Shown here: one piece after another, positions 1-64,000 of the stretch
Layout of the letters: every line of letters starts with the position of its first letter
Position numbering within the stretch: position 1 is the first letter of the stretch
Translations under genes and position numbers: made by a program
Notes under the pieces: generated by a model
Seen by the model: only the letters and a program-made list of their open reading frames with translations
Told to the model about the DNA's origin: nothing
The model's database searches: none
NCBI GenBank assembly: GCA_903932865.1
Contig: CAIZHQ010000023.1
Location: 94,631-158,630, forward strand
DNA: 64,000 bases
Source: an uncultured Burkholderiales bacterium
GTDB lineage: Bacteria > Pseudomonadota > Gammaproteobacteria > Burkholderiales > Burkholderiaceae_C
Reading direction: 5' to 3'

Positions 1-1
1 C

Positions 2-154
2 ATCAGCGGCACCGTGCTGCGTGTGGACGGTGCCCGCCCGCAAATGCGCATGGGCTGGCAACAAGCCGTGGCGAAATCCGAAGTGCAAGCTCGCGATGCG
101 GTCAAACCCTTTGACGGCTTTCACCGCGCCGTGACCCCAAAGGTATTCCAATGA
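2..154 (+). CDS. C-terminal fragment of a short-chain dehydrogenase/reductase (AtuB-like), truncated by window start
   Basis: Open frame from base 2 reads ISGTVLRVDGARPQMRMGWQQAV...TPKVFQ*, an SDR-like C-terminus. Stop overlaps the next ATG (ATGA). Position just before an atuC-like gene. Confidence 0.6.
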   Translation: MSGTVLRVDGARPQMRMGWQQAVAKSEVQARDAVKPFDGFHRAVTPKVFQ

Positions 155-1773
155 CTTTTGAATCCACCTGGAACCCACACAGCCCCGTGGCCCAGCAGCG
201 GCGCGAAGCCGCGCTGGCCCGTCTGGCGCAGTGGCAGGCTCTGCAACAGCGCGCAGCGCTGGCCTCGGCCCAATCCAAACCGGTGTTCGACAAACGCGGA
301 CAGTTGCTGCCGCGTGAGCGCGTGGCCTTGCTGCTGGACCCTGGCGCCCCCTTCTTGCCGTTGTGTTCTTTGGCAGGCTTCATGCAAGACACACCAGACC
401 CCACCAAATCGGTGCCCGGCGGCGGCATGATCGCGGGCATCGGGTTCATCTCGGGTGTGCGTTGCATGGTGGTGGCCAGCGATTCGGGCATAGAGGCCGG
501 GGCCATACAGGCGCGGGGCTTGGAAAAAATCTTGCGCGTCCAAGAACTGGCGCTGGAAAACAAACTGCCCTTTGTGCACCTGGTCGAAAGCGCCGGGGCC
601 AACTTGATGCAGTACAAAGTCGAGGGCTTTGTATTGGGCGGCAGCCTGTTCCGAAACCTGGCACGCCTGTCGGCGGCGGGCCTGCCGGTGCTCACGGTGC
701 AGCACGGCTCGGGCACGGCAGGCGGGGCCTACATGCCGGGCCTGAGTGACACCGTGATCATGGTGCGTGGACGGTCGCGGGCCTTTCTGGCCGGGCCGCC
801 TTTGCTGAAAGCCGCCACCGGCGAAGTGGCCACCGAAGAAGAATTGGGCGGCGCCGAGATGCACACCATTGTGTCGGGCTTGGGCGAATACCTGTGCGAA
901 GACGACCGCCACGCGCTGGGCACAGCCCGCAATGTGGTGGCGCGTTGGGACTGGGCTTCGCGCAGCACGCAACACAAAGACAATGACACGTTCAAACCAC
1001 CGCGCTTTGACGCCGAAGAGCTGCTGGGCCTGATGCCCGCCCACCACCGCGAACCGATCGACATGCGCGAAGTCATCTTGCGCTTAGTGGACGACTCGGA
1101 TTTTCTGGAATTCAAACCGCTGTTTGGCGCGGCCACGGTGTGTGCCCAGGCGCGCATCGGCGGCCATGCGGTGGGCCTCATCAGCAACAACGGTCCCATC
1201 GATGTGGCCGGGGCCAACAAGGCCACGCACTTCATCCAGTGGATGTGCCAGTTGGGCCACCCCATAGTCTATTTGCAAAACACCACCGGCTACATGGTGG
1301 GCAAAGACAGCGAACAAGGCGGCATGATCAAGCACGGCTCCAAGATGATCCAAGCTGTGACCAGCGCCACCGTGCCGCAGATCACCATCCAGTGCGGTGC
1401 CTCGTTTGGCGCAGGCAACTACGGCATGTGCGGCCGGGGTTATGCGCCGCGCTTTTTGTTCAGCTGGCCGGGGGCCAAGACGGCGGTGATGGGCGGCGAG
1501 CAGGCTGCCCGCACCATGCAGATCGTGGCCGAAGCGGGCATGGCCCGCAAAGGCATCACGCCCGACCCCGAAAAAATGCAGGCCCAGTTCGACAAGATCG
1601 TGGCCCTGTTTGAAGCGCAAGCCGATGCTTTTTACACCAGCGGCCTGGTGCTGGACGACGGCGTGATCGACCCGCGTGACACCCGCAGCGTGCTGAGCTT
1701 TTGCCTCGACACCTGCTTGGAAGCCGCAGCCCGCCAACCCCGCGCCACCAGCTTTGGCGTGGCCCGCATGTAA
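151..1773 (+). CDS. Acyl-CoA carboxylase carboxyltransferase (beta) subunit, methylcrotonyl-/geranyl-CoA carboxylase type
   Basis: 540 aa; motifs VHLVESAGANLMQ, GSGTAGGAYMPGLSD, FLQNTTGYMVG-type, GASFGAGNYGMCGRGYAPRFLFSWPGAKTAVMGGEQAA. Gene order matches atuC. Confidence 0.88.
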   Translation: MTFESTWNPHSPVAQQRREAALARLAQWQALQQRAALASAQSKPVFDKRGQLLPRERVALLLDPGAPFLPLCSLAGFMQDTPDPTKSVPGGGMIAGIGFISGVRCMVVASDSGIEAGAIQARGLEKILRVQELALENKLPFVHLVESAGANLMQYKVEGFVLGGSLFRNLARLSAAGLPVLTVQHGSGTAGGAYMPGLSDTVIMVRGRSRAFLAGPPLLKAATGEVATEEELGGAEMHTIVSGLGEYLCEDDRHALGTARNVVARWDWASRSTQHKDNDTFKPPRFDAEELLGLMPAHHREPIDMREVILRLVDDSDFLEFKPLFGAATVCAQARIGGHAVGLISNNGPIDVAGANKATHFIQWMCQLGHPIVYLQNTTGYMVGKDSEQGGMIKHGSKMIQAVTSATVPQITIQCGASFGAGNYGMCGRGYAPRFLFSWPGAKTAVMGGEQAARTMQIVAEAGMARKGITPDPEKMQAQFDKIVALFEAQADAFYTSGLVLDDGVIDPRDTRSVLSFCLDTCLEAAARQPRATSFGVARM

Positions 1774-1800
1774 ACCACCCAACCCCACGGAGACACCCCA

Positions 1801-2972
1801 TGCAATACACCCACGAACACCGCGAGATCCAGAACACGCTCAAGCGTTTCATCGAGGCCGAAATCAACCCCCATGTGGACGAGTGGGAGGCGGCCGAAAT
1901 TTTTCCGGCGCATGAGGTCTTCAAGAAGATGGGCAACTTGGGCCTCTTGGGCCTGACCAAGCCCGAGGCCTATGGCGGCGCAGGTCTGGACTATTCGTAC
2001 AGCATGGCCATGGCCGAAGCGCTGGGCCACATCGACTGCGGCGGCATCCCCATGGCGATTGGCGTGCAGACCGACATGGCTACGCCCGCACTGGCACGTT
2101 TTGGCAGCGACGAATTGCGTGCGCAATTTTTAGCCCCGGCGATTGCGGGCGACATGGTGGGTTGCATCGGCGTGAGCGAGCCCAGCGCAGGCAGCGATGT
2201 GGCGGGCATCAAAACGGTGGCACGCAAAGACGGTGACGACTACGTGATCAGCGGCTCCAAGATGTGGATCACCAACAGCCTGCAGGCCGACTGGATGTGC
2301 ATGCTGGTCAACACGGGCGAGGGGCACGTGCATAAAAACAAAAGCCTGGTCATGGTGCCCATGCGCGAGAACGGCAAGCTGCTGCCCGGCATTGAGGTGG
2401 GCAAAAAGATCAAAAAGATTGGCATGAACAGCAGCGACACCGGCCTGATTTATTTCGACGAAGTGCGGGTGCCGCAGCGCTACCGCATCGGGGCCGAGGG
2501 CCAGGGCTTCATCTACCAAATGCAGCAGTTCCAGGAAGAACGCCTGTGGTGCGCGGCCAGCACGCTGCAGTCGCTGAGCAACTGCATCCAGTGGACGGTG
2601 GACTGGGCGCAAGAGCGCAAGCTGTTTGGTTCGACGCTGGCCGACCAGCAGTGGGTGCAGTTCAAGCTGGCCGAACTCAAGGCCGATGTGGAATGCCTGC
2701 GCGCCCTGACCTACCAGGCTTGCGAACATTACGTGGCTGGCGAAGACGTGACCGAATGGGCCACCATGGCCAAGCTCAAAGCGGGCCGGTTGAACCGCAC
2801 GGTGCCCGACACCTGCCTGCAGTTCTGGGGCGGCATGGGTTTTACCTGGGAAAACAAAGTCTCGCGCATGTACCGCGATGGCCGTCTGGCGTCGATCGGC
2901 GGCGGCGCTGACGAAGTGATGCTGGGCATATTGTCCAAAATGATGGGCATTGCCAAACGGCCACAAAAATGA
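1801..2972 (+). CDS. Acyl-CoA dehydrogenase (AtuD/citronellyl-CoA dehydrogenase-like)
   Basis: MQYTHEHREIQ...; GCIGVSEPSAGSDVAGIKT, QFWGGMGFTWENKVSRMYRDGR. Start at 1801 preferred over the longer ORF start. Confidence 0.85.
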
Positions 2973-3778
2973 ACACGCAGCACCTCTTGATCGAGCGCCA
3001 AGGCCCGGTCGAAACCTGGACCATGAACGACCCGGCCACGCGCAACGCCTTGAACGATGCCATGGTGTCCGCGCTGCTGGCGGCTTGCGCGCGGGCATCA
3101 CTGGACCCTGCGCTGCGCATCGTGGTGCTGACCGGTGCAGGCGGTGCTTTTTGCGCCGGGGGCAGCTTGGGCAGCTTTGCCAACCTGATCGGCCAGCCCT
3201 TGCAAGAGGGTGAAACCGACCCGCTCTTGGCCATGAACCGGGGCTTTGGCGACCTGCTGCATGCCCTGTCTGCCCTGCCCCAGTTGCTGGTGTGTCGGGT
3301 CGATGGCGCAGCCATGGGCGGCGGCTTTGGCTTGGTGTGTTGCGCAGACCATGTGGTGGCCACAACGCGCTCGACTCTGGGCACACCCGAGGTGACGCTG
3401 GGCCTGCCGCCTGCGCAGATCGCGCCCTTTGTGTGGCAGCGCCTGGGCGAGAGCACCGCCCGCCAATGCCTGCTGCAAGGCCTGACTTACAACACGGCAC
3501 AAGCCCTGGCGATCGGTCTGGTGCATGAAGTGGTCGAGCAGGGCAGCGCCGAAGCTTGGCAAGCCACATTGCAGCGCTTGATGCGCGCTGCCCCCGGCGC
3601 TGTGGCCAGCACCAAACAACTGCTGCGCAGCTTGCAAGCTCCGGTGCCTGACATGCGCGATGCCGCTGCACACGCTTTTGCACAAGGCTTGCGCAGCGCC
3701 GAAGCTGCCCAAGGTCTGGCCGCATTTGCACGCAAACAGACAGCGCCCTGGGCACTTTCCGGCAAGGACATTGCATGA
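2969..3778 (+). CDS. Enoyl-CoA hydratase/isomerase family protein (AtuE-like position)
   Basis: Crotonase motifs GAGGAFCAGG, DGAAMGGGFGLVCCADHVV, TPEVTLGL. ATGA overlap with the upstream gene. Confidence 0.85.
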   Translation: MNTQHLLIERQGPVETWTMNDPATRNALNDAMVSALLAACARASLDPALRIVVLTGAGGAFCAGGSLGSFANLIGQPLQEGETDPLLAMNRGFGDLLHALSALPQLLVCRVDGAAMGGGFGLVCCADHVVATTRSTLGTPEVTLGLPPAQIAPFVWQRLGESTARQCLLQGLTYNTAQALAIGLVHEVVEQGSAEAWQATLQRLMRAAPGAVASTKQLLRSLQAPVPDMRDAAAHAFAQGLRSAEAAQGLAAFARKQTAPWALSGKDIA

Positions 3779-5763
3779 ACGCCGCTTTGCCCACCGCCTT
3801 GCCCCACCAGGTCACCCGGCTGCTGATCGCCAACCGGGGCGAGATCGCCCGCCGGGTGATCCGCACAGCCCGCCTCATGGGCATCCAGACGGTGGCCGTT
3901 TATTCCGACGCCGACCGCGATGCCTTGCATGTGCACGAAGCCGACACCGCGTTCGCTTTGGGCGGCACCTTGTCGGCCGACTCGTATTTGCGCATTGACA
4001 AACTGCTGCAAGCAGCAAGTGACAGCGGTGCCGATGCGGTGCACCCGGGTTATGGCTTTTTGAGCGAGAACGCCGAGTTCGCGCAAGCGGTGATCGACGC
4101 AGGCCTGACTTGGGTCGGCCCGCCGCCAGCGGCCATTCGGTCGCTGGGCAGCAAATCGTCCGCCAAAGCGTTGGCCATGACGCACGGCGTTCCATGTTTG
4201 CCGGGCTACTTTGGCACGGACCAGAGCGACGCCACCTTCACCGCGCATGCTGAGCAGATGGGCTTGCCGCTGATGGTCAAGGCTGTGGCTGGAGGCGGCG
4301 GGCGCGGCATGCGCCTGGTGACCGACATGAGCCAACTGCTGCCCGCACTGCACAGCGCCCGCTCCGAAGCGCTGGCCGGATTTGGCAACGGCGACTTGCT
4401 GATGGAACGCGCCTTGCTGCGCCCCCGCCACATCGAGGTACAGATCATGGCCGACCAGCATGGCCACTGCATCCACCTGGGCGAGCGCGACTGCTCGGTG
4501 CAGCGACGCCACCAAAAGATCATCGAAGAATCACCCTGCCCTGCCGTGACGCCTGCGCTGCGCGAGCAACTCGGGCAAGCGGCCATCGCACTGGCCCAAT
4601 CGGCGGGCTATGTGGGTGCGGGCACGGTGGAGTTTTTGCTGGACGAAGCCCAAAACAGCAAGCCTTTTTATCTGATGGAGATGAACACCCGTTTGCAGGT
4701 GGAACACCCCGTGACCGAGCTGCTCACCGGGCTGGACTTGGTCGAGTGGCAGCTGCGCATCGCACGCGGCGAGCCGCTGCCCCTGGCGCAAGCCGATGTG
4801 CAGCTGCAAGGCCATGTTATCGAAGTGCGCCTGTGCGCCGAAGACGCACACTTTACGCCGCAGACCGGCACGGTGCAAGCGTTTGTCGCACCCGAAGGTT
4901 TGCGTTTTGACCATGCGCTGCATGTGGGCGCGGTGGTCACGCCGCACTACGATTCGATGCTGGGCAAACTGATCGCCCACGCGCCAACTCGCCTTGAAGC
5001 GATCGACAAACTGTCCGCAGGTCTGAACCAGACCACGGTGCTGGGCCTGCCCACCAACCGGGCGTTTTTGGACGCTTGCTTGCAGCACCCAGTGTTCCGT
5101 ACAGGTGAGGCCTTGATTCCGTTTTTGGCCGAACAGGCCGATGCGGTGCGCGACGGTCTGCAAGCTCAAGGCGATGCGCGCAGCGTGGCCATGCTGGCTG
5201 TGCTCTATGCACACCAAGCGCCCGCCGCCGCGATGCCCAGCCCGTTCATGCGGCCCGTTCGCATGGGCCTGGGTGATGAGGTCTTGGCGCTGAGCCTCCA
5301 GGAGCTGGGGCTAGGGCAAGTGCGCCTTCAAATCCAAGATGCCACGCACGAGGCCCGCATGCAACGCAGTGGCGATCTGCTGCACATTGCGCTGAACGGC
5401 CGCCACTGGCAAGCCCGCGCAGTGGCCTGCACAGGCGCGGTCCAGCGCTGGCATGTGCAACTGCAAGGCCCCGAATGCGTGGAGCTTTGGCTCACCGACC
5501 AAAGCCACAGCGCGCCCAGCACCGGTGCCAGCGCCCAAGCGGCGCAGTCGCTGCGCGCGCCCTTCAATGGCAAGCTGATCGCGCTGCATGTGCAAGAAGG
5601 TCAGCAGGTGAAACAAGGCGATGCCGTGCTGGTCATCGAGTCGATGAAGCTCGAACACATTTTGTGTGCCCCGCGTGATGCGGTGGTGCACAGCCTTTTG
5701 GCCAGTGTGGGCCAACAAGTGAGCCCCGGCCAGGTGCTGGTGCAATGGAAAGACGCCGCATGA
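3775..5763 (+). CDS. Acyl-CoA carboxylase alpha subunit (biotin carboxylase + biotin carboxyl carrier domain), AtuF/LiuD type
   Basis: 662 aa; LLIANRGEIARRVIRTARLMGI, HPGYGFLSENAEFA, KAVAGGGGRGMR, EMNTRLQVEHPVTE, C-terminal biotinyl site VIESMKLEH. Confidence 0.93.
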   Translation: MNAALPTALPHQVTRLLIANRGEIARRVIRTARLMGIQTVAVYSDADRDALHVHEADTAFALGGTLSADSYLRIDKLLQAASDSGADAVHPGYGFLSENAEFAQAVIDAGLTWVGPPPAAIRSLGSKSSAKALAMTHGVPCLPGYFGTDQSDATFTAHAEQMGLPLMVKAVAGGGGRGMRLVTDMSQLLPALHSARSEALAGFGNGDLLMERALLRPRHIEVQIMADQHGHCIHLGERDCSVQRRHQKIIEESPCPAVTPALREQLGQAAIALAQSAGYVGAGTVEFLLDEAQNSKPFYLMEMNTRLQVEHPVTELLTGLDLVEWQLRIARGEPLPLAQADVQLQGHVIEVRLCAEDAHFTPQTGTVQAFVAPEGLRFDHALHVGAVVTPHYDSMLGKLIAHAPTRLEAIDKLSAGLNQTTVLGLPTNRAFLDACLQHPVFRTGEALIPFLAEQADAVRDGLQAQGDARSVAMLAVLYAHQAPAAAMPSPFMRPVRMGLGDEVLALSLQELGLGQVRLQIQDATHEARMQRSGDLLHIALNGRHWQARAVACTGAVQRWHVQLQGPECVELWLTDQSHSAPSTGASAQAAQSLRAPFNGKLIALHVQEGQQVKQGDAVLVIESMKLEHILCAPRDAVVHSLLASVGQQVSPGQVLVQWKDAA

Positions 5764-6941
5764 ACACCGCCGCTGGCACCGCTGGATTCACCCCCGACTT
5801 CACAAATGAAGACTTGCAAAGCCTGCAAACCACCGTAGTGCGCTTTGCCCAACAAGCCATCGCCCCGCAGGTGCCCGCTTGGGAAGAAGCCGGTCAATTT
5901 GACCGATCGCTTTACACCCAAGCCGCCGAGCTGGGCCTGCTGGGTCTGGGCTACCCCGAACACTTGGGCGGCACACCCGCGCCCTGGCGCGCCCGCAACA
6001 TGCTGTCGCAAACCTTGGCACGCCACGGCGGTAGCGGCGGTGTCATGGCCAGCCTGTTTTCTCACAACATCGGCTTGCCGCCGGTCATGGCGCATGGCAG
6101 TGCCGAGTTGCAAGCCGAAGTCGTGCCCCCCGTGCTGCGCGGCGAGCGCATCGCCGCACTGGCCATCACCGAGCCCGGTGGCGGCTCGGACGTGGCGAGC
6201 CTGCGCACCACGGCGCGTGCCGATGGGGCCGACTATCTGATCGACGGCGAAAAAGTTTTCATCACCTCGGGCCTGCGCGCCGACTGGATCACGCTGGCCG
6301 TGCGCACCCACCCGGCAAGCAAAGGGGCCAGCGGCATCTCGATGGTGGTCGTGCCGGGTGACACGCCCGGTATCTCGCGCACGCGCCTGCACAAGATGGG
6401 CTGGCACAGCTCAGACACGGCTCAACTGCGCTTTGACGGCGTGCGCGTGCCCCAGCGTTACCGCTTGGGCGATGAAGGCGCGGGCTTCAAGATGATCATG
6501 GGCAACTTCAACGGCGAGCGCTTGGCCATGTCGGCCATGGCGCTGGGTTTTGCCCAGGCTTGCTTTGACGAAGCCCTGGCCTGGGCGCGCCAGCGCCAGA
6601 CCTTTGGCGCGGCCCTGATCGAGCGCCAAGCGGTCCGCCACAAGTTGATGGACATGCAAATGCGCATCTCATCCACCCAGGCCTGGGTCGATGCCGTGAC
6701 GCAACAGGCCGATGCAGGCCAGACCGGTGCCGAGTGGGTGGCGCAGGTGTGCCTGCTCAAAAACCACGCCACCCAGACCATGCAGTTTTGCGCCGATGCC
6801 GCCGTGCAACTGCTGGGCGGCATGGGCTACATGCGCGGCACGGTGAGCGAGCGGGTGTACCGCGAAGTGAAAGTGATGATGATCGGCGGCGGGGCCGAAG
6901 AGATCATGAAAGAGTTGGCCGCCAAGCAGCTGGGGATTTGA
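5760..6941 (+). CDS. Acyl-CoA dehydrogenase (second paralogue)
   Basis: ALAITEPGGGSDVASLRTTA, KVFITSGLRADWITLAVRT, QLLGGMGYMRGTVSERVYREVKVMMIGGGAEEIM. ATGA overlap with the biotin carboxylase gene. Confidence 0.87.
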   Translation: MNTAAGTAGFTPDFTNEDLQSLQTTVVRFAQQAIAPQVPAWEEAGQFDRSLYTQAAELGLLGLGYPEHLGGTPAPWRARNMLSQTLARHGGSGGVMASLFSHNIGLPPVMAHGSAELQAEVVPPVLRGERIAALAITEPGGGSDVASLRTTARADGADYLIDGEKVFITSGLRADWITLAVRTHPASKGASGISMVVVPGDTPGISRTRLHKMGWHSSDTAQLRFDGVRVPQRYRLGDEGAGFKMIMGNFNGERLAMSAMALGFAQACFDEALAWARQRQTFGAALIERQAVRHKLMDMQMRISSTQAWVDAVTQQADAGQTGAEWVAQVCLLKNHATQTMQFCADAAVQLLGGMGYMRGTVSERVYREVKVMMIGGGAEEIMKELAAKQLGI

Positions 6942-6976
6942 GACCCGCGCTGGGCTAAGATCAATGGCAGAGAGGT

Positions 6977-8203
6977 TCAGGCCGGTCTGGGCTGACCAGG
7001 AGGCAACTCGGCGCGCAGCGCAAAGGCCATTTGCAACATGCCGGCCAACAGCCCCACCAGCACACCCACTTGCACAGCCCGGTTGTATGAACCCAGGGCA
7101 TCGAACACCAGACCACCCCCCAAGGCCCCCAAGAAACTGCCCAGCTGGTGGCTCATGAAAGCGATACCGCCCAGCATGGCTTGCCAGCGCAGACCAAAGG
7201 TTTCGCCGATGTAGCCGGTGACCAAAGGCGCCACGCCCAGCCACAAAAAGCCCATGATGGCGGCGAACACCAGCGTGTTTTCAGGCGTTGGCACCGACAA
7301 AAAATACCAAGCCAGACCGAATGAGCGCAGCACATAAATGCCACCCAACAGCAGCAGCTTGTTGTAACGCCCACCCGCCCAACCAAAAAACAAGCTGCCC
7401 AAGACATTAAAGCCTCCAATCATGCCCAGCGCTTGAGCGCTGAGCATCGGGTCCATGCCGCACAAATCGAGGTAGGACGGTAGATGTGTGGTCAAAAATA
7501 CCAACTGCATACCGCAGACAAAATAGGCCAGTGTCATCACCGCAAAGGGCGGGTGTTTCAAGGCAAACCGGGCCATGTCGGGGGCATTGTCTTTTTCACC
7601 CACCGGTGATGGCGGCACCGGCAAGGCGTCCACCCGTCCGGCATACCAGGCGGCAGGCAAGATGATCAGGGCCATGACGACAAAACCACCCACGCCCACA
7701 CGCCAGCCATGGTCCTGCGACAGCAGCTGACCGATAGGCGCTGCCATCAAGGCACCCAAAGAACCTGCGGCGGACACGATGCCCAGCACCGTGCTGCGCA
7801 AGGCAGGCGACACCGGTCTGGAGGCCACGGCCATGGCGATGGCCGATCCATTACAGGCCATGGCCGCACCAATGGCCACCCCAGCGCCGAGGATCACCCC
7901 CAGCAAGCCCTGGGCCAGGCACAGCAAAGTCATGCCCAGGATGTAGAGCACCGCACCCGTCATCATGAGGGGCCGGTAACCGATGCGCACGGCCAACGCC
8001 CCGGCAAAGGGCTGCAAAAATCCCCAGGCCAGGTTTTGTACCGCAATGGCCAATGTGAACTCGGACACTGAAATGCCGATGTCCTTGGTCAAGGCCGGCA
8101 TGAACACACCCAGGCTTTGCCGCAAGCCCATGCTGACCGACAACATCAGCGCAGCGCCGATCAGGATGGGCAAGCCCGGGCGCAGTGCGGTCAAGAGGTT
8201 CAT
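6977..8203 (-). CDS. MFS transporter
   Basis: MNLLTALRPGLPILIGAALMLSVSMGLRQSLGVFMPAL...; multiple TM segments; OFA/MCT-like MFS N-terminus. Confidence 0.8.
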   Translation of the reverse strand: MNLLTALRPGLPILIGAALMLSVSMGLRQSLGVFMPALTKDIGISVSEFTLAIAVQNLAWGFLQPFAGALAVRIGYRPLMMTGAVLYILGMTLLCLAQGLLGVILGAGVAIGAAMACNGSAIAMAVASRPVSPALRSTVLGIVSAAGSLGALMAAPIGQLLSQDHGWRVGVGGFVVMALIILPAAWYAGRVDALPVPPSPVGEKDNAPDMARFALKHPPFAVMTLAYFVCGMQLVFLTTHLPSYLDLCGMDPMLSAQALGMIGGFNVLGSLFFGWAGGRYNKLLLLGGIYVLRSFGLAWYFLSVPTPENTLVFAAIMGFLWLGVAPLVTGYIGETFGLRWQAMLGGIAFMSHQLGSFLGALGGGLVFDALGSYNRAVQVGVLVGLLAGMLQMAFALRAELPPGQPRPA

Positions 8204-8296
8204 GGTGTGCAGTCGGTTGTGCGTGGGCACAATCTAACCGCACAAGCCCATGACTGCTGGCCTGTGCGCGACAGGCCACCTGACGCCATCTGCGCT

Positions 8297-8602
8297 TCAG
8301 TCAAAAATATCGTGCAACCAGGACTTCTTGCTTTTGTAGTGATCGCGGTCACCATCGCCATACCGCCCATCGCCATAACGCCGATCACCGTAGCCCTGTG
8401 GGCGCTGCATGCCCGGCGCTGACTGGGGCGCCTGCTGCGCCGGTACTGGCGCCGCAGGGGCCGCAGCCGCAGCGCGGTCCAGCAGTTTGTCCAGCTCGCC
8501 ACGGTCGAGCCAAATGCCTCGGCAAGCTGGGCAGTAATCGATCTCTACACCCTGGCGTTCGGCCATGACCAGCGGGGTGTCGGAACAAGTAGGGCATTTC
8601 AT
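8297..8602 (-). CDS. TFIIB-type zinc-ribbon protein with GYGDRRYGDGRYGDGDRD low-complexity tail
   Basis: MKCPTCSDTPLVMAERQGVEIDYCPACRGIWLDRGELDKLL matches the zf-TFIIB family pattern (CPxC...CPxCxGxWLDxGEL). Confidence 0.8.
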   Translation of the reverse strand: MKCPTCSDTPLVMAERQGVEIDYCPACRGIWLDRGELDKLLDRAAAAAPAAPVPAQQAPQSAPGMQRPQGYGDRRYGDGRYGDGDRDHYKSKKSWLHDIFD

Positions 8603-8810
8603 GGTGATTCCTTTGAATTTGGACAAACTGAACATGGGATCGAACCGACATCCATTTCACGGTGTTTGGTGGCAGCACACACGTTGCAGCAAAAGGGCCA
8701 GAGCCCGCCAATGTGCCAGCTTTGCAGGTGAAATGTGGCCTGACTGTATGCGCATGATTGATCCCAAAAAAGCAGATAATGACTGATCAACCCTCTTAAA
8801 AAATCAGCTT

Positions 8811-9704
8811 ATGCGTACCACGTTCAACTACAAGCACTTGTATTACTTTTGGGTCGTGGCCAAAGAAGGTGGCATCACACGAGCGGCTGACAAGCTCGGC
8901 ATGGCGGTGCAAACCGTGAGCGCCCAGGTGCGAGAACTGGAACGGTCCCTGGGTTACGCCCTGCTCAAACCCGCTGGACGCGGCTTGGTACTGACCGATG
9001 CCGGGCTGGCCGCCATGCAGCAAGCCGACCAAATTTTTCAGTTGGGCGAAAACCTCCCAGCGCTGGTGCGCGATGCGGTCAGCTCGCCCACCGTGCGGCT
9101 GGCTGCGGGCATATCGGACGGTCTGCCCAAACTGGTGGTGCGCCGCTTGATGCAGCCCGTGATGGGCGAGCCGCATCTGCGTTTGCTGTGCCACGAGGGA
9201 GAATTCGACGAGCTGCTGGGTGACTTGGCCCTGCACCGTTTGGACGTTGTGCTGTCAGACCGCCCCGCGCCAGGCAACGCCAACATCAAGCTCTACAACC
9301 ATGCCCTGGGTACGTCCCCAGTGTCTTGGTACGGCACGGCCACGCTGGTCAAGTCGGCCAAAAAGAAATTCCCGGTAAGCCTGGCCGAAGTGCCGGTGCT
9401 GCTGCCCACCGGACACACCGCCGTGCGCGCCCGGCTGGACCATTGGTTTGAACAGCTCGGCATCCGCCCGCGCATCGTGGGCGAGTTCGAAGACAGCGCC
9501 TTGCTCAAGACCTTTGGCGAAAGCGGCATGGGGGTGTTCCCGGCCGCCGAGTGGATGCATGACGAGTTGCTGGCGCACTACGATGTGCAGCGCCTAGGCC
9601 CCTGCGAAGGCGTGAAGGAAAACTTCTTCGCGATCGGCACCGAAAAAAAAGTGCAACATCCCCTGGTGCAGCGACTCTTGCAGGCCAGCGTCGTGGCCCA
9701 TTGA
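8811..9704 (+). CDS. nhaR: LysR-family transcriptional regulator, NhaR type
   Basis: MRTTFNYKHLYYFWVVAKEGGITRAADKLGMAVQTVSAQVRELERSLG HTH; NhaR-like length and C-terminus. Confidence 0.75.
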   Translation: MRTTFNYKHLYYFWVVAKEGGITRAADKLGMAVQTVSAQVRELERSLGYALLKPAGRGLVLTDAGLAAMQQADQIFQLGENLPALVRDAVSSPTVRLAAGISDGLPKLVVRRLMQPVMGEPHLRLLCHEGEFDELLGDLALHRLDVVLSDRPAPGNANIKLYNHALGTSPVSWYGTATLVKSAKKKFPVSLAEVPVLLPTGHTAVRARLDHWFEQLGIRPRIVGEFEDSALLKTFGESGMGVFPAAEWMHDELLAHYDVQRLGPCEGVKENFFAIGTEKKVQHPLVQRLLQASVVAH

Positions 9705-9785
9705 GACACGCAAGCACCGCAGCTTCAGACATGAAAAAGCCCCCAAGGCTTGTGGCCCTGGAGGCTTGTTCAAGAATGCAGCGCG

Positions 9786-10733
9786 TCAGGCTTTGGCCGA
9801 GCGCACACTCAACAACATGGTCATGGCCAGGATGCCGACCACCACGCCCAGCGAGATACTCACCGGGATCTTGAACACATCGATCAAGCACATCTTGGTG
9901 CCGATGAACACCAGGATCACAGCCAAGCCATAGTTGAGCAGGTGGAACTTGTTGGCCACTGCAGCCAGCAGGAAGTACATCGCACGCAAACCCAGGATCG
10001 CGAACACATTGCTGGTCAGCACGATGAAGGGGTCCGAGGTGATCGCGAAAATCGCCGGGATCGAATCCACCGCAAAGATCACGTCGGTCAATGCGATCAA
10101 GCAGATCACCATGAACAGGGGGGTGGCGATCTTTTTGCCGTTTTCGATGGTCCAAAAATTTTCACCATCGTAGTTTTGACTGACAGGCAAGACCTTGCGC
10201 AGCAGCTTGAGCGCAGGGTTGTCGTCCAGATCGGGTTCCTTGCCTGCAGCCCACCACATCTTCACGCCTGTGAGGATCAGGAAGGCGCCAAACACATACA
10301 AGACCCAGTGGAATTCGGCCAGCAACCAGCCCCCCACCAGAATCATCACCGTGCGCAACACGATGGCGCCAATGATGCCGATCATCAGCACACGCTTTTG
10401 GAAATTGGTCGGCACGGCAAAGTAGGTGAAGATCATCAAGAAGACAAAAATGTTGTCCACCGCCAATGATTTTTCAATCAGGTAACCCGTTAAGAATTCC
10501 AAGGACTTGGTGTTGGCCAGTTCGACCGAGCCAGTGGTGTCCTTGATGGCCCACCAAAACAGGCCATTGAACAAGAAGCTCAAGGCGATCCAGATCAGTG
10601 ACCAGTTGAGCGCCTCCTTGACGCCGATGTCATGGGCCCCCTGCTTTTTGAGGACCACAAAATCGACGAACAGCGACACCAATACGATGGCCACAAAGGT
10701 GGCCCATAGCCAAAGGGGGGCAACGGTTTCCAT
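9786..10733 (-). CDS. TerC/Alx family integral membrane protein
   Basis: 315 aa; LTGYLIEKSLAVDNIFVFLMIF and ALTDVIFAVDSIPAIFAIT TerC motifs. Confidence 0.88.
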   Translation of the reverse strand: METVAPLWLWATFVAIVLVSLFVDFVVLKKQGAHDIGVKEALNWSLIWIALSFLFNGLFWWAIKDTTGSVELANTKSLEFLTGYLIEKSLAVDNIFVFLMIFTYFAVPTNFQKRVLMIGIIGAIVLRTVMILVGGWLLAEFHWVLYVFGAFLILTGVKMWWAAGKEPDLDDNPALKLLRKVLPVSQNYDGENFWTIENGKKIATPLFMVICLIALTDVIFAVDSIPAIFAITSDPFIVLTSNVFAILGLRAMYFLLAAVANKFHLLNYGLAVILVFIGTKMCLIDVFKIPVSISLGVVVGILAMTMLLSVRSAKA

Positions 10734-10928
10734 AAAGACCTTTCAAATCCGGCAAGACCTGTTCAAAGCACCGGGTCGACACGCCATGTGAACGACCCTC
10801 TGGTGAAAGGTTTGAAGTCTAGGGCAGAAGGCGCAATTTTTTGCTGATCAATATGGCTTTATGCTCTTGATAAAAGGGAGTGTTTCACTGGAATTTTCTG
10901 CTGCAAAAGCCGCTTCGCCCATGAAAAA

Positions 10929-10963
10929 AACCGCCAGACCCTTGCGGGCACTGGCGGTTTAGT
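10929..10963 (-). terminator. Rho-independent terminator of the substrate-binding protein gene
   Basis: aaaccgccagacccttgcgggcactggcggttt: AAACCGCCAG/CTGGCGGTTT stem; U tract when read on the minus strand. Confidence 0.75.
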
Positions 10964-10985
10964 CTGGCAGCAGATGCTGCCGGCT

Positions 10986-12155
10986 TTACTTCTTGTCGCT
11001 GAAGTAGCCCGAGGTCACTTTCCAGCGGCCATCGGTGATCTGCGACATGCGCGAGGCGTTGCTGCCCAAACGCTTGGTGGCGGTGAAGGTCATCTCGCCT
11101 GTGCCGAAAATATCGGGTGGGATCACCATGGTGTCCATGGCCTTGATGATGCTCTCGGTGGTCACATTGGCACCGGACTTCTCAACCGCACGCAAAAACG
11201 AGTCGATGGCGTTGTAGCCGTAGACCGAAAACACGGTCGGGTCTTCGTTGAACTTGGTCTTGTACTTGTTGGCCCAGAAACGGATGGGCTGTGCGGCCTC
11301 GTCCAGGTAGGGGTGCTGGGTCGACATGGTGGAATAAAAGCCGTTCATGGCGGGGCCGCCCAACTTGTGGATCAGGTCGGTGTAAGAAGCGCTCGAACCC
11401 AGGAAGGTCGGGTTGAAGCCCAGGCGGCGAGCGGTAGCGATGCCGCCGATGGTTTCACGGATGATGGTGCCCATGACCACGAAGTCGCACTTGGACGAGG
11501 CCAGCTTTTGCATCTGCGATGCAAAGTCGGTGGCACCACGTTTGTAGGTGGTGACTTCGGCAAACTGCATGCCCATGCTTTTCAGGCCTTCTTCGGCACC
11601 GCGAAACACTTCAAGACCAAATTCATCGTCCTGGTGCATGGCGCAAATTTGCTTGGCGTTCTTTTCCTTCACCAAGATCGGCACACCCAGGCGCATCTGG
11701 TCGTAGTAGGTGGCAGCAAACGAGTACTTGAGCTTGTGGAAGGGTTCGTACATTTCACGCGCGGCCGTGACGGGGAAGAAGTTCATCACGTTCTTCTGGA
11801 ACTGCACCGGCATGGCCGCCATATTTTGGGCGGTACCAATGTGGCCGATCATGGCAAAAATCTTGTCCTGGTTGACCAGCTTTTGCGCGGCCAGCACGGC
11901 GCGGCGGGGGTCATAGGCCGAGTCTTCGACCAGCAGCTTGAACTTGCGGCCATTGATGCCACCTTGCTCGTTGGCTTCGTCCACACGCAGCATCATGCCT
12001 AGGCGCACTTGCTTGCCAAAGCCCGCTAATGGGCCAGACAAGTCCTGGATCGAACCGAGCGTGATTTCGGTTTTGGAAACGCCCTGCGTTTGGGCCATGA
12101 CCGCGCCAGCGGTCAGGGCCATCGCAGCAGCGACGAGGCTGAGTTTGAGTTTCAT
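10986..12155 (-). CDS. Branched-chain amino acid-type ABC transporter substrate-binding protein (LivK-like)
   Basis: Signal peptide MKLKLSLVAAAMALTAGAVMAQ; EITLGSIQDLSGPLAGFGKQVRLGMMLRVDEANEQGGINGRK; genes for Liv-type partners upstream. Confidence 0.87.
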   Translation of the reverse strand: MKLKLSLVAAAMALTAGAVMAQTQGVSKTEITLGSIQDLSGPLAGFGKQVRLGMMLRVDEANEQGGINGRKFKLLVEDSAYDPRRAVLAAQKLVNQDKIFAMIGHIGTAQNMAAMPVQFQKNVMNFFPVTAAREMYEPFHKLKYSFAATYYDQMRLGVPILVKEKNAKQICAMHQDDEFGLEVFRGAEEGLKSMGMQFAEVTTYKRGATDFASQMQKLASSKCDFVVMGTIIRETIGGIATARRLGFNPTFLGSSASYTDLIHKLGGPAMNGFYSTMSTQHPYLDEAAQPIRFWANKYKTKFNEDPTVFSVYGYNAIDSFLRAVEKSGANVTTESIIKAMDTMVIPPDIFGTGEMTFTATKRLGSNASRMSQITDGRWKVTSGYFSDKK

Positions 12156-12205
12156 GGTGCAGGTCTCCTGTTGTGGTGATGGATAAAAGTGAAAAGGCAA
12201 TCGAA

Positions 12206-14062
12206 TCAACGGTACATCGCTTCGATTTGGGGGGTGTATTTTTTCTCGACCAATTTGCGCTTGAGCTTCATGGTGGGGGTCAGTTCTTCGTCTTCGGCGC
12301 TCAACTGGGTATCCAGCAGCCAGAATTTCTTGATCTGCTCGACACGGGCAAACTTCTTGTTGACGCGGTCAACTTCAGCCTGGATCAGTTCTTGCACCTC
12401 GGTGCTGTGCGTCAGGCTGGCGTAGTTGGAGAAAGGCACGTCGTTGTCTTGTGCGTATTTCTCCACGTTTTCCTGGTCAATCATGATGATCACCGTCAAA
12501 TAGGGCCGCTTGTCGCCAATCACCACCGCATCGGTGACGTAGGGCGAGAATTTCAATTCGTTTTCCAATTCGCTGGGGGTGATGTTTTTGCCACCAGCCG
12601 TGATGATGATGTCTTTCATGCGATCGGTGATGCGGAAAAACCCTTCCTCGTCCACCACGCCCACATCGCCCGTGTGCAACCAGCCGTCGGCGTCAATGGT
12701 CTCGGCCGTTTTTTCGGGCAGGTTCAGGTAGCCCATGAACACATTGGGGCCACGCACCAGAATTTCGCCGGTCACCGGGTCCAGACGCATTTCGTTGTAC
12801 TCGGCCGCCGGGCCAATGGAGCCGGGCTTGATGCGGTCGGCAGGCACGCCCGTCGAGGCACCGCAAGTCTCGGTCATACCCCAAACTTCGAGCATGGGCA
12901 AGCCCAGCGCCAAATACCATCGCACCAAATCGGGTGAAATGGGCGCAGCACCGGTCACCAAAAAGCGCGCACGGTGGATGCCGATCATCTTGCGCACGTT
13001 GTTGAGCGCCAGTAAGCGGGCCACATGAAAGCTGAGCTTGAGGCTGGCGGGTACCGGCTTGCGCGCCAGCACCAGGTCGGCCACCTGATGGCCCACCCCA
13101 ATGGACCAGCCGTAAGTGGCTTGCTGCAGCCCCCCGGCTTCCTTGAGTGCGATCATCACGCCCGAGTAAAACTTTTCCCACACACGGGGCACGGCCGTGA
13201 ACACGGTGGGTGCGATTTCGCGCACGTTTTCGGGCACGGTTTCGGGGTTTTCGACAAAGTTGAGCTTGGCTCCGGTGTACATCGAGAAATACTCACCCCC
13301 CATGCGCTCGGCAATGTGGCACAGCGGCAAGAAGCACATGCACTCGTCGCGCTCGTCACGGGCAATCAGGGTGTTGTAGCCGCGCACGGTGTAGACCAGG
13401 CCGTGGTGGCTGTGCATGCCGCCTTTGGGCTTGCCGGTGGTGCCCGAGGTGTAGACCAAAATGGCCAGCTCTTCGGGTTTGCAAGCAGCGCTGCGCTGCG
13501 CGAGCAAATCGGGGTGTTGCTGGGCGTGTTCGCGGCCCAGGGCTTGCAATTGTTTGAGGCTGATGACCTGCGGGTCATGGAAGTCGCGCAAACCCTCCAT
13601 GTCGAACACCACGATCTTTTGCAACAAGGGCAAGGTGTCACGCACGGCCAGGGCCTTGTCGAGCTGCTCGTCGTCCTCGACAAACAGCACACGCGTGCCC
13701 GAGTCTTCGCACAGGTAATGCACTTGTTCGGCCGCGTCGGTTGGGTAGATGCCGTTGGACACGCCACCGGCGCTCAGCACGGCCAAGTCGCACAGCACCC
13801 ACTCGATGTTGGTGTTGGACAGGATGGAGGCGGTGTGCCGCGCCTCAAAACCCAGGGCTAACAAGCCGTGGCCGATCTCGCGCACAGCCTGGGCGGTCTC
13901 GTTCCAGGTCCAGCTGCGCCAGATGCCAAAGTCTTTTTGGCGCATCCAGACATTGGGGCCGCGTGCGGCCACAGCGTTCCAGAAGATGGCGGGGATGGTC
14001 TCGCCCGCCATGACGATATTTTTTTGTGGCGCAATGCCGGAGGTGTCCCAGAGTTGGCTCAT
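12206..14062 (-). CDS. AMP-dependent synthetase/long-chain acyl-CoA synthetase
   Basis: 618 aa; LVYTSGTTGKPKGGMHSHHGL, EVWGMTETCGAS, DGWLHTGDVGVVDEEGFFRITDRMKDIIITAGGKNI. Confidence 0.9.
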   Translation of the reverse strand: MSQLWDTSGIAPQKNIVMAGETIPAIFWNAVAARGPNVWMRQKDFGIWRSWTWNETAQAVREIGHGLLALGFEARHTASILSNTNIEWVLCDLAVLSAGGVSNGIYPTDAAEQVHYLCEDSGTRVLFVEDDEQLDKALAVRDTLPLLQKIVVFDMEGLRDFHDPQVISLKQLQALGREHAQQHPDLLAQRSAACKPEELAILVYTSGTTGKPKGGMHSHHGLVYTVRGYNTLIARDERDECMCFLPLCHIAERMGGEYFSMYTGAKLNFVENPETVPENVREIAPTVFTAVPRVWEKFYSGVMIALKEAGGLQQATYGWSIGVGHQVADLVLARKPVPASLKLSFHVARLLALNNVRKMIGIHRARFLVTGAAPISPDLVRWYLALGLPMLEVWGMTETCGASTGVPADRIKPGSIGPAAEYNEMRLDPVTGEILVRGPNVFMGYLNLPEKTAETIDADGWLHTGDVGVVDEEGFFRITDRMKDIIITAGGKNITPSELENELKFSPYVTDAVVIGDKRPYLTVIIMIDQENVEKYAQDNDVPFSNYASLTHSTEVQELIQAEVDRVNKKFARVEQIKKFWLLDTQLSAEDEELTPTMKLKRKLVEKKYTPQIEAMYR

Positions 14063-14065
14063 GTT

Positions 14066-14884
14066 TTATCTCCAGGTTTTCTTCTTTTTCCAACGGCGAT
14101 CGGCGCGCACGCCCTCTTCCTTCATGCCCAAGTAAAACTCCTTGATGTCCTCTTTTTCACGCAAGCGGGCGCAGGTGTCTTCCATCACGATGCGGCCGTT
14201 TTCCAGCACATAGCCGTAATCTGAAGCGTTGAGGGCCATGTTGGCGTTTTGCTCCACCAACAAAATGGTGGTGCCGCGTTCGCGGTTGATGCGAACCACG
14301 ATCTCGAAGATTTCCTTGGTCAGCTTCGGGGACAGGCCCAGGCTGGGCTCGTCCAGCAAGATCAGGTCGGGATTGGCCATCAGCGCCCGGCTGATCGCCA
14401 GCATCTGCTGCTGCCCGCCCGAGAGCAAACCCGCGTCTTGCGCTGCGCGCTCGCGCAGGATGGGAAAGTAGTTGTACACGGCTTCCATGTCGCGCGCCAC
14501 GCCATCGCGGTCCTTGCGGGTGTAAGCGCCCATCAGCAAGTTGTCGCGAATCGACAGCAGCGGGAACACCTCACGCCCTTCGGGCACATGCATCAGGCCG
14601 CGCTGCACGATGATCGCCGGGTCTTGTGCGGTGATGCTTTGGCCCTTGAACTCGATCGAGCCCTTGCGCGGGTCAATGATGCCGCTGATGGTTTTGAGAA
14701 TGGTGGTCTTGCCCGCCCCGTTGGAGCCGAGCACGGTGGCGATTTCGCCGCGCCGCACTTGCAGGCTCACGCCGCGAATCGCCTTGATCGGGCCATAGGC
14801 GCTTTCCACGTTGAGCAGCTTGAGCATGACATTTTCATCTGCTGCCTCGGGCGCTGTGTTCAGGGTTTGGGTGGCTGCGCTCAT
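14066..14884 (-). CDS. ABC transporter ATP-binding protein (LivF-like)
   Basis: GSNGAGKTTILKTI Walker A, LSGGQQQMLAISRALMANPDLILLDEPSLGLSP. Confidence 0.9.
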   Translation of the reverse strand: MSAATQTLNTAPEAADENVMLKLLNVESAYGPIKAIRGVSLQVRRGEIATVLGSNGAGKTTILKTISGIIDPRKGSIEFKGQSITAQDPAIIVQRGLMHVPEGREVFPLLSIRDNLLMGAYTRKDRDGVARDMEAVYNYFPILRERAAQDAGLLSGGQQQMLAISRALMANPDLILLDEPSLGLSPKLTKEIFEIVVRINRERGTTILLVEQNANMALNASDYGYVLENGRIVMEDTCARLREKEDIKEFYLGMKEEGVRADRRWKKKKTWR

Positions 14885-15714
14885 GCGGCACCTCCGGGCA
14901 CATAATTTTCACGGCGCAAGGCGGACACATCGTCCACCGAACCCAGATAGGCCTCGATGACGCCCGGGTCGCTCTGCACCTGACTCGGCGTGCCGGTGGC
15001 GATTTCTTCGCCCTGGCTCATGGCCAACACGCGGTCCGATACTTTGGAGACCAAACTCATGTCGTGCTCCACCATGAGCACGGTGATGCCCAGCTCGTTT
15101 TTGATGTCCGAGATCCAGAAGGCCATGTCTTCGGTTTCCTCGACGTTCAGGCCCGAAGAAGGCTCGTCGAGCAGCAGCAACTTGGGCTCGGTGCACAAGG
15201 CGCGGGCCAGCTCGACCACTTTGCGTACGCCATAAGGCAGGCCCGCCACCATCGAGTCACGGTGGTGTTGCAGATCCAGAAAATCAATGACTTCCTCGAC
15301 TTTTTCACGCGCTTCGATCTCGCCCGCGCGGGTTTTGCGGGTGAAGAACATTTCACTCCACAGCCCGGTTTTGCGATGTGTGTGACGCCCGATCAAGAGG
15401 TTTTGCAGCACGGTGGCATGCTCAAACAGCTCGATGTTCTGGAACGTCCGGGCAATGCCCAGCCCGGCGATCTGGTGTGGCGGCTGATCGGTCAGGCGAA
15501 GCGTGCCTTGCGGCCCCGCATAGTCGATCACACCCGTGGTGGGGGTGTAGATGCGGCTGATCAGGTTGAAGACTGTGGTCTTGCCAGCCCCGTTGGGGCC
15601 GATCAGGGTGAAGACTTCGCCGCGCTTGACGTCGAAGCTGACCTTGTTGACGGCCAGCACGCCACCAAAGCGCACGCTCAGGTCTTGGGCGGATAAAAGG
15701 ATGTCTGCGTTCAT
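14881..15714 (-). CDS. ABC transporter ATP-binding protein (LivG-like)
   Basis: GPNGAGKTTVFNLISRIYTPTTG, PKLLLLDEPSSGLNVEETEDM, C-terminal IEAYLG. ATGA overlap with LivF-like gene. Confidence 0.9.
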   Translation of the reverse strand: MNADILLSAQDLSVRFGGVLAVNKVSFDVKRGEVFTLIGPNGAGKTTVFNLISRIYTPTTGVIDYAGPQGTLRLTDQPPHQIAGLGIARTFQNIELFEHATVLQNLLIGRHTHRKTGLWSEMFFTRKTRAGEIEAREKVEEVIDFLDLQHHRDSMVAGLPYGVRKVVELARALCTEPKLLLLDEPSSGLNVEETEDMAFWISDIKNELGITVLMVEHDMSLVSKVSDRVLAMSQGEEIATGTPSQVQSDPGVIEAYLGSVDDVSALRRENYVPGGAA

Positions 15715-16787
15715 TTCAGGCGATCCGACTTCTGGAATGATTTTTGGCGCTTGAACAGGCCACGGCGGTAAAACGGGAACAACTGGAACCAGGTGCGCAC
15801 CTTAAGCCAGCGGCCATACAAGCCCATGGGCTCGAATAACACAAAGGCGATCAGCACCATGCCGTAGACCGTGCCCTGCAAACCGGCGGCGCCGCCAATG
15901 GCGGCGGGCAAGAAGTCTTTGCCCAATGAGATCAGCTGCGGCATGACGATCAGGAAAATCGCACCCAAAAAGGCCCCATGGATCGAGCCTAGGCCACCGA
16001 TCACCACCATCAAGAGCAAGTCAATCGACTGGATGATGCTGAACTGCTCGGGAGAGAGGAACTGGATCTTGTGTGCGTACAAAGCGCCGCCAATGCCGGC
16101 CAGTGCAGCCGACAAAGCGAACGACAAGGTCTTGTAACGCGCCAAGTGGATGCCCATGCTTTGCGCCGAAATTTCAGAATCTCGGATGGCCACAAAAGCG
16201 CGGCCTGTGGATGAGCGCAGCAGGTTGACGATGGCCAACGTGGCCCCCACGGTGACCAGCAAGCACAGGAAATAAAACTCTTCAGTGCTGTCCAGTGTCC
16301 AGCTGCCCAGCTTGGGGTAAGTGACCATCAGACCCGCATTGCCGCCCGTGACGCTTTCCCAACGGGCCATGCCTTCTTCGACGATGAAGCCAAAGGCCAG
16401 TGTGGCCATGCCCAGGTAAATGCCTTTGACACGCAGCGCAGGCAAGCCCACGATGATGCCCACGAAGGCAGAGAACACGCCCGCGCACACCAGCGCCAGC
16501 GGGAACGGCACCCCGGCATTGACCATCACAGCCTGGGTATAAGCCCCTACGCCCAAGAACGCAGCGTGGCCCAGCGAGAACAAGCCGGTAAAGCCCGCCA
16601 GCAGCATCAGTCCCAGGCCCACCACCGCATAGATCAACACAAAGGTCAGCTGTGCCAGCCAGTACTCGGCCACCACCCAAGGGGCGGCTACCAGAAACAG
16701 GCCCAGGAGGCTGTACCAGAACACATGGCCGCCATGCTTGGCCAGCTTCACGTCCTGGTTGTAATCGGTTTTGAAAATGAAACGCAT
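15711..16787 (-). CDS. ABC transporter permease (LivM-like)
   Basis: GLGLMLLAGFTGLFSLGHAAFLGVGAYTQAV, GGLGSIHGAFLGAIFLI. Confidence 0.88.
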   Translation of the reverse strand: MRFIFKTDYNQDVKLAKHGGHVFWYSLLGLFLVAAPWVVAEYWLAQLTFVLIYAVVGLGLMLLAGFTGLFSLGHAAFLGVGAYTQAVMVNAGVPFPLALVCAGVFSAFVGIIVGLPALRVKGIYLGMATLAFGFIVEEGMARWESVTGGNAGLMVTYPKLGSWTLDSTEEFYFLCLLVTVGATLAIVNLLRSSTGRAFVAIRDSEISAQSMGIHLARYKTLSFALSAALAGIGGALYAHKIQFLSPEQFSIIQSIDLLLMVVIGGLGSIHGAFLGAIFLIVMPQLISLGKDFLPAAIGGAAGLQGTVYGMVLIAFVLFEPMGLYGRWLKVRTWFQLFPFYRRGLFKRQKSFQKSDRLK

Positions 16788-16796
16788 GCCGGGGCC

Positions 16797-17672
16797 TCAG
16801 ACTTTCTTGCGCAGCTGCTCGCCGAACAAGCCATTGGGCTTGAGCACCAGCATGAGCAACACCACGATGTAGGGCGCAATGTCCTTAAAGCCTTCGGGCA
16901 GATAAAAGCCCGAAAGCGACTCAACGATACCGATCACCAGACCACCCACGATGGCCCCGGGCAAGCTGCCAAAGCCGCCCACGACCGCCGCCGGAAAAGC
17001 CTTCAGGCCAATGAAGCCCATGTTGGCGTGCACAAAGGTGATGGGTGCCAAGAGCAAGCCCGCCACCGCCGCCACCGCCGCAGCCAGGCCCCAAACCAGA
17101 CCATTGATTTGCTTGACCGGGATGCCCATGTAATACGCAGCCAACTGATTTTGCGAGGCCGCCTGCATGGCAATGCCCAGCTTGCTGTACTTGAACATGG
17201 CAAATAAACCCAAGCACAAAATGACGGTGGCGCCGATCACCACCATTTGCTCGGCCGCGATGACCAAGGTGCCCAGGCGCAAGACCTCACCCGCATAAGG
17301 CACCGGCATGGTGTGGGTGTCGGTACCCACATCGGGGATCATGGTGATCAGGCCGCGTAGCACATAGCCCACGCCAATGGTCAGCATCACAATGGAAAAA
17401 GCCGGTTGCCCCAAGATGGGACGAATGACCAAGCGCTCGAGCAGCACACCAAAAATCCCCATGGCCACGATGGCCGAAGGCACCGCAATCCAGAACGGAA
17501 AGCCCAGCAGCGTCATGGCGGCCAAGCCTGAAAAGGCGCCCACCATCATCAGGTCGCCCTGGGCAAAGCTCACCGTTTCGGTGGCCTTGTAAATCAGCAC
17601 GAAACCCAGGGCAATGAGTCCGTAAATACAACCCTGGGCCACACCGCTGATCAGCAGTTGCAGCAATTGCAC
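16797..17672 (-). CDS. ABC transporter permease (LivH-like)
   Basis: GVAQGCIYGLIALGFVLIYKATETVSFAQGDLMMVGAF, GGFGSLPGAIVGGLVIGIVE. Confidence 0.88.
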   Translation of the reverse strand: MQLLQLLISGVAQGCIYGLIALGFVLIYKATETVSFAQGDLMMVGAFSGLAAMTLLGFPFWIAVPSAIVAMGIFGVLLERLVIRPILGQPAFSIVMLTIGVGYVLRGLITMIPDVGTDTHTMPVPYAGEVLRLGTLVIAAEQMVVIGATVILCLGLFAMFKYSKLGIAMQAASQNQLAAYYMGIPVKQINGLVWGLAAAVAAVAGLLLAPITFVHANMGFIGLKAFPAAVVGGFGSLPGAIVGGLVIGIVESLSGFYLPEGFKDIAPYIVVLLMLVLKPNGLFGEQLRKKV

Positions 17673-17844
17673 GCCTGTCTCCTCTTGGTTCTGTCTGGCC
17701 GAGTTCGCTGGGCTTGGCGGGGCACTGCATCAGCACCGCGCCAAGCATTTGCGAACGACCGTGCGATTATGTATGTCTTACGCGAGACTTTCCCTAGGGG
17801 TTGTCCCCCATTACGGTCCCTGCACAAGGCTTCAATATTCCCCC

Positions 17845-19236
17845 ATGACGCAATCCATTCGCATCGGTTCGGGCCTGGGCTTTTATGGCGACAACTGGGA
17901 GCCCGTGGTGGCCAGCATCGAGCGTGGACAAGTGCAATTCATTGCCAGCGACCACCTGGCCGAGCTCACCTTGGCCATCTTGCAAAAAGACCGCCAACGC
18001 GACCCTGCTTTGGGCTATGCCCGCGATGTGGTGCCCATGCTGATGCGGTTGTGGCCCTTGATGCAGCCGCGCGGGGTCCGATTCGTTTGCAACGCGGGCG
18101 GGCTCAACCCCATGGGCGCAGCGCAGGCGGTGCAAACGGCGCTCGCGGACAAAGGCTGGCACCCGCGCATCGCGGTAGTGACTGGCGACGATGTGTTGCC
18201 GCTGCTGCAAGCGTCCGACGCCCGCTTTGACCACATGATGAACGGCGCCGATGTGACCCCTGTGCGTGATCGGCTGGTGTTTGCCAACGCCTACTTGGGC
18301 GCGCAACCCATTGTGGAGGCGCTGGACCAAGGGGCCGACATCGTGATCACCGGACGCGTGGCCGACGCGGCGCTTTTTCTGGGGCCGTTGGTGCATGGCC
18401 TGGGCTGGAAACTCGGCGACGCACAATCGACCGAAGACTTCAACCGCCTGGCCCAGGGCCTGACGGTGGGGCATTTGCTCGAATGCTCGGGCCAGGGCAG
18501 TGGTGGCAACTTTGGCGGCCAGGGCGATTGGCAAAACATCCCAGATCTGGCGCATATCGGCTACCCCATCGCCGAGGTCTGGCAAGACGGCACAGCTTTC
18601 ATCACCAAGGCCCCCGACACCGGCGGTTTGGTCAACTTCGACACCGTGCGCCAGCAACTTCTGTACGAGGTGCACAACCCGCACGCGTATTTTTCACCCG
18701 ATGTGGTTCTCGACATGGGCCAAATCCAATTGCACGACGAAGGCCAGCACCGCGTGCGCTTGACCGGCGCCCAAGGCCGCACGCCCACGGATCAGCTGAA
18801 GGTGGTGGCGGGCTTCAAGGATGGCTTCAAAGCCGAGATCACTTGGGGCTTTTCATGGCCCGATGCCTGGGACAAAGTGCAAGCGGCTGAAGCCATGATC
18901 CGCCGCCAACTGCAAGAGCGAAAAATGCCGTTTGACGAGTTGTTTGTGGAATACCCCGGCCTGAATTCGGCGCACGGACAGCTGGCCCCGCTGCGCCCAG
19001 CGAACGAGCTGAACGAATGCGCGGAAATTTGGGTGCGCATGGTGCTGCGCACCCCCGTCAAAGCAGTGGCCGAAGGATTTGGTCGGCTTTTCCCATGGAT
19101 GGCGCTGAGCGGCCCGGCCTACACCTGCGGCTTTCAAGGCCTGAACAACAGCAGCGAATTGCTGGGGATCTGGCCCACGCTGATCCCGCGCGACCGGGTG
19201 CAAGCCCGCCTAGAGATGCTGGAGGTGCAATCATGA
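17845..19236 (+). CDS. Acyclic terpene utilization AtuA-family protein (DUF1446)
   Basis: MTQSIRIGSGLGFYGDNWEPVVASIERGQVQFIASDHLAELTLAIL...RFVCNAGGLNP...VITGRVADAALFLGPLVHGLGW...LLECSGQGSGGNFGG. Confidence 0.85.
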   Translation: MTQSIRIGSGLGFYGDNWEPVVASIERGQVQFIASDHLAELTLAILQKDRQRDPALGYARDVVPMLMRLWPLMQPRGVRFVCNAGGLNPMGAAQAVQTALADKGWHPRIAVVTGDDVLPLLQASDARFDHMMNGADVTPVRDRLVFANAYLGAQPIVEALDQGADIVITGRVADAALFLGPLVHGLGWKLGDAQSTEDFNRLAQGLTVGHLLECSGQGSGGNFGGQGDWQNIPDLAHIGYPIAEVWQDGTAFITKAPDTGGLVNFDTVRQQLLYEVHNPHAYFSPDVVLDMGQIQLHDEGQHRVRLTGAQGRTPTDQLKVVAGFKDGFKAEITWGFSWPDAWDKVQAAEAMIRRQLQERKMPFDELFVEYPGLNSAHGQLAPLRPANELNECAEIWVRMVLRTPVKAVAEGFGRLFPWMALSGPAYTCGFQGLNNSSELLGIWPTLIPRDRVQARLEMLEVQS

Positions 19237-19616
19237 GCAAACTCCTACGCATTCCTCTGGTCCAACTGGCCCACGCGCGCAGCGGCGACAAGGCCGACTG
19301 GGTGGACTTTGGGCTGTTTGCTTGGAACGAAGCGGGCTACCGAATCCTCGAACGCGAAGTCACCGCCGCCAAAGTCCAAGCCCACTTTGCGCCTTGGCTC
19401 CCGGGGCAGGTGGACGCCTGGCCTTTGCCGAACATCCTGGCCCTGAAATTCGTTTTGCACGGTGCTTTGCAAGGCGGCGGCGCTCGCAACCTGCGCTTGG
19501 ACAACCTGGGCAAAGCCATGGGCGCAGCGCTGCTGCGCATGGAAATTTCAGTCAGTGCGGAAGAACTCACGCAGGCACAAAAAAGCCCCCGAAGGGGCTG
19601 GTGGCCGGCGCCTTAA
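19233..19616 (+). CDS. Small AtuA-associated protein (AtuA C-terminal-like domain)
   Basis: LAHARSGDKADWVDFGLFAWNEAGYRIL... NILALKFVLHGALQGGGARNLRLDNLGKAMGAALLRMEI; start overlaps the atuA-like stop. Confidence 0.75.
   Translation: MSKLLRIPLVQLAHARSGDKADWVDFGLFAWNEAGYRILEREVTAAKVQAHFAPWLPGQVDAWPLPNILALKFVLHGALQGGGARNLRLDNLGKAMGAALLRMEISVSAEELTQAQKSPRRGWWPAP
19585..19600 (-). terminator. Probable rho-independent terminator for the thiolase gene, inside the 3' end of the convergent CDS
   Basis: AGCCCC-cgaa-GGGGCT with flanking aaaaaa, giving a U tract on the minus strand. Confidence 0.6.
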
Positions 19617-19639
19617 ATTCGGACTCGACCCTTTTGTCA

Positions 19640-19658
19640 CCCCGGACTTGATCCGGGG
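19640..19658. repeat. Palindromic element CCCCGGA-cttga-TCCGGGG
   Basis: Perfect 7-bp arms in the convergent intergenic gap; resembles the dispersed 'ccccggacttgatccgggg' proteobacterial palindrome. Confidence 0.6.
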
Positions 19659-19666
19659 CCCATGCC

Positions 19667-20869
19667 TCACACGCGTTCGATGATCAGCGCAATGCCCTGC
19701 CCCACACCAATGCACATGGTGCACAACGCGTAGCGACCTGCGGTTTGCTGCAAGCGGTTGATGGCCGTCGTGGCCAGGCGGGCACCCGATGCCCCTAAAG
19801 GGTGGCCCAAAGCAATCGCGCCACCCCAGGCGTTCACCCGGGCGTCGTCGTCTTTCAGGCCGAGCATGCGCATCACGGCCAGACCTTGCGCGGCAAAGGC
19901 TTCGTTCAACTCGATCACGTCCATGTGGTCGATGGTCAAGCCCGTTTGGGCCAGCACTTTGAGCGTGGCGGGCGCAGGGCCAATGCCCATGACGCGCGGG
20001 GCGACACCTGCCGTGGCCATGCCCACGATGCGGGCTTTGGGGGTCAGGCCGTTTTTGGCGGCAGTGGCTTCATCGGCCAGCAACAAAGCGCAAGCGCCGT
20101 CGTTCACACCCGAGGCATTGCCTGCGGTCACGGTGCCATCAGGGCGCACCACGCCTTTGAGCTTGGCCAGCGCTTCCAGACTGGTTTCACGCGGGTGCTC
20201 GTCGGTGTCCACAATGATCGCGTCGCCTTTTTTCTGCGGGATGCTCACGCCCACAATTTCGCGGGCCAGGTGACCGGCCTTGATGGCGGCCACAGCGCGC
20301 ATCTGGCTGTTGTAGGCCATCAGGTCTTGCGCCTCGCGCTCGATCTTGTAGTCAGTGGCCACGTTTTCAGCGGTCTCCGGCATCGAGTCCACGCCGTATT
20401 GCGCCTTCATCAGTTTGTTGACAAAGCGCCAGCCAATCGTGGTGTCGTACACCGCGTTGTTGCGGCTGAAGGCGGTTTCGGCCTTGGGCATGACAAATGG
20501 GGCGCGGCTCATGCTTTCGACACCGCCCGCAATCATCAAACCGGCTTCACCCGCTTTGATGGCGCGGGCGGCGGTGCCGATGGCGTCCAGGCCCGAGCCG
20601 CACAGGCGGTTGAGGGTGGCCCCCGGCACATCCATGGGCATTCCCGCCAGCAAACTGGCCATGTGGGCCACGTTGCGGTTGTCTTCACCGGCTTGGTTGG
20701 CGCATCCGTACAACACGTCGGTCACAGACGCCCAGTCCACCTTGGGGTTGCGCGCCATCAGGGCGCGCAGCGGCACAGCACCCAGATCATCGGTGCGCAC
20801 GCTGGACAGGGCGCCGCCGTAACGGCCGAAGGGGGTACGGATGGCGTCACAAATGTAAGCTTGGTTCAT
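19667..20869 (-). CDS. Acetyl-CoA acyltransferase/3-oxoadipyl-CoA thiolase family
   Basis: 400 aa; NRLCGSGLDAIGTAARAIKAGEAGLMIAGGVESMSRAPFV, WGGAIALGHPLGASGARL, CIGVGQGIALIIERV. Confidence 0.9.
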   Translation of the reverse strand: MNQAYICDAIRTPFGRYGGALSSVRTDDLGAVPLRALMARNPKVDWASVTDVLYGCANQAGEDNRNVAHMASLLAGMPMDVPGATLNRLCGSGLDAIGTAARAIKAGEAGLMIAGGVESMSRAPFVMPKAETAFSRNNAVYDTTIGWRFVNKLMKAQYGVDSMPETAENVATDYKIEREAQDLMAYNSQMRAVAAIKAGHLAREIVGVSIPQKKGDAIIVDTDEHPRETSLEALAKLKGVVRPDGTVTAGNASGVNDGACALLLADEATAAKNGLTPKARIVGMATAGVAPRVMGIGPAPATLKVLAQTGLTIDHMDVIELNEAFAAQGLAVMRMLGLKDDDARVNAWGGAIALGHPLGASGARLATTAINRLQQTAGRYALCTMCIGVGQGIALIIERV

Positions 20870-20946
20870 GGGTATCTCTTGAGGGTGGGGAAGTTGTCAG
20901 CGATTAACATGCGGTGTTGATGTTTCCTTAAATTTTATGCCATTAC

Positions 20947-20962
20947 CCGACCGATTGGTCGG
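20947..20962. promoter_or_regulatory. Palindrome CCGACC-gatt-GGTCGG in the thiolase/DUF1841 divergent intergenic region
   Basis: Perfect 6-bp arms between divergent start codons at 20869 (-) and 20982 (+). Confidence 0.45.
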
Positions 20963-20981
20963 TTTTTATTCCTTCAGAGCC

Positions 20982-21419
20982 ATGCTGATTCAACCCTCAC
21001 AAGCCGATGTCCGGCGCTTTTTTTGCGGCGTTTACGCCAAAGCCCGCACGACCGCTCCGCTTGAACCCATGGAAATGCTGATCAGCCAGTGGATCGACGA
21101 GCACCCCGAATACCATGCCGAGCTGGCCGATGTCGACGCCGCGCTGGCCCAGATGCACCTGGTGGATCCCAACCGCGAAAACCCCTTCTTGCACCTGTCG
21201 ATGCACCTGTCCATCAGCGAGCAATGCAGTATCGACCAACCCCGAGGCATCCGCCAAGCGGTGGAACTGCTGACGCACCGGCTCAACTCGCTGCACGACG
21301 CGCACCACCAGGCCATGGATTGCCTGGGCCGCATGGTGCAGGAAAGCCAGCGCTCGGGCCGCATGCCCGATGGCGAAGCCTACATCGCCTGTGTGCAACG
21401 GCACGCCACCCGGGACTGA
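20982..21419 (+). CDS. DUF1841 family protein
   Basis: MLIQPSQADVRRFFCGVYAKARTTAPLEPMEMLISQWIDEHPEYH...NPFLHLSMHLSISEQCSIDQPRGIRQA...LHDAHHQAMDCLGRMVQESQRSGRMPD. Confidence 0.8.
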   Translation: MLIQPSQADVRRFFCGVYAKARTTAPLEPMEMLISQWIDEHPEYHAELADVDAALAQMHLVDPNRENPFLHLSMHLSISEQCSIDQPRGIRQAVELLTHRLNSLHDAHHQAMDCLGRMVQESQRSGRMPDGEAYIACVQRHATRD

Positions 21420-21446
21420 TCCACGCCCAACACGCACAGACCACAA

Positions 21447-21470
21447 AAAAACCCGCCGAAGCGGGTTTTT
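21447..21470. terminator. Bidirectional terminator between convergent DUF1841 and cytochrome genes
   Basis: aaaaACCCGC-cgaa-GCGGGTtttt. Confidence 0.8.
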
Positions 21471-21489
21471 GGTGGAGAAAACCAAAGAT

Positions 21490-22149
21490 TCAACGCAGGC
21501 GGGACTGAGGAATGACCCTCATCTCGCCATCGAGCGACCCAATGTAAGCCGACATGGCCTTCAACTCGGCATTGGAGAACTGCTTGGCAATGCCACCCAT
21601 GACGCCATTGTTGCGGCCCCAAGTGGACAGGTTTTCGGTTTTGTAAGACTTGAGCGCCACATACAAAAAGTCTTTGTGCTGACCCGCCAGCTTGGGGTAG
21701 CTTGGGTCGATCGGTTTGTTGAAATTGTCGCCGTGGCATGAAATGCAAGCGCCTTTTTGCAGCAAGGCAGCGACTTTGGCATCAGGCGCCTTGGGTGTCT
21801 TGGTCACGGGTTGGGTCTTGCCATGCTGCTCGTAGTAGGCGCCCAAATCAGCCATGTCTTGCTCGCTCAGGCTGGCAGAAATGCCGCGCATCGTGGGGTG
21901 CTTGCGTTCGCCCTTTTGGTAGGCGTTCAATGCGGACACAATGTATTTGGCGTTTTGGCCGGAGATCATCGGCACGCGGTAGACCTCAGGGAAGCTGGCT
22001 TGGTAACCCTGGATGCCGTGGCAGCCAATGCACATGGCGATTTTTTGCTCAGCGGCTTTGGCATCGCCCTTGATTTCCTGGGCATGGGCGGAGATGGCGG
22101 TCACAGAGGCGACAGCCAGGGCAAACATCGAGTTCAACAGCTTATTCAT
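21490..22149 (-). CDS. Diheme cytochrome c4-like protein, periplasmic
   Basis: Signal peptide; two CxxCH motifs (CIGCHG, CISCHG) in duplicated domains. Confidence 0.85.
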   Translation of the reverse strand: MNKLLNSMFALAVASVTAISAHAQEIKGDAKAAEQKIAMCIGCHGIQGYQASFPEVYRVPMISGQNAKYIVSALNAYQKGERKHPTMRGISASLSEQDMADLGAYYEQHGKTQPVTKTPKAPDAKVAALLQKGACISCHGDNFNKPIDPSYPKLAGQHKDFLYVALKSYKTENLSTWGRNNGVMGGIAKQFSNAELKAMSAYIGSLDGEMRVIPQSRLR

Positions 22150-22255
22150 TTTGCTCACACAATCCAAACGATTGATAAAAATCAACTGCGAATTATATCG
22201 GGCTGGCCCTCATAATCCTGACAAGCTTTATTCCTGTTTCAAAGAACTGTCCATC

Positions 22256-23098
22256 ATGAAATTCCAAGGTACCGAAAACTACGTCGCCACCCCCGACCTG
22301 ATGCTGGCCGTGAACGCCGCCATCACCCTCAAGCGCCCCCTGTTGGTCAAAGGTGAGCCCGGCACCGGCAAAACCATGTTGGCCGAAGAAGTGGCCGAGG
22401 CCTTGGGCCTGCCCCTGTTGCAGTGGCACATCAAATCGACCACCAAGGCCCAGCAAGGCCTGTACGAATACGACGCCGTGAGCCGCCTGCGCGACAGCCA
22501 GCTGGGCGAAGCAAAGGTCAAAGACATCGAGAACTACATCATCAAGGGCGTGCTCTGGCAGGCGTTCACCTCCGAAACCCCGGTCGCCATCCTGATCGAC
22601 GAGATCGACAAGGCCGACATCGAATTCCCCAACGACTTGTTGCGCGAGATCGACCGCATGGAGTTTTATTGCTACGAGACGCGCCAGCTGATCAAGGCCA
22701 AGACCCGGCCGCTGGTGTTCATCACGTCCAACAACGAAAAGGAATTGCCCGACGCCTTTTTGCGCCGCTGCTTTTTCCATTACATCAAGTTCCCCGAAGC
22801 GGACACCATGCGCCAGATCGTGGATGTGCACTTCCCCACGCTCAAAAAAGACCTGCTGGCCCTGGCGCTCAAGACCTTTTATGACGTGCGCGGCCTGCCG
22901 GGCCTAAAGAAAAAGCCCTCCACCAGCGAGCTGCTCGATTGGCTCAAGCTGCTGGTGGCCGAAGACATCCCCCTTGAAGCCCTGCAAAGCGCCGACCAAA
23001 AAGTGGCCGTGCCGCCGCTGGTGGGTGCCTTGCTCAAAAACGAACAAGACGTGACCTTGTTCGAAAAACTGGTCTTCATGAACCAACGCAACCGTTGA
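22256..23098 (+). CDS. MoxR-type AAA+ ATPase
   Basis: LLVKGEPGTGKTMLAEEVAEALG Walker A; VAILIDEIDKADIEFPNDLLREID Walker B. Confidence 0.88.
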   Translation: MKFQGTENYVATPDLMLAVNAAITLKRPLLVKGEPGTGKTMLAEEVAEALGLPLLQWHIKSTTKAQQGLYEYDAVSRLRDSQLGEAKVKDIENYIIKGVLWQAFTSETPVAILIDEIDKADIEFPNDLLREIDRMEFYCYETRQLIKAKTRPLVFITSNNEKELPDAFLRRCFFHYIKFPEADTMRQIVDVHFPTLKKDLLALALKTFYDVRGLPGLKKKPSTSELLDWLKLLVAEDIPLEALQSADQKVAVPPLVGALLKNEQDVTLFEKLVFMNQRNR

Positions 23099-23108
23099 AC
23101 ATGAACCG

Positions 23109-23348
23109 ATGACCTCTCCCAACCCTCTCATGGAAGGCATCTCAGATGCCGTGGGCTTTGTCGGCGGAGCGCTGACCGGTTACTGGGTCGGCAAGTGGCT
23201 GGGCCTGAATATTTTCAGTGCCGGTTACGACAACGCTAGCATTGGCGGCATTTTGCTGGTGGGCCTGGGCGGCGGTGCAGGTCTGCACTTGGCGCGCTTT
23301 TGGCGCAACAAACAAAAAGCCAATGACAAGGACAATGACGCATCATGA
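23109..23348 (+). CDS. Small membrane protein (79 aa), conserved hypothetical
   Basis: Short ORF in tight + strand operon; ends overlapping the next ATG; two hydrophobic segments. Confidence 0.6.
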   Translation: MTSPNPLMEGISDAVGFVGGALTGYWVGKWLGLNIFSAGYDNASIGGILLVGLGGGAGLHLARFWRNKQKANDKDNDAS

Positions 23349-23956
23349 ATCCTTGGATCGCGCCCACTTCGCTATCGGGTCAACATGTGCAACTCGTGCC
23401 TTTGTCGCACCTGCACCACGATGACCTGGTGACGGCCGTGTGTGACGGCGAACTGTGGAACCACTGGTACACAGCCATACCCACCCCAGAGGGCATGGTG
23501 GCCGAGATCACTCGCCGCCTGGACTTGCAGGCCAAGGGCAGCATGTGCCCGTTTGCGGTGATCGCCACAGCCACCGGCCGAGCCGTGGGCATGACCACCT
23601 ACATGAACATCGACGCGACCAACCGCCGGGTGGAAATCGGCTCGACCTGGTACCGCCAAAACGTGCAGCGCAGCCCCCTCAACACCGAAGCCAAGCGATT
23701 GTTGTTGGCCCACGCCTTTGATCAATTGAACTGCATCGCGGTGGAGTTTCGCACGCATTTTTTCAACCAACAAAGCCGCCGCGCCATCGAACGCCTGGGC
23801 GCCAAGCTCGACGGCGTGCTGCGCAGCCACCAAATCAACCCTCACCCTTTGGGCGCTGGCGCACTGCGCGACACCTGCGTTTACAGCATCATTGCCAGCG
23901 AATGGCCCAATGTCAAAACGCACTTGGACTACCAACTCGCCCGCTTGCGGGCCTGA
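23345..23956 (+). CDS. GNAT-family N-acetyltransferase (RimJ/RimL-like)
   Basis: RRVEIGSTWYRQNVQRSPLNTEAKRLLLAHAFDQLNCIAVEFRTHFFNQQSRRAIERLGAKLDGVLR. Confidence 0.85.
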   Translation: MNPWIAPTSLSGQHVQLVPLSHLHHDDLVTAVCDGELWNHWYTAIPTPEGMVAEITRRLDLQAKGSMCPFAVIATATGRAVGMTTYMNIDATNRRVEIGSTWYRQNVQRSPLNTEAKRLLLAHAFDQLNCIAVEFRTHFFNQQSRRAIERLGAKLDGVLRSHQINPHPLGAGALRDTCVYSIIASEWPNVKTHLDYQLARLRA

Positions 23957-23971
23957 GGACAGAAAGACGCC

Positions 23972-25156
23972 ATGCTGATCGATTTTTTCTACACCCTGCG
24001 TGCGGCCAAATTGCCGGTTTCGGTGCGCGAGTACCTCTCGCTGCTCGAAGCCCTGCAGGCCAACGTGGTCGGCCCGGTGTCCGACGCCTGCAGCATCGAC
24101 GATTTCTACCACCTCGCCCGCACCGTGATGGTCAAGGACGAAAAGCACTTCGACAAATTCGACAAGGCTTTCGGCGCTTACTTCAAGGGCGTGGAGATGC
24201 TGACCGACTTCACCAAAGAAGTGCCGCTCGACTGGCTCGAGAAAATCCTGCAAAAAGAACTCACGCCCGAGCAAAAAGCCGCCATCGAGAAGATGGGCTG
24301 GGACGAGCTGATGGAGACGCTCAAAAAACGCCTCGAAGAACAAAAAGAACGCCACGAGGGCGGCAACAAGTGGATCGGCACCGGCGGCACATCCCCGTTT
24401 GGCAACAGCGGCTACAACCCCCAAGGCATCCGCATTGGCGGCAAGGGTGGCAACAAAAGCGCCATCAAAGTCTGGGAGCAACGCGCTTACAAAGACTACG
24501 ACGACCAGCAGGAGCTGGGCACGCGCAACATCAAAGTGGCGCTGCGCCGCCTGCGCCGCTTTGCGCGTGAAGGCTCGCAAGACGAATTCGACCTGGACAA
24601 CACCATCCGCAAGACCGCGGCCAATGCTGGCTATCTGGACATCCAAATGCGCCCTGAGCGCCACAACAATGTCAAAGTGCTGCTGCTCATGGACGTGGGC
24701 GGCACCATGGACGAGCACATCACGCGGGTGGAAGAAATGTTTTCCGCTGTGAAAGCCGAATTCAAGCACCTCGATTTTTATTATTTCCACAACTGCGTCT
24801 ACGACTTCATGTGGAAGAACAACAAGCGCCGCTACGCCGAAAAATTCCCCACCTGGGACATCCTGCGCAAGTACAACAAGGACTACAAGCTGATTTTCAT
24901 TGGCGACGCGACCATGAGCCCCTACGAGATTTTGCAAAAGGGCGGCAGCGTCGAATACAACAACGAAGAGGCCGGGGCCGAATGGCTGCAACGCCTGACG
25001 CACACCTTCCCCAAATTCGCCTGGATCAACCCAGAGCCCCAAGGCGTTTGGCAATACCGCCAGAGCATCGCCATCGTCCAGCAGCTGATGAGCAACCGCA
25101 TGTTCCCGCTGACCCTCAAAGGGCTGGAAGATGCGATGCGTTTGCTGAGCAAATGA
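23972..25156 (+). CDS. VWA-domain protein (CoxE-like)
   Basis: VKVLLLMDVGGTMDEHITRVEEMFSAVKAEFKHLDFYYFHNCVYDF; downstream of a MoxR ATPase gene. Confidence 0.85.
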   Translation: MLIDFFYTLRAAKLPVSVREYLSLLEALQANVVGPVSDACSIDDFYHLARTVMVKDEKHFDKFDKAFGAYFKGVEMLTDFTKEVPLDWLEKILQKELTPEQKAAIEKMGWDELMETLKKRLEEQKERHEGGNKWIGTGGTSPFGNSGYNPQGIRIGGKGGNKSAIKVWEQRAYKDYDDQQELGTRNIKVALRRLRRFAREGSQDEFDLDNTIRKTAANAGYLDIQMRPERHNNVKVLLLMDVGGTMDEHITRVEEMFSAVKAEFKHLDFYYFHNCVYDFMWKNNKRRYAEKFPTWDILRKYNKDYKLIFIGDATMSPYEILQKGGSVEYNNEEAGAEWLQRLTHTFPKFAWINPEPQGVWQYRQSIAIVQQLMSNRMFPLTLKGLEDAMRLLSK

Positions 25157-27006
25157 GGCCGCCTGCGCGGCCTGCTGGCTCGCCGCGCACGGCCCTGAGC
25201 TGGCTCTTGGCTGCGCTGACAACTCTGGCCCTGCTTCCCTCTTGGGCACTTGCCCAAACGGCCCAAGCTGCGGCACCTGCCGCACAAAACCACACGCCCG
25301 CCAGCACCCAAGCCTTTGGCCTGGAAGTGCGCAGCAGCGACGAGGACATCCGCAACTTTTTGACGCAACACCTGGACTTGCAACGCTACCGCGACCTGAG
25401 CGATCTGGACGAAATGGAGCTGACCCGTTTGCTGCGCGAGGCCGATGTGCAGGCCCGCGAGCTGCTGGGCACGCTGGGTTTTTTCAAGCCTGCGCTGCGC
25501 TGGACGCACGACAAAAGCGCCAACACCAGCAGCTTGGGCCAGGTGCAGGTGGAGGTGGACACTGGCCCTGCAGCGCGCATCTCCGAAGTCCAGTGGCAGT
25601 GGTTGGGCGAAGTGGCCGATGACCCCGATTCGCGTGCTCAGCGGCAAGCCATCGAGCAGCAATGGGCTTTGCCTGTGGGCGAGACCTTCAGCCAAAACGG
25701 CTGGAGCCGGGCCAAAAACCAGGCCCTGCGCCAGCTGCTGGCCCAGCGTTACCCCTGGGGCCGCATTTTGCACAGCTTGGCCCTGGTGGACGAACCCAAC
25801 AACCAGGTGCGGCTTTGGCTGACGCTGGAATCCGGCCCAGCCGTGCGCCTGGGGGCTTTGCAAATTTCCGGGGCCGAAAAATACGGCGCCACCCAAGTCG
25901 AGCGCCTGGCGCGTTTGCCAATCGGCCAGCTGTACCGTCAAAACGATTTGCTCGAAGCGCAACAACGCCTGGTCACCAGCGGTTTTTACGATTCGGTGTT
26001 TGTCAGCCTGGATGCACAAGGCAACCCAGCGCAGCCATCGGTCAAGGTGGAGCTGAAAGAAAGTCTGCGCCAGAAATGGGTGCTGGGTCTGGGCGTGCGC
26101 AGTGACAGCGGTGCCCGCGTGAGCGCCGAGCACACGCACCACAGCGTGCCAGGCCTGCATTGGCGTTCGGTCAGCAAGCTGTCTCTGGACAAGGACTTAC
26201 AAAGCGCGAGCTTGGACTTGCTGGCCCCACCAGACGCCAGCCTCTGGCGCTGGAACACCTCGGTCAAGTTTGACCGTGAAAAACTCTTTGATCTGCCCTT
26301 GCAAAGCCAACGCTGGCGCGCGGGTCGCACCAAACTGGGTGAAAAAATTGACCGCTCTTACTTCGTCCAATACGACTCGGCAAGGCTGCAAGGCGGCGTC
26401 CAGGCCCAACGCGAATCCATCAGTGCCAACTACGGCTGGACCCGGCGCCACTTTGACAGCCTGCCCTTTCCCAGCCAGGGCATGGGCGTGGGTATCGAGT
26501 TGGGTACGGGTGTGACGCTCGGCAGCCAGAGCGAGCCTTATGTGCGCTGGCTGGTCAAAGGCCTGGGGCTCGTGCCTTTGGGCTCCAGCATGGGCCGCCT
26601 GGCCGTGCGCGCCGACATCGGCAGCGTGGTCAGCCGCGACACCGCCAACCTGCCTGCCACCCAGCTGTTTTGGACCGGTGGCGACAACAGCGTGCGCGGT
26701 TACGCCCCCAACAGCATTGGCGTGACCGATGCAACCGGCGTCACCGCACCGGGCCGCTACCTGGCCGCGGGCAGCCTGGAATGGCAGCGCCCCATCCGCT
26801 ACAAAGGGCAAGCCACCGATTGGGAAAGCGCCGTGTTTGTCGATGCCGGTGCGGTGGCCGATGACCCCGGGCAACTCAAGCCCAAAGTTGGCTATGGTCT
26901 GGGTGCCCGTTGGCGCAGCCCGGTCGGTCCGGTGCGCATCGACCTGGCCTATGCCCAGGCGCTGCAAAAGCTGCGCCTGCACCTGAGTGTGGGTTTCACA
27001 TTTTGA
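25153..27006 (+). CDS. tamA: BamA/TamA-family outer membrane assembly protein
   Basis: Signal peptide, POTRA-like region, C-terminal Omp85 motifs (GGDNSVRGYAPNSIG, FVDAGAVAD, GYGLGARWRSPVGPVRIDLAYA); followed by tamB. Confidence 0.85.
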   Translation: MRPPARPAGSPRTALSWLLAALTTLALLPSWALAQTAQAAAPAAQNHTPASTQAFGLEVRSSDEDIRNFLTQHLDLQRYRDLSDLDEMELTRLLREADVQARELLGTLGFFKPALRWTHDKSANTSSLGQVQVEVDTGPAARISEVQWQWLGEVADDPDSRAQRQAIEQQWALPVGETFSQNGWSRAKNQALRQLLAQRYPWGRILHSLALVDEPNNQVRLWLTLESGPAVRLGALQISGAEKYGATQVERLARLPIGQLYRQNDLLEAQQRLVTSGFYDSVFVSLDAQGNPAQPSVKVELKESLRQKWVLGLGVRSDSGARVSAEHTHHSVPGLHWRSVSKLSLDKDLQSASLDLLAPPDASLWRWNTSVKFDREKLFDLPLQSQRWRAGRTKLGEKIDRSYFVQYDSARLQGGVQAQRESISANYGWTRRHFDSLPFPSQGMGVGIELGTGVTLGSQSEPYVRWLVKGLGLVPLGSSMGRLAVRADIGSVVSRDTANLPATQLFWTGGDNSVRGYAPNSIGVTDATGVTAPGRYLAAGSLEWQRPIRYKGQATDWESAVFVDAGAVADDPGQLKPKVGYGLGARWRSPVGPVRIDLAYAQALQKLRLHLSVGFTF

Positions 27007-27008
27007 CG

Positions 27009-30000
27009 ATGAACACCCGCACTGAAGCCCACATCGGCACAGATCCCCTGGCGCAGTCCGTGGCCTCGCCAGTGCGCCCCTCGTCAGACAAGACCTCTCC
27101 AGCGCGTTCGCTGCTGCGGCGCGTCGCGTCCGGCCTGGGCGCTCTGTCGGCGATGAGCCTGTCGGCCTTGCTCGGCCCCTTGGCGCTGGCCGCCGCACTT
27201 TGGGGCCTTTGGTCCTGGACGGGCACCCCCGGGTCTTTGGTCACCGCCCTGAAGATGGTCCACTGGGCCTTGCCCTCTGGCCAGCAGCTGCGCAGCGCCG
27301 ATGTGCAAGGCAACTTGCAGCAAGGCTGGCGCATTGGCCAGATCAGCTGGCAAAGCGGTGGCTTGCAGGTGCAGGCTCAGGATGCACAGCTGGTGCTGGA
27401 CTGGTCGCAGCTGTGGCGTCAGGCCTGGCCCCTCAAGAGCATCCAGATCAAGACTCTGCGCGTGCAAGACCAGCGCCCTCCCCAGCCCCTCACGCCCCTG
27501 ACCGAGCTGCGCCTGCCCCTGCCCTTGCAATTGAATGTGCAGGTGGCCCAATTGAACTGGCAAGGCAGCACGGCGGTGACGCTGACCGATGTTCGGGCGC
27601 AGTACGCTTATGACGGGCAGGAACACCACCTGGATGTCGACTCGCTCGCTCTGGCACAAGGCCGCTACACCTTGCAAGCGCGTTTGCAGGGCGCGGCGCC
27701 CATGGCCTTGCACATCGCGGCCCAAGGTCAGGTGCAAACCCCGGCCAGCGGCCGCACACCGGCCCTGCAGCTGCAGGTGCAGTCCACAGTGCAAGGCCAG
27801 TTGTCGGGCCCGCAAGCCCAACTCTCGGTGCAAACCGAACTGGCCCCCACGCCCGGGCAAGGCGCCTTGGGCCGTGCGCAGGACAAGGTCCATCTGTCCC
27901 TGCAAGCGCAGATCCAACCCTGGCAAAAACAAGTGGTGCTGCAAGCACAGGGCCAGTGGCAAGCTCTGGACCTGGCCCCTCTGTGGCCAGGTGCCCCGCA
28001 AACCCGCTTGCAAGGCGAGGCGAGGCTCCTACCCGATGGCGCGGCTTGGCAACTCGATGCGCAAACAGAGAACTTGCTGCCCGGTGCCTGGGACCTCCAG
28101 CGTCTGCCCCTGGCGGAGCTGAAACTGCAAGCCCGCCATGCACAAGGCCTGTGGCAAGTGCAGCAAGCCCAGGCCCGTCTGGCCACAGGACAGTTGCAAG
28201 GCCAAGGCCAGCAAACCCCACAGGGCTGGACAGGGCAGCTGGACATCCAAAACCTGCAGCCCGGCTTGCTGCACAGCGCCTGGGCCGGGCCTGCGGTGCA
28301 AGGCCGCCTCAAAGCCGAAGCCACAGGCGCAGACACCATCGCGCTGAGTGCCGACCTGCAAGCGCAAAAGACACAAGCGCTCACCACCCCATCCGCGTTG
28401 CAATGGGAACAACTGCAACTCGCTGGCCAATGGCACCCCGACCGCTGGGACATCACCAGCCTGCGCCTGCAAGCTGCCAAGGCTGTGCTGGAGGCGCAGT
28501 TCCAATGGCAACCGGTACAAGAATCAGTGCAAGGCCGCATGACGCTGCAACTGCCGGGCCTGCAAGCCACAGCCCAAGGGAACCTGGCCCCCCTGAACGG
28601 CCAAGGCCGCCTGGATGTGCAAATGCAAGACGCCGCCCTCAGCCAGTCCTGGCTGCAGGGCCTGCCAGGCTGGGGCACGCCACTCCGAGGCTTCAATGCC
28701 AGCGGGCCAGCCCAACTGCAAGCCCAATGGCAAGGCGGCTTTGCCCAAGCCGATGCCCCGCTGTCACTGAGCCTGCAATGGCCACGCATTGAGTGGGCCC
28801 AACCCAACCTCAACCCCAACCCCAGCGCCACACTCACCCACAAATCCACCACCCGGCCAGCGCCTTGGTTCCTGGCCCCAGGCCAGCTGAAAATGCAAGG
28901 CACGCCCCTCGCGGTGCAGGTCGAGCTGCAAGCGCGCCTGGGCCAGGGCCCACACAGCGCCCAGCTGCAAACCACCTGGCGTGGCAGCCGCGCCGATGTG
29001 CACAGCCCCAACTGGCAAGGCCGCATCGAACAGTTGGCCCTCATCACCCCCAACGCGCAAAGCCCGTCGGCCGAGCCCTGGCGTTTGGCTTTGCAATCCA
29101 CACCCGCCTGGCAAGCCCGGCTTGACCAGATGGCCCTGACTTGGGATCCGTCGACCTGGATGTTGCAAGGCCCCGGCCCAGGTCGCCCCCGCTTGGAAGT
29201 CGAAGCGGGCAGCTGGACAGCACCCGGCCCAGGCCAGCCCCAGCAGACCCACGGGGCGGTGCGCTGGACAGACCTGCCTGTTTCCTGGGCGCAAGCCTGG
29301 CTGGGCACCGACATCCTGAACGACATCACGCTCAAAGGCCAGGCGCAGTGGCGCATGAACAAGGACCTGGACTTGAGCCTGTCGGCAGAGCGCACCCAGG
29401 GCGATTTGCGCATCCAATCCGACAACCTTCCCGGGCAACGCGCGGCCGCTGGTTTGCGCCAGGCCCAGTTGTTCTTGCGCGTGCAAAACGAGCAAATGCA
29501 AGCCGATCTGAAATGGGACAGCGCCCAAATGGGCCAGGCACAGGCCAAACTGCAAAGCCAGCTGAACCGAACCCCAGACGGCTGGCAATGGGCCGAGCAG
29601 GCCCCTCTGATCGGCAGCGTGCAGGCCAACCTGCCCCAGATCGGGGCCTGGTCGGTGCTGGCCCCACCGGGCTGGCGCGTGCAAGGCACGCTGGACGCCA
29701 GCCTCACCGTGAGCGGCACACGCAGCCAACCCCAGTGGCTGGGTCGCTTGCAAGCGAGCCAACTGGCAGCCCGATCTGCCGTTCAAGGCATCGAGTTCAG
29801 CCAAGGGCAAATGCAGGCGCGCCTGCAAGGCCAAAGCCTGGTGCTGGAGAACTTGAGCCTGCGCGGGGCCGGCGCACAAGGGGGCGAACTCCAGGCCCGT
29901 GGCCAGGTCGAGTTCAACGCCAACCCCAAGGCCCAAGCCAGCCCCAGCGCCAACCCATTGCGCTCGGCCGACATGACTTTGCAGATCGAGGCCAAAAACC

Positions 30001-30968
30001 TGCGCGTGAGCAACCGGGCCGATCGGCGACTGAGCGTGTCAGGCGATGTGACGGCGCGCTTGGCTCAAGGCCAATTGCAACTGCGCGGCGGGCTCAAGGC
30101 CGACCAAGCCCTGTTCATCCTGCCCGAGGGCAGCACCCCCGGCCTGGGCGACGATGTGGTGGTGATTCGCCCCGGCATGGGCGCAATGAACCTGAGCGCC
30201 CTGACCACCCCACCAGACCCCAACGCGCCCACCGGCTCTTGGCTGGGTGTGCCCGATGTGCGCGTCATGCTCGACTTGGGGCAAGATTTTCAGCTGCAAG
30301 GCCAAGGCCTCAACACACGCCTGGCCGGCCAAGTGGAACTGCAGAGCAACGCCAGCACACGGGGCCTGCCACGCCTGAGTGGGCAGGTGCGCACCGAGGG
30401 CGGGCGTTACAAAGCCTACGGCCAGCAACTGAACATCGACACCGGCTTGCTGCGCTTCAGTGGCCCGTACGACAACCCCAGCCTGGACATCATTGCGCTG
30501 AGGCCCAACTTGCCACAAAAAGTGGGCGTGCAAATCACCGGCACCGCTTTGCTGCCGCGCATCCGTTTGTATGCCGACCCCGACCTGCCCGATGCCGACA
30601 AACTCGCTTGGCTGGTGCTGGGCCGCTCAGCAGCCAACGGCGGGGCCGAATCGGCCGTGTTGCAACAAGCGGCGGTGGCCCTGCTCAGCGGCAATGGCAA
30701 AACCCTGACCGGCGAGTTGGCCAGCAGCTTGGGGCTGGACGAAATTTCACTCGCCAGCGGCAGCCGCTCGGACGCCACAGCCACGGGCGCGGCCGTGACG
30801 CTGGGCAAACGCTTGTCCAAAGACTTTTACCTGGTCTACGAAACCAGCCTGAGCGGCGCTTTCGGCAGTTTGTACATTTTTTACGACCTCTCGCGCCGCC
30901 TGACCCTGCGGGCGCAAGCCGGCGAACAAAGCGCGCTGGATCTGATTTTCACGGTACGGCGGGATTGA
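27009..30968 (+). CDS. tamB: Translocation and assembly module protein TamB
   Basis: 1319 aa, N-terminal TM, long beta-repeat region, C-terminal RPNLPQKVGVQITGTALLPRIRLYADPDLPDADKLAWLVLGR...LGKRLSKDFYLVYETSLSGAFGSLYIFYDLSRRLTLRAQ. Confidence 0.92.
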   Translation: MNTRTEAHIGTDPLAQSVASPVRPSSDKTSPARSLLRRVASGLGALSAMSLSALLGPLALAAALWGLWSWTGTPGSLVTALKMVHWALPSGQQLRSADVQGNLQQGWRIGQISWQSGGLQVQAQDAQLVLDWSQLWRQAWPLKSIQIKTLRVQDQRPPQPLTPLTELRLPLPLQLNVQVAQLNWQGSTAVTLTDVRAQYAYDGQEHHLDVDSLALAQGRYTLQARLQGAAPMALHIAAQGQVQTPASGRTPALQLQVQSTVQGQLSGPQAQLSVQTELAPTPGQGALGRAQDKVHLSLQAQIQPWQKQVVLQAQGQWQALDLAPLWPGAPQTRLQGEARLLPDGAAWQLDAQTENLLPGAWDLQRLPLAELKLQARHAQGLWQVQQAQARLATGQLQGQGQQTPQGWTGQLDIQNLQPGLLHSAWAGPAVQGRLKAEATGADTIALSADLQAQKTQALTTPSALQWEQLQLAGQWHPDRWDITSLRLQAAKAVLEAQFQWQPVQESVQGRMTLQLPGLQATAQGNLAPLNGQGRLDVQMQDAALSQSWLQGLPGWGTPLRGFNASGPAQLQAQWQGGFAQADAPLSLSLQWPRIEWAQPNLNPNPSATLTHKSTTRPAPWFLAPGQLKMQGTPLAVQVELQARLGQGPHSAQLQTTWRGSRADVHSPNWQGRIEQLALITPNAQSPSAEPWRLALQSTPAWQARLDQMALTWDPSTWMLQGPGPGRPRLEVEAGSWTAPGPGQPQQTHGAVRWTDLPVSWAQAWLGTDILNDITLKGQAQWRMNKDLDLSLSAERTQGDLRIQSDNLPGQRAAAGLRQAQLFLRVQNEQMQADLKWDSAQMGQAQAKLQSQLNRTPDGWQWAEQAPLIGSVQANLPQIGAWSVLAPPGWRVQGTLDASLTVSGTRSQPQWLGRLQASQLAARSAVQGIEFSQGQMQARLQGQSLVLENLSLRGAGAQGGELQARGQVEFNANPKAQASPSANPLRSADMTLQIEAKNLRVSNRADRRLSVSGDVTARLAQGQLQLRGGLKADQALFILPEGSTPGLGDDVVVIRPGMGAMNLSALTTPPDPNAPTGSWLGVPDVRVMLDLGQDFQLQGQGLNTRLAGQVELQSNASTRGLPRLSGQVRTEGGRYKAYGQQLNIDTGLLRFSGPYDNPSLDIIALRPNLPQKVGVQITGTALLPRIRLYADPDLPDADKLAWLVLGRSAANGGAESAVLQQAAVALLSGNGKTLTGELASSLGLDEISLASGSRSDATATGAAVTLGKRLSKDFYLVYETSLSGAFGSLYIFYDLSRRLTLRAQAGEQSALDLIFTVRRD

Positions 30969-31041
30969 ACCACTTTTTTGCCGCTTTCACCCGCATGAAT
31001 CCCAAGTACTTCAAGATGTAGAATTTTTTCGACTAACTCTT

Positions 31042-31059
31042 AGTAATTACATAATTACT
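31042..31059. promoter_or_regulatory. Perfect palindrome AGTAATTA-ca-TAATTACT upstream of the RodZ-like gene
   Basis: 8-bp perfect arms in an AT-rich 160-bp intergenic promoter region. Confidence 0.5.
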
Positions 31060-31128
31060 GAAACTGTACTATCATTGCGGAATTGTCCTTTTTCTGGACC
31101 TCCGAACCGCTGAAGTCAGCTTTCACAT

Positions 31129-32067
31129 ATGAACAATCCCATATGGCGTTCTGAAGATGGGCAGCTCTTGCGAAGTTTGCGAGAAGAGGCAGGTATTGAC
31201 GAACTGGTTTTCGCACGGAACAACACCGTGTCTTTGGCCCAGCTCAAAGAGCTTGAACTCGGTGGCCACAGCAGTTTTTACAACCCGGCCATCAAACGCA
31301 GCACAGGTGTCAAACTGCTCAAAAAATTAGGGCACGACCTGGTCACCCCAGAGGTGGTCTGTGTGGCCCAAGAATCCGCCGAGCTCAGCGTGAACGAGTC
31401 CGCATCTGTCATGGCCGCCGGGATGACCCCAGCGCCTGCAAGCCATCCCAAGGCCCCATCTGACTCCCAGCGACATGGGAAGATTCAAACAGCTTTGTTT
31501 TGGACTTTGGGTGTGCTCAGTCTGGTGGCCCTGACCGCCCTCAAGCCCTGGAGCTTGTGGGATGGGCCTGCAAGCGACCGGCGCTCAAACCCACATGCAA
31601 CGTTGGCCCCGTCCCCCAAGGTCTTGTCGGCCCCCAAAACTGCGCCGTCAGCGCCTGTCCAGCGCGAGCCGAAGCCCTCTGCGCCAACCGAAATGATCGC
31701 CTTGGGCCCTGCCACGCATGAACTGTCCAGGCCAGCGGTCAAAGTCTCATTACCCACCACCACCCCGGCCTGCGATTGGCAACACAGAGACAACAGCAAA
31801 ACCCACACACCCAACCAGCCGCTCAAACCAGGCAACTATGTTTACCTGGAAGCCCAAGCCGACACCGAACTGTGTGTGCTCGACAGCCAAAACCAAAAAA
31901 CAATGCTGCAACTCAAAGCAGGCATGGCCACAAGCGTTTACGGCGCGGCCCCTTTTCTGGTGCACAGCCAGGATTGGCAAAACCTCAAGTTGTTCTTTCA
32001 GGGCCGTCGTGTGGTGGACACCCTGACCGATGTGCAGCACCTGCTGCTGGACAGCCAGCCGCTTTGA
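31129..32067 (+). CDS. RodZ-like protein: N-terminal HTH-like domain, TM segment, C-terminal DUF4115-like domain
   Basis: SLREEAGIDELVFARNNTVSLAQLKELELGGHSSFYNPAIKRSTGVKLLKKLG; TM TALFWTLGVLSLVALTAL; C-terminal VYLEAQADTELCVLDSQNQKTMLQLKAGMATSVYGAAPFLVHSQDWQNLKLFFQGRRV. Confidence 0.6.
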   Translation: MNNPIWRSEDGQLLRSLREEAGIDELVFARNNTVSLAQLKELELGGHSSFYNPAIKRSTGVKLLKKLGHDLVTPEVVCVAQESAELSVNESASVMAAGMTPAPASHPKAPSDSQRHGKIQTALFWTLGVLSLVALTALKPWSLWDGPASDRRSNPHATLAPSPKVLSAPKTAPSAPVQREPKPSAPTEMIALGPATHELSRPAVKVSLPTTTPACDWQHRDNSKTHTPNQPLKPGNYVYLEAQADTELCVLDSQNQKTMLQLKAGMATSVYGAAPFLVHSQDWQNLKLFFQGRRVVDTLTDVQHLLLDSQPL

Positions 32068-32113
32068 CGCGGCCACTGAACTGCCGCGCACGGCCACTAC
32101 AATCCTTATCCTG

Positions 32114-32188
32114 GCCACCGTAGTTCAATGGATAGAACTCTCCCCTCCTAAGGGAGTGATACAGGTTCGATTCCTGTCGGGGGCACCA
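32114..32188 (+). tRNA. tRNA-Arg (anticodon CCT), encoded CCA end
   Basis: Cloverleaf read by eye: acceptor GCCACCG/CGGGGGC, D stem GTTC/GAAC, anticodon stem CTCCC/GGGAG with loop CTCCTAA, T arm ACAGG-TTCGATT-CCTGT, ACCA. Confidence 0.93.
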
Positions 32189-32194
32189 AACCCG

Positions 32195-32228
32195 AATCCG
32201 CAAACGTTCAAAACGGTGCGGATTTTTT
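32195..32228 (+). terminator. Rho-independent terminator downstream of tRNA-Arg
   Basis: aatccgcaaacgttcaaaacggtgcggatttttt. Confidence 0.7.
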
Positions 32229-32232
32229 GCTT

Positions 32233-33231
32233 TTAGAAAGCGACCTTCTCGGCTTCGAGGTAAGCCAGGCTCACATACTTGCCAATGTTGCGGTGAAAGC
32301 CTTGCATGGTCTTGGCCCTGGCGGCCACACGCGGGTCTTTCAGCACGGCCGCTTTGGCCTCGGCTTCGGATTGGCTGTCTTCCACCGCTTTGAGGCATGG
32401 CTCCCAGATGCCCGCCATGAATTCGCCATAGGTCTTGAGCAAGTCCGGGCGGGCCTGGCCGTGACCGGGTACCCACAGCTGATCGCCCGTGGCGGCCTGC
32501 AGGGCTTTGTAATATTTGAAAGTGCCGGGGTAAGAGCCTTCGTCCATGTTGGCGATGCGGTTGGTCATGGCGATGTCGCCCACTGCCGTCACCTGGTCTT
32601 GCACCACCTCGACACACAGGTCCGATGGCGTGTGCGCCGTGCCGTAGTGGTGCATGCGAAATGTCACATCTCCGATCTGAATTGCTTGACCATGCTGCAC
32701 GGGCGTGTTGGGCAACACCACCTGGGTGCCCAAGGTGGACTGGTTGGTCCAGCGTTCCATCAGGCTGCGCCACAAGTTGCCTTCTGCGCCTTTGAGTTTT
32801 TCAATCGTGCTGGGCAGCGCGTAAATAGGCAGCTTGTCACCATAAGTTTTGACGAAAGCATGGTTACCCAGCCAATGGTCACCGTGGTAGTGGCTGTTGA
32901 ATACGGCCACCACGGGTTGGTCGGTCACTTGGCGGATCATGCGGATGGCCATTTGGCCGATTTGCAACGAAGCCCCCGAATCGATCACCACCACCCCGGC
33001 CGTGGTCACCACAAAGATGACGTTGGCCATCATGCCCCGGTTCTCAGGGGTGGGAAACCCGTCAGGCGAGAAGATCATCCACACATGGGGTGACAGCTGT
33101 TGCGCCGGGATGTCGGCCACGGGTGGGCCTTCGATGAAGTCCTGCGCTTGCTGCGCGAGCAAACGGGCCTCGGGCCACAAGGCTGCGCCGCCGATGGCCG
33201 CGCTGGCCCACAACAGTTGTCTTCTTTTCAT
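32233..33231 (-). CDS. SoxH-like MBL-fold metallohydrolase
   Basis: Signal peptide; FNSHYHGDHWLGNHAF, VIDSGAS, VPGHGQ; follows soxB. Confidence 0.8.
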   Translation of the reverse strand: MKRRQLLWASAAIGGAALWPEARLLAQQAQDFIEGPPVADIPAQQLSPHVWMIFSPDGFPTPENRGMMANVIFVVTTAGVVVIDSGASLQIGQMAIRMIRQVTDQPVVAVFNSHYHGDHWLGNHAFVKTYGDKLPIYALPSTIEKLKGAEGNLWRSLMERWTNQSTLGTQVVLPNTPVQHGQAIQIGDVTFRMHHYGTAHTPSDLCVEVVQDQVTAVGDIAMTNRIANMDEGSYPGTFKYYKALQAATGDQLWVPGHGQARPDLLKTYGEFMAGIWEPCLKAVEDSQSEAEAKAAVLKDPRVAARAKTMQGFHRNIGKYVSLAYLEAEKVAF

Positions 33232-33291
33232 GGTGATCCCTCCTCTAACGGTGCAGCGCCAAGCAGTGTCTGTTGGCGCTGCACGCACGCG

Positions 33292-35025
33292 TCAAACGGC
33301 GTAGCCCTTGTTAGGCAATGCGCCCATGATTTTGGGCGTGTTGAGTTGGCGTGGCTTGATGCGACCGCCTTGGGCTTTGAGCCAGGTTTCCACCACATCC
33401 CAAACCTGCTTGTTGCCCTGGTTGCGGGCTTCTTCGGCCACCGGGGCCCAGCCCGCCACCTTGTACTTTTTACCCGCTTCGATGAGCTGCCCTTTCAAGC
33501 GCATATCGCCAATGCGTTGGCCTGCCTTGGACACCGGGTTGCAGCTGTATGTCAGGCCCCCTACGCGCACCATGTCGCCGCCTTGCTGGTAATAAGGGTC
33601 AGGGTTGAACAGGTTGTCGGCCACATCTTCGAGCACGGTCTTGATGGTCTCGCCCGTCATCTCGGTCACGGTGGCATACGAGTAGGTGGTGGCGGTCATG
33701 TCAAGCAGCCACTCGCGCGTGATGGCCTGGCCCGGCAACAGTGTGGTGCCCCAGCGAAAGCCCGGTGAGAACGCGATGTCTGCGCCCTGCACGTCCAGCA
33801 GCGCGTCGATCAGCAACTGGTCGCCCGTGCCGTTGAAGTTGCCACGGCGGTACAGCAGGCCATCGGTCACGGCCAACTTTTCGGCCAGCTTGCTTTCATA
33901 GGGCGCTCGGATCTTGGTGATCAGAGCATCCATCTCCTTGTCGGCGGGCAGCATGTTGGAGAACACGGGCAGCAATTTGTAGCGGAAGTCGCTGACTTTT
34001 TTGTCTTTGACTTCGAAGTCGAGTACGCCCAAAAACTTGCCGTTCGAGCCCGCATTGGTGACGATGGTCTTGCCGCCTTTGTTCGAGACGATGGAAGCGA
34101 CCGGCATGCCGTCGTGCGTGTGGCCGCCCATGATGGCGTCGATGCCGCTGACACGCGTGGCCATCTTCAGGTCGACGTCCATGCCGTTGTGGCTGAGGAC
34201 GACGACGACCTGGGCGCCTTTGCCACGGGCCTCGTCCACCATCTTTTGCATGTTCTCGTCCTGGATGCCGAACTCCCAGTCGGCCACCATGTAACGCGGG
34301 TTGGCAATCGGGGTGTAGGGGAAGGCCTGGCCGATGATGGCGCAAGGCACGCCATTGATCTCGCGGATCACATAGGGCTTGAACACCGGGTCGCCAAAGT
34401 CATTGGTCTTGACGTTCTGAGCGACAAAGTCCACCTTGCCAGCGAAATCTTTCTCGATGATTTCCTTCACGCGCGCCATGCCCAAGGTGAATTCCCAGTG
34501 ACCGGTCATCACATCCACGCCCAGCAGTTTGCAGGCGTCGACCATGTCCTGGCCGTGGGTCCACAAGCTGGTGCCCGAGCCTTGCCAGGTGTCACCGCCG
34601 TCGAGCAGCAAAGCGCCGGGGCGGCTGGCCTTCATGCGCTTGACCAGCGTGGCCAGGTGGGCAAAGCCCCCGACTTTGCCGAAGCGCTTGGCGGCTTTTT
34701 CAAAGTTCAGGTAAGTCAGCGCATGGGCCTCGGCCGTGCCCGGGCGGATCTTGGCCGCTTGGAGCAAATACTCACCCACCAAATGCGGCAGGTTGCTCTG
34801 CATGGCGCCAATGCCTAAGTTGATGCTGGGCTCACGGAAATAAATCGGCTTGAGCTGGGCATGGCAATCGGTCATGTGCAGGAAAGACACATTGCCGAAC
34901 TTGGGAATGTCATAAAGACCATTGGCGGCCGTGTTGGCACTGGACTGGGCGTAGGCGCCCATGCTCATGCCAGCCATCGTGCCAGCACCCATGACTTGGA
35001 TAAATTCGCGCTTGGAGAGATTCAT
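33292..35025 (-). CDS. soxB: Thiosulfohydrolase SoxB
   Basis: FLHMTDCHAQLKPIYFREPSINLG, LLDGGDTWQGSGTSLWT, GHWEFTLG, SHNGMDVDLKMA, GGHTHDGMP. Confidence 0.95.
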   Translation of the reverse strand: MNLSKREFIQVMGAGTMAGMSMGAYAQSSANTAANGLYDIPKFGNVSFLHMTDCHAQLKPIYFREPSINLGIGAMQSNLPHLVGEYLLQAAKIRPGTAEAHALTYLNFEKAAKRFGKVGGFAHLATLVKRMKASRPGALLLDGGDTWQGSGTSLWTHGQDMVDACKLLGVDVMTGHWEFTLGMARVKEIIEKDFAGKVDFVAQNVKTNDFGDPVFKPYVIREINGVPCAIIGQAFPYTPIANPRYMVADWEFGIQDENMQKMVDEARGKGAQVVVVLSHNGMDVDLKMATRVSGIDAIMGGHTHDGMPVASIVSNKGGKTIVTNAGSNGKFLGVLDFEVKDKKVSDFRYKLLPVFSNMLPADKEMDALITKIRAPYESKLAEKLAVTDGLLYRRGNFNGTGDQLLIDALLDVQGADIAFSPGFRWGTTLLPGQAITREWLLDMTATTYSYATVTEMTGETIKTVLEDVADNLFNPDPYYQQGGDMVRVGGLTYSCNPVSKAGQRIGDMRLKGQLIEAGKKYKVAGWAPVAEEARNQGNKQVWDVVETWLKAQGGRIKPRQLNTPKIMGALPNKGYAV

Positions 35026-35055
35026 ATTTGCAACCACTGATATATACGGAGCTAA

Positions 35056-35078
35056 AAAACCCGGACCAGCCGGGTTTT
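35056..35078 (-). terminator. Rho-independent terminator/attenuator between soxX and soxB
   Basis: AAAACCCGG-accag-CCGGGTTTT; minus-strand U tract. Confidence 0.65.
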
Positions 35079-35085
35079 CATGGGC

Positions 35086-35742
35086 TTATTGGTTAACGGG
35101 CGACTTGGGGTCGAGCAACAAGCCCACGATGTGGCGGACCTGTGTTTCGTTCAGGATGCCCATGTGCCCAGCGCGGGGCATGTTGGAGCAGGCGTTGTAG
35201 GCCTTGGCGTTCCAGATCTTGCCCCAGGTGTATTCCACAATGGCCTTGCTGGCCGGATCGTCGGGGTTGGACACGCCGCGAATCTTGCCGTAGTTATAGA
35301 GGCTAGGACCAATGGTGCCGTAAGAAATTTCTTTCTTATCCATCTGGTGGCAGTTGTAACAGTTGCCACCGTTCACGCCCGTGGCCGAATCGGTCCAGGT
35401 CAGGCCGCGTCCGCTTTGGGCAATGGCTTCGCCTTGCTTCCAGTCACCGATGAACTTGCCGTCTGAGGGCCACTTGATGGCTTTGAGGTTGGCTTCTTCG
35501 ATGCGCTTGGCTGTTTTTTCATCCAAGGGCTTGCCTGCCACGTCGGCTTCACTGCAAACGCGGTTGGTTTCGTCAGTAGCGGTGATACGCTCCACTTTCA
35601 CATGACTCTGGTCACGGAAAGAAGCCTTGACGATCTTGTCAGTCAGCGCATTGAGCTCGGCAACAGAAGGGCCGGAGGCGCAGCCAGCTGCCACCAAAGC
35701 GGCCGCCAAGCTGGCCAAAACGAGTTGGGTCTTTTTGTTCAT
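35086..35742 (-). CDS. soxX: Sulfur oxidation c-type cytochrome SoxX
   Basis: Lipoprotein-like signal, GNCYNCHQMD heme site, YGTIGPSLYNYGKIRG; between soxA and soxB. Confidence 0.9.
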   Translation of the reverse strand: MNKKTQLVLASLAAALVAAGCASGPSVAELNALTDKIVKASFRDQSHVKVERITATDETNRVCSEADVAGKPLDEKTAKRIEEANLKAIKWPSDGKFIGDWKQGEAIAQSGRGLTWTDSATGVNGGNCYNCHQMDKKEISYGTIGPSLYNYGKIRGVSNPDDPASKAIVEYTWGKIWNAKAYNACSNMPRAGHMGILNETQVRHIVGLLLDPKSPVNQ

Positions 35743-35760
35743 GAGGTTCTCCTGTTCAGA

Positions 35761-36564
35761 TCAGCGCTTGATGGCCGGGGCAACGGAAGCTGCGCCTTTG
35801 GCATTCACACCCAAGTAGGTGGACAGGGCAATCGTGGCATCGCTGCCAAAACCAGGGTAAGGGAACCGCTGCTGGCGGTAGCAGTCGTTCAGGCGCAATT
35901 GCATGCTCCACATCTGACCGTTGGAGACGCGGTAAGCGGGCCAGGCGGCAAAACCAACGCCATCACCGGGGTTCTTGGTCAGGATAGGCAAGTCTTGCAA
36001 GCGGATGCGTTTGCCTTCTTCACCGTGGCAAGAGGCGCAAGAAAAGTCGTGCGGCCCACCACGCTGGAAGAACAGGCGTTTGCCCACTTCGTAGAAGGTT
36101 TTTTCTTGGGAGTGCGCTTGTGACAAGTTAAAGCGCTGCCCTTTGGACTCGGCGGCGATCCAGGTAGCCAAAGCCGTCACGTTGGCCATCTCGCCGCGAC
36201 CAAATGCGGTCTTGGAGATTTCGGCGGCATTGAAACCTTGCAGGGTTTCCATGCAGGACACCAAGCGGGACTCCAAGTCTTGCATGCGCTGCGTGTCAGC
36301 GAAGTATTTGGGCAACTCGACAAAAGCACCTTTGACCACGCCAGGGCCTTTGCCCAAATCGCATTTTTCGAGCGATGCGTTTTTGGGGCCCCGCGCTTTT
36401 TTCCAGAGGTCTTCGCCTTTGGCTTCAAAGAGTTCAGCGGGGTTACCGTCTTGCAGCATGGCGCGGTATTCGTCAATGCCTTGGCTGGCGGTCTTTTGGG
36501 CCAGCGCGGGCATGGTACTCAAGGCCAGTGCCGCTGCCATGGTCAAACTTGATGCTTTGTTCAT
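35761..36564 (-). CDS. soxA: Sulfur oxidation c-type cytochrome SoxA (single CxxCH)
   Basis: CASCHGEEGKRIRLQDLP, WSMQLRLNDCYRQQRFPYPGFGSDA; between soxZ and soxX. Confidence 0.92.
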   Translation of the reverse strand: MNKASSLTMAAALALSTMPALAQKTASQGIDEYRAMLQDGNPAELFEAKGEDLWKKARGPKNASLEKCDLGKGPGVVKGAFVELPKYFADTQRMQDLESRLVSCMETLQGFNAAEISKTAFGRGEMANVTALATWIAAESKGQRFNLSQAHSQEKTFYEVGKRLFFQRGGPHDFSCASCHGEEGKRIRLQDLPILTKNPGDGVGFAAWPAYRVSNGQMWSMQLRLNDCYRQQRFPYPGFGSDATIALSTYLGVNAKGAASVAPAIKR

Positions 36565-36595
36565 TGTCACCTCTGTTGGTATTTTTAAAACGCGA

Positions 36596-36623
36596 AAAGG
36601 GTGAAGTCGTGGCTTCACCCTTT
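36596..36623. other. Intercistronic 11-bp perfect hairpin between soxZ and soxA
   Basis: AAAGGGTGAAG-tcgtgg-CTTCACCCTTT. Confidence 0.7.
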
Positions 36624-36640
36624 GTTCTGTCATCGCACGA

Positions 36641-36952
36641 TCACGAAACGGTGGCTTCGTCCGTGCGGGTATCGCCCTTGTTGTCTTTCCAGGTCACAGC
36701 AATCTTGTCGCCAGCTTTCGCGCCTTTGACGGCGAATTGCAGGAAGGGGTTTTTCGACACAGCGGGGCCCCACTCGGCGGAAAACACGTCTTTGCCGTTG
36801 AGTTTGGCTGTCACTTCCTGGATGAACCAGGCGGGCACGGTTTTGCCGGAAGCGTCTTTGCGTTGACCGGTTTCCATTTCGTGGCTCATGAGCACACGAA
36901 CGGTTGCTTTGTCACCAGAGGCCTGGGCACGGATGCGCATTGGATCTGCCAT
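36641..36952 (-). CDS. soxZ: Thiosulfate oxidation carrier complex protein SoxZ
   Basis: MADPMRIRAQASGDKATVRVLMSHEMETGQRKDASGKTVPAWFIQEVTAKLNGKDVF... Confidence 0.93.
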   Translation of the reverse strand: MADPMRIRAQASGDKATVRVLMSHEMETGQRKDASGKTVPAWFIQEVTAKLNGKDVFSAEWGPAVSKNPFLQFAVKGAKAGDKIAVTWKDNKGDTRTDEATVS

Positions 36953-37004
36953 TTTTCTCTCCTAATCTTTCATTGAATCGATGTATGAGGGTGTGCACAG
37001 GGGC

Positions 37005-37460
37005 TTAGCCGCCGCAACCGCCCAAAGTGACCTTGACTTCTTTCTTGGCCCACAAAGCTTTGCCGTCGTTCATGATGGCCACAGCGTAGACATCCGAGGA
37101 CTGGCCCATTTTGGCGCGGGTCGAGAAATTGGCGTCGACCGCATCGGTCACGTAAAACATGGCCACCAAAGCGGATGGGTTCTTCTCGACCATGATCAGC
37201 AACTGCTTGACGCCAGACAGTGCTGTGCTGGCACCCAATGGCACAACCGCACCGTTTTCGGCGATGTCCGGACCTATGATGGTCACGTCTTTGCTTTCGG
37301 TCAGGCTGGTCGCGCCTGCGGCCTTGGCAGCGTCTTGCACCGACTTGGCGTCGAATGCGGCTTTGTTGAAAGCGGCGTGGGCAAACTGTGGGAAACCCGC
37401 AGTGGCCAAGAGGCCAGCCACAACAGCGCTTTGCTTGAGTGTCTCGCGACGGTTTTGCAT
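37005..37460 (-). CDS. soxY: Thiosulfate oxidation carrier protein SoxY
   Basis: Signal peptide; C-terminal carrier motif ...VKVTLGGCGG*. Confidence 0.95.
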   Translation of the reverse strand: MQNRRETLKQSAVVAGLLATAGFPQFAHAAFNKAAFDAKSVQDAAKAAGATSLTESKDVTIIGPDIAENGAVVPLGASTALSGVKQLLIMVEKNPSALVAMFYVTDAVDANFSTRAKMGQSSDVYAVAIMNDGKALWAKKEVKVTLGGCGG

Positions 37461-37529
37461 CTGATATCTCCTTGATGATTGAGTGATGCTATTGAAACAG
37501 GTTCAGAAGTGCAACGGGTATATCCCGTA

Positions 37530-38603
37530 TTACTTGCTGGCCCCCTTGGAAATCCATTCAGCAATTTGCTTGGCGTCGGCATCAGGCAGCGACTGGGGTG
37601 GCATGGGAATTTGACCATACACGCCCACACCACCGGCCTTGATTCTGCCAACCAAATAATCGGTTTTACCCGCTTGCTTTTTGGCAATTTCATTGAAGCC
37701 AGGGCCCACAATCTTCTTGTCCACACCGTGGCAAGCTGTGCAACTGTGCTTGTTCAGGAGCGCAATCGCTGCTTTGGCTTCGTTGTTTTCAGGCTTGGCA
37801 GCGGCCACTGGGGCTGCTGCGGCCACCGGAATACCAGCCTTGGGCTCGGGTTTGGTGGTGTCTGCGCCGCGCTGTGGGCCAACGATGCGGTTTTGCTCTT
37901 GCAAGTTACCGTGGGCATTTCGCGCAAAGTCTGGGAGCAATGATGCCACTTTGGCTTCCGGCGTGCAGTCCTTCATGCAAATCTTGTTGGCGGTGTCGGG
38001 TTTTTTAACGCCACCGAATTCATGGCCAGGCCACATCGCATGGGCCGTGGTCATGCCGTTGCGGTTGGGCATGCGGGCCTGCACTTCGGCGATGTTTTTG
38101 TCAGACAACACATAGTTATCCGGGACGATGTTGGCCAAGTTCAGCATGAAGGCGGTCACGGCATACACCTCCTCCGTGGTCAGTGTCTTGGGGTTGGTCC
38201 AAGGCATGGCCCGGTTGATGTAATCCCACAAAGTGGAAACAGTGGACACCTTCATGATGGTGGTGCGACCCGGAAAGTCCGTGCGCTGCAAATTTGCTAC
38301 ACGGCCGTTCTTGATGTCTTCTGCGGTGGTGCCACCTATGAGTGGACTGAACACCTCGTTGGACTCACCAAACACACCGTGGCAATGGGCGCACTTGGCC
38401 TCCCACACATCCTGTCCTTTGGCCACCGAGCCCGAGCCGGCAGGCAGCCCCTTGAAGTCGGGGCGCACATCAATGTCCCACTTGGCCACTTCTTTGGGTG
38501 TGGCAGCTCGCCCCACACCCGGGTATTGGGTGCTTTGCGCAGTTGCCAAACCAGCAGCTGCCATCAACGTCACAGTCAAAACAGCATTACGAAACCTGGA
38601 CAT
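37530..38603 (-). CDS. soxD: Sulfite/sulfane dehydrogenase cytochrome subunit SoxD
   Basis: Two CxxCH motifs (CAHCHG, CTACHG); directly after soxC. Confidence 0.88.
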   Translation of the reverse strand: MSRFRNAVLTVTLMAAAGLATAQSTQYPGVGRAATPKEVAKWDIDVRPDFKGLPAGSGSVAKGQDVWEAKCAHCHGVFGESNEVFSPLIGGTTAEDIKNGRVANLQRTDFPGRTTIMKVSTVSTLWDYINRAMPWTNPKTLTTEEVYAVTAFMLNLANIVPDNYVLSDKNIAEVQARMPNRNGMTTAHAMWPGHEFGGVKKPDTANKICMKDCTPEAKVASLLPDFARNAHGNLQEQNRIVGPQRGADTTKPEPKAGIPVAAAAPVAAAKPENNEAKAAIALLNKHSCTACHGVDKKIVGPGFNEIAKKQAGKTDYLVGRIKAGGVGVYGQIPMPPQSLPDADAKQIAEWISKGASK

Positions 38604-39951
38604 TTTTCACCTCACCGTTTTCCTGGACCAACCACGACTGGATGGCATTGTTGTGATAAATAGAGCGCGTACCACGCACCGCGCGCAGTTGCTGATAAGT
38701 TGGCTGCACATGGCCTGTTTCGTCTTGTGCACGACTTTGGATGATGGCGGGCTTGCCGTCCCAGACCCAATCCAGATTGAAACGGGTCAAGGCTTTGGAC
38801 AGAACTGGCGTCTCTAGGCGTGCCTGACGCCAGTTGCGACCGCCATCGGTGGAAACATCCACGCGCTTGACCTTGCCTTTGCCCGACCAAGCCAGGCCGG
38901 TGATGTTGTAAAAGCCCTTATCGAGCAAAACCTGACCACCCGAAGGCGTGGTGACCACACTCTTGATTTCCTGCAAATTGGTGTACTGGCGGTGCAGCCC
39001 GCTGGGTTGCAAATCGATGTAGTGAATGGCCTCGTCTTTGGCGGCATAGGGCTTGTCGCCCACTTCGATGCGGCGCAGGTACTTGACCCAGCTCACACCT
39101 TGCACGCCAGGCACCACCAAACGCAGGGGGTAGCCGTTTTCGGGGCGCAACATTTCACCGTTTTGTCCATAGGCCACGATGACTTCGCCCGATGTGATCA
39201 GGCTCATCGGGATGGTGCGGGTCATGGACGAGCCGTCACCGCCTTCAGCCAATACGAACTTGCCGTTTTTGAGGTCAGCACCCGCCAACTCCAGCAAGGT
39301 GATCAAGGGCACGCCCGTGAACTCGCTGCAGGAAATCATGCCGTGTGTGTACTGCACAGTGGGCACCGCCACGTTACCCCAATCGACAGCCGTGTTGGCA
39401 CCACACTCGATGAAATGGAAACGCGACACAGAAGGCAAACGCATGATCTCGTCCATGGTGAAGACCATGTTCTTTTTGACCATGCCGTTGATCATGAAGC
39501 GGTGCTTGGATGGGTCGATGTCCCACCAGCCTTGATGATGACGCTCGAAGTGCAAACCGCTGGGCGTGACGATGCCAAACAAGGATTGCAGTGGCGCGAA
39601 CGAAACAGAGGCTTGTGTGGTTTGTGTCAGGCCAGGGCTCTGACGGCGCTGCAAGTTCGCTTCGAACTTGGAGGGCTTGCCATAACCTTCAACGGCCACA
39701 CCTTGGCCCAAGCCCACCGCATGCTCCGGCAAATTGAGGATGTTGGGGTCTCCGCCTTCAACGGGCACCGGGTTGCCCTGGGCCATGGCCATAGGGGCAG
39801 CCGCGCCTGCAGCCGCGGCTGCAAAGGCATTGCGAATGAAGTCACGGCGGCCTTTTTTGCCTTCAGCAAAGACCTCCTTGATACCCGTTGGGGTCAGGAA
39901 GTTCTCAGGTGCTTTTTGCACCCTTCCTGAATTGATGTTGTCTGCGTTCAC
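38587..39951 (-). CDS. soxC: Sulfite/sulfane dehydrogenase molybdopterin subunit SoxC
   Basis: TAT-like RRDFIRNAFAAAAAGAAAP; SUOX-fold motifs RFHFIECGANT, GMISCSEFTGVPLITLLELAG. Confidence 0.93.
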   Translation of the reverse strand: MNADNINSGRVQKAPENFLTPTGIKEVFAEGKKGRRDFIRNAFAAAAAGAAAPMAMAQGNPVPVEGGDPNILNLPEHAVGLGQGVAVEGYGKPSKFEANLQRRQSPGLTQTTQASVSFAPLQSLFGIVTPSGLHFERHHQGWWDIDPSKHRFMINGMVKKNMVFTMDEIMRLPSVSRFHFIECGANTAVDWGNVAVPTVQYTHGMISCSEFTGVPLITLLELAGADLKNGKFVLAEGGDGSSMTRTIPMSLITSGEVIVAYGQNGEMLRPENGYPLRLVVPGVQGVSWVKYLRRIEVGDKPYAAKDEAIHYIDLQPSGLHRQYTNLQEIKSVVTTPSGGQVLLDKGFYNITGLAWSGKGKVKRVDVSTDGGRNWRQARLETPVLSKALTRFNLDWVWDGKPAIIQSRAQDETGHVQPTYQQLRAVRGTRSIYHNNAIQSWLVQENGEVKNVQVS

Positions 39952-40277
39952 ACAAACTCCTTGTTGATTTGATCATTGATGTCCGCACCGATGGCCACTT
40001 GCGTGCACACCGCACGGCAAACCTTCGCTGCTGTGTCGTCTGCAATCCGATAAAACACCTGAGCGCCTTGACGGCGCTTGCCCAACACACCCGACCGGAA
40101 CAGGATGTTCAGGTGCTGCGACATATTGGGCTGGGCCACGCCGATGTTCTCGAGCAATTGCCCCACGTTTTTTTCACCTTTGCAAAGCGCACTGATGATG
40201 CGAAGCCGAATGGGTGTCGACATCACGGCAAACAAATCAGCCGCTTTGTCAAACATCTCATCTTTGTCCACTGTCAT
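39948..40277 (-). CDS. soxR: ArsR-family regulator (SoxR/BigR/SqrR-like), first gene of the sox operon
   Basis: DLFAVMSTPIRLRIISALCKGEKNVGQLLENIGVAQPNMSQHLNILFRSGVLGKRRQGAQVFYRIADDTAAKVCRAVC; ATGA overlap with soxC. Confidence 0.85.
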   Translation of the reverse strand: MTVDKDEMFDKAADLFAVMSTPIRLRIISALCKGEKNVGQLLENIGVAQPNMSQHLNILFRSGVLGKRRQGAQVFYRIADDTAAKVCRAVCTQVAIGADINDQINKEFV

Positions 40278-40298
40278 GTTGCCCTTACGATTAGGTTC

Positions 40299-40322
40299 AT
40301 ATATTCGGAAGTTCGAATATAT
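40299..40322. promoter_or_regulatory. Operator palindrome ATATATTCG-gaagtt-CGAATATAT (ATTC-N8-GAAT)
   Basis: Perfect 9-bp arms 21 bp upstream of the sox ArsR start codon. Confidence 0.8.
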
Positions 40323-40523
40323 ACGATAGGCGATGAATCTGAATCAGGGATTACACGGGGCTCGTTTCATGATCAGGACAAACCCTGATGAGAGTTTCCA
40401 TTCCTTCTGCATCGATCAAAACCAGTCGGAAGTGCCATGGACGATGGACGTCAACCCAGCCATACACATTCACAGTGAAAAAGCTGAGTGTTTGTCAACT
40501 ACCAAAGGCGAAGCTTTAAGGCC

Positions 40524-40847
40524 TCATTTGAACTTGTAGTGATCACGGTTGAGAACCGCTGCTACCGAAGTCACGTCCTCTGGAAACATGCCCAGATTGA
40601 GCTCCGTGTTGCATTGCTCCACCATGCCCCGCAGCAAGGAGGCGTTGTTGATACGACCCTGGGGTTTGTAAATAGCACTGCCATTGCCACCGACCTTGGA
40701 GACATGGCAGGCCACGCATTTGCTTTCGGCAATCAATTTTTCACCCAACTTGTAGTCCGCATCTTTGTAGATGGCCGGCTGCGCATGGGCAAAAGTTGCA
40801 CAAAAGAAACTGATACAAACCAGCGCGGTCTTGCTTGGGGTGTTCAT
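40524..40847 (-). CDS. Small c-type cytochrome (one CxxCH)
   Basis: Signal peptide, ESKCVACHVSKVGGNGSAIYKPQG. Confidence 0.75.
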   Translation of the reverse strand: MNTPSKTALVCISFFCATFAHAQPAIYKDADYKLGEKLIAESKCVACHVSKVGGNGSAIYKPQGRINNASLLRGMVEQCNTELNLGMFPEDVTSVAAVLNRDHYKFK

Positions 40848-40867
40848 TCAAGTCTCCCATCAAAAAA

Positions 40868-40895
40868 GCCGCTCAAGGGCAGACCCTAGAGCGGC
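40868..40895 (-). terminator. Rho-independent terminator
   Basis: GCCGCTC-aagggcagacccta-GAGCGGC flanked by A and A/T tracts. Confidence 0.75.
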
Positions 40896-40966
40896 AAAAA
40901 AAGCCACGAGTACCAATCGAGCTTTCTAAATCATGCCATGTTGGTCAAACCCGTAAGGGCTTGAAT

Positions 40967-41275
40967 TCACTTGGCGCCAGCCAGAATCCAGGTGGCCAAA
41001 GTCAGGGCGTCGGCATCGCTCAAAGCGGCTTGGGCGGGCATGGGCACTGGGCCCCATTTGCCCGAACCACCGGCTTTGATGCTCTTGGCCAAAGTGGCTG
41101 CTGCGTCCTTTTGGCCACCGTATTTTTTGGCCACGTCTTGGTAAGAAGGGCCCACCATCTTTTTGTCCACCGCATGGCAGGCCATGCAAGCGTTTTTCTT
41201 GGCCAAGTCCATGTTGGCGAAGGCAGGGGCTGACATCAAGGCAGAGACGGCAACAGCAGCAAAAATCAGTTTCAT
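40967..41275 (-). CDS. Class I cytochrome c (c551/c552-like)
   Basis: Signal peptide, NACMACHAVDKKMVGPSYQDVAKKY, GKWGPVPMPAQ. Confidence 0.88.
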   Translation of the reverse strand: MKLIFAAVAVSALMSAPAFANMDLAKKNACMACHAVDKKMVGPSYQDVAKKYGGQKDAAATLAKSIKAGGSGKWGPVPMPAQAALSDADALTLATWILAGAK

Positions 41276-41432
41276 GAGAGCTCCGTGTGAGGGGTTTTAA
41301 ATATAACCAGTCGCTAATTTAACCGAAATCAAGACGGATTTGTGGAAACCCGCTCAACTTTAGCCTCAGGGATTTTACTGAGGGTCAGCTGCATAAAGCT
41401 CCAAAGCCATCCCCAAAAAGCGGCCATCGGAA

Positions 41433-41813
41433 TCACTCAAATGCAGGCTGCTCGGGTTTGACCACAGTTTTGCCAGCAGCAGCCCAAGCGTCAAAACCAC
41501 CCGCAATCGATGCAACATTCAGGTAGCCCATACTTTGCATGGTTTGCGCCGCCAAGGCTGCGCGGCCGCTGGTCTTGCAGTACAGCACCACCTTCAGGTC
41601 GCGGCCCGACAAGGCGGGCGTGCCGCTGAGCTTGAACTCGAGTAAGCCCCGGGGCACCAGAATCGCGCCGGGCAAATGGCCTGCGGCAAATTCATCGGCC
41701 TCGCGCACATCCATCAAAACATCGGCTTGCTGAATGGCTTCATCGGCGTCTTGCAAGGCGATCTCGCGGACATGGGCTTTGGCTTGCAGGACCAGATCAT
41801 GGGCTGTTTTCAT
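41433..41813 (-). CDS. Cytoplasmic rhodanese-like sulfurtransferase
   Basis: DVREADEFAAGHLPGAILVPRG; active-site loop YCKTSGRAALAAQTM. Confidence 0.88.
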   Translation of the reverse strand: MKTAHDLVLQAKAHVREIALQDADEAIQQADVLMDVREADEFAAGHLPGAILVPRGLLEFKLSGTPALSGRDLKVVLYCKTSGRAALAAQTMQSMGYLNVASIAGGFDAWAAAGKTVVKPEQPAFE

Positions 41814-41843
41814 GGTGTCTCCTTAAAGTTCAAACAATGGGTT

Positions 41844-43229
41844 TCAGGGTGCCAACTGGGCGTTCAGGCCCTGCAAGCTTTGCACAGAGAGGCTACCGGT
41901 CAAGGCGTCCAGTTGCAAGCGGGTCTGCAGCAACTCGGTCTGCGCGCGCAGCCAGCCCAGTTCGGACTGGGCCGCGTCGTTTTGAGCTTGCAGCAAATCC
42001 AAGGTGGTGCGGTCACCCACTTGGCGGCCCAAGCGTGTGGCATCTAATCTGGCGGTGCTGGCTTTCCATGAGGCTTGCAGTGCCGACAAACGGGCAGGCC
42101 CGGTTTGCAAAGCCAACCATACCGAGCGGGCTTGCTGCTGGGTTTGCTGTACGGCCAACTCGTATTCGGCCTCGGCTTGCGCTTGCGCGCTTACGGCCTC
42201 TTGCAGTTTCGCGCTGCGGTAACCGCCGGTGAACAAGGGCACATTCAGGCTGAGGCCCACCATCTGCTGGCTTTGTGTGTTGCTGGCTGGGCCAAAGTCG
42301 CCGTCGCCGCTCAATCGGTCACGCCCGGCTTGGGCCACCAGGTCCAGCGTGATACCGCCGCGGGCTTGGTGCTTTTTCACTTCTTGCCGTGCCACATCCC
42401 ACTGGGCTTTTTTCAGGCGCAAACCGGTGTTGGCTTCGCGCACTTGGGCCAGCACCTGGTCCAAAGGCGGCGATGCGGCCGCAGACTCAGCGGCTTTTGG
42501 CGTCAGGGGTTTCAGGGACTCGGTGGGCAATCGGGTGGATTCGGCCAACACTTGGCGGGCCATTTGCAACTCGCTGTCGGCGGCCAGCCATTGCGCTTGC
42601 AAGCCCGAAGCACGGGCTGCCGCTTCATGTGTGTCGGTCACCGGCAAATCGCCAATGGCAAAACGGTCTTGGGCTTCGATCAGCGAGCGCTGCACGGCCG
42701 CGTATTGGCTTTTCAAAACTTGCAGTTGGCGCTCGGCCAGCAACACGTTGAAATAGCGCTGCACCGAGAGCAGCATGAACTGCTGCTGGGCCAGATCGGC
42801 GCGCCATTCGGCCACGCCTGCAGCTTGCTGCAGTTGCGCTTGTTGGGCTTGGCGTTCGGGGCTGTACAGGGCTTGCTTGGCTTGCAAGGACCAGCGGGTG
42901 GACAACGCTGCGCTGGCCGAGGTGGCAAAACTGCCGGGCATCGGCGGCTGACCGCCGACCGCAAACTGCGCACCTGTGGTACTCGTCTCAGCCGACATGG
43001 CCCCCACCGTGGCGCTGCCCATCACGACGGGTCGCCACAGTGATTGGGCCTGCGCTTCGTAGGCTTGCACCGAAGAACGGGTGGCGTGCACCACCTGCAT
43101 CTGCGGGTCGTGCTGGCGTGCCTGCTCCCAGGTTTGCAACAAGTCCAGCGCCTGCGCCGAAGGGACGAAAAGCGCGGCGGCCAGCAGCGCACCGCTCAGG
43201 CGTTTGAGGTTCAATCGTGAGGGGGTCAT
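41844..43229 (-). CDS. TolC-family outer membrane efflux protein
   Basis: 461 aa, signal peptide, duplicated coiled-coil OEP pattern; gene order with RND components. Confidence 0.87.
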   Translation of the reverse strand: MTPSRLNLKRLSGALLAAALFVPSAQALDLLQTWEQARQHDPQMQVVHATRSSVQAYEAQAQSLWRPVVMGSATVGAMSAETSTTGAQFAVGGQPPMPGSFATSASAALSTRWSLQAKQALYSPERQAQQAQLQQAAGVAEWRADLAQQQFMLLSVQRYFNVLLAERQLQVLKSQYAAVQRSLIEAQDRFAIGDLPVTDTHEAAARASGLQAQWLAADSELQMARQVLAESTRLPTESLKPLTPKAAESAAASPPLDQVLAQVREANTGLRLKKAQWDVARQEVKKHQARGGITLDLVAQAGRDRLSGDGDFGPASNTQSQQMVGLSLNVPLFTGGYRSAKLQEAVSAQAQAEAEYELAVQQTQQQARSVWLALQTGPARLSALQASWKASTARLDATRLGRQVGDRTTLDLLQAQNDAAQSELGWLRAQTELLQTRLQLDALTGSLSVQSLQGLNAQLAP

Positions 43230-43247
43230 GGCGCGCTGGCTTTCTGA

Positions 43248-43454
43248 TCAGCCGCGCTCAACGCCCAGCTTGCCGACGATGGACTCCATCAGGCACCACT
43301 TGGTGAGGGCGCTTTGCAGCAGGTTGGCCCCCACAAAGGCAGTGAACGCCAGCCACCATTCGCTTACAAAAAGGGGACTGCCCTGCACGCCCAAAGCCAA
43401 AGACAACAGCACAAAGGTGCCAGCGACCAAACGAACGATTTGCCAAGATTTCAT
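43248..43454 (-). CDS. DUF2892 (YgaP-type) small membrane protein
   Basis: MKSWQIVRLVAGTFVLLSLALGVQGSPLFVSEWWLAFTAFVGANLLQSALTKWCLMESIVGKLGV. Confidence 0.8.
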   Translation of the reverse strand: MKSWQIVRLVAGTFVLLSLALGVQGSPLFVSEWWLAFTAFVGANLLQSALTKWCLMESIVGKLGVERG

Positions 43455-43486
43455 GGTGATTTACTCCAGTTGATGAAAGAAAAAAT

Positions 43487-46400
43487 TCAAGCGCCGTACT
43501 TTTTTCTGTACGCCACGTAATACAAAGTCGGGATGACAACCAGCGTCAGCACGGTAGAGACAAAAATGCCGAAGATCAGCGAAATGGCCAGACCGTTAAA
43601 GATCGGGTCGTCCAGAATGAAGAAAGCGCCGATCATGGCCGCCAGGCCCGTCAGCATGATGGGCTGGGCACGGGTGATGGCCGACTGCACGATGGCGCGG
43701 CCAAATTCCATGCCGCTTTGCACCTGCAGGTTGATGAAGTCCACCAACAAGATCGAGTTGCGCACGATGATGCCCGCCAGCGCGATCATGCCGATCATGC
43801 TGGTGGCGGTGTACTGCGCGTGCAGCAGTGCATGGCCCGGCATGACCCCGATGATGGTCAAAGGAATCGGCGCCATGATGATGAGTGGCGTGAGGTAAGA
43901 ACCAAACTGCGCCACGACCAGCAAATAGATCAGGATCAGGCCCACACCGTAGGCTGCACCCATGTCGCGGAAGGTCTCGTAGGTGATCTGCGACTCGCCA
44001 TCCCACTTGATGCTGTAGCCACGCCAAGCGTCGTCGGGCTGGTGGATGAAGTATTCCTCTAGCTTTTGACCATCCGGACCTTTGATCTGCGCAATGTCGC
44101 CGCGCATTTTGAACAGGCCATACAAAGGACTGTCGACCTTGCCTGCCATGTCGGCCATGACAAAGTTCACCGGCAGCATGTTTTTGTGGACGATGGGTTG
44201 CTCGCGCAGCGTGTCGCTCACGGTGACCAACTCGCGAATGGCCACCACTTTGCCCGTGGCGCTTTTCACGCCCAACTGCAGCAAGGCGTCCAGGTCGCCA
44301 TGCAACTGCGCGGTCAATTGGATCAGCGCAGGCACTGGGTATTTGCTGCCGTCGTGCAAATAGGTGGTGTCTTCGCCCGCCAAGCCTGCGCGCAAAGTGG
44401 TCACGATGGCCTGCTGCGACACGCCCAAGGCAGCGGCCTTGCGGCGGTCCACCAATAAAACTTTGCGCGGCGCAGCGGCGATGGCGCTCTCGTCCACATC
44501 CACCACGCCTTCGGTTTTCTCGAACACCGCACGCACGGCTTTGGACACTTGGCGACGCCCTTCAGCGTCAGGCCCATAAATTTCAGCCACGATGGGCGAC
44601 ATCACGGGCGGGCCGGGCGGCACTTCGACCACCTTGACGTTGGCCCCGTGCTTGCGGCCAATCTCTTGCAAAGCCGGACGCACGCGGGTGGCGATCACAT
44701 GGCTCTTGTCGCTGCGCTCGGATTTACCCACCAAGTTGACCTGGATGTCCCCCAGCTCAGCGCCTGCACGCAGGTAGTACTGGCGCACCAAACCATTGAA
44801 GTTGATGGGTGAGGCCGTGCCCACGTAAGCCTGATAGTGCGTGACCTCGGGCACCGTGGCCAAGTGACCACCCAGCTCGCGCATGACGGCAGCGGTTTTT
44901 TCCAGAGGCGTGCCTGCGGGCATGTCCACCACCACCTGGAACTCCGACTTGTCGTCAAAGGGCAGCATCTTGAGCATGACCAAACCGGTCGCAGGCAAGA
45001 CCAAAGACAAGGCAATCAAACCGGCAATGCCCAGACCCAACAGCTTGCGGTTGCGCCCGCCTGATTGAGGGTCGAGCAAAGGTTTAAAAACTTTTTCGAA
45101 CAGGGGTTCGAGTTTGGCGCTCAGGCCGGTGTGGCCTCCTGCCGCGTCATGCGCATGACCAGTCAGAGGCTTCATCCACATGCCCGCCAACCAGGGGGTG
45201 ATGACAAAGGCAATGGCCAGTGACAGCAACATGCCCAAGCTCGCATTGATCGGAATCGGGCTCATGTAAGGGCCCATCAGGCCGCTCACAAACGCCATGG
45301 GCAAGAGCGCAGCGATCACGGTGAAGGTGGCCAAGATGGTGGGGCCGCCGACTTCGTCCACCGCACCGGGGATGATTTCACGCAAGGATTTCCCGGGGAA
45401 CAGCTGCTGGTGTCGGTGGATGTTTTCCACCACCACGATGGCATCGTCCACCAAAATCCCGATGGAAAAAATCAGCGCAAACAGCGACACGCGGTTGAGC
45501 GTGAAGCCCCAGGCCCAGGACGCGAACAACGTGGCCGTCAGCGTCAAGATCACGGCCACACCCACAATCGCGGCCTCGCGGCGGCCCAGCGCCATGAACA
45601 CCAGTGCCACCACCGACGCGGTGGCAAACAGCAGTTTCTGGATCAGCTTTTGCGCTTTGTCGTTGGCGCTTTCGCCGTAGTTGCGCGTCTCCACCACTTG
45701 CACGTTGTCAGGGATCACGGTGCCTTGCAGTTTGGCCACACGGCTTTTCACGCCGTTGGCCACGTCGATGGCGTTTTCGCCCGACTTTTTGGTGATCGAC
45801 AGCGTGACGGCGGCGAATTCTTCACCCCCGTTTTTTTCGTTGTTGCCGTGCCAGACATAGCGTGCAGCCGGCATGGGGCCGTCCTGCACATCGGCCACGT
45901 CTTTCAAAAACACCGGCTTGCCCTGCACCACCTGGACCACCAGGTCGGCCACTTCAGAGGCCTGCGACAGGTGCGGCCCGGCTTCGATGGCCACGCTTTG
46001 GTTGCCACCCAACAAGTCGCCCACTGGCAGCCCCAAGTTGGCCGACTGCAAAGCCATGCGCAAATCGTGCACGGTGACGCCCGAGCCGTTCATGCGCTGC
46101 GGATCAATTTGCACCAGCACCGCACGGCGCGGCCCGCCAAGGGTGACCACATCGCGGGTGCCGGGCACGCGCTTGATGTCGGCTTCAATGCTGTGCGCCA
46201 CGCGCTCCAGATCAAAAGCGCTCACATCCGCATTTTTCCCGTGCAGCGTGAGCGACACGATCGGCACATCGTCAATGCCCTTGGGCTTGATCAGCGGTTC
46301 AGGCAAACCCAGGTTGCGTGGCAACCAGTCGGCGTTTTCGCGGATTGTGTCGTGCAACTTGACCAGCGCCTCGGTGCGCGGCACGCCCACCTTGAACTGC

Positions 46401-46702
46401 ACCGTCAGGATCGCCACGCCCGGGCGCGAGACCGAGTACACGTGCTCAACGCCCGCGATTTTGGACAGCACCTGCTCGGCCGGAATGGCCACCATTTGTT
46501 CCACGTCACGCACCGACGCCCCCGGGAAAGGCGCGATCACGTTGGCCATGGTCACGTTGATTTGCGGCTCTTCTTCGCGGGGTGTCACCATGACGGCAAA
46601 CACGCCCAGCAAAAACGCCACCAGCGCCAGCAAAGGCGTGATCTGCGCGCTTTGGAAGGCTGCTGCGATGCGGCCCGAAATACCCATTTTTGGCTCGTTC
46701 AT
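43487..46702 (-). CDS. RND efflux pump permease (AcrB-type)
   Basis: 1071 aa; SIGILVDDAIVVVENIHRH, GASVRDVEQMVAIPAEQVLSKIAGVEHVYS. Confidence 0.93.
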   Translation of the reverse strand: MNEPKMGISGRIAAAFQSAQITPLLALVAFLLGVFAVMVTPREEEPQINVTMANVIAPFPGASVRDVEQMVAIPAEQVLSKIAGVEHVYSVSRPGVAILTVQFKVGVPRTEALVKLHDTIRENADWLPRNLGLPEPLIKPKGIDDVPIVSLTLHGKNADVSAFDLERVAHSIEADIKRVPGTRDVVTLGGPRRAVLVQIDPQRMNGSGVTVHDLRMALQSANLGLPVGDLLGGNQSVAIEAGPHLSQASEVADLVVQVVQGKPVFLKDVADVQDGPMPAARYVWHGNNEKNGGEEFAAVTLSITKKSGENAIDVANGVKSRVAKLQGTVIPDNVQVVETRNYGESANDKAQKLIQKLLFATASVVALVFMALGRREAAIVGVAVILTLTATLFASWAWGFTLNRVSLFALIFSIGILVDDAIVVVENIHRHQQLFPGKSLREIIPGAVDEVGGPTILATFTVIAALLPMAFVSGLMGPYMSPIPINASLGMLLSLAIAFVITPWLAGMWMKPLTGHAHDAAGGHTGLSAKLEPLFEKVFKPLLDPQSGGRNRKLLGLGIAGLIALSLVLPATGLVMLKMLPFDDKSEFQVVVDMPAGTPLEKTAAVMRELGGHLATVPEVTHYQAYVGTASPINFNGLVRQYYLRAGAELGDIQVNLVGKSERSDKSHVIATRVRPALQEIGRKHGANVKVVEVPPGPPVMSPIVAEIYGPDAEGRRQVSKAVRAVFEKTEGVVDVDESAIAAAPRKVLLVDRRKAAALGVSQQAIVTTLRAGLAGEDTTYLHDGSKYPVPALIQLTAQLHGDLDALLQLGVKSATGKVVAIRELVTVSDTLREQPIVHKNMLPVNFVMADMAGKVDSPLYGLFKMRGDIAQIKGPDGQKLEEYFIHQPDDAWRGYSIKWDGESQITYETFRDMGAAYGVGLILIYLLVVAQFGSYLTPLIIMAPIPLTIIGVMPGHALLHAQYTATSMIGMIALAGIIVRNSILLVDFINLQVQSGMEFGRAIVQSAITRAQPIMLTGLAAMIGAFFILDDPIFNGLAISLIFGIFVSTVLTLVVIPTLYYVAYRKKYGA

Positions 46703-46712
46703 GGGGCTGCTC

Positions 46713-47774
46713 TCAAGGTTTGGTGGTGACGGTGGCGGGGTCGGTGACGACTTGCTCGCCCGTGCTCACGCCCGACAAAACTTCCACGTTCAGGCCATTC
46801 ACACGGCCCAAGCGCACTTGGCGCAAACGGGGCTTGCCTTGTGCATCCATCACGTACACGCCCGTCATTTCGGCGCGGCGCACGATGGCCGACAAGGGCA
46901 ACACCACCGAATCAACCTTGTTGTTTTGGGCGGTGCTGGAAGCCTGAACGCCTGACACCCACACGCGGGCAAACATGCCGGGCACCAGGCCCTCGATGCC
47001 AGCGGGCAAAGCCAGGCGCAGTTGTGCGGTGTGCGTGACCGGGTCCACCGATGGCAGAAGTTGGGCGGTGCCCGCCTTCACCGGCTGGGCGCTGTGACCA
47101 GCGATCTCGTAGCGCACCGACGCGAGTTGGCTGCGCACGCCACTGAGCATCGACTGCGGCACAGCCGCGCTCACGCGCAATGCCGAAGGGTCGTGCAGGG
47201 TCAGCATGGGGCGGCCGGGCATGGCCATGTCACCCAAAGTGACGGCCACATCGGACACCACACCATTAAAAGGGGCGCGCACACTGAAGAAACCAGTTTG
47301 TGTTTGCGCCGCGCGGGTCTGGGCCTGCTGGGCCTGCACCTGGGCGCGGGCCGCTTCCCACTGGGCTTGGGCGCGGTCGAGCGCACCCTGGCTGATGTAT
47401 TGCTTTTGAAAGAGTTGTTTTTGACGATCGAGCTCTTTGCTGGCCACGTTCAGGTTGGCTTGCGCGGCTTCGAGTTGGGCGCTGCTGCCCGCCACCTGCT
47501 GCTGGGCGGCGCTGGCGTCGACGCGCAGCAGCTCTTGCCCAGCGTGCACACGGTCACCGGCTTTGACATTCAGGCCCACGATGGTGCCTGCCACTTGGGT
47601 AGACAAGGTGGCTTGGCGCACCGCTTCGACCACGGCGTCCAGGCTGACCTGGGCGGCACCGGCCGTGTTGGCGGTGACTGCCATGGTTTTGGTGCTGTCT
47701 GCATTGGCCCACACGGGGCCCATGTGCACAGCAGAAAGGGCCAAGGCCGAAGCCAGGATCAAGCGTCTTTTCAT
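46713..47774 (-). CDS. RND periplasmic adaptor (membrane fusion protein)
   Basis: Signal peptide MKRRLILASALALSAVHMGPVWA; lipoyl/hairpin GTIVGLNVKAGDRVHAGQELLRVD; FFSVRAPFNGVVSDVAVTLGD. Confidence 0.9.
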   Translation of the reverse strand: MKRRLILASALALSAVHMGPVWANADSTKTMAVTANTAGAAQVSLDAVVEAVRQATLSTQVAGTIVGLNVKAGDRVHAGQELLRVDASAAQQQVAGSSAQLEAAQANLNVASKELDRQKQLFQKQYISQGALDRAQAQWEAARAQVQAQQAQTRAAQTQTGFFSVRAPFNGVVSDVAVTLGDMAMPGRPMLTLHDPSALRVSAAVPQSMLSGVRSQLASVRYEIAGHSAQPVKAGTAQLLPSVDPVTHTAQLRLALPAGIEGLVPGMFARVWVSGVQASSTAQNNKVDSVVLPLSAIVRRAEMTGVYVMDAQGKPRLRQVRLGRVNGLNVEVLSGVSTGEQVVTDPATVTTKP

Positions 47775-47843
47775 CGAAACATCTCCGTTTAACCGTCGGG
47801 TGGCAAAAGCCTGGGTAATTTTCAAGTTTGCGTAATTGCTTAT

Positions 47844-47859
47844 TTGCATGTTAATGCAA
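47844..47859. promoter_or_regulatory. Palindrome TTGCAT-gtta-ATGCAA in the efflux/ArsR divergent intergenic region
   Basis: Perfect 6-bp arms between the divergent start codons at 47774 (-) and 47923 (+). Confidence 0.6.
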
Positions 47860-47922
47860 TGATACAATCTTTTTAAACCTGCCGTCAATTCAATGCAAAA
47901 AAGCTGTAAATTGGAGCGCACC

Positions 47923-48258
47923 ATGAAAGACCTGCCCGACAAAGCCTTGGACCAAATCGCTGCCTATTTCCAGGCGCTGTCTGAGCCCACGCGCCTAAAA
48001 ATCCTGAATTTGCTGCGTGAGCAAGAGCGCAATGTGGGCGAGTTGGCCCAGCTCAGCGGCTACTCGGCGGCCAACGTCTCACGCCACCTGTCTTATCTGG
48101 CGCAACACGGCATGGTGGAACGCGAAAGCCGTGGCGTCAGCGTGTTCTACCGCGTGAGCGATCCGTCCATATACGACCTGTGCGATTTGGTCTGCGGCAA
48201 CATCGCCCGCCGTTACGAACAAGCCTCCAGTGACCGCGCCGTGTTCACGCCCACCTGA
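47923..48258 (+). CDS. ArsR/SmtB-family transcriptional regulator
   Basis: AYFQALSEPTRLKILNLLREQERNVGELAQLSGYSAANVSRHLSYLAQHGMVERESRGVSVFYRV; start chosen for the ggag upstream. Confidence 0.88.
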   Translation: MKDLPDKALDQIAAYFQALSEPTRLKILNLLREQERNVGELAQLSGYSAANVSRHLSYLAQHGMVERESRGVSVFYRVSDPSIYDLCDLVCGNIARRYEQASSDRAVFTPT

Positions 48259-48305
48259 ACGCGACGTCAAGACCCTCACCTGCCACCCATCCCCTTGCGG
48301 CCCCT

Positions 48306-48782
48306 TCAAGCTGTCAACACCCGCCCATCGCCATCGAGCACCCGCACCTGAATGGGAATGCCCTGGCCCACACTTTGGGTGACGGTACAAAAACCTTCAA
48401 ATTGACCGAGCACCCGGTCAAGCTGTTCCAGCTGGGCCGCTGGCACACCCAGGTGCAAAGTGGCCACCATGTTCAACACGCGCATACGGCCTTCGGCATT
48501 GCGCCCCACCTCGGCTTGCACTTCACAGCGCAAAGGCTCGGGTTCTTGTTTGAATTTGCGCAATGCAAACAGCAGCGAATCGCTCAGGCAATTGCCCACC
48601 GCGGCACACAGCAACTGAACTGGCGAGGGCCCCAGCCCCGTGCCCAAAGGCGCAGGCTCGTCGCTGGTCAGCACTGGCATGTTCTTGTCAAAGCGGATGT
48701 CAAAGCGGTAATCGTGCTGCTGGGTCAATGTGACCAAAATCTGTTTTTCACTCACCGGGCTCCACTTTCTGATCATGACCAC
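48306..48782 (-). CDS. OsmC-family protein
   Basis: PLGTGLGPSPVQLLCAAVGNCLSDSLLFALRK with Cys residues in OsmC-like positions. Confidence 0.8.
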   Translation of the reverse strand: MVMIRKWSPVSEKQILVTLTQQHDYRFDIRFDKNMPVLTSDEPAPLGTGLGPSPVQLLCAAVGNCLSDSLLFALRKFKQEPEPLRCEVQAEVGRNAEGRMRVLNMVATLHLGVPAAQLEQLDRVLGQFEGFCTVTQSVGQGIPIQVRVLDGDGRVLTA

Positions 48783-48936
48783 AAACGGTCCAGCGATCTC
48801 ACGTGCTGGTGGACCACCGGATCCATCTGTACGAATGTCAGTTTATGTGTGTAGGCCAAGACCGCTTTTGTCCTGGATCAACAACATGCGTCTTGACGAC
48901 AGGAGTCACAGCGGACTTTGCCCGAGGCCGGTAGCC

Positions 48937-49920
48937 TCAGTGTTGGGCCTCACGCAAATCAATGCCCTCGTGCTGCGCGATTTTTTCGAGCGCGTTTTCG
49001 AACAAGCTGCGGGCGGAGCCGGAGATGGCGCGCAAATACGAGTGCAGGTGCGCGTCTTCGGTGTTCTTGTTCAGGCACTCCTGGCTGTAGGCCTCAAAGC
49101 TGGCCAACTGCGCGATCAGCTCGGCGACATGCTTGGGGCACTCGCACAAGACATTGGTCGAGATACCCGCCACGCGCCGCAAAGTGTCGTCCGAGTATTT
49201 ACGACCGGCAATCACCGCCCCCTGGTGGCCATAGGCCTGGGCACGGTCGCGGTCCACGAACAAAATCGACTGCAACAACTCGGCCAACTCGCTGTCCGAG
49301 ATCGGGTTGCGCCGGACCGTCAAACCGGCCAACTTCAGGGTTTGCACCACCCTGTCGGGCGCGAAGTGGTACAGCACGATGGTCTGCGCAAACGGCTGAC
49401 GCTGCATCAGCGCCTGGATCGACTCGAACACCGTGTCCTGCAGCGAGTTGACCTGGACGAGCAGAACTTGCGGCTTGTCTGACAAAGGCGCGTGGCGCGC
49501 GGCGGCCAGATCGTCCATCACATCCGTGACCTGAATGCGGTGTTGGCTCAACACCCCAGCGAATTGACGAGACTCGATGCGGTTGGCCAAGCCCAAGCCG
49601 ACCACCGCCAAACACACCGGCTGGGCCAAGGCCTGCTGCGTCTGCGCCTGATGGTCCGGGTGGCACAACTGGCGCAGCTGCGCCAGATCCAAACGAGCAA
49701 TGCTGCCAATGCCATGCCCGGCCCCCGACAGCTGTTTGAGCAAGAGCGCCTTGGACACATCGTGCTCGGCAAACAAGCGTTGGTTGCCCTCGGTCTTGAC
49801 CGGGGTGAATGCGCCATAACGCGTTTGCCAGATGCGCAAAGTGGAGACCGGGATCTCGGTGGCCTTGGAGACGGCGCCGATGCGGTAAAGCGGTGACTGA
49901 GCGCTTGGAATGTTGGGCAC
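48937..49920 (-). CDS. MerR-family regulator with large C-terminal sensor-like domain
   Basis: YRIGAVSKATEIPVSTLRIWQTRYGAFTPVKTEGNQRLFAEHDVSKALLLKQL HTH; ~230-aa C-terminal region. Confidence 0.75.
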   Translation of the reverse strand: MPNIPSAQSPLYRIGAVSKATEIPVSTLRIWQTRYGAFTPVKTEGNQRLFAEHDVSKALLLKQLSGAGHGIGSIARLDLAQLRQLCHPDHQAQTQQALAQPVCLAVVGLGLANRIESRQFAGVLSQHRIQVTDVMDDLAAARHAPLSDKPQVLLVQVNSLQDTVFESIQALMQRQPFAQTIVLYHFAPDRVVQTLKLAGLTVRRNPISDSELAELLQSILFVDRDRAQAYGHQGAVIAGRKYSDDTLRRVAGISTNVLCECPKHVAELIAQLASFEAYSQECLNKNTEDAHLHSYLRAISGSARSLFENALEKIAQHEGIDLREAQH

Positions 49921-50040
49921 ACAGGTCTTTCTTTGTTCAGGTATTGCGTAGATCTTATGTCGAAATACTCTTAAAAATCAAAGAAACTTGGTTTTGAGGA
50001 GCTATTTGCCGCAAAATTCTCCTCACTGGGGGTTAAGTAC

Positions 50041-50532
50041 ATGATTTCAAACAAAACCATCAACGCCATGGATGTGTGCGTGCTCATTGCTTCACAGCAA
50101 AATTTGGGCCGCGTCTCCACCACCGAGTTGGCCCAGCGCCTGCAGCTGTCCGTCTCCAATCTGGAAAGCATCCTCAAGCCGCTCAAAGACCAGCAGATCG
50201 TGTCGTCCCGCAAAGGCCCGGGCGGCGGCTACGAAATCCGGGGCGACCTGGAGCTGATTTCGATGTGGGACATCGCAGCCGTGTTCGAGCCCACCTTGGC
50301 CCAACAAGGCAGCGAAGCACAGCCGATCGACGCAGCGGACTACGAGTGGGGCCTGGAGCAGGTGATCATCGACACCTTGAGCCAGTTCGCCTTGTCCGAT
50401 TTCGTGACTACGCACCCGCTGCAAGCGCCTCTTGAAACCCCTGTGTTCAACCGCTTCAAGTTCAAACCCTTGGCCGCCCCCCTGGTGCCCAAGGCCCCGA
50501 ACTCGGTGTTTCAGTTGCACATGGCCATGTAG
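50041..50532 (+). CDS. Rrf2-family transcriptional regulator
   Basis: TTELAQRLQLSVSNLESILKPLKDQQIVSSRKGPGGGYEIRG; lacks an IscR-type three-Cys cluster. Confidence 0.8.
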   Translation: MISNKTINAMDVCVLIASQQNLGRVSTTELAQRLQLSVSNLESILKPLKDQQIVSSRKGPGGGYEIRGDLELISMWDIAAVFEPTLAQQGSEAQPIDAADYEWGLEQVIIDTLSQFALSDFVTTHPLQAPLETPVFNRFKFKPLAAPLVPKAPNSVFQLHMAM

Positions 50533-50566
50533 GCTCTGCTAGCCTTTGGGGCTTGAAGGAGCCCCC

Positions 50567-51190
50567 ATGAGCACATTCAACAACCCCCAACAAACTTGGA
50601 ACCAACGCTTTGCAGCCGAACACTATGTGTTTGGCCAAGCACCCAACGGGTATTTGCAGTCACAAGCGGTCCATCTGACACGCGGTAACGCACTGGCCGT
50701 GGCCGATGGAGAGGGCCGCAACGGGGTGTGGTTGGCCGAGCAAGACCTGCAGGTCGATGCCTTTGATTTCTCGGACAACGCCATCCGAAAAGCCCAAGCC
50801 TTGGCCCAAAGCCGTCGAGTGGCCGTGAATTTTGTCTGCAGTGACTGGCAGTCGTTTGACTGGCAGCCTGCGCATTACGACAACGTGGTGGGCATCTTTT
50901 TCCAGTTCGCCACGCCCGATGAGCGCAGCGCCCTGTTTGCGCGCATGCTCCATAGCCTCAAGCCCGGCGGCACCCTGATCATCCAGGGCTACACGCCGCG
51001 CCAACTGGACTTCAACACCGGCGGGCCCGGCAAACTGGCGCACCTGTACGACGAAGCCCTGATGCTGGACGCCTTCGGCGAACTGGACATCCTGGACCTG
51101 CGCACCTACGAGGCCGAGATCACCGAAGGCACAGGCCACCAGGGCATGTCGGGCCTGCTGGGTCTGACGGCGCGCAAAACCCATCGCTAG
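50567..51190 (+). CDS. SAM-dependent class I methyltransferase (TehB-like)
   Basis: ALAVADGEGRNGVWLAEQDLQVDAFDFSDNAIRKAQALA; LKPGGTLIIQGYTP. Confidence 0.83.
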   Translation: MSTFNNPQQTWNQRFAAEHYVFGQAPNGYLQSQAVHLTRGNALAVADGEGRNGVWLAEQDLQVDAFDFSDNAIRKAQALAQSRRVAVNFVCSDWQSFDWQPAHYDNVVGIFFQFATPDERSALFARMLHSLKPGGTLIIQGYTPRQLDFNTGGPGKLAHLYDEALMLDAFGELDILDLRTYEAEITEGTGHQGMSGLLGLTARKTHR

Positions 51191-51229
51191 AATGAACCAC
51201 CGTGCCCGCCCAGACCACCATAGGCCCCC

Positions 51230-52530
51230 ATGAACACCCTGCCCGTTGACGACCCTTTGCGCATTGAGTTGCACAACGAGGTCCACGCCCGACCAACGCC
51301 CGCATCCGCTTGCCGGCCTTCATTGTCCTGGTCGGTGTGTTCAACAGCGGCGTCAGCCGCGAGCAGGAATGGGAACACCTCAAGCGTCTGCAGCCCGATT
51401 TGTTGTTCGAAGAGATTCAAGGCAACTTTGTGCGCTTGAACCTGGGCGCCTACACCCTCAAGTGGGAGCGTCACACCGAATTCACCCGCTACTCGCTGGT
51501 GCAAGCGCTGCCGCAAGACGTGGATCTGGAATCCCAAGACACCCAGCTGCTGAGTCACTTGGACTTACCGGATGGTTGGCTGGCCACCATTCCCGGGCGC
51601 ACCTTCGCAGCCATCGAGCTCATCATGTTGCACGACGATTTGAGTGCCCCCCATCAATCCTTGCGCAAAGCTCAGCAATGGTTTGGTGAAGACACCGTGG
51701 TGGCCTCGCGCATGGGCAACCCCGCGCACTCGCTGGTGGTGACCGACTTCCATTTGCGACCCAGCGGCTTTGAGCGCATCCTGGTGCTGGCCCCAGAAGC
51801 CACCAGCGACACGCGCGGTGGCCGCATATCTCAGCGCCTGCTGGAGCTGGAAACTTACCGCCTGATGGCCCTGCGCGGTTTGCCTGTGGCCAAAGCCGTG
51901 GGCGCACAACTGGGGCTGGCCGAACGTGAACTGGCCGACATCACGGCAGCCTTGCAAAACAAGGCCGCACAAGACCAGACCATGCTCGACCGCCTGATCG
52001 GTCTGGCGGCCTCGGTCGAACTCATCACCGCCGAACACGCCTTTCGCTTTGCCGCCACCGCCGCCTACGACAAGCTGGTGCGCGAGCGCATCACCGAGCT
52101 GCGCGAGTCGCCCATCAGCGGCACCCAAACCATTGGTGAATTCATGCAGCGGCGCCTGTCGCCCGCCATGGCCACCGTGGCCGCCACGGCAAAGCGCCTG
52201 TCCGACTTGTCCGAGCGCATCAGCCGCACCAGCGCCTTGCTGCGCACGCGCGTGGACATCGCGACCGAAGAACAAAACAGCCAGTTGCTGGCCAAGCTGA
52301 CCAAAGGCCAAGAGCTGCAGCTGCGCTTGCAAACCACGGTGGAAGGCCTGTCGATCGCGGCCATCTCGTACTACGTCATCAGCCTCGTGCATTACTTGGG
52401 CAAAGCCGCCAACGCCGCAGGCCTGCCCATCCACCCCGAGATGGCGGCAGGCGCTTTTGTGCCCCTGGTGCTGTGGTTGGTGTGGCGCACAAACAAGCGC
52501 ATCCACGACAAGCTGCGCAGCGAGGGCTGA
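51230..52530 (+). pseudogene. DUF3422-family protein gene interrupted by an apparent 1-nt frameshift near 51295
   Basis: Frame 1 gives MNTLPVDDPLRIELHNEVHARP (51230 on); the rest (RIRLPAFIVLVGVFNSGVSREQEWEHL...) continues in another frame to 52530. Confidence 0.7.
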
Positions 52531-52623
52531 GTCCAGGCGAATCAGCCACTTGATCTCGGCTTGCGTCGGCGCATGCAGACGCAGCCAGTTGGGCAAGCTT
52601 GGCCAGTGGTAGGCCTGCAGATT

Positions 52624-53517
52624 TCACAGCGCGTTCAATGGAATCTTCAGGTAACGCTGGCCATTGTCTTCGGGCGGCGGCATGTGGCCAGCGCGCATGT
52701 TAATTTGCACCGAAGGCAAGATCAGCACGGGCATGGACAAAGTGGCATCTCGCTTTTCGCGCATGGCCACAAACTCGGCCTCGCTCACGCCTTGGTGCAC
52801 ATGCACATTGGCATTTTTCTGCTCGGCCACGGTGGTCACGCACTGGGGCTGACGGGTCTCGGGCGGGTAGTCGTGGCACAAAAACAGCTCGGTGTTGTCC
52901 GGCAGGCTGAGCACTTTCTGGATCGACTGGAACAACACGCTGGCACTGCCCCCAGGAAAGTCGCAGCGCGCCGTGCCGTAGTCGGGCATGAACAAGGTGT
53001 CGCCCACAAAGGCCACCTGCCGCGCAGGATCGACACTGGCATCTGTGACCACATAGGTCATGCACGCCGGGGTGTGGCCGGGGGTGTGCAGGGCCTGGGC
53101 CTGCAAAGCACCAATCTGAAAGGTCTCGCCATCGCTCAGCAAGCGGTCGAACTGGCTGCCGTCGCGGGCAAATTCGGTGCCCGCATTGAACAGCTTGCCA
53201 AAGACGTTTTGCACCGTGGTGATGTGCGCACCAATGGCCAATTGGCCGCCCAGCTGCTTTTGCAAATAGGGCGCGGCCGACAAATGGTCGGCGTGCACAT
53301 GCGTCTCCAAGATCCATTGCACACGCAGGTCCAGCGCCTTCACGCGCGCCACCAACTGGTCGGCGCTGGCGGTGCTGGTGCGGCCCGACTTGGGGTCGTA
53401 GTCCAGCACGCTGTCGATCAAGGCGCACTGCCGGGTGTTCAGGTCGGCCAGGATGTGGCTGAAGGTGAACGTGGCCGGATCAAAAAACGATTCGATGTGC
53501 AGGTGGGCTGAACTCAT
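52624..53517 (-). CDS. MBL-fold persulfide (sulfur) dioxygenase-like protein, Blh type
   Basis: ETHVHADHLSAAPYLQKQLG, LHTPGHTPACMTYVV, VGDTLFMPDYGTARCDFPGG. Confidence 0.82.
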   Translation of the reverse strand: MSSAHLHIESFFDPATFTFSHILADLNTRQCALIDSVLDYDPKSGRTSTASADQLVARVKALDLRVQWILETHVHADHLSAAPYLQKQLGGQLAIGAHITTVQNVFGKLFNAGTEFARDGSQFDRLLSDGETFQIGALQAQALHTPGHTPACMTYVVTDASVDPARQVAFVGDTLFMPDYGTARCDFPGGSASVLFQSIQKVLSLPDNTELFLCHDYPPETRQPQCVTTVAEQKNANVHVHQGVSEAEFVAMREKRDATLSMPVLILPSVQINMRAGHMPPPEDNGQRYLKIPLNAL

Positions 53518-53603
53518 GGTGACTTCCTTGGCAGTGAAACAACAAAGGTCCTTGACACCCCCTGCCGCTGGACTGCAGGGGGGCAAAGGGGCAAGCCTTG
53601 AAT

Positions 53604-54230
53604 TTACAGGGACTTGGTCGAGAAATACCAGTCCTTCATGGCGTAACCCTCGCCTTTGCGCTTGGCAATGGCTTCGGGTGTTTTGGGCGGTGGCACGATC
53701 ACGTCGCAACCGGGCGTCCAGCCCTCAGGGGTGGCGATTTTGTGGGCATCGCTGGTCTGCATGGCTTGCAACAAACGCACAAACTCTTCGATCGAGCGGC
53801 CGTTGCTCATGGGGTAGTACACCATGGCGCGCAGCTTGCCTTCGGGGTCAATGAAGAAGGTGGCACGCACGGCCTGGGTGTCGGCAGCGCCGGGGTGGAT
53901 CATGCCGTAGGCTTGGGCCACTTCCATCTTGATGTCGTCGATGATGGGGAAGGGAATCTCCACACCGAAGTTGTTCTGAATGCTTTGCATCCAGGCCAAG
54001 TGCGAGTAGATGCTGTCGATCGACAAGCCGAGCAATTCGCAGTTCATGCTCTTGAACAACTCGGCACGCTTGGCAAAACCGATGAATTCGGTGGTGCACA
54101 CAGGCGTGAAGTCGGCAGGGTGCGAGAACAAGATGAGCCACTTGCCTTTGTAATCGGCGAGGCTTCGGGGGCCGTGGGTGGTGTTGGCGCTGAAGGCCGG
54201 GGCGGCTTCGTTGATGAGGGGCATGGACAT
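53604..54230 (-). CDS. Peroxiredoxin, 1-Cys/Prx6 type
   Basis: FSHPADFTPVCTTEFIGFAKRAELFKSMNCELLGLSIDS; AIAKRKGEGYAMKDWYFSTKSL. Confidence 0.9.
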   Translation of the reverse strand: MSMPLINEAAPAFSANTTHGPRSLADYKGKWLILFSHPADFTPVCTTEFIGFAKRAELFKSMNCELLGLSIDSIYSHLAWMQSIQNNFGVEIPFPIIDDIKMEVAQAYGMIHPGAADTQAVRATFFIDPEGKLRAMVYYPMSNGRSIEEFVRLLQAMQTSDAHKIATPEGWTPGCDVIVPPPKTPEAIAKRKGEGYAMKDWYFSTKSL

Positions 54231-54437
54231 GATGGGTTTCCTTTGAGGTTGACTATCGGTTTTCAAAATCGAGAGATTTATTCAATCGACAAGGTCAACT
54301 GTACATACCCCTGAGGGTGTTGGGTATGAGTTATCTCAATGAATGTCATAGTGACAATTGCGGTCGTGAAATCGACGCAATTGATCCATCGCAAGCCCTC
54401 AAGGTCTTGGCCATGCATGGCTCCAAAACCACAAGCC

Positions 54438-54902
54438 TCAATGCTTGGCAGGCCCTGCGGCTTTGGCCGCCGCGTCAAAACCGCCTTTGGCCTGCCACTC
54501 TGACATGCCGCCTTGCAAGATGCGCACGTTCTCCCAGCCTGCGACGCGCAACGCAAAACCGGCTTGGGCCGACAGCGACCCGGTGTTGCAGTAAATCAGC
54601 ACGGGCTTGTTTTTGGGGATGGTGTTGCGCTTGGCCAGCACCTGACGCCAGTCCATGTTGACCGCGCCAGGAATGTGCCCCTTGGCAAATTGCGCCGGGT
54701 CACGCGCATCGATCACCACCATCTTGGGCCACTCGTCTTTGGGAATTTGCTCGGCAAAAATCACACCGCCGCCGTAGTCCACAAATTCCAAATACCCCTC
54801 CATTTCGTCAATCACCGCAGCTTTGTTGTCGGCGTTTACGGCTGGGGCCAGCATCAAACTAACAGCGGTGGCTATTGCAAGGGTGGTGAAACGGATGCTC
54901 AT
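54438..54902 (-). CDS. Periplasmic rhodanese-like protein
   Basis: Signal peptide MSIRFTTLAIATAVSLMLAPAVNA; VVIDARDPAQFAKGHIPGAVNMDW; YCNTGSLSAQAGFALR. Confidence 0.87.
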   Translation of the reverse strand: MSIRFTTLAIATAVSLMLAPAVNADNKAAVIDEMEGYLEFVDYGGGVIFAEQIPKDEWPKMVVIDARDPAQFAKGHIPGAVNMDWRQVLAKRNTIPKNKPVLIYCNTGSLSAQAGFALRVAGWENVRILQGGMSEWQAKGGFDAAAKAAGPAKH

Positions 54903-55052
54903 GATTTATCCAGGTTGAGTTATATTAGCTACTGCGAATATTATGTGCCTAGGTTGTGTCCATTGCATCAATGCTTGAGGGATCTGTCAGGAACTTTTTA
55001 TCGTTAAGGCCAGGATTGACGCTGTGGGATATGTAATGGTCCATTCCTGATA

Positions 55053-55082
55053 TTTCAGTTATTTCTGAAAATTCGGAATTTT
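55053..55082. promoter_or_regulatory. Overlapping palindromes TTTCAG-ttattt-CTGAAA and AAAATTC-g-GAATTTT upstream of the GbsR/MarR gene
   Basis: Both inverted repeats perfect; just upstream of a TAGAAT -10-like box and the ATG at 55098. Confidence 0.6.
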
Positions 55083-55097
55083 GGTTAGAATCATGAC

Positions 55098-55694
55098 ATG
55101 CCTATTTCAGATCAAATTCCGTCCTTGAATCGCGAGTTCATCGCTCATTTCGGTGAAATGGGCAGCAAGTGGGGCATCAACCGTACGGTGGGTCAAATCT
55201 ACGCGCTGCTCTATGTGTCGCCGCAGGCTTTGAATGCCGATGAGATTGCCGAAGCGTTGGCATTCTCGCGCTCTAATGTCAGCATGGGCCTCAAAGAGTT
55301 ACAGGCTTGGCGTTTGGTGCGTTTGCGCCACCAATCGGGTGACCGGCGCGAGTACTTTGAGGCACCGGCTGACGTGTGGGAAATCTTTCGGGTGCTGGCC
55401 GAAGAGCGCCGCCGCCGTGAAATTGAGCCCACGCTGTCCATGCTGCGAACAGCCTTGCTCGAGACGCCCACCACCGACTCGGAGCGACATGCACAGCAAC
55501 GGATGCGCGAAATGCACGACCTGATCGACCGCCTCATGACCTGGTTTGACGACGTGCAAAAGCTTGCGCCCGAGACCGCCATGCAGCTCATGGGCATGGG
55601 CGCCACGGTAACCAAGGTGCTCGAATTCAAAGACCGCCTGACCGGTCGCGGCAACAAGGCACCGGCCATCAGCCAAACACGCGACAGCGCTTGA
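55098..55694 (+). CDS. GbsR/MarR-family transcriptional regulator
   Basis: NADEIAEALAFSRSNVSMGLKELQAWRLVRLRHQSGDRREYFEAPADVWEIFRVLAEERRRREIEPTL. Confidence 0.87.
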   Translation: MPISDQIPSLNREFIAHFGEMGSKWGINRTVGQIYALLYVSPQALNADEIAEALAFSRSNVSMGLKELQAWRLVRLRHQSGDRREYFEAPADVWEIFRVLAEERRRREIEPTLSMLRTALLETPTTDSERHAQQRMREMHDLIDRLMTWFDDVQKLAPETAMQLMGMGATVTKVLEFKDRLTGRGNKAPAISQTRDSA

Positions 55695-55712
55695 CCCCCA
55701 AAGAAAGCCACC

Positions 55713-57077
55713 ATGGACATCGACGCACTCATCCTCTCGCGCATTCAGTTTGCTGCGAACATCAGCTTCCACATCCTGTTCCCCACCATCACCATCGCGC
55801 TGTGCTGGTTCTTGCTGTTCTTCCGTTTGCGCTTTGCCCGCACCCGGGATGTAGCCTGGGAAGAGGCCTACTATTTTTGGACCAAAGTGTTCGCGCTGAC
55901 CTTTGCACTGGGGGTGGTGTCGGGCATTGTGATGAGTTTCCAGTTCGGGACCAACTGGCCGGGTTTCATGGAGCGGACAGGCAATATTTCAGGGCCACTG
56001 CTGGGCTATGAGGTGCTGACGGCGTTTTTCCTGGAGGCCAGCTTTCTGGGCATCATGCTCTTCGGTCGCGGCAGGGTAAGCGAGCGGGTGCACTTGATTG
56101 CCACTTTTTTGGTTGCGTTTGGCACCACCATGTCTGCCTTCTGGATCCTGAGCCTGAACTCCTGGATGCACACCCCGGCAGGTTTCGAAATTGTCAACGG
56201 TCAGTTCATTCCCACCGATTGGCTGGCGGTGGTCTTCAACCCTTCATTGCCCTATCGTTTCGCGCACAAATTGCTCGCTTCGGCACTGACCGCGTCTTTC
56301 TTGATCGCTGGCTTGTGCGCTTGGCAACTGATCAAAGGCAGCGCTACGCGCGGCACCCACAAAGCCATGCGTGCGGCCGTTTTCACTGCTGCTTGCGTGA
56401 TGCCACTGCAGTTCCTGGTGGGTGACATGCACGGCCTCAACACCCTGGAGCACCAACCGGCCAAGGTCGCCGCCATGGAGGGCATCTGGGAAACCGAGCG
56501 CGGCGCACCGCTGACGCTGTTTGGCATTCCCGACCAAGAAGCACGCACCACCCACTTCGCGGTGAAGATCCCCAAAGTGGCCAGCCTGATCCTGACCCAC
56601 GAGCTGGACGGCGAAGTCAAGGGCATCAACGAATTTGAAGGTGCTCATCCACCCGTGGCGCCGGTGTTTTATGCCTTTCGCGTGATGGTCGGCGTGGGGT
56701 CGTTGATGTTGGTAGTGGCTGGCTTTACCGCTTGGCGCTTGTGGCGTCAGCGCCGCCAGTCGGAAGTGGTGCTGCCCAAGCCCCTGCTATGGGTGCTGTC
56801 GGGCATGGCGTTCTCTGGCTGGATCGCCACGCTGGCGGGCTGGTACGTGACCGAGATCGGTCGCCAGCCCTTCCTGGTCTATGGATTGATGCGCACCAGC
56901 GAAGCCGCCACCACTTTGCCGCCGCCCTACATTGCGCTCACCTTGACGGCCTATCTGGTGGTTTACGGCTTGCTGTTGGTCACTTACGTCGGCGTCTTGA
57001 AGTACATGGCCGAGAACCCCAAAGAACACAAACAGGAAGCGCCCACGGGCGCCTTATTGGGCAAAGCAGGGGTGTGA
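55713..57077 (+). CDS. Cytochrome bd-type ubiquinol oxidase subunit I, cyanide-insensitive (CioA) type
   Basis: RIQFAANISFHILFPTITIALCWFLLF, GYEVLTAFFLEASFLGIMLFG, GDMHGLNTLEHQPAKVAAMEGIWET; short Q-loop region. Confidence 0.92.
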   Translation: MDIDALILSRIQFAANISFHILFPTITIALCWFLLFFRLRFARTRDVAWEEAYYFWTKVFALTFALGVVSGIVMSFQFGTNWPGFMERTGNISGPLLGYEVLTAFFLEASFLGIMLFGRGRVSERVHLIATFLVAFGTTMSAFWILSLNSWMHTPAGFEIVNGQFIPTDWLAVVFNPSLPYRFAHKLLASALTASFLIAGLCAWQLIKGSATRGTHKAMRAAVFTAACVMPLQFLVGDMHGLNTLEHQPAKVAAMEGIWETERGAPLTLFGIPDQEARTTHFAVKIPKVASLILTHELDGEVKGINEFEGAHPPVAPVFYAFRVMVGVGSLMLVVAGFTAWRLWRQRRQSEVVLPKPLLWVLSGMAFSGWIATLAGWYVTEIGRQPFLVYGLMRTSEAATTLPPPYIALTLTAYLVVYGLLLVTYVGVLKYMAENPKEHKQEAPTGALLGKAGV

Positions 57078-57132
57078 TGCACCGCTCCCTGCTGCGCTGT
57101 ATCTGAAAGTGAAATGAACTTGAAAGGCGACC

Positions 57133-58131
57133 ATGACTTGGGCTGAATTTCTGCCACTGTTTTTCTTGGCCGTGATGGGGCTGTCCCTGCTGGCTTATGT
57201 GATTCTGGATGGGTATGACCTGGGCGTTGGTTTGCTGCTCTTGCAAGCGACCGACGCCGAGAAGGACACCATGATCGCCAGCATCGGCCCCTTCTGGGAT
57301 GCCAATGAGACCTGGCTGGTGCTTGGCGTTGGTGTGTTGTTGATCGCCTTTCCGATGGCCCATGGCGTTGTGCTCCAAGCGCTTTACCTGCCCGTGGCGG
57401 TGATGCTGATCGGGTTGATTTTGCGCGGTGTGGCGTTTGACTTCCGGGTGAAAGCACCGCTGAAGTACAAGCCATTCTGGAACCGCGCGTTTTTCGCCGG
57501 ATCGCTCATGGCCAGTGCGTCGCAGGGTTGGATGCTCGGCAGCTACATCACCGGTTTTGCCGACGGACCGCTGGGCTGGGCATTTAGCCTGGGCATCGCC
57601 ATTACATTGCCCGCTGCTTATGTATTGCTGGGCTCGGGCTGGTTGATTATGAAAACTGAAGGCGATCTGCAACAAAAAGCCGTGCGCTGGGCTCAGCGCG
57701 TGCTGTGGCCCATGGCAGGTGCCTTGCTGGCCATATCAGCGGCCACGCCCTTGGTGAAGGATGGCGTATTGGAGAAATGGTTTGGTGTGCCGCAGGTATT
57801 TGCCCTGCTGCCGGTCCCCATCATGTGCGCCCTGGCGTTCTTTGCCATGCGTTGGGTACTCACGCGTCCGAACTTGGTCAACGCGGGTTACGGCTGGTTG
57901 GTGTTTGCCAATACCGTTCTGATTTTTGTGTTGGCCTTCTTCGGCTTGGCCTACAGCATCTTTCCGGACATTGTGATCGGCCGCATGACGGTCTGGGAAG
58001 CTGCGATCAGCACCGCATCGCTGAATGTGATTTTTGTCGGTGTGGCCATCACGCTGCCGGTGATCATCGCTTACACGGTGTTCATGTACCGCGTGTTTTG
58101 GGGTAAGGCGACTGCGTTGAAGTACGGCTGA
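57133..58131 (+). CDS. Cytochrome bd-type ubiquinol oxidase subunit II (CydB/CioB)
   Basis: MGLSLLAYVILDGYDLGVGLLL, PFWDANETWLVLGVGVLLIAFPMAHGVVLQALYLPV. Confidence 0.92.
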   Translation: MTWAEFLPLFFLAVMGLSLLAYVILDGYDLGVGLLLLQATDAEKDTMIASIGPFWDANETWLVLGVGVLLIAFPMAHGVVLQALYLPVAVMLIGLILRGVAFDFRVKAPLKYKPFWNRAFFAGSLMASASQGWMLGSYITGFADGPLGWAFSLGIAITLPAAYVLLGSGWLIMKTEGDLQQKAVRWAQRVLWPMAGALLAISAATPLVKDGVLEKWFGVPQVFALLPVPIMCALAFFAMRWVLTRPNLVNAGYGWLVFANTVLIFVLAFFGLAYSIFPDIVIGRMTVWEAAISTASLNVIFVGVAITLPVIIAYTVFMYRVFWGKATALKYG

Positions 58132-58314
58132 ACATGATACGAAATATCCAAGTGGCTTATGTCAAGAGACCCTGACTCAGACTGAAACCTCGACTCAAGG
58201 CAATCAAGGTCAAAAAATGAGCCGCCGCGGGTTTTGAGGAGGCTCCACACTTTAGAAAAGCAGTCCTCCTCTTTAGACGACATAAGGGGCACACAGCTAA
58301 ATTCGTGGACTGGT

Positions 58315-58460
58315 TTATGCCGGAAGTCCCAGGCTTTTTCGACATTGGAAGGTTCCGAGTGATCCCAATGACACTTTGATTCGCTTCTCGTCATAACAGA
58401 GAATGCAGGCGACAAGGCGCTGAATCAGATGCTCGTTGGATGGCCTGGTCCAGATGCTGA
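58315..58460 (-). pseudogene. Remnant of an IS3-family transposase C-terminus
   Basis: Minus-strand frame reads ...HLIQRLVACILCYDEKRIKVSLGSLGTFQCRKSLGLPA*, resembling the IS3-type ...YNEKRIKxSLGxLSPxxYRxSLGL end; no intact ORF. Confidence 0.65.
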
Positions 58461-58525
58461 TTTCAACGCCTTCTAGATGGGCCCATTGTCCACAATCGGC
58501 TGGCGCATAAGCCCGCAGTGCTGGC

Positions 58526-59227
58526 TCAGCGCTGCAACAGCACCTCGTTCGTGATTTGATAACGCCGGCCCTGTTTGTCGCAAGGCTTCAGGGCGCCGTC
58601 GCGCACCAGACTGCTGATTTCGCGGCTGACGGTTTCGAGTTTGATGTCAAGCATGGCGCCCATGTCGTCGCGCGCAAAAAACGAGGTGATACTGGGTTGG
58701 TCGGGGTCGCGCATTTTGAGGGCCAAGGCCGCTACGCGTTGACGGGCCGAGCCGAAGTTCAGGTCGGCCAGCCAGTCGTCGGCGTCTTTCAGGGCTTGTT
58801 GCCACTTTTGCATGAGGCGCTTGTGCAGACGTGGCGAATTGGCTGAGAGGTGGTGCAACACCGACAAGGGAATGCGGCAAACCTGGGCTTCGACCAGAGC
58901 GATGGCTTCGCTGTCGTAGCGGGCGGTGGCGAGGGCTTCAAGGCCGATCACGTCGCCTGGGCGCAGCACGCGCACGATGCGTTCGCGGCCGTCGGCGGTG
59001 GCCCGCACCAGTTTGACCATGCCTTTGCGCAACGTGAATACGCCCACGGCGGTTTGGCCTTCGTTGTACAGAGGCGCATCTGCCGCGAACACCATGTCGT
59101 CGATCGGAGTGTGGATTTCGCCAAAGTCCTGTTCGTTCAGATCAGCAAACAGCACCATGTCACGGATGCCGCAGTTGCGGCAGTCCGAGGTGCCTTTCCA
59201 GGCCGAGTCAATCTTGATGGGGATCAT
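58526..59227 (-). CDS. Crp/Fnr-family transcriptional regulator
   Basis: SDCRNCGIRD N-terminus, cNMP-like fold, HTH DDMGAMLDIKLETVSREISSLVRDGAL. Confidence 0.87.
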   Translation of the reverse strand: MIPIKIDSAWKGTSDCRNCGIRDMVLFADLNEQDFGEIHTPIDDMVFAADAPLYNEGQTAVGVFTLRKGMVKLVRATADGRERIVRVLRPGDVIGLEALATARYDSEAIALVEAQVCRIPLSVLHHLSANSPRLHKRLMQKWQQALKDADDWLADLNFGSARQRVAALALKMRDPDQPSITSFFARDDMGAMLDIKLETVSREISSLVRDGALKPCDKQGRRYQITNEVLLQR

Positions 59228-59278
59228 GTTCTGAATCTAGCATGCGCAACGTGCCGCCAACTGACGCGCGGGCTGGCT

Positions 59279-59758
59279 TTACATGGCCTTGCGCCCCTGC
59301 GCCATGCGCTCTTCTAGATAAGGGCCATAAAAGTCGGGCAGGTAGGCCCCTTCCATGCGCTCGGCCACTTCTTTGCCACCGGGCCCAAAAAACAACAAGG
59401 TGGGCGTGATGGAGACTTTCCACCGCCGGGTCAGTTCATCGTGTGTGGTGAGCTTGCCCGCAAAGTCGAGCACGGGCTGGTTGTTGCGCATGTCCACCTG
59501 CACGATCGCGGTGCCAGCAAGCGCCATGGGCGAGAGGTGGCTTTGCCTGGCTTGGCGGCAAAAGACGCAGCCTTCGAGGCTGACCATGACGATCAGGGGC
59601 TGCTTGTTTTTGAGGGCGCGGGCCAGTTCGTCGGGCAGCGATTGGGCGGCGGGCAAGGTGGCCGCTCGGCCCGATTGCGCCCAAACGGGTGTGGCCGCAA
59701 GCAATACCCCGACCCGTAACAACCAGTCGCGACGCCGCAAAACAGAAGAAGAAAACAT
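59279..59758 (-). CDS. Thioredoxin-family protein, SoxW-like, exported
   Basis: Signal-like MFSSSVLRRRDWLLRVGVLLAATPVWAQ; LIVMVSLEGCVFCRQARQSHLSPM; VSITPTLLFFGPGGKEVAERMEG. Confidence 0.78.
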   Translation of the reverse strand: MFSSSVLRRRDWLLRVGVLLAATPVWAQSGRAATLPAAQSLPDELARALKNKQPLIVMVSLEGCVFCRQARQSHLSPMALAGTAIVQVDMRNNQPVLDFAGKLTTHDELTRRWKVSITPTLLFFGPGGKEVAERMEGAYLPDFYGPYLEERMAQGRKAM

Positions 59759-59878
59759 AGTCAGGTTGGAAGCCATGAATTGCGGACAGTGGACAATAAC
59801 GGGTTTTGTGTGGCGGCCTGACGCATCTTCAGTGCCGCACATTGAATATAAGAACTCAATGAATTATTGGAGAAATCC

Positions 59879-60943
59879 ATGAATCTCGCAAGCTTGCTTG
59901 AAACCTGGGGAGACACAAATGTACTGGCCACGGCCGGTGCATTGGTGGGCTTCATTTTTGGCCTGGCGGCCCAGCGCACACGGTTTTGTGCCCGGGCGGC
60001 CGTGGTGGAGTGCTGCGAAGGCAACACAGGTGACCGCTTCAGTGTGTGGTGGCTGGCCTTTGGGGCGGCACTGGTGGGCGTACAAGCGCTGGTGTGGTCA
60101 GGCGGGCTAGAGCCTGCTAACTCGCGCTACATCACCGGGGTCGGCAGTGTGTCGGGCGCTGTGCTGGGCGGCTTGTTGTTTGGAGCAGGCATGATTTTGA
60201 CGCGCGGCTGTGCCAGCCGCCTGCTGATTTTGTCGGGCAATGGCAATTTACGCGCCTTGCTGGCTGGCTTGGTGTTTGCCGTCACAGTGCAGGCCAGCAT
60301 TGCCGGTTGGCTGGCCCCTGCTCGCCAAGCCATGGCCGGCTGGTGGGCCATCGATGGCGGGCCCGGTCGTGATTTGCTGCAGCTCACAGGCATTGGCCCC
60401 ACGGGGGGTTTGGTGCTGGCACTGCTGGCTTTGGGCACAGGGGTTTTCTTTTTCTTCAAAACGCACCAGCGTCGCTGGGGCTTGGCGCTGGGGGCCATCG
60501 TGGTGGGCCTGAGCATCGCGATGGGATGGGGCCTGACGCAGGCCATCGCCTCGCAGTCGTTTGAGGCAGTGCAGATTCAGGGTCTGAGTTTCAGCAGCGC
60601 ATCGGCGGAGATGCTGATGCGGGTGTTGTCCACCGTCACATCGCCCAGCCTGGGCTTTGATGCCGGTTTGCTGCCCGCCACTTTTGCGGGCTCTTTGCTG
60701 GGCGCACTGGTCGGGGGTGACTTTAAGTTCGAGGGCTTCAAGACCGAGAACAAACTGGGCCACTACCTCACGGGTGCGGTGCTCATGGGTTTTGGCGCGG
60801 TGCTGGCGGGTGGCTGCACGGTGGGCGCGGGCATGACTGGAGGCTCGGTGTTCTCGCTCACGGCCTGGCTGACCCTGATCGCCATCTGGCTGGGTGCGGG
60901 CCTGTCTTGGCGCATTCACCGTAGCATGGGCTGGCAGATCTGA
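59879..60943 (+). CDS. YeeE/YedE-family (TsuA-like) transporter
   Basis: AQRTRFCARAAVVECCEG, ILTRGCASRLLILSGNGNLRALLAG, LAGGCTVGAGMTGGSVFSLTAWL. Confidence 0.88.
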   Translation: MNLASLLETWGDTNVLATAGALVGFIFGLAAQRTRFCARAAVVECCEGNTGDRFSVWWLAFGAALVGVQALVWSGGLEPANSRYITGVGSVSGAVLGGLLFGAGMILTRGCASRLLILSGNGNLRALLAGLVFAVTVQASIAGWLAPARQAMAGWWAIDGGPGRDLLQLTGIGPTGGLVLALLALGTGVFFFFKTHQRRWGLALGAIVVGLSIAMGWGLTQAIASQSFEAVQIQGLSFSSASAEMLMRVLSTVTSPSLGFDAGLLPATFAGSLLGALVGGDFKFEGFKTENKLGHYLTGAVLMGFGAVLAGGCTVGAGMTGGSVFSLTAWLTLIAIWLGAGLSWRIHRSMGWQI

Positions 60944-60983
60944 CTTTTTTCTGAGTGCGGGCTACCGCGCGCTCACCGAACAT

Positions 60984-61027
60984 TAAAAAAAACGCCGCCA
61001 GTCTTATGGACTGCGGCGTTTTTTTGT
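60984..61027. terminator. Bidirectional rho-independent terminator
   Basis: aaaaaaaacgccgccagtc-ttat-ggactgcggcgttttttt. Confidence 0.85.
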
Positions 61028-61056
61028 GGCGTAGCAACAGCCACGCGCAGGGTGCA

Positions 61057-62331
61057 TCAAGCCAAGGTATCGGCCCAGATGTTTTGCGCCCAAGACAAAG
61101 CGTAAATACCCTCCAGTTCATTGGCAGCGCTGGACACGCCGCCAGACCCGGGCACGGTCAGCATGGTTTTCTTTTCAGCGTCGTAGCGGTGAACGCTGGC
61201 CACGTGGACCACGTCTTTGCTGCTGACAAAGCTGTAGCAGGTGTTGTTGTAAATGGGCATGGGGTTGACTTCTTTGCCCATCAACAAGGCCACCACGGCA
61301 GCGGCGCAGGTCTTGCCATGCTGGTTGGCCATGTGGCCTGACTTGGGCATACCAGGCGCGATCTGGATCGAGTCACCCAAAACGTGCACGTTTTTGGCGG
61401 CTTTGGATTCGAAGGTGAGGAAGTCCACTTCGCACCAGCGTTTGTTGGCGGTGGCCAGGCCTGCATTGACAGCGATGTCACCCGCACGCATGGAGGGGAT
61501 GACGTTCAACACGTTGGCCTTGATGTCGTCGTTGAACTCGAACTTCAAGGTGTTGGTGGCCGCGTCGACGTCGGTCACGTTGTGTTTGCCACGGTACTCC
61601 ACGATGCCTTTGTAACGCTCAGCCCAAGCTTTTTTGAACAAGGGGCCTTTGGAGGTCACGTCGTCGTTGGCATCCAGAATCAGCACCTTGCTCTTGGGCT
61701 TGGCCTTGCTGAAGTATTCAGCCACCTGGCAAGCACGCTCGTAAGGGCCGGGTGGGCAGCGGTACGGGGCCAGTGGAATGGACATCGCGAAGACGCCACC
61801 ATCGGGCATGGCTTCGAGTTGCTTGCGCAGGGTCACGGTTTGTGCGCCAGCCTTCCAAGCGTGCATGACTTTGTCTTTGGCCCCTGCCTTGTTCATGCCG
61901 GGCAAGCTCTCCCACATGAAATCCACGCCGGGCGAGACGATCAGGCGGTCATAGGCCAGCTCAGTGCCGCCAGCCAATTTGACAATGCGCTTGTCTGCAT
62001 CGATGGTGTTGACACGGTCCTTGATGACCTTGACACCGTGGCGTTTGGTCAGGTTGTCATAAGGGGTGGTGATGTCGGCGATGGTCTTGCTGCCACCGAT
62101 CACCAAGTTGGAGATAGGGCAAGAGATGAAGGCATCGCTGGGCTCGACCAGGGTGACCTGGATTTTGTGCTCAGACCACATGCGCAGGTATTTGGCGGCT
62201 GTGGCACCGGAGTAGCCACCACCAATGACCACCACCTTGGGGCCGCTGCCGCCGCCCACGGTGGCACAACCCGAAACCAGTCCCATGGCACCCAAAGCGG
62301 AGCCAGTCTGCAAAAAATGACGACGTTGCAT
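61057..62331 (-). CDS. Flavocytochrome c sulfide dehydrogenase-type flavoprotein subunit (FccB/SoxF)
   Basis: KVVVIGGGYSGATAAKYLRMWSEHKIQVTLVEPSDAFISCPISNLVIGG; VHVLGDSIQIAPGMPKSGHMANQHGK; NNTCYSF. Confidence 0.92.
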   Translation of the reverse strand: MQRRHFLQTGSALGAMGLVSGCATVGGGSGPKVVVIGGGYSGATAAKYLRMWSEHKIQVTLVEPSDAFISCPISNLVIGGSKTIADITTPYDNLTKRHGVKVIKDRVNTIDADKRIVKLAGGTELAYDRLIVSPGVDFMWESLPGMNKAGAKDKVMHAWKAGAQTVTLRKQLEAMPDGGVFAMSIPLAPYRCPPGPYERACQVAEYFSKAKPKSKVLILDANDDVTSKGPLFKKAWAERYKGIVEYRGKHNVTDVDAATNTLKFEFNDDIKANVLNVIPSMRAGDIAVNAGLATANKRWCEVDFLTFESKAAKNVHVLGDSIQIAPGMPKSGHMANQHGKTCAAAVVALLMGKEVNPMPIYNNTCYSFVSSKDVVHVASVHRYDAEKKTMLTVPGSGGVSSAANELEGIYALSWAQNIWADTLA

Positions 62332-62343
62332 GGCAGTTTTTCC

Positions 62344-62652
62344 TTAGTTCTTCTGGGCGGCAAAGTAGCCAGCGATGGCGGCGATTTGCTCGTCGGAATA
62401 GCCCTTGGCGAGCTGGTGCATGATGGTGGCCGCTGGCACGCGACCGGCTTTGTAGTCCATCATTTTTTGAATGGTGACTTCTTTGGGCACACCGGCCAAA
62501 GAAATCATTCCGGGCTGAGCTTGGCCGTTGGTGCCGTGGCAGGCGGCGCACGAAGCGGCCCAGCTGCGTACATGCAACGGATCGACCTGGGCTTGCGCCA
62601 AGCCAGACAAGGCGACCAAGGCGACCGCTGTCAAAGTGTGATGAATCTTCAT
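62344..62652 (-). CDS. Cytochrome c subunit (FccA/SoxE-like)
   Basis: Signal peptide; SWAASCAACHGTNGQAQPGMISLAGVP; adjacent to the flavoprotein gene. Confidence 0.85.
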   Translation of the reverse strand: MKIHHTLTAVALVALSGLAQAQVDPLHVRSWAASCAACHGTNGQAQPGMISLAGVPKEVTIQKMMDYKAGRVPAATIMHQLAKGYSDEQIAAIAGYFAAQKN

Positions 62653-62702
62653 GGGTTTTCCTCGAAAAAAACAGTCGGGGCTTGTGAACGTCTCAACGCC
62701 CA

Positions 62703-63113
62703 TCAGGGGCGCAAATAAACAAATTTCTCGTTGGCCTGCAGCTTGGCCACTTCGGCCACACCGGAGGGCACGACTTTGGCTTCCATCAGCAGCTTGTCGG
62801 GTGAGATTTTGCGCGAGACCAGGGTGTTGTTGCACACACGGAATTCCACGCCCTTGTTGACCAAGTCACTGACGCCGCCGGCAAAAGGCTGGTCCATCTG
62901 GTTGGTGGCACCGTCAATCAAAAAGTCGATGCCCAGACCGTGTGTGACGACAACTATCTTGGCGGTCGGGTCAGCGGCCAGGTGGTTGCGGATATTGCCC
63001 ATAGCACGTGATGCTTGGGGGATGCCTTCGCTCAGGTGGTAGACCACCTTGATCTCTGCCCAGCTCAGGGTACAGGCCAGCAGACCGGACATCAACAACA
63101 GATGTTTCTTCAT
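62703..63113 (-). CDS. Periplasmic DsrE-family protein
   Basis: Signal peptide MKKHLLLMSGLLACTLSWA; KIVVVTHGLGIDFLIDGATN; GVEFRVCNNTLVSRKI. Confidence 0.82.
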   Translation of the reverse strand: MKKHLLLMSGLLACTLSWAEIKVVYHLSEGIPQASRAMGNIRNHLAADPTAKIVVVTHGLGIDFLIDGATNQMDQPFAGGVSDLVNKGVEFRVCNNTLVSRKISPDKLLMEAKVVPSGVAEVAKLQANEKFVYLRP

Positions 63114-63198
63114 TCGTTTCTCCTTAAGTATGGATATTAGTCGCGTCAAAGCCAAATCCATGCCCGTGAAAACCCGACTTGAAACTGACGCCGATCTT

Positions 63199-63528
63199 TC
63201 AATCGCTTTCGCTGGCAATCTGCACACACACGGCGCGGCAGAGGGTCACCACGCGGTCGTTGATGATTCGGTAATAAATTTGTACGCCTTCGCGGCGCTT
63301 GCCCAGCACGCCCGCCTGGTACAAGGTGTTCAGATGCTGCGACATGTTGGGCTGGGTGGTGTCGATCTCGGCCAGCAACTCGCCCACGTTTTTTTCACCA
63401 TTGCAAAGGGCGCTGATGATGCGCAAGCGCATGGGGGCCGACATGACGCGAAACAAATCGGCGGCTTTTTCAAAAACCTCTTCCGATTCGGTCAGGACGT
63501 TATCTTCCGGTGATGCTGTTTTGGCCAT
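63199..63528 (-). CDS. ArsR-family regulator, paralogue of the sox ArsR
   Basis: ADLFRVMSAPMRLRIISALCNGEKNVGELLAEIDTTQPNMSQHLNTLYQAGVLGKRREGVQIYYRI...LCRAVCVQIA. Confidence 0.87.
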   Translation of the reverse strand: MAKTASPEDNVLTESEEVFEKAADLFRVMSAPMRLRIISALCNGEKNVGELLAEIDTTQPNMSQHLNTLYQAGVLGKRREGVQIYYRIINDRVVTLCRAVCVQIASESD

Positions 63529-63654
63529 GGTGTCTTTTCTTCAAATGTCTCAGATGACGCACGATTGTCCTGCAAAAGATCCCGAATCGGGCCAATGCGA
63601 AAGTGACGTGTAGGCGCGCGACGACCTTGAAAGCATGAAGCTTTGGCATTGTGA

Positions 63655-63687
63655 CCAATATTGGCGCGGATTCAAACCATTGGTTTG
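63655..63687. promoter_or_regulatory. Palindromes CCAATATTGG and CAAACCA-t-TGGTTTG between the second ArsR gene and dcd
   Basis: Two perfect palindromes within 33 bp of intergenic DNA. Confidence 0.45.
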
Positions 63688-63736
63688 TTCTTTGCTTATG
63701 CAGAAATGAAGATAAGCGGCCCGATACGCCAAGGGC

Positions 63737-64000
63737 TCAGGTCTTGGGCAGCGTCACGCCGACTTGGCCTTGGTATTTGCCACCCCGGTCCTTGTAGCTG
63801 GTCTCACAAACATCGTCTTTGTCGCTCTCAAAAAACAACACCTGGGCGCAGCCTTCGCCTGCATAAATCTTGGCAGGCAGCGGCGTGGTGTTGCTGAACT
63901 CCAGCGTCACATAACCTTCCCACTCGGGCTCGAAAGGAGTCACGTTGACGATGATGCCGCAGCGGGCATAGGTGCTCTTGCCCAGGCAAATGGTCAGCAC
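63737..64000 (-). CDS. dcd: dCTP deaminase, C-terminal part (start lies beyond the window)
   Basis: [55 protein letters not shown]... Confidence 0.9.

Follow-up and report, generated by a model that had tools for sequence, protein, structure and literature searches.

The bacterial enzymes that form and break down reactive sulfur have been studied thoroughly, whilst the exit of its overflow from the cell has not, and we know of no pump yet shown to expel reactive sulfur. In Escherichia coli, ygaVP encodes the repressor YgaV, whose regulation is linked to sulfide, and YgaP, a fusion of a rhodanese with a DUF2892 membrane domain. VexLM of Vibrio cholerae is a candidate lead, which we take to be a possible member of the pump family described below. 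No drug substrate is known for VexLM (PMC10225521), and RND pumps are among the genes found near sulfane-sulfur-responsive ArsR regulators (PMC12423496). As described in the available text on Azospira suillum PS, the operon Dsui_3440-3443 comprises a protein of unknown function, an RND permease, a sulfide:quinone reductase (SQR) and an RND adaptor; under H2S the operon was highly expressed and gave a fitness signal in Bar-seq, sulfur was formed outside the cells, deletion of the operon left the H2S oxidation rate unaltered, and its authors suggested metal-sulfide export (PMC5358917).

The locus studied here resembles each of these in part. It shares with ygaVP an ArsR regulator, a rhodanese and DUF2892 at one place, yet adds a tripartite pump, and its ArsR lacks the two-Cys site of YgaV. 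With the persulfide-responsive BigR, SqrR and SoxR operons it has ArsR control, DUF2892 and a rhodanese in common, and its wider pump family also shares SQR; unlike them, it contains neither a persulfide dioxygenase nor YeeE, and its ArsR lacks the alpha2 cysteine. The likeness to the Azospira operon lies in gene content as described; a rhodanese, TolC and ArsR are not mentioned in that portion of the source. RND genes from an Allochromatium pyrite transcriptome, described as CzcA-type, were set aside.

The locus and its surroundings

The window, the 64,000-nucleotide stretch of DNA analysed here, derives from a Limnohabitans-like freshwater bacterium with a 3.77 Mb genome, and contains the following features:

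32233-41275, minus strand: sox cluster (MBL-fold protein, SoxB, X, A, Z, Y, D, C, ArsR, two small cytochromes c)
39948-40277: two-Cys ArsR within the sox cluster
41433-41813, minus strand: gene 5, single-domain rhodanese, signal peptide not evident (PF00581, 73.5 bits)
41844-43229, minus strand: gene 4, Cys-free TolC-type outer-membrane channel (PF02321, 150 bits)
43248-43454, minus strand: gene 3, DUF2892/YgaP-like two-TM protein (PF11127 'YgaP-like_TM', 42.1 bits, cut-off 25.3)
43487-46702, minus strand: gene 2, RND permease (PF00873, 491 bits)
46713-47774, minus strand: gene 1, Cys-free RND periplasmic adaptor (MFP; TIGR01730, 191.5 bits, cut-off 94.9)
47844-47859, no strand: perfect palindrome TTGCAT-gtta-ATGCAA, predicted as the likely ArsR operator
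47859-47888, minus strand: sigma70-like promoter of the operon (TTGACG-18-TATCAT; consensus match only)
47923-48258, plus strand: divergent ArsR-family repressor (NF033788, 82.5 bits; alternative start 47893)
48306-48782, minus strand: OsmC-like thiol peroxidase, likely associated (PF02566, 46 bits)
61057-62835, minus strand: flavoprotein of flavocytochrome c sulfide dehydrogenase, with a small cytochrome-like protein next to it (PF21706, 152 bits; PF09242, 85 bits)

An earlier note on this DNA had described a packed minus-strand operon, divergent from an ArsR gene with a palindrome between, and profile matches and gaps bear this out: the five genes and ArsR were all found with good family matches, in the order adaptor, permease, DUF2892, TolC and rhodanese, separated by 10, 32, 18 and 30 bp, with GC3 and upstream sequences consistent with genuine genes. 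Its placement of the genes was right, with two adjustments to their bounds: the ArsR start is better set at the ATG at 47923, just preceded by TTGGAG, than at 47893, and the DUF2892 reading frame ends at 43248. The full sox cluster which it reported alongside is also present, with SoxB, A, X, Y, Z and C above curated cut-offs, SoxD and the cytochrome at 40524-40847 being assigned by position and sequence only. A search of the organism's own genome returned no type-I SQR, and the flavocytochrome c sulfide dehydrogenase is the predicted local sulfide oxidase. The OsmC gene, just past ArsR, had been overlooked in the first reading.

A distinct family of RND pumps

The pump represents a tripartite RND efflux family that is distinct and as yet without a name. 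Its permease belongs to a clade which is monophyletic in the RND tree (support 100), is present in 46% of sampled Burkholderiaceae and occurs also in other Proteobacteria, Acidobacteria, Nitrospira and cyanobacteria. Fold and architecture are those of HAE-1 pumps of the AcrAB/AcrD and MexJK type, an AcrB-type permease with an adaptor and TolC (PF00873, TIGR01730, PF02321), and the AlphaFold model of the permease (pLDDT 87.6) finds its best PDB match in AcrD, with a TM-score of 0.86 for the AcrD/AcrB fold. However, identity to AcrD/AcrB is about 22%, and the pump differs from HAE-1 systems in having Arg instead of Lys in TM10, almost no cysteine and a dedicated DUF2892 partner. The window permease has zero cysteines, and Cys-free permeases make up 91 of 114 clade members versus 6 of 40 control RND permeases (mean Cys count 0.28 versus 1.95, p = 1.7e-15); the adaptors are not special in this respect, control adaptors being equally Cys-poor. 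'RNS' replaces the usual 'KNA' in TM10 of 113/114 clade members, removing the proton-relay lysine, whereas the position is K in 21/40 controls, namely those where the motif was located. The clade motifs, RNS and the porter-loop PPGPPV, both carried by the window permease, occur in 113 of 114 members and in none of the 40 controls; a degenerate DNA search for PPGPPV in 299 genomes was too unspecific for use.

DUF2892 is the ancient, constant core partner of this pump, whilst the rhodanese, found at about a third of loci, and TolC are optional. The earlier note had placed the essence of the system in the two YgaP modules split around TolC. The window does hold a DUF2892-type TM domain and a rhodanese as separate genes with TolC between, not as a fusion, but since neither TolC nor the rhodanese is a fixed component, a divided YgaP is not what defines the system, and TolC is no commoner here than beside other RND pumps (14/36 clade loci versus 22/40 controls). 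The YgaP pairing was accordingly rejected as the core of the system, DUF2892 being constant and the rhodanese not. The rhodanese itself, with its active-site loop CKTSGR intact and of the CX4R/CX5R catalytic form, is not especially YgaP-like (43 bits to YgaP versus 122 bits to another rhodanese). In the DUF2892 protein, modelled with helices at 3-22, 32-51 and 55-62, Cys54 at the end of TM2 is invariant in 33/33 homologues; a sequence search for a solved DUF2892 structure found none.

Linkage to sulfur genes

We compared the surroundings of 36 permease-clade loci with those of 40 other RND loci from the same bacterial family. With HMMs seeded from the target loci, and with related, non-independent loci among the counts, DUF2892 lay near 31/36 clade loci, ArsR near 30/36, OsmC near 12/36, SQR near 11/36 and thioredoxin near 7/36, each versus 0/40 controls, whilst a rhodanese was near 13/36 versus 2/40. 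The adaptor stood beside the permease in 35/36 relatives, an AhpD-like CMD protein was another recurrent neighbour, and gene order differed among loci. Among 46 SQR-bearing genomes, 38 also carried a clade permease (odds 10, p = 1.7e-9), and in 28 of the 46 SQR lay within 7 kb of it. The SQRs beside the pump belong to unrelated types in different lineages, which argues for repeated recruitment, and the neighbouring rhodaneses likewise fall into several unlike subtypes that differ by lineage.

Independently annotated relatives at 40-55% identity show the same linkage. In Paracoccus denitrificans, DUF2892, adaptor and permease adjoin SQR and a two-Cys ArsR, with an MBL-fold/DUF2892/YeeE/sulfurtransferase set at the same locus; two sphingomonad conjugative plasmids carry TolC-DUF2892-SQR / rhodanese-adaptor-permease-ArsR, and annotations in Azospirillum and Pseudanabaena are corroborative. 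A Vibrio metoecus member (L091) adjoins a BigR-type repressor, DUF2892 and a CoA-disulfide reductase-rhodanese. One gammaproteobacterial branch (L076, L080, L083, L084, L089, L093) has the permease with no sulfur partners within 6 kb. Synteny with sulfur genes, for which the earlier note had proposed a search, reaches far beyond this strain, and enrichment near sox and SQR, which it had likewise proposed to test, is found. The evidence that the pump family is linked to sulfur is strong, and we consider the link very probable.

Regulation

The window ArsR carries the alpha5 motif LCDLVC (CxxxC; Cys97 and Cys101, numbered from 47893, a start that would add Cys5) and lacks the alpha2 cysteine which, paired with one in alpha5, defines the BigR/SqrR/YgaV persulfide sensors; it reaches 32.8 of the 155 required by the BigR model. 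The EMSA with polysulfide-treated ArsR suggested earlier presumes a persulfide sensor, but this ArsR is without that defining alpha2 cysteine. Two-Cys repressors adjoin the pump in many lineages: the alpha2 and alpha5 cysteines are present in pump-side regulators of nine other loci (L060, L062, L064, L073, L091, L094, L095, L098, L102) and of Paracoccus and Azospirillum, and in two of these from the window's own clade (L060, L062) the canonical two-Cys repressor replaces the CxxxC type.

The palindrome is the likely operator because of its position, abutting the promoter -10 hexamer, and because it is the sole exact copy in the 3.77 Mb genome; within the window alone, the pattern at one mismatch or fewer arises in 36/100 shuffles and is not rare. 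A Roseateles relative (L097) has a near-identical palindrome, TATTTGCATgattATGCAAATA, in the same intergenic region. L097 alone is close, the other loci having AT-rich palindromes of different sequence or none, and since the organism's own genome has no other exact copy no wider regulon can be proposed. The search for an operon promoter found one sigma70-like match where 1.6 are expected by chance, its position being the argument for it.

Proposed function and alternatives

Reactive-sulfur export is probable because genes of sulfide oxidation and sulfur handling accompany the family again and again, and we put at about 0.5 the probability that its tripartite pump serves reactive-sulfur tolerance by expelling sulfane sulfur. 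Sulfide dehydrogenases, which in most relatives means SQR and here flavocytochrome c together with Sox, would oxidise sulfide and thiosulfate to polysulfide, elemental-sulfur chains and thiol persulfides. Under sulfur stress, or a linked thiol stress, ArsR would let go of the promoter palindrome and the operon would be switched on; induction by sulfide is suggested by analogy with other organisms. The rhodanese, where present, would pass sulfane sulfur on in the cytoplasm, and DUF2892 may either hold it on Cys54, on the inner side of the membrane, or assist the permease in some other way. Such a relay is conjectural, and DUF2892 could simply be an accessory subunit that has no part in sulfur chemistry. 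The Cys-free permease, with adaptor and TolC, would then export polysulfide, S0 chains or low-molecular-weight per- and polysulfides, although whether the substrate itself is sulfane sulfur is an even call.

A pump for metals, or for the metal-sulfide clusters or metal-thiolate complexes of sulfide stress, with ArsR sensing metal or metalloid through its alpha5 CxxxC, is unlikely but is the best of the alternatives. Metal-sulfide export is what the Azospira authors proposed (PMC5358917); NCBIfam names the ArsR a metalloregulator, CsoR/RcnR-type regulators lie near one subclade, and the clade permeases have twice the control level of histidine (1.78% versus 0.86%), with H668 and H957 invariant. 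However, the permease reaches 246.8 of the 701 bits required by the heavy-metal RND (CusA/CzcA) model TIGR00914, and its fold matches AcrD/AcrB first; czc, cop and mer were not among the recurrent neighbours observed, one P-type ATPase cluster occurs at 4 loci only, and none of SQR, rhodanese and OsmC counts as a metal gene.

The recurrence of OsmC, the AhpD-like CMD protein and thioredoxin, gene kinds also reported from Pseudomonas allicin-resistance islands (PMC7119367), could instead mark a thiol-redox defence kit, whose broad pump would expel small organosulfur electrophiles, or mixed disulfides and polysulfides (thiosulfinate-like stress, GSSG/GSSSG), inorganic sulfane sulfur being one inducer. 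Organic substrates fit the AcrB-like architecture, but the available text on those islands names no RND pump (PMC7119367), and this explanation alone leaves the linkage to SQR, DUF2892, TauE/YeeE and sox unaccounted for; we rate it as improbable. An ordinary multidrug pump sitting in a sulfur island, where DUF2892 would be an accessory subunit akin to AcrZ and the adjoining sulfur genes would have no connection with it, would suit the PF00873/AcrB fold and the one branch free of sulfur neighbours, but is very unlikely given that DUF2892, SQR and OsmC lie near 0/40 other RND permeases, that different SQRs and rhodaneses were recruited repeatedly, and that the best score against curated multidrug RND subfamilies in NCBIfam is 444.7 of the 1250 required.

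Within the reading as reactive-sulfur export, a bolder and rather doubtful form is that the family is a dedicated exit for zero-valent sulfur, in which a Cys-free pump and a sulfur-carrying DUF2892 take polysulfide or sulfur chains, as produced by SQR or flavocytochrome c, across the cell envelope. If true, such an exit could explain how extracellular sulfur leaves these cells, and both DUF2892 and an orphan Vibrio pump would gain a function. The family, found in several phyla and also carried by conjugative plasmids, is linked by controlled comparison to SQR, rhodanese and DUF2892, which makes the question of sulfur exit testable; it also points to a physiological role for RND pumps without a drug substrate.

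Gene content and surroundings of the pump operon

The earlier note had read a divergent ArsR gene and five RND efflux genes at 41433-48258 as a candidate reactive-sulfur efflux system, and gene calls and family matches confirmed this gene content. The operon gaps are, in transcription order, 10, 32, 18 and 30 bp, and the DUF2892 protein (current Pfam name YgaP-like_TM) has 68 residues.

41433-47774, minus strand: pump operon, transcribed as RND adaptor, RND permease, DUF2892, TolC, rhodanese
47844-47859: perfect palindrome TTGCAT-N4-ATGCAA, between operon and ArsR gene
47923-48258, plus strand: divergent ArsR gene from its likelier start
39948-40277 and 63199-63528: two similar two-Cys ArsRs, alpha2 Cys in ALCKGEK / ALCNGEK, alpha5 CRAVC
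54438-63528: second sulfur block, with rhodanese, MarR-type regulator, cytochrome bd oxidase, YeeE-type sulfur transporter, flavocytochrome c sulfide dehydrogenase, small cytochrome and BigR-like two-Cys ArsR

The palindrome, single copy at zero mismatches in the 3.77-Mb genome, abuts the -10 element of the sole sigma70-like promoter found for the operon. An OsmC gene lies just past the ArsR gene, the adjoining sox cluster is complete by curated models, and flavocytochrome c sulfide dehydrogenase lies ~13 kb to the other side of the operon, on the side that also carries the YeeE-type transporter, cytochrome bd oxidase, a second rhodanese and the second two-Cys ArsR. The second block also holds a small ORF, DsrE-like by eye; sox, pump and second block together form a 30-kb sulfur island. 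Limnohabitans sp. 2KL-1 has a permease of 97% identity within the same gene order, and on this sequence evidence the host is Limnohabitans-like.

A distinct permease clade and its neighbours

Synteny beyond this strain, which the earlier note had proposed to look for, was borne out: of 201 genomes sampled from the host's bacterial family, 92 carry a close permease relative, and a scan of the collection yielded 80 named loci (43-97% identity) from beta-, gamma- and deltaproteobacteria, an alphaproteobacterial MAG, Acidobacteria, Nitrospira, Calditrichota, an Aliifodinibius and a Sporomusaceae MAG. All 120 members placed on the tree group into a single clade with support 100, to which 14 other RND permeases from that bacterial family do not belong. 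The commonest Burkholderiales order is ArsR divergent from adaptor-permease-DUF2892, then TolC, thioredoxin, SQR (sulfide:quinone reductase), OsmC or rhodanese.

Neighbours within 2.5 kb were compared between 36 target loci and 40 other RND permease loci of the same family, picked across the score range: DUF2892 (31/36 vs 0/40), ArsR (30/36 vs 0/40), rhodanese (13/36 vs 2/40), OsmC (12/36 vs 0/40), SQR (11/36 vs 0/40) and thioredoxin (7/36 vs 0/40) were enriched, TolC was not special (14/36 vs 22/40), and p-values overstate independence because the seeds of the HMMs came from target loci and the loci are related by descent. The proposed enrichment near sox and SQR genes also held across genomes: type-I SQR occurs in 46 of 201, 38 of which also carry the permease (odds 10, p 1.7e-9), the two lying <=7 kb apart in 28 of the 46, whilst co-occurrence with SoxB is weaker (odds 2.3, p 0.006; <=50 kb apart in 9 of 18 same-contig pairs). 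Type-I SQR was not found in the window genome, which has flavocytochrome c instead.

Several neighbour variants were observed. Six loci of a gammaproteobacterial branch (L076, L080, L083, L084, L089, L093, including Thiohalophilus, Thioalkalivibrio and Halochromatium) hold adaptor-permease alone, with no DUF2892, ArsR or SQR within 6 kb; their sulfur partners may sit elsewhere in those genomes. One subclade has a SLAC1/TehA-type anion channel gene downstream of DUF2892 (L045:6658-7686, Pfam-checked; L048:6994-8004 and L079:13556-14572, by clustering), two of these three loci also having a CsoR-family regulator. Small proteins of ~94-117 residues, PII-like by eye, adjoin permease or DUF2892 in L108, L112 and L124 and in L118 and L128 (that of L128 had no Pfam match). 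L124 and, by clustering, L072 and L128 encode DUF302 proteins, and L128 also has TauE and two rhodaneses.

Repeated recruitment of sulfur enzymes

Loci INDEPENDENTLY annotated by others agree with the neighbourhood test. Paracoccus denitrificans PD1222 has DUF2892-adaptor-permease flanked on one side by SQR and on the opposite side by ArsR and an MBL-fold/DUF2892/YeeE/DUF6691/sulfurtransferase set; in Azospirillum, where ArsR is also present, SQR-DUF2892 is transcribed divergently from adaptor-permease-rhodanese; the cyanobacterium Pseudanabaena has ArsR-DUF2892-SQR with rhodanese-adaptor-permease downstream. Two sphingomonad conjugative plasmids carry the window's parts list at ~40% identity in a different order, CMD-TolC-DUF2892-SQR transcribed divergently from rhodanese-adaptor-permease-ArsR, and cytochrome bd close by; this module on pIBU218 and pISP1 (L207, L208) is a mobile sulfide-tolerance island. 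The SQRs match different solved enzymes: the 3sz0/3kpk type (Acidithiobacillus) at 473-577 bits, the mitochondrial type in Paracoccus (211 bits) and the 3hyv type (Aquifex) in Pseudanabaena (339 bits). The rhodaneses likewise differ in type, and unlike enzymes sharing one chemistry have thus been recruited repeatedly, the strongest argument for the pump's function.

Regulators

A Cys in each of alpha2 and alpha5 defines the persulfide-sensing ArsRs (PMC10509353; PMC12423496). Many pump-adjacent regulators carry this pair, and in L060 and L062, relatives in the window's own clade, such a regulator replaces the window-type ArsR at the equivalent divergent position; for the scanned two-Cys regulators the BigR model is the best or near-best match, yet below its cut-off. 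The window ArsR, in contrast, lacks the alpha2 Cys and possesses just the alpha5 motif LCDLVC (positions 97 and 101, numbered from start 47893); it is not a canonical persulfide sensor, and its inducer may therefore be sulfane sulfur, As(III) or a different thiol-reactive agent. Most of its relatives have an additional Cys in the alpha3 region. The similar Pseudanabaena ArsR1 has alpha2 Cys28 and alpha5 Cys86, which suggests that the window type derives from a two-Cys form. The ArsRs at 39948-40277 and 63199-63528 differ from the pump's ArsR and are likely to repress sox/fcc in response to sulfane sulfur.

Known systems and predicted function

RND pumps are already listed near sulfane-sulfur-responsive ArsRs (PMC12423496). 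In a study of Azospira suillum PS (PMC5358917), one operon, coding for a protein of unknown function, an efflux permease, SQR and the adaptor of an RND pump, is highly expressed and gives a Bar-seq fitness signal under H2S. A DUF2892 gene separate from it rises ~tenfold, and deletion of the operon leaves the H2S oxidation rate unaltered. The sulfur link of RND pumps is therefore not wholly new; our literature search found no paper defining the pump family, the accompanying DUF2892 protein or the transported substrate. In the family member of Vibrio metoecus OP3H (L091:8990-13159) three pieces make up the adaptor and two the permease, and this copy is therefore broken or misassembled; its flanks (BigR-type ArsR, DUF2892, CoA-disulfide reductase-rhodanese) are intact. 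Given these neighbours, Vibrio cholerae VexLM, for which no drug substrate is known (PMC10225521), may be a member, as a lead only.

The permease model (AlphaFold, pLDDT 87.6) has the AcrD/AcrB fold at 22% identity, and the pump is predicted to work like a multidrug-type RND pump; the permease fails both the curated multidrug and metal subfamily models. In 113 of 114 clade members and 0 of 40 controls, RNS replaces KNA in TM10 and a PPGPPV loop is conserved. Cysteine is absent from 91 of 114 members (mean 0.28 vs 1.95 in controls), which fits sulfane-sulfur handling but may be a single ancestral trait; the adaptor has no such difference from controls. The DUF2892 protein has two long helices, with Cys54, invariant in 33 of 33 homologues, at the end of the second; the positive-inside rule, applied to K2/R8 and K52/K62/R67, would put Cys54 on the cytoplasmic, rhodanese side in our reading.

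Metal-sulfide export is one main rival: the Azospira authors considered it for their operon (PMC5358917), and histidine content, doubled in the clade relative to controls, keeps a metal substrate possible. Export of organosulfur compounds is the other. We consider the pump module to be genuine, of ancient origin and linked to reactive sulfur (probability ca. 0.9), and sulfane-sulfur species, at about even odds, are the predicted export substrate under the likeliest mechanism.
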